Source: Bacteroidales bacterium
GTDB taxonomy: Bacteria > Bacteroidota > Bacteroidia > Bacteroidales > P3
Assembly: GCA_017530105.1 (NCBI GenBank)
Contig: JAFXMW010000137.1
Coordinates: 1-34,919, forward strand
DNA length: 34,919 nucleotides
Direction of reading: 5' to 3'
Position 1 is the stretch's first letter; every line of letters starts with the position of its first letter. The notes beneath the pieces are model-generated. The model had not been told where the DNA came from and made no database searches. It was given only the letters and a program-made list of their open reading frames with translations. Of this stretch, positions 1 through 34,919 are shown piece by piece. The position numbers and the translations under genes are program-made.

Positions 1-73
1 AATACCCCGTGTTTTGAGCCACCGCCCATTGCAGCCCTGCTGCAAAAAAGGCTAAAATAATTAGTTTTCTCAT
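1..73 (-). CDS. exported protein, N-terminus only (cut by window edge)
   Basis: Only the first 24 codons are visible. They read as a signal peptide: a short basic start (MRKL), a hydrophobic core (IILAFFAAGLQWAVA) and a plausible signal peptidase I site after AVA, before QNTGY. The protein should therefore enter the periplasm or be exported. The function cannot be told from this fragment. A well-formed promoter lies about 100 bp upstream on the same strand at 174-202, which supports this start. Confidence 0.7.
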   Translation of the reverse strand, partial: MRKLIILAFFAAGLQWAVAQNTGY

Positions 74-173
74 AATCTTATAATGTTTTTATAGTTAATA
101 ATAAATAATAAATACCGAACAATCAATCTTATACAACATCGCCTCAATCCCGTTCCCTTCATCTTTCATCCTG

Positions 174-202
174 CAAATATACACTTATTTTTCATTGCAC
201 AA
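174..202 (-). promoter_or_regulatory. sigma-ABfr-type promoter for the edge gene
   Basis: On the minus strand there is a TTG -33 element (complement of 200-202), an 18-nt spacer, and TATATTTG (complement of 174-181), matching TAnnTTTG. It would give a leader of about 95 nt before the start codon at 73. Confidence 0.65.
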
Positions 203-281
203 AGCAACAGCGCGCATTTTTAACAATTCATCGCCAACCCACAAGGCAACCGCCACAAAACCCCGATGCAGACAAAACATA

Positions 282-311
282 TTGACAATTAAAAAAAAAA
301 GTGTATTTTTG
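282..311 (+). promoter_or_regulatory. serS promoter, sigma-ABfr type
   Basis: TTG at 282-284, a 19-nt spacer, then TATTTTTG at 304-311 (TAnnTTTG). Transcription would start near 317, leaving a leader of about 20 nt. This decides the serS start at 336, because the frame stays open upstream to 195 but that stretch overlaps the promoter. Confidence 0.75.
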
Positions 312-335
312 CCACAGAAAAAAACATACGTCATT

Positions 336-1610
336 ATGCTGCAACTGCAATATATCAAGGAACATACAGAGGAAATCATCGAACGCCTCAAGATTAAGAA
401 TGTCGAAAACGTCGAAGAGCGCATAGCCGAAATCATCCGTCTCGATGCCGACCGTCGCGCCCTGCAACAAAAAGCCGACGCCGTCAAAGCCGAGCAAAAC
501 GCCATCGCCAAGGAGATAGGCATGCTCTTCAAACAGGGCAAACGCGACGAAGCCGAAGCCAAGAAAGCCCTCACCGCCGACCTCAAGGCTCAGGAAAAAG
601 CCCTCGACGACCAACAGGCAGCCGTCGACGCCGACCTCAACGCCAAACTCATCTCCCTGCCCAATGCCCCGCATATCACGGTTCCCAAAGGCAAGAGCGA
701 AGCCGACAATGTCGTCGTGGCCGAATTCGGCACCAAACCCAACCTGCCCGAAGGGGCTCTGCCCCACTGGGAGCTCTGCGCCAAGTACAACATCGTCGAT
801 TTCGAACTCGGCAACAAAATCACCGGAGCCGGATTCCCCGTCTACAAAGGCAAAGGCGCACGCCTGCAGCGCGCCCTCATCGACTTCTTCCTCGACCAAG
901 CCGTTGCCGCCGGATATGTGGAAATCATGCCTCCGCTCATGGTCAACGAAGCCTCCGGCCTCGGCACCGGCCAGCTCCCCGACAAAGAGGGACAGATGTA
1001 CGCCATCCCCCTCGACGGCTTCTATATGATACCCACCGCCGAAGTGCCCATCACCAACCTCTACCGCAACGTCATCGTCAACCCCGAGCAACTCCCCATC
1101 CGCCACGCCGGATACTCCGAGTGTTTCCGTCGCGAGGCCGGCAGCTACGGCAAGGACGTCCGCGGCCTGAACCGCCTGCACGAGTTCAGCAAAGTGGAAA
1201 TCGTGGTCATCGAACACCCCGACCGCAGCTACGACACCCTCGAGGATATGAAACGCCACGTCGGCGGACTGCTCGACAAGCTGGGTCTCCCCTACCACAT
1301 CCTCAAACTCTGCGGGGGTGACATCAGTTTCACCTCTGCCATGACCTTCGACTTCGAAGTGTGGAGTGCCGCACAACAGAAATGGCTCGAAGTCTCCTCG
1401 GTATCCAATTTCGAAACCTTCCAAGCCAACCGCATGAAACTGCGTTTCAAGGACACCGACGGCAAGACCCGCCTGTGCCACACCCTCAACGGCAGCGCCC
1501 TGGCCCTGCCCCGCATCGTGGCCGCCCTGCTCGAAAACAACCAGACTCCCGACGGCATTGTCATGCCCGAATGTCTGCGTCCCTACCTCGGATTTGACAA
1601 AATCGACTAA
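336..1610 (+). CDS. serS: serine--tRNA ligase
   Basis: Class II aminoacyl-tRNA synthetase that charges tRNA(Ser), and tRNA(Sec) where present, with serine in the cytoplasm. The 424-aa length is typical. Residues about 1-105 form the charged, helical tRNA-binding arm (long E/K/A-rich coiled coil). The rest is the catalytic domain: motif 2 is visible as FRREAGSYGKDVRGLNRLHE and motif 3 as NGSALALPRIVAALLEN. The start at MLQLQYIKEH was chosen because it matches the family N-terminus and lies just after the promoter at 282-311. The frame is open 47 codons further upstream, but that stretch is AT-rich and unlike any SerRS. The gene stands alone and ends at a large inverted repeat shared with the convergent gene. 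Confidence 0.97.
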   Translation: MLQLQYIKEHTEEIIERLKIKNVENVEERIAEIIRLDADRRALQQKADAVKAEQNAIAKEIGMLFKQGKRDEAEAKKALTADLKAQEKALDDQQAAVDADLNAKLISLPNAPHITVPKGKSEADNVVVAEFGTKPNLPEGALPHWELCAKYNIVDFELGNKITGAGFPVYKGKGARLQRALIDFFLDQAVAAGYVEIMPPLMVNEASGLGTGQLPDKEGQMYAIPLDGFYMIPTAEVPITNLYRNVIVNPEQLPIRHAGYSECFRREAGSYGKDVRGLNRLHEFSKVEIVVIEHPDRSYDTLEDMKRHVGGLLDKLGLPYHILKLCGGDISFTSAMTFDFEVWSAAQQKWLEVSSVSNFETFQANRMKLRFKDTDGKTRLCHTLNGSALALPRIVAALLENNQTPDGIVMPECLRPYLGFDKID

Positions 1611-1648
1611 ACGTGCCAGCCTTCATGCAGGCTCGCTCGTTATCCCTC

Positions 1649-1708
1649 AGTTCTCCCATATTTCTCCCATATTTCTCCCATGCTGGATGGGAGAAATATG
1701 GGAGAACT
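1649..1708. terminator. 22-bp inverted repeat between convergent genes
   Basis: The arm at 1649-1670 is perfectly complementary to 1687-1708. The left side contains tandem copies of an ATTTCTCCCAT unit (1660-1670, 1671-1681), so the right arm can also pair with 1662-1681 around a five-base loop (gctgg). The element lies between serS and the minus-strand gene ending at 1799 and probably ends transcription from both sides. A classic long U-tract is absent, so it may also act as an mRNA-stabilising hairpin. Confidence 0.6.
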
Positions 1709-1798
1709 AACGTTTATGTAATGGTGAAGGAGCGAAGGCACGGCAGTCCCGAGAGGCTTCAACACCCTCTCAAATTATTTAATCAGAACATATTACCA

Positions 1799-2284
1799 CT
1801 ATTTCTCCTTTTTGTAGCGGCCGCCGAGGGCGGGGTCGTCGAAAACGGAGAGGTACATCTGGCCGTTGTCATCGGTGGTGATTTCAATGCGGTGCCAATC
1901 GCCTTCGTAGAAGTCGGACATTAGTGTGTAGCCCATACGGTCGCCGAGCAGTTTGTATTTGTATTCGGTGCGGACGGGGTGGCGGTGCTGGGTAGTGGTG
2001 GTTTTGAGGGTGCCGTAGGCGGAGAAGTCCAGCATTACCTCCGAGACCTCGACAGGTTGCCAGCGCCCCACTATATCCTCGCTGTAGTCGACATTCTTCT
2101 TGGCATTTACGGCATAGCGCGGAGCCTCGGGGTCGGGTTGTCCGGCTTGCACGGCCACGGTTTGTTCCACAGTCCGGTTATTCTTGCCCTTTATAGCCGG
2201 AACCACAAGGAAAAAGAGCGCCAGCCAGAAGAGACTTGTAAGGAAAACGGTGGACAGGATGGTGATGAATTTCTTTTTTTCCAT
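1799..2284 (-). CDS. membrane-anchored hypothetical protein with lipocalin-like strand motif
   Basis: 161 aa, no firm family. Residues about 6-32 form one transmembrane segment or uncleaved signal anchor (ITILSTVFLTSLFWLALFFL), so the remainder should face the periplasm. After a linker rich in polar residues, DIVGRWQPVE (about 70-79) resembles the first strand of small lipocalin-like or DUF-type beta domains, and the rest alternates like a beta-barrel (YKLLGDRMGYTL, WHRIEITTDDNGQMYLSVFD). Directly upstream lies the broken WecA-like gene, whose intact promoter at 2558-2587 may now drive this one. Function unknown. Confidence 0.75.
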   Translation of the reverse strand: MEKKKFITILSTVFLTSLFWLALFFLVVPAIKGKNNRTVEQTVAVQAGQPDPEAPRYAVNAKKNVDYSEDIVGRWQPVEVSEVMLDFSAYGTLKTTTTQHRHPVRTEYKYKLLGDRMGYTLMSDFYEGDWHRIEITTDDNGQMYLSVFDDPALGGRYKKEK

Positions 2285-2303
2285 ATACTTGAAAGCGTTT
2301 GTG

Positions 2304-2527
2304 TTAATGACATGAAGGGAACATCAGGCTGTATGACACGGGCAGGAAGCCCACGCCCGCGGTCCGGAAGAAATGAAAATGGAAAACACCCCGGCACCCA
2401 ACAACACACCCCCTCTGTGATGGGAACTGCGGTCGTTGTGACAGACGACAAAGTAAAGCCTTTTGGCCCGGGAGAAAACGAGCAACTCGAAGGCCACAAA
2501 GGCTATTATAATGATAATGTAGTACAT
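2304..2527 (-). pseudogene. remnant of WecA/MraY-like sugar-phosphate transferase
   Basis: The first 46 residues or so (MYYIIIIIAFVAFELLVFS... DRSSHHRGGVLLGAG) closely parallel the N-terminus of the intact WecA-like protein at 12275 (MFYIVATIAIIAFELLYFS... ERSSHHRVALLGAG). After the shared LLGAG the reading frame shifts; continuing in the neighbouring frame gives VFHFHFF and then a stop near 2304. All catalytic loops (DD, NFMDGING, GD, HREH) are missing, so the fragment cannot be active. It keeps its own promoter. It is either a decayed duplicate of the 12275 gene or the stub of an older polysaccharide locus. Confidence 0.8.
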
Positions 2528-2557
2528 GCGCAATACCTTTGCAAAACAACCGATTTG

Positions 2558-2587
2558 CAAATATACATATTTTTTTTGAGATTACAA
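2558..2587 (-). promoter_or_regulatory. sigma-ABfr promoter upstream of the WecA-like remnant
   Basis: On the minus strand: TTG (complement of 2585-2587), 19-nt spacer, TATATTTG (complement of 2558-2565). It is a full consensus match in front of a dead gene and may now serve the 161-aa gene downstream. Confidence 0.7.
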
Positions 2588-2621
2588 CACCTGCTTTCCT
2601 GTTGCGGAGAGGGGGGGCGGG

Positions 2622-2747
2622 TTATTTCACCAGTAGTTTCTTGGTGGCAATGCCGAGGGATGTGTGGAGGGCGGCGATGTAGGTGCCGGGGGAGAGGGTG
2701 GAGAGGTCGACGATGGACCCTTCTTGGTTGAGGGAGAAAAGGAGATA
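2622..2747 (-). pseudogene. severed T9SS C-terminal sorting domain
   Basis: The 41 codons ending at the stop 2622-2624 read FSLNQEGSIVDLSTLSPG, TYIAALHTSLGIATKKLLVK. This is the end of a type A T9SS sorting domain: a D-L-S-x-L-x-x-G-x-Y turn followed by the terminal K-K-L-L-V-K strand. A stop codon lies immediately upstream in frame (complement of 2748-2750), so the rest of the cargo protein is gone. The break coincides with the start of the foreign-looking fragment on the other strand. Confidence 0.75.
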
Positions 2748-3088
2748 TCACATATACCGTGACCACAGAGATTAGCGGGAAAGGTGAACAATTTACCAAC
2801 TTCTTTACAGACAAAAAGCCAACTATTGCAGAACAAGGCACGTCAAACACTGATAATCAGCACGTGCAACCGCAAATGTCGGCTCATAATTCAAGTGCAA
2901 AATTACAAAAAGTTCCTAAAATAGACGAAGAAAGTACAAAAAAAATCTTTGAAACTGCTAAGGAACTTTTTGGTACAACATTTGACATACGGGAAGCGGG
3001 ATATATTTTGCTAAATGGAAGTCTGCTTGATTTTAGCGGCAGACATCTTATTAATATATATATGTGTGTGATTTTTACAAAGATATGA
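2735..3088 (+). pseudogene. truncated phage/polyvalent-protein-like fragment
   Basis: An open frame runs from about 2732; the first possible start is GTG at 2759 (109 codons to 3088). The segment FETAKELFGTTFDIREAGYI, LLNGSLLDFSGRH resembles a short domain that I recall from phage structural and large polyvalent proteins of mobile elements, where a REAGYILxDGxxLDFSGRH motif is followed by a VDHR-type segment. Here the likeness stops at SGRH (about 3045) and AT-rich sequence follows. Upstream codons (KGDITYTVTTEISGKGEQFT) look coding and reach back to the junction with the sorting-domain remnant near 2740. The base composition is lower in GC than in neighbouring genes, consistent with transferred DNA. 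Confidence 0.55.
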
Positions 3089-3352
3089 AGAAAATTTGAA
3101 TATACAAATACTGTTTTAAAAAAATGAAAAAAATGCACAAGATAGGTGTTTGGTTGTTGTCTGACAAAGAATGAGGTAATACGAGGCAGTGGAGTATGGC
3201 GCACGGTTTATCAGTGTTTTTTTGCATTGGGTGAAATCTGACATGTTTTCAAACTGCACCACAAGGCACAAAACTTTTTTATCCGGACATCCTGCAATTT
3301 GACCTATATGTCTTTTTTTTTATTTTATATGATAAAATTGGGGATTTTTACG
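3089..3352. other. AT-rich intergenic stretch, no gene seen
   Basis: No credible open frame, RNA or strong promoter on either strand. Homopolymer runs of A and T dominate. It separates the remnants from the polysaccharide operon. Confidence 0.6.
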
Positions 3353-3360
3353 TAAATTTG
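3353..3360 (+). promoter_or_regulatory. -7 element of the wzy-wzx operon
   Basis: TAAATTTG matches TAnnTTTG. No TTG sits at the usual 19-20 nt upstream. The first ATG (3365) lies only 4 nt after it, so transcription would begin at or just after that codon. Confidence 0.5.
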
Positions 3361-3364
3361 CACT

Positions 3365-4645
3365 ATGAATAAAAAGAATATGAAGTGGTATAATACATTG
3401 CAGTTCATCATGCTATGTATCACCCTCCCGATTGTGGCAATCGATTGGCAGCTCGGGTTGTGGTCCACGCTGGCTGTCAGCGTTGCCACAGTGGTCAAGA
3501 TTGTTGCCGAAAAAAAAGTTGGAAATCCATCGCTCGACACACCGATGCGTGTGACGCTTTTGACAGTCGTTGTTTTTTGGCTGTGCTATGTGGCCAGTGT
3601 GTTCTACAGCCAAAATGTGGACAGAGCTCTGACAGTGGTGTCGCGCAAGGCCGTGATGCTCATAGCCCCTTTGTGTATCCTGTTGTCAGATACCTCCTAC
3701 CTCAAGCGCGACCATCTGCGGGTGATGTTCTATGGGTTGCTTGTAGCCATTGGAGGAATGTTTTTCTATAACCTGTTCACCAACACATTCGAGGAGAGAA
3801 ACCATACATACGTGGCCCTGTACACCCTGCCAACCGTGGGGTTTATCTACAGCGAATTAACGCAGCGCCGTGGAGTCATGCCTTTGTGGCAGAAACTGAT
3901 GCTATATGCCTCCGCAGTGATGACAATGGTATTTATCATCTACATTGACTCGCGTGCGGGCATCTTGTGCCTCTACGGTGTCGAGGTGCTGTGCGCCCTG
4001 CATTTTGCCCAAAAGCGCGGATGGCGGAAAGGAGCCTTGCTCGCCCTCCTTTCGGTGGGGCTCACCTTCACTGCCGAGAAAACGCTGCCCAACCACAACA
4101 GCCGTCTGCCGATAGCCTCCTTAGCAAGTACGCAGGCGGTAGAAACCGACGACGGGACCGTTGCCGACACTGTGGCAACAACGGAACCGGCCTACGGGAA
4201 GTACAACGATGCCCGCATGGCCATCAACGTCACCGCTGTAAAGACAATTGCCGACAGCCCTGTGTTCGGCTACGGAGTGGGCGACTACGACACCGTGCTC
4301 ACAAAGCGATTGGGCACCGAGGGGTACCCAAGCCTGGAGGAACAACAGCTTAACGCTCATAACCAATACACCGAGACGGGTCTTGCCATCGGAATCGTAG
4401 GATTAGCGGCAATGCTGTGGTGGCTGGTGATGCCGCTGTATGTAGCCTGGCGGCGAAGAGCAGCGTTCTGGCCAGTCTTGGTGCTGACGTTCATCGTCAT
4501 GTTCTGCCTGCTCTTCGAGTCGATGTTGGAACGCCAGATGGGTATGCAATTTGTTTCGCTGCTATATGCCCTGATAGTCCTGATGATGGTGGTGGACCCA
4601 GGCAAGACGCACACCGAATACCAACCAGCTGAAAAGAAAGACTGA
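3365..4645 (+). CDS. O-antigen ligase/polymerase family membrane protein (Wzy/WaaL type)
   Basis: 426 aa with about ten or more hydrophobic segments and a large loop (about residues 240-330) between later helices. The conserved loop motif NAHNQYTETGLAIGIVG matches the H-N-x-Y...G-x-x-G signature of the Wzy_C/O-antigen ligase family. Such proteins polymerise lipid-linked repeat units or transfer the chain to lipid A-core on the periplasmic face of the inner membrane; polymerase and ligase cannot be separated from sequence alone. First gene of a plus-strand operon; the flippase starts 8 bp after it. The start is ambiguous: the -7 element ends 4 nt before the first ATG, so the sixth codon, also ATG (3380), may be the real start. 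Confidence 0.85.
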   Translation: MNKKNMKWYNTLQFIMLCITLPIVAIDWQLGLWSTLAVSVATVVKIVAEKKVGNPSLDTPMRVTLLTVVVFWLCYVASVFYSQNVDRALTVVSRKAVMLIAPLCILLSDTSYLKRDHLRVMFYGLLVAIGGMFFYNLFTNTFEERNHTYVALYTLPTVGFIYSELTQRRGVMPLWQKLMLYASAVMTMVFIIYIDSRAGILCLYGVEVLCALHFAQKRGWRKGALLALLSVGLTFTAEKTLPNHNSRLPIASLASTQAVETDDGTVADTVATTEPAYGKYNDARMAINVTAVKTIADSPVFGYGVGDYDTVLTKRLGTEGYPSLEEQQLNAHNQYTETGLAIGIVGLAAMLWWLVMPLYVAWRRRAAFWPVLVLTFIVMFCLLFESMLERQMGMQFVSLLYALIVLMMVVDPGKTHTEYQPAEKKD

Positions 4646-4653
4646 ACACCGCC

Positions 4654-6111
4654 ATGTCATTACGCAGCCAATCGGTAACCGGGGTAAAATGGAACGCAGT
4701 GGGGACACTTACCACCACAGCGTTGCAGATGCTCAAGCTGTTTATCTTGGCGCGCATACTCACAAAGCAAGACTTTGGTCTGCTGGCCATAGCCACCATG
4801 TTTCTCGGCTTCACGGAGATATTTGCCAATATGGGCCTCGCAACAGGCATTATCCACAAGCAAGACATCTCCCGCGACCAATACTCGTCGGTCTTCTGGC
4901 TCAACCTCATGCTCAGTGTGGCGCTGTGGTTGATGCTCTGTGCCTTTACGCCACTGATAGCAAACTACTACCATCACTCCGTCCTCAGACAACTCATCCC
5001 TTTGTTGTCGTTCACTCTTGTGATAGACTCTTTTGGCAAAATGTTCTACACACTGAAGACCAAAGAGCTGGACTTCAAATTCATCTCCATAGTGCAGATT
5101 GTCGGGGTCACCCTCGGGGTAGTGCTGACGGTTATTCTGGCCTTGCAAGGCTTTGGGGTCTTCAGCCTCGCATGGGGAGCCCTGCTGCAGGCCGCCATCA
5201 CCCAGAGCGTCTATGCCGTGTCGGGACTCAAGGCCTATCGCATCAGGCTGCATTTCCGATTGAGCGAAATACGCGAGTTGGTATCGATAGGGCTTTATCA
5301 GCTCGGCATGCAGGTGATTGACTATGCTGCCAACAAACTCGACATCTTCCTCATAGGGCGTTTCTTCAGTGCCGAAGTGCTGGGTGTGTACAACTTGGCC
5401 AAGGAGTTGCTGTACAAAGCTGTGCAGCTCATCAACCCCATCGTCACCAATGTCGCCGCCCCGGCATTTGCGCGTTTCCAGGACGATATGCCAAAGATGC
5501 GTCGCTCATACGCCGAAGTGCTGCACCTGCTCTCTTTCATCAACTTCCCGATATTCATGGCGTTCTTCCTCTTTGCAGAACCGCTCACCGTGCTGCTCTA
5601 CGGAAGCGGCATGGTAGAAATGGTGTGGTTTGTGCGAGTGCTCTCGGTGTGGGGTATGCTGCAGTCGATAGGCAACCCCGCGGGGATACTCATGGTGTCG
5701 TTGGGTCGCACCGACTTGGGTTTCAAGTGGACGCTGGTACGCATCGTGTTCGTGCTGGCGGGCACACTGGTGGCCAGCCGGATAAGCATACAGGCTATGG
5801 CCTGGACCCAGGTGCTGCTGGCCTTCATCTTCCTCTTTGCCTATTGGCGCATGATGGTGTACAAATGCATCCAGATGCCGCTGAAGAGCTACCTCGGCGC
5901 CGTGTCGTGGCCGCTCTTGGGCATTGTGGTGGCAACGCTGCCAGCATTGCCGTTGTTGTTGTTCGCCGCAGGGCAGCAGGAACCCTTGCGTAGCGTGATG
6001 CTGTATTGCGACATGGCTGTTTTCGGCCTCGCCTACCTGGCTTTCTACTGGTTCACGCGGCGCGCGATGCTGCTGCAGTTGCCTTTTTTCAAGATAAAAA
6101 AAGAGTCATGA
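4654..6111 (+). CDS. polysaccharide flippase, MOP/Wzx-type
   Basis: 485 aa, about 12-14 transmembrane helices. The N-terminus (LRSQSVTGVKWNAVGTLTTT, then ARILTKQDFGLLAIATMFLG) is typical of WzxC/RfbX-like members of the MOP superfamily (Polysacc_synt). The family moves undecaprenyl-diphosphate-linked oligosaccharides across the inner membrane. It follows the Wzy/WaaL-like gene by 8 bp and its stop overlaps the start of the next glycosyltransferase (ATGA at 6108-6111), so translation is probably coupled. Repeat-unit assembly by a Wzx/Wzy route is the natural reading. Confidence 0.92.
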   Translation: MSLRSQSVTGVKWNAVGTLTTTALQMLKLFILARILTKQDFGLLAIATMFLGFTEIFANMGLATGIIHKQDISRDQYSSVFWLNLMLSVALWLMLCAFTPLIANYYHHSVLRQLIPLLSFTLVIDSFGKMFYTLKTKELDFKFISIVQIVGVTLGVVLTVILALQGFGVFSLAWGALLQAAITQSVYAVSGLKAYRIRLHFRLSEIRELVSIGLYQLGMQVIDYAANKLDIFLIGRFFSAEVLGVYNLAKELLYKAVQLINPIVTNVAAPAFARFQDDMPKMRRSYAEVLHLLSFINFPIFMAFFLFAEPLTVLLYGSGMVEMVWFVRVLSVWGMLQSIGNPAGILMVSLGRTDLGFKWTLVRIVFVLAGTLVASRISIQAMAWTQVLLAFIFLFAYWRMMVYKCIQMPLKSYLGAVSWPLLGIVVATLPALPLLLFAAGQQEPLRSVMLYCDMAVFGLAYLAFYWFTRRAMLLQLPFFKIKKES

Positions 6112-7262
6112 GACTGATATTCCATATACCGCTGAAGATAGACCGCCACGACCCGTCGGCCAGCCAAATCCGTCCTCAGAAGTTGATGAAGGCCTTTGCC
6201 GAACTTGGCTGGGAGATGGACGTGGTGGAAGGCAGCGCACGCGACCGCAAACGCCAGATTGCCCGGATAAAGCGAAAGATACGACAGGGCATACACTACG
6301 ATTTCCTCTACAGCGAATCGTCGACCATGCCCACGCTGCTCACCGAGCCACACCACCTGCCCACACACCCTTGTCTGGATTTCGGCTTCCTGTCCTTCTG
6401 CAAACGTCATGGCATTCCCGTGGGGCTGTTCTACCGCGATATACACTGGCAGTATGCCAACAAGGGAGAGGGATTCAAGCAAAAGGTGGCGCGATATTTC
6501 TATTTCTACGACCTGTGGCAGTACGGCCGACTGCTCGACGTGCTGTTTCTGCCCACGCTGCCGATGCTTGAGCATGTGCCGCACAGGTTCAGCTGCAGTG
6601 TGGTGGAACTGCCGTCGGGGGCAAAACTGTCCGACTGGCGAAATGAGGGGAACGGCGGGCGCGAAACGATGGAATTGCTCTATGTGGGAGGCGTAGGTGG
6701 GAACTACAACCTGAAGCCTTTGATGAGTGCCGTGTCGGCGATGGAGGGTGTGAGGCTCACTTTCTGCTGCCGCACCTACGACTGGGAGACCGTGCAGGAA
6801 GATTATGCACCCCATCTTGGCCCCCATGTAAAGGTGGTTCACCTCGACGGGGACAAGCTCGATGCAGCATACCGTAGAGCCGACCTGTTTGTGATGCCCA
6901 TGGACACGGAATATGTGCGCTTTGCTGCGCCCTACAAATTGTTCGAGGCCATCGGTCACGGCTTGCCCATCCTAGCCGCCAAAGAGACCTGGAGCGGCGA
7001 CTTCGTGGAACGCAACGGCATCGGCTGTGCCTGCACGAACGATGCCGCCTCGCTCAAGCAGACGATAGAAACGCTGCGCGACAACCCGCAACGGCTGTCA
7101 CAGATGCGCGAGGCCTTGCCCGCTGTGGCCGAACAGAACACCTGGACGGCACGCTGCCGACAGATTGCATCAGCCCTGTTGAAGAAAGGGGACTTCTACA
7201 AATCACCTCGAAGAGGTGAGTCTATTCATAACACGGTACAAGCCGAAGGCGCAGTGCCGTGA
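6108..7262 (+). CDS. GT-B glycosyltransferase
   Basis: 384 aa, cytoplasmic or membrane-peripheral. The N-terminal half (MRLIFHIPLKID, SASQIRPQKLMKAF) and C-terminal half (ELLYVGGVGGNYNLKPLM; YRRADLFVMPMDTEYVRF; PYKLFEAIGHGLPILA) form the two Rossmann lobes of a GT-B enzyme. The P-Y-K-L-F-E-A-I-G-H-G-L-P segment corresponds to the E-x7-E donor region of family 4, although the first Glu is placed unusually (TEYVRFAAPYKLFEA). The start ATG overlaps the flippase stop; the open frame upstream of it was rejected. The last 20 residues or so (SPRRGESIHNTVQAEGAVP) are encoded by a palindromic repeat (7203-7299), so the natural C-terminus probably ended near residue 365. Sugar specificity unknown. Confidence 0.85.
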   Translation: MRLIFHIPLKIDRHDPSASQIRPQKLMKAFAELGWEMDVVEGSARDRKRQIARIKRKIRQGIHYDFLYSESSTMPTLLTEPHHLPTHPCLDFGFLSFCKRHGIPVGLFYRDIHWQYANKGEGFKQKVARYFYFYDLWQYGRLLDVLFLPTLPMLEHVPHRFSCSVVELPSGAKLSDWRNEGNGGRETMELLYVGGVGGNYNLKPLMSAVSAMEGVRLTFCCRTYDWETVQEDYAPHLGPHVKVVHLDGDKLDAAYRRADLFVMPMDTEYVRFAAPYKLFEAIGHGLPILAAKETWSGDFVERNGIGCACTNDAASLKQTIETLRDNPQRLSQMREALPAVAEQNTWTARCRQIASALLKKGDFYKSPRRGESIHNTVQAEGAVP

Positions 7263-7299
7263 CACAAAGACATCTGAGAACTGCGTCCCGAAGGGACGC
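7203..7299. repeat. REP-like cluster of palindromes with GAA loops
   Basis: Two 17-bp palindromes with the same design lie 63 bp apart: TCACCTC-GAA-GAGGTGA (7203-7219) and GCGTCCC-GAA-GGGACGC (7283-7299). A third, weaker stem (CACGG at 7232-7236 with CCGTG near 7257-7261) lies between. A related CACC-CGAA-GGTG hairpin occurs near 11983-11994. The cluster contains the stop codon of the upstream glycosyltransferase. Confidence 0.6.
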
Positions 7300-7342
7300 G
7301 ACATGTATAGTACAGAACCCACCGAAAAAGACACTACACACA

Positions 7343-8125
7343 ATGACATTCACACTGTATAAACACGCGTGGCTGTGGACAGGCCCCGAGTACGAGGAGC
7401 CGCGGTTGTGCCGTGCCGACTGCAAGGCACTGCTGCACAAAGGCGGCTGGCTGGTGCGCAACACCTACGACTTTGACTGTGGCGAGGAGACGGGTTTCTG
7501 GTATGTGGTGAAAGACTCGTTCGAGGGCATGGAGGAGCTGAGCAGTAAGATGCGCAACCAGCTGCGGCGCAGCATGGCCAACTATACCTTTCGTCCCATG
7601 ACGCGCGACGAACTGCTGGCCATGGGCTATGAGGTGCACCGCGCCGCCGCCGAGGGTTATAAGGTGAAGGCCTGTGTACCCACCGAAGAGGATTTCCGGA
7701 ACGAAATAATACATGGACCCGAGAATGAATACTGGGGCTCCTTCGACAAAGCCGACGGCCATCTGGCTGCTTTCGCCAAGAATATCGCCTACGAACAGAT
7801 GTGCGACTACTCCGTGATGAAAGCCCGACCCGACGATTTGTCCCGCTACCCCTACTACGGTTTGATCCACACCATGAACGAACACTATCTGAAAGAGCGC
7901 GGGATGAAATACGTCAACGATGGCGGACGGAGCATCACCGAACATTCCAACATACAACCCTTTCTCATGCAGAAGTTCCATTTCCGCAAAGCATATTGCC
8001 GAATCAATATCGTATATCAACCCTGGCTCGCCGTGATGGTAAAGGCGTTGTACCCCTTCCGCAAATGGGTCCCTGTGGCCTCAGTGCGCAGCCTGCTCCG
8101 TCAGGAAGAGATGACGCGCCTGTAG
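7343..8125 (+). CDS. FemAB/GNAT-like acyltransferase of the glycan locus
   Basis: 260 aa, soluble. No exact family can be named, but the layout fits GNAT/FemAB-fold transferases: a helix with MRNQLRRSMANYTFRPMT (like the R-K-x-x-R segment of FemAB proteins), a central WGSFDKADGHLAAFAKNI strand pair, and a C-terminal NEHYLKERGMKYVNDGGRSI segment. Homologous fold members transfer acetyl or aminoacyl groups to amino sugars or peptides. The start at 7343 (MTFTLYKHAW) was chosen over an open extension to 7259 because that extension lies in the palindromic repeat. It is last in the plus operon, 80 bp after the glycosyltransferase, and overlaps the convergent gene by 25 bp. A VimA-like role is a hypothesis only. 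Confidence 0.65.
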   Translation: MTFTLYKHAWLWTGPEYEEPRLCRADCKALLHKGGWLVRNTYDFDCGEETGFWYVVKDSFEGMEELSSKMRNQLRRSMANYTFRPMTRDELLAMGYEVHRAAAEGYKVKACVPTEEDFRNEIIHGPENEYWGSFDKADGHLAAFAKNIAYEQMCDYSVMKARPDDLSRYPYYGLIHTMNEHYLKERGMKYVNDGGRSITEHSNIQPFLMQKFHFRKAYCRINIVYQPWLAVMVKALYPFRKWVPVASVRSLLRQEEMTRL

Positions 8126-9207
8126 ATGTTCATCATGGTATCCACGTTGCGTTCCCAGTCGTAGAGGTCGGCCACACGCCGCCGCGCTGCGGCACCCATT
8201 TGGTCTCGAAGCTGCGGATTGTCGATAAAGCGTTCAATAGCTTCGGCGGCGGCCTCGGGATTGTCTTTGGGCACAATGAAACCTGTGACATTGTTGTCGA
8301 CCACCTCGCAGAACCCTGCGGCATCCGAGGTGACCACTGGACAAGCGCAGGACATTGCCTCGACGGCTACAACACCGAAGCTTTCCTCACGGCTCAGCGA
8401 CACAGACACGTCGAACTTGGCGTAGAGCGTGGGGAGCTCCTGATTAGGAATGTAGCCAAGGAAGTCGACAAGATGACGGATGCCGAGATCGTCACACAGG
8501 TTAATGAGCTGGTCGCGGTCAGGACCCGTGCCGGCAATGAGTAGGCGCATATCGGTCTGCGGATGATGCCGATGGACGAGGGCAAAAGCACGGATGAGGG
8601 TGTCGATACCATAGCAGAATTTAAGGGTCTTGACATTGCCGACAACAAAAGATGCCGGTTTATCGGTGGCAGGGAGAGGACAAAAACGCTGCATATCGAC
8701 ACCGAAGGGAGTGACAGAAATAGGTTTGGGCGTGTAAAGATTGGTCTCGCGAGCCATACAATGGCTGGTAGAAAGAATGTAGTCGGCCCTCTTGAGAGTG
8801 AAAGAGAGCAGGTGGCGGTAGAGGCTGCCCTGGCGCGGATAGCTATAGACATCGCTGCCCCACACCGACAGCACGTATGGGTGGAAGCCGGAGAGGGCTC
8901 CAATGAGGCCAAAGCTGCATGCATAGTGAGCATGCAGGAAGTCGGGACGGAAATCTTTTATTTGTTTGCGAAGCAGCCAGACCGCCTTGAGATAAACCAT
9001 CTTGTCGAGCAGACGTTGCGAAAGGGCTGCACTGTCGCGCAACACGAAGTCGCAACTGAACACCTTCACATGGGGCATACCTTTGTAAGGCGACAAGTCG
9101 CAGCGAAGCAGATTGAAAAGCAGAATCTCACATCCTCGCTGGCTAAGCGAGCGTACCCATCGGAGGGTGTGGATGCTGTCGGCGTCGGATAAAAGCAGTA
9201 CTTTCAT
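8101..9207 (-). CDS. glycosyltransferase family 4
   Basis: 368 aa GT-B enzyme. N-terminal acceptor lobe begins MKVLLLSDADSIHTLRWVRS and contains DFLHAHYACSFGLIGAL; the C-terminal nucleotide-sugar lobe has VGNVKTLKFCYGIDTLIRAF, LLIAGTGPDRDQL, LVDFLGYIPNQELPTLYAKF, and the family 4 donor motif E-E-S-F-G-V-V-A-V-E-A-M-S-C-A-C-P-V-V. All key residues of a retaining GT4 appear intact. It is the last gene of the minus operon that starts at 11961 and follows the other GT4 by 3 bp. It should act on the cytoplasmic face of the inner membrane on a lipid-linked glycan; donor unknown. Confidence 0.93.
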   Translation of the reverse strand: MKVLLLSDADSIHTLRWVRSLSQRGCEILLFNLLRCDLSPYKGMPHVKVFSCDFVLRDSAALSQRLLDKMVYLKAVWLLRKQIKDFRPDFLHAHYACSFGLIGALSGFHPYVLSVWGSDVYSYPRQGSLYRHLLSFTLKRADYILSTSHCMARETNLYTPKPISVTPFGVDMQRFCPLPATDKPASFVVGNVKTLKFCYGIDTLIRAFALVHRHHPQTDMRLLIAGTGPDRDQLINLCDDLGIRHLVDFLGYIPNQELPTLYAKFDVSVSLSREESFGVVAVEAMSCACPVVTSDAAGFCEVVDNNVTGFIVPKDNPEAAAEAIERFIDNPQLRDQMGAAARRRVADLYDWERNVDTMMNIYRRVISS

Positions 9208-9210
9208 ACT

Positions 9211-10437
9211 TCAATTCTCAATTCTCACGTAATCGATGAACTTTTGCGCCAGCGTGTGGTATTCGAGGTTTTCGAGGGCATATTTCCGACCCTTGGCACC
9301 CATGGCGGCACATTCGTCGGGGGACATGTCGGCTATCGTCCGTATGGCCTCGCGCACCTGGTCGACATTCTCGGCCTCCACCTGTATGCCACAGCCCACG
9401 CGCTCCGTCTCGCTGCCCGGCTCGTCAACCGACTTGACAATGGGTTTCCCTGCCAGCATATAATCAATCATCTTGTTGGCGGAAGTACCGTATTGGTGAA
9501 GGAAACTATGCACGCCGCCTTCGTAGCAGATATCAAACTGCTGTACAACATTGGGTATGCAGGTCTTCTCCACCGGTGGGAGGAAATAGAAGTCCTTGAG
9601 ACCATAGCTTTCCGCCAATTGTATCAGCTCTTCTTTCTGCGGACCGCTGCCCACCATGACGTATGCCAAATCATTGCGCTCTCTGAGTGCATTGGCCGCC
9701 TTGATGAGAACGTCCATGGCTGTCGACTGGGTATGTCCTCCGGCAAATCCGATGATGGTTTTACCCTCCTCGTGGAGCTTGGCAAAAAGGGCAGCATGCT
9801 CCTGCGGCAAAGAGCCATTCTCAGCATTATCCCACTCCTCTTTCAGATATCCGTTGGGCACACAGCAAAAACGGTCTTCCGTAAGCCCGTGACGCTTCAT
9901 GTGGGGAAAAGCCTTATCGAGCATCGAGACAACCATGTCGCAATGTTTGTAAGCATAGTTCTCGCAGTGCTGCAGCATGACAATGAACGGGTGCCATTTT
10001 TTGTACCCGCCAATAACCATCACCGACAGAGGCCACAAGTCATGCACCTCGTAGACCAGCTTGGCATGGGTGCGGCGGGCGATATAATGGCATGGGTATA
10101 TGTCGAAGGTGTATACCGACGAAGCAATGACCATGTCCGGCTGAAAGGCAATCAGCTCTTTGCTGTGTTTGTAAACCTGATGGCAGAACTGGAACATCGA
10201 GAGCACCCGTTTCCAACCGTTGCCCTCATATTCGACCGTGGGCAACCACAGATAGTCGATGCCCTCAAGACATTCCCGTCCCACCGGCGGCTGAGTTTTG
10301 CGAAGGTGCGAAAAGGAGGCTCCCACCACAGTCACCCGATGCCCCATGCCCACCCACTCGCGGGCAATATAATAGGAGCGATACTCCATGCCATATTGCG
10401 GCGCTCCGGCGTAGTGGCTTATCATCAAGATATTCAT
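9211..10437 (-). CDS. WbuB-like glycosyltransferase family 4
   Basis: 408 aa. The start MNILMISHYAGAPQYGMEYR and the following YYIAREWVGMGHRVTVVGAS are characteristic of the WbuB/Fnl group of GT4 enzymes, which add N-acetylated deoxy-amino sugars early in O-antigen synthesis. The donor lobe contains KTIIGFAGGHTQSTAMDVLI, AYVMVGSGPQKEELIQLA and ANKMIDYMLAGKPIVKSVDE. The start overlaps the stop of the PIG-L deacetylase by 4 bp (10434-10437), implying coupled translation. A donor such as the Wbp-pathway uronic acid, or an N-acetyl amino sugar, is plausible but not shown. Confidence 0.9.
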   Translation of the reverse strand: MNILMISHYAGAPQYGMEYRSYYIAREWVGMGHRVTVVGASFSHLRKTQPPVGRECLEGIDYLWLPTVEYEGNGWKRVLSMFQFCHQVYKHSKELIAFQPDMVIASSVYTFDIYPCHYIARRTHAKLVYEVHDLWPLSVMVIGGYKKWHPFIVMLQHCENYAYKHCDMVVSMLDKAFPHMKRHGLTEDRFCCVPNGYLKEEWDNAENGSLPQEHAALFAKLHEEGKTIIGFAGGHTQSTAMDVLIKAANALRERNDLAYVMVGSGPQKEELIQLAESYGLKDFYFLPPVEKTCIPNVVQQFDICYEGGVHSFLHQYGTSANKMIDYMLAGKPIVKSVDEPGSETERVGCGIQVEAENVDQVREAIRTIADMSPDECAAMGAKGRKYALENLEYHTLAQKFIDYVRIEN

Positions 10438-11063
10438 AGGAACAGTCTTATTACTTCAAACGACTCGGCATACTGGCAACCTACCTGCACACCGCGGGTA
10501 CGGGCCAGCGAGCGTACAAACTCAGCGGAGGTATAGTCGCGGAACTCCTGGCTTTTGTATTCCCGCAAGGCCTGGCATTTTGCCTCTATATGACGCTCCT
10601 CCAACTGGACGAAACAGTCTGTGTCGAACGTCAAATTGTTCCATATCAGCTCATATCCAAGCAAAGTGGTCTTCTTGAAAGCTCGTATCGCCTCTTGGGC
10701 CACGGTGGTATGGTCCTGGTGTATGTCGTGGGACGAAGGCATGAACACCAGGTCATAACGCCGTTCGTTGCGCAACTTCACCATGTCCTCCAGAAGCTCC
10801 TGCCTCACATAGTTCAGTTTGCGGACCTCATAATGGTAGATATACAGGTTCTCGGGAGGAATGCCCAGCTTGAGGGTTGCATTACGCACCTCTGTGGCAA
10901 GGATATCCTTCGGAAACCCCTCGGGAACCGACTGGTCGGCGGTGGAAAAGGCAGCGTAGAACACATTCTTCCCCTCCTCGATAAACTTACTGATCGTACC
11001 GCCTAAGCCCAATTCACCGTCGTCGGTATGCGGAGCCAATACGAGTATGTTCTCTATATTCAT
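10434..11063 (-). CDS. PIG-L/LmbE family N-acetyl sugar deacetylase
   Basis: 209 aa. The zinc site typical of carbohydrate esterase family 14 is visible: APHTDDGELG near residues 10-19 (variant of PHPDDE, with the catalytic Asp and zinc ligands kept) and SSHDIHQDH further on, giving the H-x-x-H ligand. Family members remove the N-acetyl group from amino sugars, free or nucleotide- or lipid-linked. The start MNIENILVLAPH was preferred over an upstream extension. The gene sits between an LpxD-like acyltransferase and a WbuB-like transferase, so deacetylation followed by a different N-acylation of a glycan residue is a reasonable inference; VimE of Porphyromonas is, from memory, the same type of enzyme. 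Confidence 0.88.
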   Translation of the reverse strand: MNIENILVLAPHTDDGELGLGGTISKFIEEGKNVFYAAFSTADQSVPEGFPKDILATEVRNATLKLGIPPENLYIYHYEVRKLNYVRQELLEDMVKLRNERRYDLVFMPSSHDIHQDHTTVAQEAIRAFKKTTLLGYELIWNNLTFDTDCFVQLEERHIEAKCQALREYKSQEFRDYTSAEFVRSLARTRGVQVGCQYAESFEVIRLFL

Positions 11064-11070
11064 GGTATTG

Positions 11071-11961
11071 CTATTTGTTTCTATTAATCTCTTTGGCTGG
11101 CACACCGGCCACAATGGTGTTGTCTTCTACATCTTTCAGCACCACAGCCCCAATGCCTGCAAATCCCCTGTATCCTATTGTCACTTTTTCTTTTACAGTC
11201 ACGTTGGGAGCCAGATAGCTCTGAGGCTTCAACACAGCCCCGCCGCAAACAATGGCCCCGACAGTAACCATGCTACCCTCGCCGATATGGCTGTTGTGGC
11301 CTATCTGCACCAAGTCGTCGATTTTCACATTGTCCCCGATAACCGTGCTGCCCAGCGTGGCGCGCTCCACCGTGGTGTTGCTGCCTATAAAGACATTGTT
11401 GCCCACCACCACATCGCCGAAATGCGGAAAATGCACAGGCTCCCCTTCTTCGTCACGCTCAAAACCGAAACCCTCCTGTCCCAACACCGCACCCGACTTA
11501 ATCTCACAGTGGTGACCCAGCACCACGCGGTTGTCAAGAACCACATGGGGATGAAGCACGCAGCCGTCGCCCACCACACACTGTGCCGACACATAGCATC
11601 CCGCGCCGACGTAGACATCCCGCCCGATGGAGGCACCCTGCTCGACAACTGCCGTAGGGTGAATGAACCCCTTTGGCCTCTCCTGTACAAAGAAATGGGA
11701 CAAAACCCTGATATAATCCAACCGGGGATTGTCCGAAACGATATAGCCGCACGTCAGCCTCCCCGCAAAGTCGCGCGGCACGATGGCCAGAACCTCATTG
11801 CAGCTGTTCAGGGCTCGAACCGACTCGTCGCTGTACCTCTTGGCGAAAACAACGCTGCGAGGCAGCGGAGCCGACAGCGGGGCAAAACGCTCAATGGTTG
11901 AGACCGCCCCATTCAACGTCGACCCCAGAAAACTGGCTATGTTATTTGATGTAATCTTCAT
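11071..11961 (-). CDS. LpxD-like left-handed beta-helix acyltransferase
   Basis: 296 aa. Residues about 1-95 resemble the uridine-binding N-terminal domain of LpxD (ISxFxG-like opening, then a PRLDYIRVLSHFF segment). From about residue 98 hexapeptide repeats dominate: HPTAVVEQGASIGRDVYVGA, GHHCEIKSGAVLGQEGFGFE, KIDDLVQIGHNSHIGEGSMV, closing with GVPAKEI. LpxD itself is about 340 aa; this protein is shorter and sits in a polysaccharide operon, so it more probably N-acylates a nucleotide sugar than makes lipid A. It might supply the 3-N-acetylation that the Wbp operon lacks (no WbpD there). First gene of the minus operon, promoter at 12200-12230. Confidence 0.85.
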   Translation of the reverse strand: MKITSNNIASFLGSTLNGAVSTIERFAPLSAPLPRSVVFAKRYSDESVRALNSCNEVLAIVPRDFAGRLTCGYIVSDNPRLDYIRVLSHFFVQERPKGFIHPTAVVEQGASIGRDVYVGAGCYVSAQCVVGDGCVLHPHVVLDNRVVLGHHCEIKSGAVLGQEGFGFERDEEGEPVHFPHFGDVVVGNNVFIGSNTTVERATLGSTVIGDNVKIDDLVQIGHNSHIGEGSMVTVGAIVCGGAVLKPQSYLAPNVTVKEKVTIGYRGFAGIGAVVLKDVEDNTIVAGVPAKEINRNK

Positions 11962-12199
11962 AATGTCTTATAGGTTAACCACCCGAAGGTGAAATATGTA
12001 ACCCCCTTGTCGGAAACTTCGTAGAATACGTATATCTTCTGATTTCATGTATCTATTGGGTATTTCAATTGCTGTTGTTTGTTGTTGGCATATCATCTTT
12101 TCGACTCTACGAATAATATGTTCTTTGGGGGTATTATTTTTCTTTACATCAGTTGTTTGTATTGTCCTGCTGCTCCTTTTTTTACCTTTCTGCACTTTG
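11962..12199 (-). other. long leader of the lpxD-like operon, with a doubtful small open frame
   Basis: About 230 nt separate the minus promoter from the start at 11961. A frame with start MICQQQTTAIEIPNRYMKSE ends in a TAA near 11968 (42 codons; up to 75 from a GTG at 12195). I do not recognise it, and its composition is that of AT-rich intergenic DNA. Near its end is a CACC-CGAA-GGTG hairpin related to the palindromes at 7203-7299, so a REP-like element rather than a gene is likely. Confidence 0.35.
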
Positions 12200-12230
12200 C
12201 AAAATTACAAAAAAAATCCCTTTTATACAA
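12200..12230 (-). promoter_or_regulatory. promoter of the minus glycan operon
   Basis: Minus strand: TTG (complement of 12228-12230), 20-nt spacer, TAATTTTG (complement of 12200-12207). It reads toward the LpxD-like gene and lies back to back with the promoter at 12240-12247. Confidence 0.7.
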
Positions 12231-12239
12231 AAAAAGTTG

Positions 12240-12247
12240 TATTTTTG
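12240..12247 (+). promoter_or_regulatory. -7 element for the WecA-like gene
   Basis: TATTTTTG (TAnnTTTG) 27 nt before the start at 12275. A good -33 TTG is not seen, since that area overlaps the divergent promoter. Confidence 0.55.
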
Positions 12248-12274
12248 CATCCTGAAAACAAACGCCAGGGGAAT

Positions 12275-13240
12275 ATGTTTTATATCGTTGCCACCATTGC
12301 AATCATCGCTTTCGAGCTGCTCTATTTTTCGGTAGCCAGGCGTTTCCATATCGTCGACCGCCCTAACGAGCGTAGCTCGCACCACCGCGTGGCCCTGCTG
12401 GGTGCGGGTATCGTTTTCTACTTCGCCGTGCTGTTCTACTCGCTGACACACGGCTTGGCATTCCATAATTTCCTCATCGCCATCACCGTCTTGGCGGTGG
12501 TGAGCTTTGTGGACGACCTACATCCATTGCCTTCTTGGCTGCGCCTTTTCACACAGATTGCCACAGTGCTCCTGACGTTCTGGACGGATATCTCGGCCAT
12601 TGCCCCGTGGCAGCTTGTGGTGCTGATTGTTTTCTTTACGGGTGTTCTCAATATTTACAATTTTATGGACGGCATCAACGGGATGCTTGCCGCTTACTCG
12701 TTTGTGGTGGTGGGCACTTTCGGCTATCTCGACCTCTTTGTACATCCGTTTGTTGATTTCGAGTTTATCGCTTCGGTCTTGGTGGCTATCGTGGTGTTCG
12801 GTTTTTTCAATTTTCGTACCAACGCGCGTTGTTTCGCTGGCGACGTGGGCAGCATCAGCATGGGGCTCATCGTCCTGTTCCTGCTGGTGCGCTATGTCAA
12901 CTCGTTCCCCGGCTCTGGCTTGAATGTGAGCCGTATTTGCTTTGTCATCGTGTTCCTGGCCGACGGGTTCCTGACTGTCGCCAAGCGGTTCCTTTCAGGA
13001 CGCAATATTTTTGCCGCCCACCGCGAGCACGCCTACGAAACGATGGTAAATGATTTGCATGTGCCTTATCTGGCGGTCTCGACGGGGTATGCCCTGCTGC
13101 AGCTGGCAATCAATATTGGCTATATCCTTGTGGAGGACAAGAACTTCTACACCATAGCCGTCGCCCTGATCCTGATTCTCGCTTACGGCTTGTTCTTTTT
13201 CTTCGGCAACCGCTCCGGCAAAATACACCCCATCCAATAA
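12275..13240 (+). CDS. WecA/MraY-family undecaprenyl-phosphate sugar-1-phosphate transferase
   Basis: 321 aa, about ten transmembrane helices. It starts lipid-linked glycan synthesis by moving a HexNAc-1-phosphate from UDP-sugar to undecaprenyl phosphate at the inner membrane. All family landmarks are present: VSFVDDLHPLP (DD at 80-81), NIYNFMDGINGM (129-137), the Mg-binding CFAGDVGS (GD at 189-190) and the C-terminal AHREHAYE (249-255), which defines the WecA/WbpL branch. The start MFYIVATIAI follows the promoter by 27 nt; the open frame upstream of it is promoter DNA. It is transcribed alone, divergent from the glycosyltransferase operon it would feed. A truncated relative lies at 2304-2527. 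Confidence 0.92.
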   Translation: MFYIVATIAIIAFELLYFSVARRFHIVDRPNERSSHHRVALLGAGIVFYFAVLFYSLTHGLAFHNFLIAITVLAVVSFVDDLHPLPSWLRLFTQIATVLLTFWTDISAIAPWQLVVLIVFFTGVLNIYNFMDGINGMLAAYSFVVVGTFGYLDLFVHPFVDFEFIASVLVAIVVFGFFNFRTNARCFAGDVGSISMGLIVLFLLVRYVNSFPGSGLNVSRICFVIVFLADGFLTVAKRFLSGRNIFAAHREHAYETMVNDLHVPYLAVSTGYALLQLAINIGYILVEDKNFYTIAVALILILAYGLFFFFGNRSGKIHPIQ

Positions 13241-13370
13241 GAAACGCTACTTTTTGAGAGAATTTTGAGAGAAATAGGATAAAATAAACTATTGGCCTAA
13301 TCAAACATAGAATCAAAAGGACCATGAAAAAGATGGGAGTTGTAACTTACATCTCAATCTGGAATAAGAA

Positions 13371-13398
13371 CAAATAAAAAGAGGGCTTTTAACCCTCT
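13371..13398 (-). terminator. intrinsic terminator, minus direction
   Basis: On the minus strand AGAGGG (complement of 13393-13398), a 7-nt loop and CCCTCT (complement of 13380-13385) are followed by TTTTTATTTG. The T-rich tail exists only in the minus direction. Confidence 0.65.
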
Positions 13399-13498
13399 CT
13401 AACTCCAGTCACCTTGGTGCCGAGTTTCACGAACTTAATCGGTCTTTGCTCGATGGTATCTGAGTAAAAAACTCAACGTGCCCAAAGAACTCTTTTTC
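13371..13498 (-). ncRNA. candidate small RNA (about 125 nt) or remnant C-terminal peptide
   Basis: A full-consensus minus promoter (13505-13534) and the minus terminator at 13371-13398 frame a transcript of about 125 nt with no complete gene. One frame, open after a stop at 13473, reads SDTIEQRPIKFVKLGTKVTG, VREG and stops at 13389-13391 inside the terminator stem; it has a protein-like look but no start codon. It may be the tail of a lost gene or a genuine small RNA. Confidence 0.4.
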
Positions 13499-13504
13499 GA
13501 TTTG

Positions 13505-13534
13505 CAAAATTACAACTTATTTTTGAATTAGCAA
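13505..13534 (-). promoter_or_regulatory. orphan sigma-ABfr promoter, minus
   Basis: Minus strand: TTG (complement of 13532-13534), 19-nt spacer, TAATTTTG (complement of 13505-13512). It faces away from wbpA and toward the candidate small RNA. Confidence 0.65.
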
Positions 13535-13545
13535 CTTTTTCTTTC

Positions 13546-13607
13546 GATAGTACTATCCCTTGATGATGATTCCTACACAGGAGATGGTGGAGTGACAATT
13601 CTGTCAC
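13546..13607. promoter_or_regulatory. two dyads upstream of the wbp promoter
   Basis: GATAGTACTATC at 13546-13557 is a perfect 12-bp palindrome, and GTGACA-ATTC-TGTCAC at 13592-13607 is a perfect 6+6 dyad. They lie 32-115 bp upstream of the wbp -33 element and between two divergent promoters, where a regulator could act on both. Confidence 0.4.
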
Positions 13608-13638
13608 CTGCCGAAGAGGATACCTTGCGAAAAAAAAG

Positions 13639-13668
13639 TTGATGAACAAAAAAAAATGTGTATCTTTG
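13639..13668 (+). promoter_or_regulatory. wbp operon promoter
   Basis: TTG at 13639-13641, 19-nt spacer, TATCTTTG at 13661-13668: complete consensus. It would give a leader of about 70 nt before wbpA. Confidence 0.8.
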
Positions 13669-13675
13669 CAAATTA

Positions 13676-13696
13676 AACCTTTACGGCTCAAAGGTT
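13676..13696 (+). other. hairpin at the 5' end of the wbp mRNA
   Basis: AACCTTT (13676-13682) pairs with AAAGGTT (13690-13696) around a 7-nt loop, a few bases after the expected start of transcription. It may protect the mRNA 5' end; no known riboswitch was recognised in the leader. Confidence 0.4.
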
Positions 13697-13743
13697 AGGT
13701 TTTGTAATTAACGTATCTATAAATAATAACATTACAGCACTTT

Positions 13744-15018
13744 ATGCAAGAGATTAAAATTGCAGTCATTGGACTTGGATATGTCGGTCTGCCTTTGGCA
13801 AGACTTTTTTCCACTAAGTATAAGACAGTGGGGTACGATTTGAGCGAGGAGCGGGTGAGGGCTTTGATGGCGGGTCACGACGCCACGCTGGAGGTGAGCG
13901 ACGAGCTGCTGCAGGAGGCCATAAGGGAGCACGGTTTCGTCTGCTCGAGCAACCTGGAGGATATTCGCGACTGTAATTTCTATGTGGTGGCTGTGCCGAC
14001 CCCTGTGGACCGCAACAACAACCCCGATTTGACGCCGCTGTACGGCGCCAGCGAGGTGGTGGGCAAGGTAATCGCCAAGGGCGACACGGTGGTGTATGAG
14101 TCGACGGTGTACCCGGGCGTGACGGAGGACGAGTGTCTGCCCGTGGTGGAGCGGGTGTCGGGTCTGAAGTATAACGTGGATTTCTTTGCCGGTTATAGCC
14201 CGGAGCGCATCAACCCGGGTGACAAGGTCCACACGGTGGAGAAAATCAAGAAGATTACGTCGGGCTCCACTCCCGAGACTGCCGATTTGGTGGACGAGGT
14301 GTACCGTTCGGTGCTTATCAACGGCACGCACCGCGCCTCGAGCATCAAGGTAGCCGAGGCCGCCAAGGTGATTGAGAACAGCCAGCGGGATATCAATATC
14401 GCCTTTGTCAACGAGCTGTCGAAGATTTTCAACCTGATGGGTATCGACACTCAGGATGTGCTGGAGGCCGCGGGGACGAAGTGGAATTTCATCAAGATGA
14501 ACCCCGGCCTGGTGGGGGGCCACTGCATTTCGGTGGACCCGTACTATCTGGCTCAATGCGCACAGCGGCTGGGGTACAACCCCGAGATTATCCTTGCGGG
14601 ACGCAGGATGAACGACGGCATGGGTGCCTACGTGGCCGACCAAACGGTGAAGCTGATGTTGAAGAAGGGCATCCAGGTGCTGCACTCGAAGATTATCATC
14701 ATGGGCTTCACTTTCAAAGAGAACTGCCCCGACGTGCGCAACACCCGCGTGATTGACATTTTCCATTCGTTGCAGGAATACAATGTGGACATCACGGTGT
14801 TCGACCCGTGGGCATCGCCCGAGCGGGTGAAGCACGAGTACGGTATCGACATTGTGAACGAGCTGCCCAAGGAGAAGTTCAGCGCGGCCATCATTGCTGT
14901 TGCCCACCGCCAATTCAGGGAGATGGAGATTGATTTCGACCAACTGCTGGAGCCGAAGCACGTCATTTACGACGTGAAGGCCATCATGCCCCGCGAACTG
15001 GTGGACGGCCGTCTGTAA
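13744..15018 (+). CDS. wbpA: UDP-N-acetyl-D-glucosamine 6-dehydrogenase (WbpA/TviB type)
   Basis: 424 aa. Oxidises UDP-GlcNAc at C6 to UDP-GlcNAcA with two NAD+, the first step toward UDP-2,3-diacetamido uronic acids. Visible features: Rossmann motif IGLGYVGLPLA (residues 7-17), ESTVYPGVTEDECLP (about 119-133), GYSPERINPGD, the lysine-bearing KVIENSQRDINIAFVNELSK segment, the catalytic cysteine in GGHCISVDPYY (Cys261), and a C-terminal domain with GFTFKENCPDVRNTRVIDI. The length and these segments fit the WbpA/WecC/TviB group rather than UDP-glucose dehydrogenases. Neighbouring wbpB, wbpE and wbpI make the WbpA assignment more secure. First gene of the operon from the promoter at 13639; the next gene follows after 43 bp. 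Confidence 0.92.
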   Translation: MQEIKIAVIGLGYVGLPLARLFSTKYKTVGYDLSEERVRALMAGHDATLEVSDELLQEAIREHGFVCSSNLEDIRDCNFYVVAVPTPVDRNNNPDLTPLYGASEVVGKVIAKGDTVVYESTVYPGVTEDECLPVVERVSGLKYNVDFFAGYSPERINPGDKVHTVEKIKKITSGSTPETADLVDEVYRSVLINGTHRASSIKVAEAAKVIENSQRDINIAFVNELSKIFNLMGIDTQDVLEAAGTKWNFIKMNPGLVGGHCISVDPYYLAQCAQRLGYNPEIILAGRRMNDGMGAYVADQTVKLMLKKGIQVLHSKIIIMGFTFKENCPDVRNTRVIDIFHSLQEYNVDITVFDPWASPERVKHEYGIDIVNELPKEKFSAAIIAVAHRQFREMEIDFDQLLEPKHVIYDVKAIMPRELVDGRL

Positions 15019-15061
15019 TTGAATCAAGGAGTACCATTCTTCACTCATTAATCACCAAGTC

Positions 15062-16042
15062 ATGGCTAATTTTGCATTGATAGGTGCAGCCGGATACATT
15101 GCACCGCGACATCTGAAAGCTATCGCCGACACAGGCAACACCCTCCTGGCGGCATACGACAAGTTCGACAGCGTGGGGAGACTGGACAGTTTCTTCCCCG
15201 ACTGCTCGTTTTTCACCGAGCAGGAGCAGTTTGACCGTTTCTGCTCGAAACAACAATACACCAACCACCCGTTGCAATGGGTGTCGATTTGCACGCCCAA
15301 CTACACTCACGATGCCTTTATCCGCTATGGGCTGAGGCTGGGCTGCGACGTTATCTGCGAGAAGCCTCTTGTGCTGAACCCCTATAATATCGACAATCTG
15401 ATAGGCATGGAGGAGGAGACGGGTCATAAGGCTTACACCATTCTGCAACTGCGCCTGCACGACAGCATCGTGGCTTTGAAGAAGAAGGTGGACGAGGGTC
15501 CAAGGGACAAGGTGTATGACATCGACCTGACCTATATTACCTCGAGAGGGAAATGGTATTACTCGTCGTGGAAGGGCGATGTGCACAAGAGCGGCGGCGT
15601 GGCCACCAATATCGGGGTGCATTTCTACGATATGCTGCAATGGATTTTCGGACCCGTGGAAAAGAGTGTGGTTCACGTGATGTCGCACGACCGTGTGGCG
15701 GGGTATCTGGAACTGAAACAGGCACGGGTGCGCTATTTCTTGAGCATCAACGCCGACTGCCTGCCCGCCAACGCTGTGCAGGGCGAGAAGAGAACCTACC
15801 GCACCATCATGATTGACGGCGACGAGTTTGAATTCAGCCAGGGTTTCACCGAATTGCACACCAAGAGCTACCAGGAGATTCTGGCGGGACGCGGTTTTCG
15901 TATCAGCGAGGCGCGCAACTGCATCCAGATGGTGAGCGACATACGCCACTCCACCCCCATCGGGCTGAAGGGCGACTATCACCCTTTGGCACGACTGCCT
16001 TTGGCTCCCCACCCCTTTGGCTGGGACGATGTAAAAATTTGA
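15062..16042 (+). CDS. wbpB: UDP-GlcNAcA 3-dehydrogenase (WbpB/WlbA), Gfo/Idh/MocA family
   Basis: 326 aa, close to the usual 316. Oxidises C3 of UDP-GlcNAcA to the 3-keto sugar with bound NAD+, which family members regenerate by reducing 2-oxoglutarate to D-2-hydroxyglutarate. The N-terminal Rossmann opening NFALIGAAGYIAPRHLKAI is the hallmark of WbpB/WlbA. Also visible: WVSICTPNYTHDAFIRYGL, DVICEKPLVLNPYNIDNL (the conserved E-K-P), DLTYITSRGKWYYSSWKGD, and SGGVATNIGVHFYDMLQWIF with the catalytic-region N-x-G-x-H. Nothing appears missing. It sits between wbpA and wbpE, 10 bp before the latter, as in Pseudomonas B-band loci. Confidence 0.94.
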   Translation: MANFALIGAAGYIAPRHLKAIADTGNTLLAAYDKFDSVGRLDSFFPDCSFFTEQEQFDRFCSKQQYTNHPLQWVSICTPNYTHDAFIRYGLRLGCDVICEKPLVLNPYNIDNLIGMEEETGHKAYTILQLRLHDSIVALKKKVDEGPRDKVYDIDLTYITSRGKWYYSSWKGDVHKSGGVATNIGVHFYDMLQWIFGPVEKSVVHVMSHDRVAGYLELKQARVRYFLSINADCLPANAVQGEKRTYRTIMIDGDEFEFSQGFTELHTKSYQEILAGRGFRISEARNCIQMVSDIRHSTPIGLKGDYHPLARLPLAPHPFGWDDVKI

Positions 16043-16052
16043 GAATTGAAAT

Positions 16053-17246
16053 ATGGAATTCCGAGATTTAAAGAAACAGTACGCGGCTCTGAAAGAAGAT
16101 ATCGACCGGGCAATGACCGAGGTGGCTGCCTCGGGTGCTTTTATTATGGGGAACCCCGTGAGAGAGCTGGAACAGGAATTGGCCGAATATGTGGGGGTGA
16201 AACATTGCCTTGCCTGCGCCAACGGGACGGATGCCTTGACTTTGGCATTGAAAGCCCTGGGCGTGGGGAAGGGCGACGCGGTGTTTGTGCCCGATTTCAC
16301 TTTCTTCGCCAGCGCGGAAGTGGTGGCTTTGGAAGGTGCCACACCCGTCTTTGTAGACGTCGACCCCAAAACTTTCAACATCGACTGCAAAAGTCTGGAG
16401 GATGCCATCCGCTCGGTGCATGACCACATGACCCTGCGTCCCAAGGCTGTGATAGCCGTCGACCTTTTCGGGCAGCCGGCCGACTTTGCCTCGCTGAGGG
16501 GAATCACCAAGCGCGAAGGGATGTACCTGATAGAAGACGGTGCCCAGGGCTTTGGGGGCAGTGTGAAAATGCCCAAGGCCGGAGGCGACGGTTTCACTGT
16601 ACGACGTGCCTGCAGCTTTGGCGACATCTCCACCACCTCTTTCTTCCCCGCCAAACCCTTGGGATGCTATGGCGACGGGGGCGCGGTGTTTACCGACAAC
16701 GATGATTGGGCGGCCCTTATCGAATCCTACCGCGTCCACGGCAAGGGGAGTTATAAGTACGACAATGTCCGTATCGGTCTCAATTCACGCCTCGACACCC
16801 TGCAGGCCGCCATCCTGCGTGTGAAGCTGAAAGCTTTCAAGGAGCACGAGCTGGCCGATGTGAACAAAATAGCCGACTACTATACCCAGCTGATTGGCGG
16901 CATGACCCGTTTCATAAAAAAGGAAATCCTCATCACCCCGCCCTATGTGCCGGAAGGCTACACCAGCAGCTGGGCACAATACACCATCCAACTGAGCGTA
17001 CCCTCGGGCAACGGAACCTTCAACCGCGAGGTGCTGCAAGCCAAACTAAAAGCCAAGGGTATCCCCACCATGGTGTACTATCCCACCCCGATGAGCAAAC
17101 AGACCGCTTTCAAAGAAATGCACAGCTTTGCCCTAACCCCCCACGCTCTCGAGTTGTCGAAGAGTGTGCTTTCGCTGCCCATGCACCCTTACCTCACCCG
17201 CGAAGATGTCCGCACCGTGGCAGAGCAGCTGATTTATAGTATCTAA
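16053..17246 (+). CDS. wbpE: UDP-2-acetamido-3-oxo-uronate aminotransferase (WbpE), DegT/DnrJ/EryC1 family
   Basis: 397 aa PLP enzyme. It puts an amino group from L-glutamate on C3 of the 3-keto sugar made by WbpB, giving UDP-GlcNAc3NA and 2-oxoglutarate. Landmarks: FIMGNPVRELEQELAEYVGV at the N-terminus, CANGTDALTLAL, DFTFFASAEV, the PLP-ring Asp region YLIEDGAQGFGGS, and the Schiff-base lysine K201 in STTSFFPAKPLGCYGDGGA. The protein is longer than Pseudomonas WbpE (about 360 aa): there are extra residues after GGS (KMPKAGGDGFTVRRA) and near 300. In Porphyromonas gingivalis the equivalent aminotransferase (PorR) is needed for A-LPS and for anchoring T9SS cargo. Confidence 0.93.
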   Translation: MEFRDLKKQYAALKEDIDRAMTEVAASGAFIMGNPVRELEQELAEYVGVKHCLACANGTDALTLALKALGVGKGDAVFVPDFTFFASAEVVALEGATPVFVDVDPKTFNIDCKSLEDAIRSVHDHMTLRPKAVIAVDLFGQPADFASLRGITKREGMYLIEDGAQGFGGSVKMPKAGGDGFTVRRACSFGDISTTSFFPAKPLGCYGDGGAVFTDNDDWAALIESYRVHGKGSYKYDNVRIGLNSRLDTLQAAILRVKLKAFKEHELADVNKIADYYTQLIGGMTRFIKKEILITPPYVPEGYTSSWAQYTIQLSVPSGNGTFNREVLQAKLKAKGIPTMVYYPTPMSKQTAFKEMHSFALTPHALELSKSVLSLPMHPYLTREDVRTVAEQLIYSI

Positions 17247-17282
17247 CCTTCACCCCAAGAAAGGGCACAGGCTTCAACCATC

Positions 17283-18407
17283 ATGAAGATACTCACCATC
17301 ATAGGGGCACGTCCCCAAATCATCAAAGCCGCCGCCGTCAGCCGTGCGGTGAAGAACCTTTTCCCCTCACAGATTGAAGAGAAAATACTCCATACCGGCC
17401 AACACTACGACACCAATATGTCGCAGGTGTTCTTCGACGAACTGGGTATCCCCCAGCCCGACTACAACCTGGGCGTGGGCTCCGGCTCCCACGGCAGCCA
17501 GACCGCCCGCATGATCAGCGGTATCGAGGAGGTTCTGCTCAACAATCCTTTCGACGGCATCATCCTCTACGGCGACACCAACTCCACCCTTGCCGGTGCT
17601 GTGGCAGCTTCGAAGATACACATACCCGTGTTCCATATCGAAGCAGGCTTGCGTTCCTTCAACATGGCCATGCCCGAGGAGGTGAACCGCATCGTGTGCG
17701 ACCAACTCTCCAGCATCTGCTTCGCCCCTACGCAAACCGCTGTGGGCAATCTGCAACGCGAAGGATTTCTGGACAGTCCAGCCACCTTCCGCGACGGACG
17801 ACGACGAAGGGTGTGCAACTGCGGTGACGTCATGTACGACAACAGTATGTACTTTTCCACTCTTGCCCGTCAACACAGCACCATACTGCAAGACCTCGGG
17901 CTGCAACCCGGACAATACATCCTTGCCACCATCCACCGCGACAACAACACCGACGACCCCATGCGGCTGCACGCCATCCTGCACGCCCTTGCCGACATTG
18001 CCGAACACGACAACATCCGCATCGTCCTTCCCCTCCATCCCCGCACCCGCAAAATACTCAACGCCACCCCTGCCCTGCTCCCCGCCGACCAGTCGAAAAT
18101 AAGCATCATCCCCCCCGCCGGTTTCTTCGACATCAACATGCTTGAGCAAAACGCCCGCTTGGTCATGACCGATAGCGGGGGAGTGCAGAAAGAGGCCTTT
18201 TTCTTCGAGAAACCCTGCGTCATCCTGCGTCCCGAAACCGAGTGGGTGGAGATTGTCAACCACGGTGCCGGAATCATAGCCGACGCCGACTACGACCGCA
18301 TCATTACTGCCTACCGCCAACTGATTGACCACCCCGTCCACTTCCCGCACCTTTTCGGCGATGCCCATGCCGCCGAGAAAATCCTGCAAACCATTCTCGA
18401 TTATTAA
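17283..18407 (+). CDS. wbpI: UDP-2,3-diacetamido-2,3-dideoxyglucuronate 2-epimerase (WbpI)
   Basis: 374 aa, GT-B-fold non-hydrolysing epimerase of the WecB/WbpI family. It would invert C2 of UDP-GlcNAc(3NAc)A to the ManNAc(3NAc)A form. Conserved segments: KILTIIGARPQIIKAAAVSR at the N-terminus, GQHYDTNMSQVFFDELGIP, GIILYGDTNSTLAGAVAA, PVFHIEAGLRSFNMAMPEEV with NRIVCDQLS, TIHRDNNTD, and MTDSGGVQKEAFFFEKPCVI. Plain WecB would also fit the fold, but the G-A-R-P-Q-I-I-K-A-A opening and the wbpA-B-E context favour WbpI. An arginine-rich stretch (RDGRRRRV) lies mid-protein. Its presence predicts a manno-configured sugar, as in Tannerella rather than Porphyromonas. Confidence 0.9.
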   Translation: MKILTIIGARPQIIKAAAVSRAVKNLFPSQIEEKILHTGQHYDTNMSQVFFDELGIPQPDYNLGVGSGSHGSQTARMISGIEEVLLNNPFDGIILYGDTNSTLAGAVAASKIHIPVFHIEAGLRSFNMAMPEEVNRIVCDQLSSICFAPTQTAVGNLQREGFLDSPATFRDGRRRRVCNCGDVMYDNSMYFSTLARQHSTILQDLGLQPGQYILATIHRDNNTDDPMRLHAILHALADIAEHDNIRIVLPLHPRTRKILNATPALLPADQSKISIIPPAGFFDINMLEQNARLVMTDSGGVQKEAFFFEKPCVILRPETEWVEIVNHGAGIIADADYDRIITAYRQLIDHPVHFPHLFGDAHAAEKILQTILDY

Positions 18408-18416
18408 TCCCCCGCC

Positions 18417-21308
18417 ATGAACCTTCTCACCGACCCTCTGCACCGCATAGCCTACGCCACCGATGCCTCGGCCTATCGCGAAATACCCATGGCCGTGGCC
18501 TATCCCCATTCCGAGGACGAAATCAGAGAAATCATCGCCGAAGCACGGCGCAGACACACCCACCTCATACCCCGTGCCGGAGGCACCAGCATCGCCGGTC
18601 AAGTGGTGGGTAACGGTATTGTTGTCGACATCAGCCGACACCTCAACCACATCATCGAAATCAACGCCGCCGAACGCTGGGCTTGGGTTGAACCCGGCGT
18701 AGTGCGCGACGAACTCAATATCGCACTCAAGCCCCACGGCCTATTCTTCAGCCCCGAAACCTCCACCAGCAACCGCTGCTGTATCGGCGGCATGGTGGGC
18801 AACAATTCCTGCGGCACCCACTCCCTCATATATGGCAGCACACGCCACCATGTACTCGAAATCCGGGGACTGCTAAGCGACGGCACCCCGTTCTCCACAG
18901 CCAACCGACAAGGCAGCCCGCTGCTGGACAAAATCTATGCCCAACTCGAGCAATGGGCCAACGACCCCGCCACGCGTCAACTCATCAACGACAATTTCCC
19001 CGATCCGTCCCTCCGCCGTCGCAGTTGCGGATACGCTATCGACGAAGCCATCAACCCCTCCCTCAACGCCCTGCCCGGAAGCCCCGCCGCCCCACAAGGC
19101 ATAGACCTCTGTAAACTCATCTGCGGCAGCGAAGGCACCCTCTGCTTCATCACCGCAATAAAAGTATCCCTCGACCCACTGCCCCCCTCGCAACAGATGG
19201 TACTCTGTGCCCACTGCAATTCCCTTCCCAACAGCTACCTTGCCAACCTCGTGGCGCTGCGCCACAACCCCGTGGCCATAGAACTCATGGACGGCAAGAT
19301 CCTCGAACTTTGCCGCAACAACCGCACCCAAGACCGCAACCGTTTCTTCATCCAAGGCGAACCGGCAGCCCTTCTCATCTCCGAATTCTATGGCAGCGAT
19401 ATGGAATCCGACGCCGACGCTCTCGAAAAGGAACTCCTCGAGCAAGGCCTCGCCTACCATTGCAGCCGTGTCTACGGCAACGATATCAGCCGTGTATGGG
19501 CCTTGCGCAAAGCCGGACTTGGGGTACTCACTGGCGTGAAAGGCGACAACAAACCCATAGGTGTAATCGAGGACACCGCTGTAGCACCCGAAAGGCTGCC
19601 GCAATACCTCGACGATTTCCAACAGATGATGCAACGCCTCGGGCTGGAATGTGTCTACTACGGCCACATCAGCACCGGCGAACTCCACCTGCGCCCCATT
19701 CTCAATATCAAAGAACCTAAAGACCGGCAACTCTTCCGCCAAGTGGCCGAAGAAACCGCCCTGCTGGTGCGCAAACACCGCGGAAGCCTCAGCGGCGAAC
19801 ATGGCGACGGCCGTCTGCGCGGAGAATTCATCCCCCTGATGTACGGCGAAGAGGTTTACCAACTCATGCGCCAAGTGAAACAATGCTGGGACCCCGACGG
19901 AGTGTTCAACATGCACAAGATTGTCGATGCCCCGCCCATGGACCAATCGCTGCGCTACGACGTCAACCAGACCTACCTCTGTCCCGATCAGGACCTCATG
20001 TGCAGCATTGAGCAATGCAACGGCGCAGGCGACTGCCGCAAAAGCAATGCTATCGGGGGAACCCTCTGCCCCTCTTATAAAGTGTCGCACGACGAACTGC
20101 TCTCCACCCGTGCACGTGCCAATATCCTGCGCGAACTCCTCACCCGCGGCCTACCAGCCCAGTCAGACCTGTCTGACCAGTCTGACCAGTACAACAAGTC
20201 CTCCCACTCCCTAATCGAGGAAGTACTATACAGCTGCCTGGCCTGCAAAGGCTGCAAAGGCGAGTGCCCATCCAATGTCGACATGACACGCATCCGGGCC
20301 CAAGTGCTGCAAATGCTCTACGACCGCCACGGCACCCCGTTCCGCAGTTGGATGGTAGCCCGCATGGCCATGGTGGAGCGGCTCGGTCACCTTGTCCACC
20401 CCCTCTACAACTACCTCGCCTCAGCCCGCTGGTCATCCACCGTGATAAAAAAAATAGTCTCCTTTGCTCCCGAACGAGATATCCCTGCACTCTCGCCGCG
20501 CACCATGCGACAACTCGTCAACAAAGAAAGCACCAACAAAAAAACAACCAAGAAAGTCTATCTCTTTGCCGACGAATTCACCAACCTGCAGGAAGCCGAA
20601 CTGGGACTGACCTTTGTCCGACTGCTCACCGCATTGGGCTACCAAGTCATCGTCCCCAAACACCTGGAAAGCGGCCGTGCCGCCATATCCAAAGGTTGCC
20701 TGCATCTTGCCTCCCGTTTTGCCCGTCAGAACGTCAAAATGCTCCGCGACATCGTAAGCGACGAGACCCCCCTTGTGGGTATCGAACCCAGTTGCATACT
20801 CACATTCCGCGACGAATACCCCGATCTGGTGCCGTCCGACATGCGCGACGATACCACCCGTCTGGCTCAGAACTGCCTCCTCTACGACGAATTTATCATG
20901 CGCGAAGTGGCTCGCGGCAACATCCGCCCCGAACAATTCAGCACCGCCCAGGCCGACATCTGGCTGCACGGACATTGCCACCAGAAAGCACTTGTGGGCA
21001 TAGAGAAAACCGTCGCCATGCTCCACCTGCTGAAAGGCTGCCGCCTGCACGTCATACCCTCCAGCTGCTGCGGCATGGCAGGCTCATTCGGCTACGAAAA
21101 AGAGCACTACCAGACCTCTCTGGACATAGGCGAGATGCTCCTCTTCCCCACCGTGCGCAAAGCCGTGAAAGACGCTGAACAGCAGGCATCACAAATCCCG
21201 GCAATAGTAGCCGCTCCCGGCACATCATGCCGCCAACAAATCCTCGACGGCACAGGCATCCATGCCGTCCACCCCATAGAAATCATGTACCGCTGGCTGG
21301 CACGCTAA
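18417..21308 (+). CDS. FAD/4Fe-4S 2-hydroxyacid dehydrogenase, YdiJ/D-2-hydroxyglutarate dehydrogenase-like
   Basis: 963 aa. Domains in order: PCMH-type FAD-binding half (about 25-230; PRAGGTSIAGQVVGNGIVVD, SNRCCIGGMVGNNSCGTHS), FAD-linked oxidase C-terminal half (to about 500; GSLSGEHGDGRLRGEF near 455-470), a ferredoxin-like region with cysteines in CSIEQCNGAGDCRKSNAIGG (about 524) and CLACKGCKGECPSNVDM (about 604), then a CCG/heterodisulfide-reductase-like domain (GHCHQKAL; SSCCGMAGSFGYEKEHYQTS near 881). YdiJ of E. coli (about 1018 aa) has this layout and is reported to oxidise D-2-hydroxyglutarate; D-lactate and glycolate dehydrogenases are the alternatives. It starts 9 bp after wbpI and ends the operon at a strong terminator. 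The cluster motifs are separated by an odd S/D/Q linker encoded by a short tandem repeat (20158-20190). Confidence 0.88.
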   Translation: MNLLTDPLHRIAYATDASAYREIPMAVAYPHSEDEIREIIAEARRRHTHLIPRAGGTSIAGQVVGNGIVVDISRHLNHIIEINAAERWAWVEPGVVRDELNIALKPHGLFFSPETSTSNRCCIGGMVGNNSCGTHSLIYGSTRHHVLEIRGLLSDGTPFSTANRQGSPLLDKIYAQLEQWANDPATRQLINDNFPDPSLRRRSCGYAIDEAINPSLNALPGSPAAPQGIDLCKLICGSEGTLCFITAIKVSLDPLPPSQQMVLCAHCNSLPNSYLANLVALRHNPVAIELMDGKILELCRNNRTQDRNRFFIQGEPAALLISEFYGSDMESDADALEKELLEQGLAYHCSRVYGNDISRVWALRKAGLGVLTGVKGDNKPIGVIEDTAVAPERLPQYLDDFQQMMQRLGLECVYYGHISTGELHLRPILNIKEPKDRQLFRQVAEETALLVRKHRGSLSGEHGDGRLRGEFIPLMYGEEVYQLMRQVKQCWDPDGVFNMHKIVDAPPMDQSLRYDVNQTYLCPDQDLMCSIEQCNGAGDCRKSNAIGGTLCPSYKVSHDELLSTRARANILRELLTRGLPAQSDLSDQSDQYNKSSHSLIEEVLYSCLACKGCKGECPSNVDMTRIRAQVLQMLYDRHGTPFRSWMVARMAMVERLGHLVHPLYNYLASARWSSTVIKKIVSFAPERDIPALSPRTMRQLVNKESTNKKTTKKVYLFADEFTNLQEAELGLTFVRLLTALGYQVIVPKHLESGRAAISKGCLHLASRFARQNVKMLRDIVSDETPLVGIEPSCILTFRDEYPDLVPSDMRDDTTRLAQNCLLYDEFIMREVARGNIRPEQFSTAQADIWLHGHCHQKALVGIEKTVAMLHLLKGCRLHVIPSSCCGMAGSFGYEKEHYQTSLDIGEMLLFPTVRKAVKDAEQQASQIPAIVAAPGTSCRQQILDGTGIHAVHPIEIMYRWLAR

Positions 21309-21327
21309 ACCGGCCTCCTCAAACCAA

Positions 21328-21355
21328 AAAGCCCCGGCCTGACGGTCGGGGCTTT
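21328..21355. terminator. bidirectional terminator between the wbp operon and rpmE2
   Basis: AAAGCCCCG (21328-21336) and CGGGGCTTT (21347-21355) form a 9-bp GC-rich stem with A-rich and T-rich flanks, so it can work in both directions for the convergent genes. Confidence 0.85.
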
Positions 21356-21376
21356 AATCTAAAAACCTAAAACAAA

Positions 21377-21634
21377 TTACTTCTTGGCGTATTTCTTGTA
21401 CTTGCTCATGAACTTATCAACACGTCCAGCGGTGTCAACAAGCTTCAGCTTGCCAGTAAAGAAAGGATGAGAAGTGTTGGAAATTTCCAACTTCACAACA
21501 GGATACTCATTGCCGTCGGTATAGGTGACGGTTTCTTTGGTAGCTGCACAGCTTTTGGTCAAAATCATGTTGTCATTGGACATGTCTTTAAACACAACAA
21601 GTCTGTAATTTTCGGGATGGATTCCTTTTTTCAT
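21377..21634 (-). CDS. rpmE2: 50S ribosomal protein L31, type B
   Basis: 85 aa. Large-subunit ribosomal protein. The start [20 protein letters not shown] and the later [20 protein letters not shown], with the [11 protein letters not shown] end, are diagnostic of L31. The zinc-binding C-x-x-C pair of type A is absent, which makes it the type B (zinc-independent) form. It is transcribed alone from 21750-21779 with a leader of about 110 nt and ends at the shared hairpin 21328-21355. Confidence 0.96.
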
Positions 21635-21749
21635 CTTTTTGGGTTCTTTTTGCCGTTTTAAGCAGTGGCTCGTAAACGATTGTTAATATTTATTTTATCT
21701 TACTTTTTTATCTTTTTTTTTGGCCTTTTTCAGTACCTTTTCGAGTTTG

Positions 21750-21779
21750 CAAAGATACACACTTTTTTCGACATAGCAA
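21750..21779 (-). promoter_or_regulatory. rpmE2 promoter
   Basis: Minus strand: TTG (complement of 21777-21779), 19-nt spacer, TATCTTTG (complement of 21750-21757): full consensus. Confidence 0.8.
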
Positions 21780-21821
21780 ACTTTTTCATTGTTTTTTTCT
21801 CAAAAAGTTCTTCCACACCCC

Positions 21822-22283
21822 CTAAGGCAGACGGTAATTCATCCTGCGATGCTCGGCCAACTGCTCATATTTCGTCCCCGGCCGGCCATAGTTGGCATAA
21901 GGATGTATGGCTATGCCTCCACGGGGGGTGAAGAGCCCCGTCACCTCGAGGTAGCGCGGATCCATCAACTTCACCAAATCTTTCATTATCGTGTTCACAC
22001 AATCCTCGTGGAAATCGCCGTGGTTGCGGAACGAGAACAAATATAGTTTCAGACTCTTGCTTTCCACCATCTTACGGTCGGGAATGTACAAAATGCGTAT
22101 TTCGGCAAAATCCGGTTGCCCGGTGATGGGACACAACGTTGTGAACTCCGGGCACAGAAACTCCACCCAATAGTCATGGTCGGCGTGAAGGTTCTCAAAA
22201 GCCTCCAACACCTCGGGGGCGTAATCCGTCTGATACTTTACCTCATGCCCCAATTGCTGCAGATTGTCGTTTCTTCTATCCAT
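21822..22283 (-). CDS. queF: NADPH-dependent 7-cyano-7-deazaguanine reductase (preQ0 to preQ1)
   Basis: 153 aa, the short YkvM-like form. Reduces preQ0 to preQ1 in queuosine biosynthesis in the cytoplasm. Visible motifs: [18 protein letters not shown] with the catalytic Cys (thioimide former) and the Asp of GQPD, the NADPH-binding segment [20 protein letters not shown], and a [20 protein letters not shown] end. The first 30 residues contain the family's conserved substrate-side segment. The mRNA begins with a preQ1-I riboswitch (22452-22486), an independent confirmation of function; about 165 nt of leader separate the aptamer from the start codon at 22283. Confidence 0.96.
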
Positions 22284-22339
22284 TACTTAAAATTGTATTT
22301 CAATATTGCTCTTGGTGCCATTGTCTCACCCAGCATCCC

Positions 22340-22405
22340 TTCACCATGCACCCGCCACTCCCGACAGAGTGCTGACGACAGTCGAGTGACGCATGGCTTG
22401 GTGAA
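22340..22405. repeat. imperfect 66-bp inverted repeat inside the queF leader
   Basis: TTCACC-ATGC (22340-22349) is matched by GCATG-gctt-GGTGAA (22391-22405), with a second inner pair CACTC/GAGTG. The block is much richer in GC than the surrounding leader and lies between the riboswitch and the gene. It looks like a small inserted palindromic element, or it may be the expression platform. Confidence 0.4.
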
Positions 22406-22451
22406 CACATAGGGGAAAAAGGCTCACCTCAAGAGTCTCATTATTCATTAT

Positions 22452-22486
22452 CTTGTTTTGTTAAAGAGGGTTATCAAGAACCTCTG
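22452..22486 (-). promoter_or_regulatory. preQ1 class I riboswitch aptamer
   Basis: The minus strand reads CAGAGGTTCTTGATAACC then CTCTTTAACAAAACAAG. Stem P1 pairs AGAGG (complement of 22481-22485) with CCTCT (complement of 22465-22469). The A-rich tail TTAACAAAACAAG is the same as in the well-studied Thermoanaerobacter tengcongensis preQ1-I aptamer, as I recall it, and its CAAG end can pair with CTTG in the loop to close the H-type pseudoknot. It begins about 12 nt after the predicted start of the queF transcript, and queF is a standard target of this riboswitch. Confidence 0.88.
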
Positions 22487-22503
22487 CGATTTCAATCAAG
22501 GTG

Positions 22504-22511
22504 CAAAGATA
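22504..22511 (-). promoter_or_regulatory. -7 element of the queF promoter
   Basis: Complement reads TATCTTTG (TAnnTTTG). No clear TTG at the expected distance. It places the start of transcription near 22498, just ahead of the riboswitch. Confidence 0.6.
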
Positions 22512-22589
22512 CAACTTTTTCTTCATATGCTGTTTTTTTTCTCTATTTCCGCGCCCAATACGTCGAACAAAAGCAGTCGCACTTGAATA

Positions 22590-22637
22590 ACACTTGTTCT
22601 TCAGTTGTATTACACTTTTAAAGTGTGAAACAAGTGT
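22590..22637. promoter_or_regulatory. nested dyads (ACACTTGTT / AACAAGTGT)
   Basis: A 9-bp pair (22590-22598 with 22629-22637) encloses a 7-bp palindrome ACACTTT-T-AAAGTGT (22612-22626). More CACTTG- and AGGTG-like half sites flank it. It lies between the terminator of the giant gene and the queF promoter; it could be a regulator site or an extra terminator. Confidence 0.35.
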
Positions 22638-22660
22638 AAAACAGGTGGGGTAGAAAAGAG

Positions 22661-22689
22661 AGAGGGGCGGCGCTTCGCGCCGCCCCTCT
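22661..22689 (-). terminator. strong intrinsic terminator of the giant gene
   Basis: AGAGGGGCGGCGC (22661-22673) and its perfect complement (22677-22689) form a 13-bp GC-rich stem with a 3-nt loop. In the minus direction it is followed by CTCTTTTCT. It lies 33 bp after the stop codon of the 2823-aa gene. Confidence 0.85.
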
Positions 22690-22721
22690 GTTATTAGGGA
22701 TTCAACGAATTCCTGTTAGCG

Positions 22722-25700
22722 TTAGCGAACAATCAGTTTCTTGACCATGTTGACGCTGTCGCCGGTGATGCGTACGAAGTAGGCACCCTGGGCGAGGTTG
22801 TCGACATCCATCGTCTTGGCACAGTCGCTGTTGCACTCGAGGGTCTCGGTGGCAACGGTGCGGCCGTTCATGTCGACGACGGCAATCTTAACCTTTCCGT
22901 TCACTCCGCTCACAGTGATGGTGGTGGAGTTGCTGGTCGGGTTGGGATAGATGGTGCAGGTGGCTGATGTGACATCGTCGATGCCTTCACCCTGAGTGCG
23001 GAAGTTGGCAGTGACGTAGGCGCTGTAGTTGCCGTCGCCACAGTCGGTGCGGACACTGACGGTGTAGTTGGTGCGGCGGGTGAGGCCGGTGAGGTTGGCA
23101 CGCGGTTCGCTGACAGTGGCATCGCTGACGGTGCTACCGTTGGGATCGCTCACCACTACCTGCCAACGGTCGCCGGTGGCGCCGGGTGTCCAGGTGACGG
23201 TGGCAGAGGTCTCAGTAATCTCAGTCACGTTGAGGCTGGTGACAGGATCGCAGTCCTCGGAGGGTTGCTCGCCGGTGGTGAAGGTGGCCACGATGCTCCA
23301 GGCACTGTAGGTGTTCTGGTCGCAGAGAGCGCGGACGTAGACATCGTACTGGGTCTCGTAGTCGAGGTTGTTGATGACTGCGGGCGAGGTGGTGGCGCTG
23401 ACAACGGTACCGGCGTTGTGGCTGAAGCCGTGAGGACCATACTCAAGCTCGTAGCTGATGTTGCCCTCGCCGGGAGTCCAGTTGACGGTGACGCTGTTGT
23501 CGGCCACGGTGGTGGTTACACCGGTGGGTGCCAGGCAGGTGACACCGCCGCTGAGGGTGGTGGCGCTGACGTTGACCCAGTTCTCGCTCAACCAGTTGGT
23601 GCCGCAGACGGCTTTGACGTAGAAGTCGTAGTCGGTTTCGTCTTCAAGACCGTTGAACACATAGCTGTTGGTGGCAGTGTTGACCTGAGTGCCAGTACCC
23701 TGGTCGAAACCATAGTAGCCGTATTCGATTACCCAGCCCTGAGCCATCGGGTCGGCAGTCCAGTTGAGGGTAATGCTGTTGGCTGTGATGTTGCCGGCAG
23801 TGAGTCCGGTGACATTGGGGCAGACGGCAGTGGAGAAGGTCACAGTGTCGCTCCAGTCGCCTTCGAGCAGGTCGACACCGCAGAGGGCGCGGACAGAGGC
23901 GTTGTAGGTGACACCGGCGATGAAGCCGCCAACGGTGGCAGGACGTGTGGTGACGCGGTAGACGCTGTCGAAGCCGGCAAACCAGACGTGGATGTCCCAA
24001 GCGGTTTCGGTGCCGTTGACATTCCAGTCGAAGGTGGCGGTGGCGTTGGTGGCGGCGATAGCGTGGAGGCTGTCGGGAGTGAGGCAGGGCAGGCTGTCGG
24101 TGAGGAAGCCGCCGAGAACCCACTCGCTATAGCCGAGGCTGTCGGCGTTGCAGTCCTGACGTACACGGAAGGTGTAGTTGGTGGCGGGTTGCAGTCCGGT
24201 GAAGGTGTAGGTGTTGCCAGTGACAGTGATGTCGTTGGCAGGCCAGTTGGGGGCTGCCGAAGGCTTGATGTTGACTTCGTAGTTGGTGCCAGTGCCAACC
24301 CAAGTGACGGTAGCGGAGTGGTAGTCGTTGGTTACAGAGGCGATGGAAGGTTGACGACAAGCCGAGCTGCCGCAGCTGATGAGGCGGTAGATGGGTACGG
24401 TAGAGGTGGCAGTACCGCCGGAGATGGAGCCAATAGTGTAGGGGGTGCCGTCACGATAGATGTAGCGTGCTTTGCTGGAAGAGGCATTGAAGGCATCGAA
24501 ATAGCCGCTGCTGGTCCAGCCGCCGTGGCGACGGTCGATAGCGACTACGATATTGCTGTGGCCATCCCAAGTGAAGACGGTGTCGAACATGATGTACTGC
24601 CAGTCGTTGGTGGTGTAGCTGAGGTCGCCGGTGAATACTTTCACAAAAGTGGCGGTGTCTTGGATAAAGTCGCCGCTAAGGTCGGTGAGAGAGGTGTGGG
24701 CCAGATAGATTGTGCAATTGGTGAAGTATGTGCCACCAGTTGTGTTCTGCGGTTTGAATGCCCAGGCTGTGATGTCGGTTAAGCCGTCGAGGTCGGCACT
24801 GTCCATAATGACCTCGGTGTAGCTGTATTCATATGTGGCATAACCGGGGAAGTAGGAGGTGGACTCGGTGCAGACGGTGGCGTTGGTAATTTCGACAGCA
24901 TTTTCGCACATGGCTGTGGAGAATACAACACCATCGCTGAAAAGACTGCTGTCGCTACCGCAAAGTTTCTGTACCCATGCAACATAGGTTGTCAAGGGGC
25001 TCAGACCGGTGAGGGTAATGCTGTTGGTGTTGGTGTTGACGAATTGGTTGGTGCTTGCCGGTTCGCCTTGCACACGATATGCAACACGGTATTGTGCAGA
25101 GGCGGATCCGTTCCATGTGAGGGTGGCAGAGGTGCTGCCGATAGAAGCCTCGTTGACGGCCATATTGACAGGACGCGGGCAGGAACTGTAATCAATGTGG
25201 ATGTCGTCGACAATGGCGGGGCCGAATACCCAGTCGTAGCTGTTGCCGGTGTTCTGGTTGAACCAGAAGAAAGCGACACGCTTGACACCGTGAATGGTGT
25301 CGAGGACGGAATGGGCAAGAGTCCAGGTGGTGTCGAGACGTACATTGACAATGCGGTAGAGGTCGTTGACATTGCCCCAAGGCGAGGTGATGTTGGAGTT
25401 GGAGGCAACGACGGGGACGCTGGGATCGACCAGGAAGACCATCAAGCCATCGTAACGGTTGGAAACGGTGGCACCGCATTTGTATCGGAAGGTGATGTCG
25501 AAGGTGGTGTCAATAGTGCCGAAGTCGATGTCGCGCCATACAGCGGTATTCACAACAGCAGTCATGTTAGTGCCGAAGGTGGCACCGTTGTCGGGTGAGA
25601 CATACATGGAGTAGTTGCCGTCGTAGGCAGGCACAGCGTTGCCACGGAACCAGTTGACCGTGGTGTTGCTGTTGGTTTGCCAGTTGGCCCATTCGGTGCT

Positions 25701-28700
25701 ATCCTCGAAGTTGTAGCTGTAGGGGATAGAGGCGGGCAACTGTGAAGTGCTGAGGGGGCAGGGTTGGTAGCTGTAGAGACCGGTGTCGTAGGCTGAGCAG
25801 ACGCTGCGGACATAGAATTCGCCATTGTATGAGGAAGGCAGAGAAGTGAGGGTGAAGGGGTTGGAAGTGGCGGTGACAATAGTTCCGGTACCCAACTGGA
25901 ATCCACGGGGGCCGTATTCAATTATCCAGCTGGTGGCGCTGCCGCGTTCGTGCCAACTCAGGTCGACAGTAGTGGCGGTGGCGTTGGTGGCCAGCAAGGA
26001 GTCGGGACGCGGGCAGGTGGGAATGAACTCGAGGGTAATGTCATCGACATAAGTGTAGAAATAATTGGTGGCATAGTAGGTCTTGATAGCAATGTAAGCT
26101 CCGTTGTCGGTGTAGTTGCTGAACGGTACCTCAAAGGTGTTCCACTGGTTGAGGAGGCCGTTGTGCTGGACGGTGTCGACAGGGACAAACGAAGCTGTGT
26201 TGAAAGGATCGGTCATGACACCCACCACAAATGCGGGTGCTGCGTAAGAGCTGGAGTAGTGGAGAGCGTTGAACACAAGCTGTGTCTGGTTTACGGCAAT
26301 AACCGTAGTGTCGATTGCGGGCATGATAAGCCAGGAGGTGTAGTCTTCGGAAGAGCTCTTATACATATATATAGAGCCGCCAGTGGTGCCACTGTGGTTG
26401 TAGTTGGCGCTGATATAGGTGTAGGTGCTGTAGGAACCGGTACGATACCAGCAACTGGGAATCACACCCGTGCCGACACCCCAGTTGTTGAAGTTCTCGG
26501 AGAACGGCAGGGTGGCAATGGCAGCGCAAAGGGTGGTGGCGCTTACCTCGCAGGCATTGGAGTCGGTGCCGCAGTTGCCAACAACTTTAAATTCGTAGGT
26601 AGTACCGGAGGCCAGATTAGTGAAATGGTAGAGGGTGTTGGTGGTAGTGGTGACGAAAGTATAGTTGGGAGTACCGGCTTGACGATAATAGACATTCCAA
26701 GAGGTCTCGGTGTTGCCGGGAGCCCACACCAAATCGACGGACGTGGTTGCCACATTAGCCGTTGCGGCAACGGGAGCTGCGCAGGTACGGGTTTGTGAGC
26801 ATTCGATGAAGTGGAAAGCCATGTTGGGACGGAAGCTATGGGTGTCAGTGGACATGTCGGAGCTGGGGTAGAAGTAGCTGTCGCTGTACCATGAAAAAGC
26901 CTTGCCCGAGGTGCTATGGCAATTCCAGACATAAGACATGCCGTTGTAATTGTCGGAATTGTCGATGACGGCTACAACCAGGTTGCCACCAGTGTAGGAG
27001 AAAGCGCCTTCGTTGAAATCGAAGCGATTCCAACCGGCTGAGCAGTTGAGAGAGCCCTCATATACTTTCACCATGTCGTTGGGGTTGACATAGTCGCTGG
27101 TGGAGATGGAGGTACGGTTTGTGTTGGCCAGATATACCGTGCAGTTGGTCTTGTAGGTCATGGGCGAACTGTAGGCATAGTCGAGGCTGAGACCTGTAAT
27201 GACAGAGGCACCGGCTGTGTCGAGCTCGGAAGCCAGATAAAGCTGTTCGGAGAAGGTGTTGTGGTAATAGTTGTTGACAGGAATGTTGTAGGATGTTGTG
27301 GAAGACAGACCTGTGGTGGCGGAACTCACGGTGTCGTTATGGGAAGAGGTGGAGTCAATGACCAGACAATCGTAGTCGCGAGTGTTGAAGTAGGATGTCA
27401 CCCAGCTGCTGTTGCCGTCGGCACAAACAGCTGCTACGCGCAAATCATACGTTGAAAGGGGAGTGAGTCCCGTTATGGCTGCATAGGTGTTGGATGAGGT
27501 TATTGTTGTCCACATGCTGTCGGTGGCCAATTTATACTCTACTTGTGCACCTGTGTAGTTGTCGGGATTATATGCACTGGGATTCCATGTTACCATGGCA
27601 GAGGTGACACCCGCAGCCACAGCGAGGTTTTCGACAGCACCGCAATCGGGAACGGGGAGACACATAACGTGAATCTCGAAACCGGAACTGACTACGCTAC
27701 CGTCGGAGGTGAATTTGATGGTGAGAGGACCAGAGGTGGATTCGAGGGTGTCGATGGTACCGCTGTTGCCGTTATACAGTTCTGTGCCGGAAGTGCCAGC
27801 GCCATCGTAGATGTACAGGTGGTCGCAGCAGGTTTCGGCGTTGACAGAGCCGTACATCTTCAGATAGGTACCTTCGGTGGGATAGACTACCAGCGTTGAG
27901 TTGCAGTTGCTGGCATAGTCGCCGGTGGCGCCACCGTTGTCATAAATGGTGTAGCCGCAACCCATAATAGTGTATGAACCCGTTGTCGCCATGTTGTAGA
28001 AGTAGCCGGGTGTTGCTGTGACGGGGCCGATCCACATGCTGGGTTCATCGCCGCAATCGGTGCGGACATAGAAATCGTAGGCTAATCCCATGGTCAGGCC
28101 TGTGAACATATAGCTGGAGTCGCCCGAAACAAGGATGAGGTTATCAACAACCGTGTCGGGGTTGATGCCGGAGGGACCGTAGGCCAGTTCGAAGGAATAG
28201 TTGTTAGCCGTGTCGCTCCATGAGACCCATACGGTGTCGCCAAGCACTGAGTCGGCAGTAAAGTTGAAAGGAGCAGTGCAGTCGGAGAGGTAGACGCAGT
28301 TGGAATGGAGTGCAAAGCCGGCATGCTGGACACTGCCGTCAGAGGTGAAATGAATGGTGAAGGCTCCTGTGGTAGAGATGAAGGGGCCAATGGTGACAGC
28401 TGAGCCTGAAGAGGGGCTGGTGCCGCTGAACAGTGGAGTACCCGAAGTGCCGATACCGTCATAGACGGAGAAATAGTCGCAGCAGCCTTCTCCGATATAA
28501 GTGCCGGAGAGGGTGATAGTGGAATCGGTAGAGGGTGACAAGAGTACAAGGGTGTTGTTGGAGTTGCTGGCGTAGTTGCCGTCAGGACCGCCGTTATCGT
28601 AGATGTTGATACCACAGGTACGGACGGTGTCGACAGTTTGGTTCATGATGTAAGTACCAGGCATGACATCGCCGAAGGATACCCATGTACTTGATTCACT

Positions 28701-31193
28701 ACAGTTGGAACGGATATAAATGGTGTACATTGTGTCACTGCTCAGACCGGTGAGGGTGTAGCTGGTGTCATAGACTGTGATGCCAATGGTGTTCTCGTCA
28801 GGAGTGAAACCAGTGGGGCCATAGGCTATTTCGTAAGAAGTGGCACCGTTTGCTTCGCTCCAGTTCAGAGTGACCCAGTCAGAACCTTGTGCAACAACAG
28901 AGCGGTTGACGGGAACTGGACAGCCAGAGAGATAAACACAGTTGGTATGCAGCTCATAACCAGAATAGACGGAGCTGACGTCAGAGGTGAAACGGATGGT
29001 GAAAGCACCGGTGTTGGAGGTGAAGGGTCCAATGGCGATACCCTGGCCTGAACCATAGTAAAGCTGTTCGCCAGAGGTGCCAATGCCGTCGTAAATATAG
29101 AGGAAATCATAGCTGGACTCACTGTTGAGTGTGCCGGAGAGTACGATTGTGCTATCCGTCGAGGGCGAGATAAGAACCAGCGTGTTATCGGCGTAGTTGG
29201 AGTAGTTGCCAGTGGGACCGCCGTTGTCGAAGATGGTGACTCCGCAGACACGGAGTGTGTCAATGGATTGGGTCATGATGTAGGCACCGGGCATGACGCT
29301 TCCGAAAGAGACCCAGGCACTGTAGTCGTCGCCGCCGCAGTCACTGCGCACATAGACGGAATAGAGGGTGTCGTTGCTCAAATCGGTGATGGTGTAGGTG
29401 GTGTCATACACATCGATGGCTGTGTTATCATCAGGTGTGAAACCAGAAGCACCATAGGCAATCTGATAGGAAGTGGCATTGGCAACGCCGTTCCAAATCA
29501 GTGTCACCCAGCTGGAACCCGTGCCGGCAATGGAACGGCCAGTGGGGGTGGTGCAGGTGGGAGGAGTGGTGACAGTGATAGAGACGGGAAGGCTGGTGTC
29601 ATCCACATCGCATACGGCACGCAGGACAAAATGATAAGTAGTGTCGGGTGTGAGGCCGTAGATGGTGTGTGTGGTGTCGAAAGCCGACTCGGACATTTCG
29701 CCGTAGGTGATTTCCCAAGCGGTCTCCATGCCGCCGGCATGCCATGTCAGGGTGACCTCGGTAGGCTGTACATCGCTGGCCACAAGGCCATAAGGTGCAG
29801 GACAGGTGTTGCGGCTGATCGCCACATTGTCGATGGCGGCGGGAGGGTTGTTACCTTGACTGCCGTCATTGCGCCAGAGGAAGACAATCTTATAGGTGCC
29901 GGGAGTGGTGATGTTGAAAACACCCGACTGGGTCTGCCATGATGATTGACCGTTGAGTCGGTAAGCACCATCGATGGCTATACCGCCTGCAGGCACTGCA
30001 GAACTATTGTTGAAACCGCTGTAATCGCCTGCTGTCAATTCCGTAGTCAGCGGCACGATGGCGGCACGGATGAAGTCGTAACTGCTTTCGCCGTTGGCTT
30101 TCCAGTCGTAGCTGTAGGTATATTCGCCAGCCATGGAGAAGGTGATTGCCCGCTCAGCGAAAACGTGTGAGGTAGAGTTGTTTGAATACTCGTTGGAAGT
30201 ACCATTGTTGTTGGAGACATAGAGGCTGCGGCTGCCGCCGTTGTTGGTGGCAGAGTCTACAACCCACTGGTTGGTCTGCGTGCCATTGATGAGGTTCCAG
30301 CCATTGGTGCCGGACTGCTCAAAATCGCAAAAATAGGGAACATTGGCGGGAAGACCTACCAGAGTGGAGGCGGTTATAGATACAGCACGGCTGTTTTCAC
30401 TGCCGCAGTCGGCATAAACATAGATGTGATAAGTGGTGGAGGTGTCAAGACCCATAAGGGTGGTGCTGGGGGTGCCATAGACATTCACAGTGTTGGCAGT
30501 GTTCATGCCCAGCAGAGAGTCGGGAATGGGGTTGATGTCGTATTCAACTACCCAAGCGGTGGCGTTGTCGTTCTCTTGCCAACTGAGGGCCAGCCAGTCG
30601 ACGCCGGCGCTGTCGGCCGTTAAATTGGTAGGAGCGATACAGGAGGGGATATAATCGATTTCAAGGTCGTCGATCATCAGTGTGTAGCTGCCGGAAGAGG
30701 TGACGCGCATGGCCATGCGGTCGCCTGAACCAGTGTAGTTGTTGAAAAGCACAGTGTACTGGTTGTACGAACCATGCCAGTTGCCACCGCTGCCCACAGT
30801 CAGGGCAATGGTGTCGACGGGTTCGAATGTAGTGCCGTCCATCACACCCACTTCGAACACGAAGTTGTGGTTCATGACAGAGGCATAGAAGGAGAGCTGG
30901 AGCTGGCTAACGTCAGACACCTGGGGCAGAGCGGCAAGTTCCGTCTGTCCTGTCGAGCTCTCAAACTCAAAGTACACACTGCCGTTGCGGGCATTGCTTG
31001 CGTACTGGTACACGGCCGGGAAAGTACCCGAGCCACTGCTACCTGACTGCAACTGCGACCATCCTGTGGGCAGTTGTCCTGTTGTCAGCCCTTCAAATCC
31101 CGTGGTATACGGAATGGTAAGCTGGGCTGAGGCCACCCACGGAACACATAACAGTGCCATCATGAGCAACCATTTTTGTAATTGTTTAAACAT
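22722..31193 (-). CDS. giant T9SS-secreted multidomain surface protein (FnIII/CUB/MAM-like)
   Basis: 2823 aa. Signal peptide 1-23 (LLMMALLCVPWVASA, cut before QLTIPY). By eye the modules run: MAM/jelly-roll-like 24-185; FnIII 186-285; MAM-like 286-464; FnIII 465-547 and 548-636; CUB-like 637-758; FnIII 759-846; CUB-like 847-972; FnIII 973-1063; CUB-like 1064-1184; FnIII 1185-1276; unidentified beta domain 1277-1471; FnIII 1472-1556; MAM-like 1557-1727; FnIII 1728-1816; MAM-like 1817-2005; FnIII 2006-2096; second copy of the unidentified domain 2097-2279; five FnIII 2280-2740; T9SS type A sorting domain 2741-2823 (IYPNPTSNSTTITVSG ... NLAQGAYFVRITG ... MVKKLIVR). Most modules end in a Cys followed by a Pro-rich start. 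No enzyme motif was seen, so adhesion or matrix binding is the best guess. The protein should cross the outer membrane by T9SS and be anchored to surface glycolipid. Confidence 0.93.
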   Translation of the reverse strand: MFKQLQKWLLMMALLCVPWVASAQLTIPYTTGFEGLTTGQLPTGWSQLQSGSSGSGTFPAVYQYASNARNGSVYFEFESSTGQTELAALPQVSDVSQLQLSFYASVMNHNFVFEVGVMDGTTFEPVDTIALTVGSGGNWHGSYNQYTVLFNNYTGSGDRMAMRVTSSGSYTLMIDDLEIDYIPSCIAPTNLTADSAGVDWLALSWQENDNATAWVVEYDINPIPDSLLGMNTANTVNVYGTPSTTLMGLDTSTTYHIYVYADCGSENSRAVSITASTLVGLPANVPYFCDFEQSGTNGWNLINGTQTNQWVVDSATNNGGSRSLYVSNNNGTSNEYSNNSTSHVFAERAITFSMAGEYTYSYDWKANGESSYDFIRAAIVPLTTELTAGDYSGFNNSSAVPAGGIAIDGAYRLNGQSSWQTQSGVFNITTPGTYKIVFLWRNDGSQGNNPPAAIDNVAISRNTCPAPYGLVASDVQPTEVTLTWHAGGMETAWEITYGEMSESAFDTTHTIYGLTPDTTYHFVLRAVCDVDDTSLPVSITVTTPPTCTTPTGRSIAGTGSSWVTLIWNGVANATSYQIAYGASGFTPDDNTAIDVYDTTYTITDLSNDTLYSVYVRSDCGGDDYSAWVSFGSVMPGAYIMTQSIDTLRVCGVTIFDNGGPTGNYSNYADNTLVLISPSTDSTIVLSGTLNSESSYDFLYIYDGIGTSGEQLYYGSGQGIAIGPFTSNTGAFTIRFTSDVSSVYSGYELHTNCVYLSGCPVPVNRSVVAQGSDWVTLNWSEANGATSYEIAYGPTGFTPDENTIGITVYDTSYTLTGLSSDTMYTIYIRSNCSESSTWVSFGDVMPGTYIMNQTVDTVRTCGINIYDNGGPDGNYASNSNNTLVLLSPSTDSTITLSGTYIGEGCCDYFSVYDGIGTSGTPLFSGTSPSSGSAVTIGPFISTTGAFTIHFTSDGSVQHAGFALHSNCVYLSDCTAPFNFTADSVLGDTVWVSWSDTANNYSFELAYGPSGINPDTVVDNLILVSGDSSYMFTGLTMGLAYDFYVRTDCGDEPSMWIGPVTATPGYFYNMATTGSYTIMGCGYTIYDNGGATGDYASNCNSTLVVYPTEGTYLKMYGSVNAETCCDHLYIYDGAGTSGTELYNGNSGTIDTLESTSGPLTIKFTSDGSVVSSGFEIHVMCLPVPDCGAVENLAVAAGVTSAMVTWNPSAYNPDNYTGAQVEYKLATDSMWTTITSSNTYAAITGLTPLSTYDLRVAAVCADGNSSWVTSYFNTRDYDCLVIDSTSSHNDTVSSATTGLSSTTSYNIPVNNYYHNTFSEQLYLASELDTAGASVITGLSLDYAYSSPMTYKTNCTVYLANTNRTSISTSDYVNPNDMVKVYEGSLNCSAGWNRFDFNEGAFSYTGGNLVVAVIDNSDNYNGMSYVWNCHSTSGKAFSWYSDSYFYPSSDMSTDTHSFRPNMAFHFIECSQTRTCAAPVAATANVATTSVDLVWAPGNTETSWNVYYRQAGTPNYTFVTTTTNTLYHFTNLASGTTYEFKVVGNCGTDSNACEVSATTLCAAIATLPFSENFNNWGVGTGVIPSCWYRTGSYSTYTYISANYNHSGTTGGSIYMYKSSSEDYTSWLIMPAIDTTVIAVNQTQLVFNALHYSSSYAAPAFVVGVMTDPFNTASFVPVDTVQHNGLLNQWNTFEVPFSNYTDNGAYIAIKTYYATNYFYTYVDDITLEFIPTCPRPDSLLATNATATTVDLSWHERGSATSWIIEYGPRGFQLGTGTIVTATSNPFTLTSLPSSYNGEFYVRSVCSAYDTGLYSYQPCPLSTSQLPASIPYSYNFEDSTEWANWQTNSNTTVNWFRGNAVPAYDGNYSMYVSPDNGATFGTNMTAVVNTAVWRDIDFGTIDTTFDITFRYKCGATVSNRYDGLMVFLVDPSVPVVASNSNITSPWGNVNDLYRIVNVRLDTTWTLAHSVLDTIHGVKRVAFFWFNQNTGNSYDWVFGPAIVDDIHIDYSSCPRPVNMAVNEASIGSTSATLTWNGSASAQYRVAYRVQGEPASTNQFVNTNTNSITLTGLSPLTTYVAWVQKLCGSDSSLFSDGVVFSTAMCENAVEITNATVCTESTSYFPGYATYEYSYTEVIMDSADLDGLTDITAWAFKPQNTTGGTYFTNCTIYLAHTSLTDLSGDFIQDTATFVKVFTGDLSYTTNDWQYIMFDTVFTWDGHSNIVVAIDRRHGGWTSSGYFDAFNASSSKARYIYRDGTPYTIGSISGGTATSTVPIYRLISCGSSACRQPSIASVTNDYHSATVTWVGTGTNYEVNIKPSAAPNWPANDITVTGNTYTFTGLQPATNYTFRVRQDCNADSLGYSEWVLGGFLTDSLPCLTPDSLHAIAATNATATFDWNVNGTETAWDIHVWFAGFDSVYRVTTRPATVGGFIAGVTYNASVRALCGVDLLEGDWSDTVTFSTAVCPNVTGLTAGNITANSITLNWTADPMAQGWVIEYGYYGFDQGTGTQVNTATNSYVFNGLEDETDYDFYVKAVCGTNWLSENWVNVSATTLSGGVTCLAPTGVTTTVADNSVTVNWTPGEGNISYELEYGPHGFSHNAGTVVSATTSPAVINNLDYETQYDVYVRALCDQNTYSAWSIVATFTTGEQPSEDCDPVTSLNVTEITETSATVTWTPGATGDRWQVVVSDPNGSTVSDATVSEPRANLTGLTRRTNYTVSVRTDCGDGNYSAYVTANFRTQGEGIDDVTSATCTIYPNPTSNSTTITVSGVNGKVKIAVVDMNGRTVATETLECNSDCAKTMDVDNLAQGAYFVRITGDSVNMVKKLIVR

Positions 31194-31791
31194 GTTGATG
31201 AATAATTAGTTGATAAAAAAATTAATGAATTGTGTCAGTGCTATTTTTTCCTTATTACCGTCAGGCTACATTGTCGTTCTTTCCATTCAATTATTGTTGT
31301 ACCAGCACAAACAGTCCATCATTGTTTATAAAATGACGGTGAATGGTGTAGTGAAAACGGTTTTGATGCATCAAAAAGAAGCTTACATTCTGCTCGCAAT
31401 GCCTGCAATTGGTTTGTATGAGGTACTTTTCTCGCATTTCTTTATCTATAATATTCTGTCTTATTAGTTAGAATACAGTTTATTGTATAAAGTGCACTAA
31501 TTTTTTTTAGTTTTCAAAAGTAGTATTTTTTTTTCAAACATTATTAATATATTGTTACATTTTACTTTTTTTATTCTTTTTAGCAATTTAGTTAATACCT
31601 TTTTTGCTTTTACATTTTATCAACAATTCCGAAAACTCAAATGCCAATTTGAGTTTTTTTAAACATCGAAAATCATCAAAAATTAATGAAATAACACCCC
31701 ATGTTTTTGCAATTTTGCCACAAAATAGGAAAAAACATCCCCTCAGAAGCAATTTTCACCACTTTTTAGTTTCCATTCCATAAAATGTGTA
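31194..31791. other. AT-rich divergent intergenic region (giant gene leader and upstream DNA)
   Basis: No believable gene. An 85-codon open frame (31210-31467, plus) has no recognisable protein character. A possible minus -7 element, TACTTTTG (complement of 31515-31522), would give the giant gene a leader of about 320 nt, but no TTG sits at the right distance. Confidence 0.5.
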
Positions 31792-31799
31792 TATTTTTG
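31792..31799 (+). promoter_or_regulatory. -7 element ahead of an early terminator, htpG side
   Basis: TATTTTTG (TAnnTTTG). A clear -33 TTG is not present. Transcription would begin near 31805 and meet the terminator at 31844-31879 within about 75 nt. Confidence 0.5.
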
Positions 31800-31843
31800 C
31801 AGCGTATTAACGAGAGTTTTTAGTTAATATTTTAGGTGAATCT

Positions 31844-31879
31844 GCAGCGGGGCTTATCCCTCCCCGCTGCGTTTTTTTT
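31844..31879 (+). terminator. intrinsic terminator in the htpG upstream region (attenuator or small-RNA end)
   Basis: GCAGCGGGG (31844-31852) pairs perfectly with CCCCGCTGC (31862-31870), followed by G and eight T. There is no plus-strand gene upstream within 13 kb of continuous minus coding, so it must end a transcript started just upstream. It lies 212 bp before htpG. Confidence 0.8.
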
Positions 31880-31992
31880 CTCCCCTTACAAAAGAAACCG
31901 CTTTGCTCGTCCCGCCATCCTTCTCCGATTCTTCTGTGTTTGGTTTCCCCATAAAAATGGGATAAGTGGCGTAGTTTTGGGCTGTGTTGTGC

Positions 31993-32031
31993 TGACAAAA
32001 TGGCATGACACAGGGTTGGCACAGAAATTGC
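31993..32031 (+). promoter_or_regulatory. sigma-54-type -24/-12 promoter with adjacent dyad, for htpG
   Basis: TTGGCACAGAAATTGC at 32016-32031 has the GG-N10-GC spacing and TGGCAC/TTGC cores of sigma-54 promoters. Eleven bases upstream, TGACA-AAA-TGGCA (31993-32005) forms an imperfect dyad that could bind an activator. Transcription would start near 32043, about 50 nt before the htpG start codon and downstream of the terminator. Confidence 0.55.
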
Positions 32032-32091
32032 CATATCTCTCACTGTGTTTTTACAGCACTTCATTAAATTAGAAACAAAAAAGTAAATGAT

Positions 32092-33999
32092 ATGAACGGC
32101 AATTTGAATGTACAAACCGAGAACATCTTCCCGGTGATTAAAAAGTTCCTTTATTCCGACCATGAAATTTTCCTGCGTGAACTGGTGTCCAACGCCATCG
32201 ACGCCACGCAAAAACTGAAAGCATTGGCTTCGCGCGGAGAGTTGCAGGGCGATGCCGGCGACTTGACTGTAGAGGTTGCGGTGGACAGTAAAAACAAGAC
32301 CCTCACCGTGAAAGACCGCGGCATCGGCATGACTGCCGACGAGGTGGAAAAATATATCAATCAGATAGCTTTCAGCGGTGCAACAGACTTCCTCGACAAA
32401 TATAAGGATGTGCAGGAGAACCTGATTGGTCATTTCGGGTTGGGTTTCTATTCGGCATTTATGGTTGCCGACAAGGTGGAGATTTTCTCCAAGTCGTATC
32501 AGGATGCCCCTGCCATACACTGGAGCTGCGAAGGCAACCCCCAGTTCACTATGGAGGAGGACCCGAGCCATACCGACCGGGGTACAGACATTGTGCTGCA
32601 TATTGCCGACGACTGCAAGGAGTTCCTCGACGAGCAGCAGGTGCTGCAGTTGCTGAGAAAATACTGCAGGTTCATGCCCATAGCCATCCGTTTTGGCGAA
32701 GAGAGCGTGTGGGTGGACAGCGAGACGGAGTTTGACGAGGTGGATGACGGCAACGGTGGCAAGAAGAAACAGCCCAAGCGTGTGGAGAAGAAACAGCCCC
32801 GCATTATCAATGACACCGACCCCGCATGGAAGAAGAGTCCTGCCAATCTGACAGACGAGGACTATAAGAAGTTCTATCACGAACTGTATCCGATGAACTT
32901 TGAGGATCCCTTGTTCCAAATTCATTTGAATGTAGACTATCCTTTCAACCTGACGGGTATCCTCTATTTCCCGAAGGTGCGCAAGACCATCGACCCCACG
33001 CGCAACAAGATTCAGTTGTATTGCAACCAAGTGTTTGTCACGGATAGCGTGGAAGGCGTAGTACCTGACTATCTGATGCTGTTGCACGGCGTGCTGGACA
33101 GCCCCGACATCCCATTGAACGTGAGCCGTAGCTATTTGCAAAGCGATAGCAATGTGAAGAAAATTTCAGGACACATCAGCAAGAAGGTTGCCGACAAGTT
33201 GGAGGAGATGTTCAAGAACGATCGCAAGGACTTCGAGGATAAGTGGGATGACATCAAGATATTTGTGGAATACGGTATGCTGACCGATGAGAAGTTCTGC
33301 GAGCGGGCATTGAAGTTCGCCCTGCTGAAGAACACCGAGGGGCAGTATTTCAGCCTGGCTGACTATCGCGATAAAATCAAGCCCTTGCAGACCGACAAGG
33401 ACAAGAACGTCATCTACCTCTATGCCAACGACGTCGAGGAGCAGCACGTCTACATTGCCAAGGCCAAGGCCAAGGGCTACGATGTGCTGTTGCTGGACAG
33501 TGTGCTGACTCCCCACTGGGTGAACCTGCTGGAGCAGAAGAATGAGAAGAGCCGCTTTGTGCGTGTGGATGCCGACACCATCGAGAAGTTGATTGCCCAC
33601 GAGGACAGCATCCCCGAGAAGATGAGTAAGGAGGATCAAGAGAAGTTGAAACCCATTATTGAGGCCGAAGTGGACAAGAAGAAGTTCACCGTGCAGATGG
33701 AGAGCCTGGAGAGTGACGACCAGCCGATGGTCATTACACAGAGTGAATTCATGCGCAGGTACAAAGAGATGGCTGCCACCGGCGGTGGTGGAATGGGATT
33801 TTACGGTGAGTTGCCCGAAAGCTACAACCTGGTGGTGAATGTGAACCACCCGTTGATAGAGCAGGTGCTGAACGAGAGCGACGCCGACAAGCAGAAACAG
33901 CTGGTTCACCAACTGACAGACTTGGCCCTACTGTCCAACGGCCTATTGAAAGGCGAGGCACTGACAGAGTTCGTCAAGCGCAGCATCAAGATGATTTGA
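32092..33999 (+). CDS. htpG: molecular chaperone HtpG (Hsp90)
   Basis: 635 aa (E. coli 624). Cytoplasmic ATP-dependent chaperone. The GHKL ATPase domain shows FLRELVSNAIDATQKLKAL (Bergerat N-box with the catalytic Glu), VKDRGIGMTADEV, and the lid and glycine loop GATDFLDKYKDVQENLIGHF, GLGFYSAFMVADKVE. A charged linker rich in K/Q/E (about 219-240) leads into the middle domain with FYHELYPMNFEDPLFQIHLN and the conserved SPDIPLNVSRSYLQ. The C-terminal dimerisation domain is complete. The start MNGNLNVQTEN is the only good one. It is preceded by two possible promoters (31792 and 32016) and followed by a terminator at 34026-34056. Confidence 0.97.
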   Translation: MNGNLNVQTENIFPVIKKFLYSDHEIFLRELVSNAIDATQKLKALASRGELQGDAGDLTVEVAVDSKNKTLTVKDRGIGMTADEVEKYINQIAFSGATDFLDKYKDVQENLIGHFGLGFYSAFMVADKVEIFSKSYQDAPAIHWSCEGNPQFTMEEDPSHTDRGTDIVLHIADDCKEFLDEQQVLQLLRKYCRFMPIAIRFGEESVWVDSETEFDEVDDGNGGKKKQPKRVEKKQPRIINDTDPAWKKSPANLTDEDYKKFYHELYPMNFEDPLFQIHLNVDYPFNLTGILYFPKVRKTIDPTRNKIQLYCNQVFVTDSVEGVVPDYLMLLHGVLDSPDIPLNVSRSYLQSDSNVKKISGHISKKVADKLEEMFKNDRKDFEDKWDDIKIFVEYGMLTDEKFCERALKFALLKNTEGQYFSLADYRDKIKPLQTDKDKNVIYLYANDVEEQHVYIAKAKAKGYDVLLLDSVLTPHWVNLLEQKNEKSRFVRVDADTIEKLIAHEDSIPEKMSKEDQEKLKPIIEAEVDKKKFTVQMESLESDDQPMVITQSEFMRRYKEMAATGGGGMGFYGELPESYNLVVNVNHPLIEQVLNESDADKQKQLVHQLTDLALLSNGLLKGEALTEFVKRSIKMI

Positions 34000-34025
34000 C
34001 GTTCGGCAGACTGCCATACAGAACA

Positions 34026-34056
34026 AAAGGCGTATTCCGAGAAGGAGTACGCCTTT
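34026..34056. terminator. terminator between convergent htpG and the GNAT gene
   Basis: AAAGGCGTATTCC (34026-34038) pairs with GGAGTACGCCTTT (34044-34056), 13 bp with one G-U pair and a 5-nt loop, followed by ATTTTAT. Flanking A and T runs suggest use from both sides. Confidence 0.75.
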
Positions 34057-34088
34057 ATTTTATGAACGTAAGCAAATAGTTGGGGTTG

Positions 34089-34580
34089 CTACTCCGTTTC
34101 CGCAAAATGTTTTAGTGTGTCTTCGTCCAGACGCTGCACTGTCCACTCGTCCATAGGGACAGCACCGATGCTGCGATAGACCTTCAGCGCTGACTGGTTC
34201 CAGTCGAGGCATATCCACTCCATACGACCGCAATGGCGCTCTACGGCAAGTTTGGCAAGGTGTTTCAGCAGTGCTTTCCCATAGCCTTTGCCTCGTTTCT
34301 CGGGGAGGATGAAGAGGTCTTCGAGATAGAGTCCCTTACGCCCCACAAAAGTGGAGAAATTGTGGAAGAATAGGGCAAAGCCGACCACCACGCCGTCCTC
34401 CTCGGCAAAGACCACCTCGGCAGAGTGTTCTTCGAACAGGGAGTGGTGCAGGGTGGCTTCGTCGGCAACCACCTCATCGGCGCACTTCTCATAGTCGGCG
34501 AGTTTCTTGATAAATTCAAGCACCAGACCCGCCTCATGGGGCTGTGCTGGACGGATGTTTAATTTGGTTTCCATCTTCAT
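34089..34580 (-). CDS. GNAT family N-acetyltransferase (diamine acetyltransferase-like)
   Basis: 163 aa, cytoplasmic. Full GNAT fold: IRPAQPHEAGLVLEFIKKLA at the N-terminus, FALFFHNFSTFVGRKGLYLE, then the acetyl-CoA loop LEDLFILPEKRGKGYGKALL (Q/R-x-x-G-x-G/A pattern as RGKGYG), and CLDWNQSALKVYRSIGAVPM with the conserved N...Y. The W-N-x-x-A-L-x-x-Y-x-x-x-G-A end is characteristic of the SSAT-like subgroup that acetylates polyamines or related amines, but the substrate is not certain. The second start option is METKLNIRP (34574). A minus -7 element lies at 34697-34704. Not linked to the glycan genes. Confidence 0.9.
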   Translation of the reverse strand: MKMETKLNIRPAQPHEAGLVLEFIKKLADYEKCADEVVADEATLHHSLFEEHSAEVVFAEEDGVVVGFALFFHNFSTFVGRKGLYLEDLFILPEKRGKGYGKALLKHLAKLAVERHCGRMEWICLDWNQSALKVYRSIGAVPMDEWTVQRLDEDTLKHFAETE

Positions 34581-34696
34581 TGTTCTTTTGCATTTCTGCT
34601 ACAGCATAGTTGAATGGCCTTTGTTCCCGACCTCAAATTGCTCCAGACGTGAGTCGGGTTGGCGCATTGTCGTGATTTCCGCTAAGAATTGTTTTG

Positions 34697-34704
34697 CAAA
34701 AATA
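34697..34704 (-). promoter_or_regulatory. -7 element for the GNAT gene
   Basis: Complement reads TATTTTTG (TAnnTTTG), about 115 bp before the start codon; no good -33 TTG at the usual spacing. Confidence 0.5.
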
Positions 34705-34829
34705 CACATTATTTTCGATAATTTGAAATTACAGACACAATAAAAAAACTTGTTGGGCGTTTCGCTATTATCAAGGAATACCCGTTGGCGGAATTAAATA
34801 ACAAGCATATTGTTGATAAATAGATGAAG

Positions 34830-34915
34830 AAAAAGTTGTACATATTGCAGATTTTCAGTAATTTTGTAATTGAAATAAAGAAGCAATTACATCAATCTGA
34901 TATGTACAACTTTTT
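34830..34915. repeat. nested inverted repeats at the window edge
   Basis: AAAAAGTTGTACATAT (34830-34845) is perfectly inverted at 34900-34915; CAG/CTG (34848-34850, 34897-34899) extends the stem past a 2-nt bulge. Inside, GTAATTG (34866-34872) pairs with CAATTAC (34884-34890). No gene is visible in 34600-34919. Confidence 0.65.
34836..34866 (+). promoter_or_regulatory. promoter inside the nested inverted repeat
   Basis: TTG at 34836-34838 (within the left outer arm), 20-nt spacer, TAATTTTG at 34859-34866. The inner dyad overlaps its start region. It reads out of the window to the right. Confidence 0.55.
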
Positions 34916-34919
34916 TGCA

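Follow-up and report, generated by a model that had tools for sequence, protein, structure and literature searches.

One of the closest described counterparts of the locus considered here is found in Pseudomonas aeruginosa PAO1, where WbpB, in an NADH-dependent reaction demonstrated for this enzyme, reduces 2-oxoglutarate to D-2-hydroxyglutarate, and a D-2-hydroxyglutarate dehydrogenase (D2HGDH), PA0317, clears the product; deletion of PA0317 results in less O-antigen, and D-2-hydroxyglutarate inhibits WbpB (PMC8651671). The chemistry behind the original prediction for our locus, that WbpB makes D-2-hydroxyglutarate, is already in print for P. aeruginosa, physiological coupling included. In the available part of the same source, the genes most often found beside d2hgdh are GntR, ETF, SerA, CdaR, LldP, and GlcF, and WbpB is not named (PMC8651671). 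A second point of reference is YdiJ of Escherichia coli and Pantoea ananatis, which combines FAD, Fe-S, and GlpC-like parts on one chain, as does the enzyme discussed below; the E. coli protein is reported to be strict for D-2-hydroxyglutarate and to serve SerA, and the word stem "Bacteroid" is absent from the text of that paper (PMC9504171). HglS (DUF1338, PF07063), an enzyme of lysine/2-oxoadipate catabolism, is likewise a producer of D-2-hydroxyglutarate, from 2-oxoadipate and O2, although this is oxygen-dependent catabolism and not sugar synthesis (PMC7286885). Within the Bacteroidota, Porphyromonas gingivalis makes its A-LPS sugar with homologues of WbpA, WbpB, WbpE (PorR), and WbpD; wbpB and porR mutants lack A-LPS, and both A-LPS formation and the retention of secreted proteases at the cell surface depend on the pathway (PMC4031482). 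Its wbp genes, however, are scattered and, as far as the accessible portion of that report goes, include no wbpI, and no D2HGDH is mentioned there (PMC4031482).

Our window, that is, the whole 34,919-nucleotide stretch of DNA analyzed, comes from contig C133 of a 2.75-Mb Bacteroidales metagenome-assembled genome (G000; 82.7% complete). As first read from the letters of the sequence, it carries wbpA-wbpB-wbpE-wbpI (13744-18407) and, after a 9-bp gap, a gene for a 963-aa FAD/Fe-S protein (18417-21308), and the ORF list places all five on the + strand (Table 1). We label this last gene Y. Successive intergenic gaps along the five-gene run (13744-21308) are 43, 10, 36, and 9 bp, the last being that between wbpI and Y (18408-18416). 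Against an expectation of 4.07, the window has 17 copies of the motif TANNTTTGC, which we take to represent the Bacteroidota -7 promoter box, a count equalled in 0 of 100 shuffles. The hairpin after Y lies in a 76-nt stretch with a folding energy of -24.6 kcal/mol (z -3.9), and none of 200 shuffles was as stable. Most likely, then, wbpA-wbpB-wbpE-wbpI-Y would be read as a single transcript.

Table 1. Features of the wbp-Y locus and its upstream neighbors, in window coordinates
Feature	Position	Strand	Remarks
Glycosyltransferase	9211..10437	-	Homologues within the wbp-Y cluster in several relatives
PIG-L deacetylase	10434..11114	-	Homologues within the wbp-Y cluster in several relatives
295-aa hexapeptide acyltransferase, weak WbpD candidate	11071..11961	-	Solved relatives led by LpxD
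Putative Bacteroidota-type -7 box (TATCTTTGC)	13661..13669	+	74 bp 5' of wbpA
wbpA/tviB-like UDP-N-acetylglucosamine 6-dehydrogenase	13744..15018	+	Three UDPG_MGDP_dh domains
wbpB, UDP-GlcNAcA 3-dehydrogenase	15062..16042	+	Best solved match 3oa2 "WbpB", E=2.8e-111
wbpE/porR-type PLP aminotransferase	16053..17246	+	DegT, 322.6 bits
wbpI, UDP-2,3-diacetamido-glucuronate 2-epimerase	17283..18407	+	8sxv, E=5.4e-109
Y, 963-aa YdiJ-like FAD/4Fe-4S/CCG enzyme, proposed D-2-hydroxyglutarate dehydrogenase	18417..21308	+	Domains, active-site residues, linkage, tree
Terminator-like hairpin, 12 pairs	21328..21355	+	Directly 3' of Y; short, weak U run

The surroundings are those of a surface-polysaccharide region, which extends upstream over 3365-13240 and encodes a Wzy/ligase-like protein, a Wzx-type flippase, glycosyltransferases, a PIG-L deacetylase, a hexapeptide acyltransferase, and a WecA-like transferase. 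The region is flanked by genes for seryl-tRNA synthetase (195-1610, +), QueF (21822-22283, -), and HSP90 (32092-33999, +). Downstream of the operon, a 2823-aa protein (22722-31193, -) combines a PF18962 secretion-system C-terminal sorting domain with 11 fibronectin type III stretches; surface retention of cargo of this type in P. gingivalis is reported to require the Wbp sugar pathway (PMC4031482).

Homologues of WbpA, WbpB, WbpE, and WbpI are all present, which places the operon in the Wbp pathway to UDP-ManNAc(3NAc)A. WbpA is assigned at the family level only, with a score of 551.3 bits against the NCBIfam TviB model, below its cut-off of 592, and the other three have been matched to solved enzymes. 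Aligned with 3oa2, presumably the P. aeruginosa WbpB, the window protein is identical at 176 of 307 residues (57%). WbpE matches 3nu7 "WbpE" (E=6.9e-91) and, slightly more closely, the aminotransferase 4qgr (1.6e-96); WbpE releases 2-oxoglutarate from glutamate. For WbpI, the next kind of epimerase, 4neq, is weaker at 1.6e-79 than 8sxv. The solved enzymes nearest to WbpB and WbpI catalyze exactly these pathway steps. At 57% identity to the P. aeruginosa enzyme, the window WbpB most likely also reduces 2-oxoglutarate to D-2-hydroxyglutarate. There is no clear wbpD N-acetyltransferase gene within the operon. The 295-aa hexapeptide protein upstream matches LpxD (1.2e-29) well ahead of 3mqg (2.9e-13), which we take to be WlbB-type; its homologue sits between wbpE and wbpI in several relatives (e.g., L064), a position that refers to the 295-aa protein.

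From these assignments we propose that the five genes would make a 2,3-diamino-uronic sugar nucleotide by the UDP-ManNAc(3NAc)A pathway and dispose of its by-product, a reading to which we give a probability of roughly 0.8. WbpB would oxidize UDP-GlcNAcA at C3 and pass the electrons to 2-oxoglutarate, yielding D-2-hydroxyglutarate, and WbpE would aminate the 3-keto sugar with glutamate, yielding 2-oxoglutarate; by these 2 steps, therefore, each sugar would turn one glutamate into one D-2-hydroxyglutarate. Without recycling, the cost per sugar would be one glutamate carbon skeleton, and the accumulating D-2-hydroxyglutarate would inhibit WbpB. Y would close the cycle by oxidizing D-2-hydroxyglutarate back to 2-oxoglutarate through its FAD, its electrons leaving by the Fe-S/CCG half to an acceptor, perhaps a quinone. 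The resemblance to P. aeruginosa PAO1 lies in the proposed clearance of a WbpB by-product by a D2HGDH. The arrangement differs in that PA0317 lies far from the P. aeruginosa wbpB, presumably PA3158, whereas Y adjoins the wbp genes. The enzymes differ as well: to our knowledge, PA0317 lacks an Fe-S/GlpC-like half. PA0317 is described as an FAD/Zn enzyme (PMC12756731), and Y is FAD/Fe-S.

The domain content of Y (FAD_binding_4, FAD-oxidase_C, Fer4_8, and a GlpC-like C-terminal half) bears out the "YdiJ layout" of the original prediction, with the FAD, Fe-S, and GlpC-like parts on one chain. The likeness stops short of equivalence, however, since Y is only 31% identical to E. coli YdiJ and, where the YdiJ equivalog model NF049975 has a cut-off of 1350 bits, reaches 578.8; three relatives score 570.0, 658.9, and 663.7 bits. 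The cysteines C534/540/551, C607/610/613/617, and C884/C885 are invariant in all 24 aligned rows, E. coli YdiJ among them. One genome of the genus (G049; L163:8897-11874) encodes the FAD and Fe-S halves of Y in 2 separate genes, with a 4-bp overlap at the junction; the alignment and tree cover Y rows longer than 850 aa, so that L141, L163, and L164, for example, are omitted as split or partial.

Residues R386, H434, H441, E475, and H476 (human D2HGDH numbers) are common to D-2-HGDH, D-LDH, and GlcD, in which they bind the metal, the hydroxyl, and the C1 carboxylate (PMC7801405); all 86 Bacteroidales rows conserve them, as does E. coli YdiJ. This conservation of 2-hydroxyacid and metal-binding residues in every row speaks against the idea that Y is a second oxidase acting on the sugar itself, in the manner of DprE1 or a sugar-lactone oxidase. 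Such a role could be entertained from weak DprE1 and sugar-lactone-oxidase matches and from the position of Y in a sugar operon, but Y homologues located beside HglS genes are away from wbp genes, and we regard it as very improbable. A different 2-hydroxyacid, such as D-lactate, glycolate, or D-malate, deserves more thought, the pairing with WbpB then being unrelated to its by-product. Of the solved relatives of Y, a glycolate oxidase and D-lactate dehydrogenases match its sequence best and human D2HGDH less well, and the D2HGDHs of some other bacteria and of man are reported to accept D-malate as well (PMC9504171). However, the position equivalent to human N443, the C5-carboxylate residue, is hydrophobic in GlcD and D-LDH (PMC7801405) and is Arg in Y, as in E. 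coli YdiJ; of the 86 Bacteroidales rows, 84 have Arg there and the other two Lys. Y thus shares with E. coli YdiJ both this Arg and the catalytic and metal residues. Moreover, Y is linked to 2 unrelated D-2-hydroxyglutarate producers, and another 2-hydroxyacid as the substrate is accordingly quite unlikely. K401 and T390 of human D2HGDH are conserved neither in Y nor in YdiJ; Lys 379 of Y, shared by all 24 aligned rows, YdiJ among them, may stand in for K401. D-2-hydroxyglutarate is, on these residues, most likely what Y acts on.

If Y serves the Wbp pathway, it should keep company with wbpB in other genomes, and a survey of wbpB neighborhoods had been proposed at the outset, with absence of linkage from every related genome counting against the idea. 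Linkage recurs. In the genus sample of 59 genomes (G000-G058), Y is present in 26 and wbpB in 54. Y lies inside the wbp cluster in 24 of the 26 Y-bearing genomes, and in 23 it shares a contig with wbpB at a distance of 10 kb or less. In G051, Y is 20 bp after wbpI on one contig, and the contig with wbpB stops inside that gene; in G003 and G011, Y and wbpB are on separate contigs. At the thresholds used, Y is absent from 28 of the 54 wbpB-bearing genomes, and thus it is dispensable for the pathway.

Among the 80 wbpB loci obtained by contig search from 441 relatives, 42 contain Y, in every case on the same strand as wbpB. Distances here run between match ends and not gene ends. Y follows wbpI in 29 of the 42 (28 at 128 bp or less, and one, L068, overlapping by 4 bp). 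It stands directly upstream of wbpB in another nine, ending 5-89 bp before it in L088, L094, L095, L099, L100, L103, L111, and L119 and about 340 bp before it in L127, where the Y match is in 2 pieces. In L109, L113, and L131, Y is about 5.8 kb upstream, and L079 has yet another order. Genus genomes add wbpB-wbpE-glycosyltransferase-Y (L160-L163 and, more loosely, L159) and Y directly after wbpE (L008). Another genus of the same family has wbpB, one intervening gene, and Y (the B-x-Y order; L173 and L174), and the one-contig genome G232 has wbpI-wbpB-Y (L175) plus a second, unlinked Y. In all, each of the 50 loci with both genes has Y and wbpB in the same orientation, these loci being related to one another. 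The recurrence of linkage, the several orders, and the shared orientation lead us to reject the view of Y and the wbp genes as chance neighbors.

Beyond close relatives, the association is mostly one of co-occurrence. The order sample (198 genomes) has 111 genomes with both genes, 21 with Y only, 14 with wbpB only, and 52 with neither; Y and wbpB are within 10 kb of each other in 4 of the 111 (G000, G134, G223, and G232), many genomes being in short contigs. In the phylum sample (148 genomes, many likewise in short contigs), 25 have both, and the genes are linked only in the window's own genome and in 0 of the 24 others; co-occurrence there gives odds of 4.9 (p=7.5e-5). With 40 one-per-family genomes in genome-size strata, co-occurrence has p=0.00025 when weak Y matches above E 1e-100 are scored as absent and partial wbpB matches as present. 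The counts and both statistics ignore kinship between genomes.

How often the pairing arose was judged from a Y tree built by a quick search with SH-aLRT support only. Fifty rows form one clade, here the W clade, which contains 47 of the 50 linked rows. L175 falls outside it and, with support 100, is sister to the second, unlinked Y of the same genome, G232. In a reduced tree, built with thinned genus rows and without E. coli YdiJ, L158, and the three W-clade rows that lack linkage, the B-x-Y rows join the main clade with support 36, and a single clade of all linked rows is rejected only at p-AU 0.021. An earlier AU test, on a tree that also omitted E. coli YdiJ and L158 and had thinned genus rows, returned a p-AU of 1.8e-8, inflated by the three unlinked W-clade rows; for both tests, the group tested was named after the tree was seen. 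The notion of three independent linkages is thus only partly upheld: given the support of 36 and the p-AU of 0.021, two origins are simplest and three are not established. The simplest reading is that the wbp-Y pairing arose at least twice. The three W-clade Y genes without linkage to wbpB are those of G238, which adjoins polysaccharide genes 48 kb from wbpB, of G003, which adjoins galactokinase and aldose epimerase genes, and of G011.

Unlinked Y genes also bear on substrate. The locus set L133-L188 holds 46 Y loci, 9 wbp-linked and 37 unlinked. In seven of the 37 (L133, L137, L140, L148, L184, L187, and L188), all from other Bacteroidales, Y is preceded on its own strand by an HglS-type gene (PF07063), which directly adjoins it in five; in L187 and L184, one or two ORFs intervene. 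HglS was identified by Pfam in L133 and by clustering plus motif in the other six, four of the seven being found by a PF07063 search as well. All seven homologues have the H-x3-R motif and the later His and Glu whose roles are described for HglS (PMC7286885). HglS is present in 7 of the 40 one-per-family genomes; each of these has Y as well, and in 4 the two genes are adjacent. A profile search finds PF07063 in none of the 59 genus genomes. Since the same subfamily pairs with HglS in these other lineages, the D-2-hydroxyglutarate module may swap partners with the source of its metabolite. A further set of loci (L134, L142, L143, L144, L145, L176, and L186) has Y divergent from a phosphotransacylase/acetate-kinase-family cluster, annotated on L134 and assigned to the other six by clustering; some of these also hold a 3-hydroxyacyl-CoA dehydrogenase.

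A D-2-hydroxyglutarate dehydrogenase could still work mainly for some other source, for example a SerA-type enzyme, with its place among the wbp genes being positional only. E. coli YdiJ offers the precedent noted above, the source genome has PGDH-like genes (best TIGR01327 score 250.3 bits, against a cut-off of 454), and Y occurs without wbpB in 21 of the 132 Y-bearing genomes of the order sample. Nevertheless, no PGDH/SerA homologue was found in the 88 Y loci, whose flanks vary in length and in some cases stop at contig ends, by a search that does recover control PGDH loci. Moreover, the several wbp-Y gene orders, most simply with at least two origins, speak against a purely positional association. 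We therefore consider service to another source unlikely and retain recycling of the WbpB by-product as the probable function of Y in this operon.

The destination of the electrons is where the original prediction fares less well. It held that Y both clears the by-product and passes the electrons of sugar oxidation to the respiratory chain; the active site, the linkage to wbpB, and the linkage to HglS give good support to the recycling of D-2-hydroxyglutarate, but the respiratory chain is another matter. Cytochrome bd, the only oxidase in the search, was found in 0 of 37 genus genomes. The source genome (83% complete) yields a sole FrdA-like match, a 527-aa protein about as long as NadB. There is also a UbiA-family enzyme, for which the best model is a menaquinone prenyltransferase, at 98 bits against a cut-off of 264, which leaves quinone synthesis uncertain. 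Searches for FrdA, cytochrome bd, and UbiA thus yield no clear electron acceptor for Y. Because bd is absent from 37 of 37 genomes, the FrdA match is NadB-sized, and the UbiA match is under its cut-off, aerobic respiration through cytochrome bd is unlikely in this genus, and the claim of electron flow from sugar oxidation to the respiratory chain goes unsupported. A quinone-linked anaerobic route for the electrons of Y is possible.

The original prediction further knew of no description of the pairing as one operon. Among the matches listed, we found no report in the open-access literature of wbpB and Y as an operon, and a description elsewhere is possible; the metabolic coupling as such has been published for P. 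aeruginosa (PMC8651671). What is new here is the genetic form of a known coupling, an operon, in another enzyme subfamily and another phylum. A wider picture, to which we give about even odds, is that a YdiJ-like subfamily was recruited beside wbpB, most simply at least twice, in anaerobic Bacteroidales as a dedicated disposal arm, with D-2-hydroxyglutarate as a soluble electron shuttle that would carry electrons from WbpB-bound NADH to an anaerobic membrane or Fe-S acceptor, and that, paired elsewhere with HglS, it would constitute a partner-swapping D-2-hydroxyglutarate module. Independently of what is known from P. aeruginosa, the linkage provides genetic evidence that clearance of D-2-hydroxyglutarate belongs to the sugar pathway, and it adds to the YdiJ-type enzymes of the Gammaproteobacteria a distinct subfamily in the Bacteroidota whose substrate can be predicted. 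Two questions become testable as a result: what becomes of the electrons in a genus that lacks cytochrome bd, and whether D-2-hydroxyglutarate limits surface-sugar synthesis in anaerobes.
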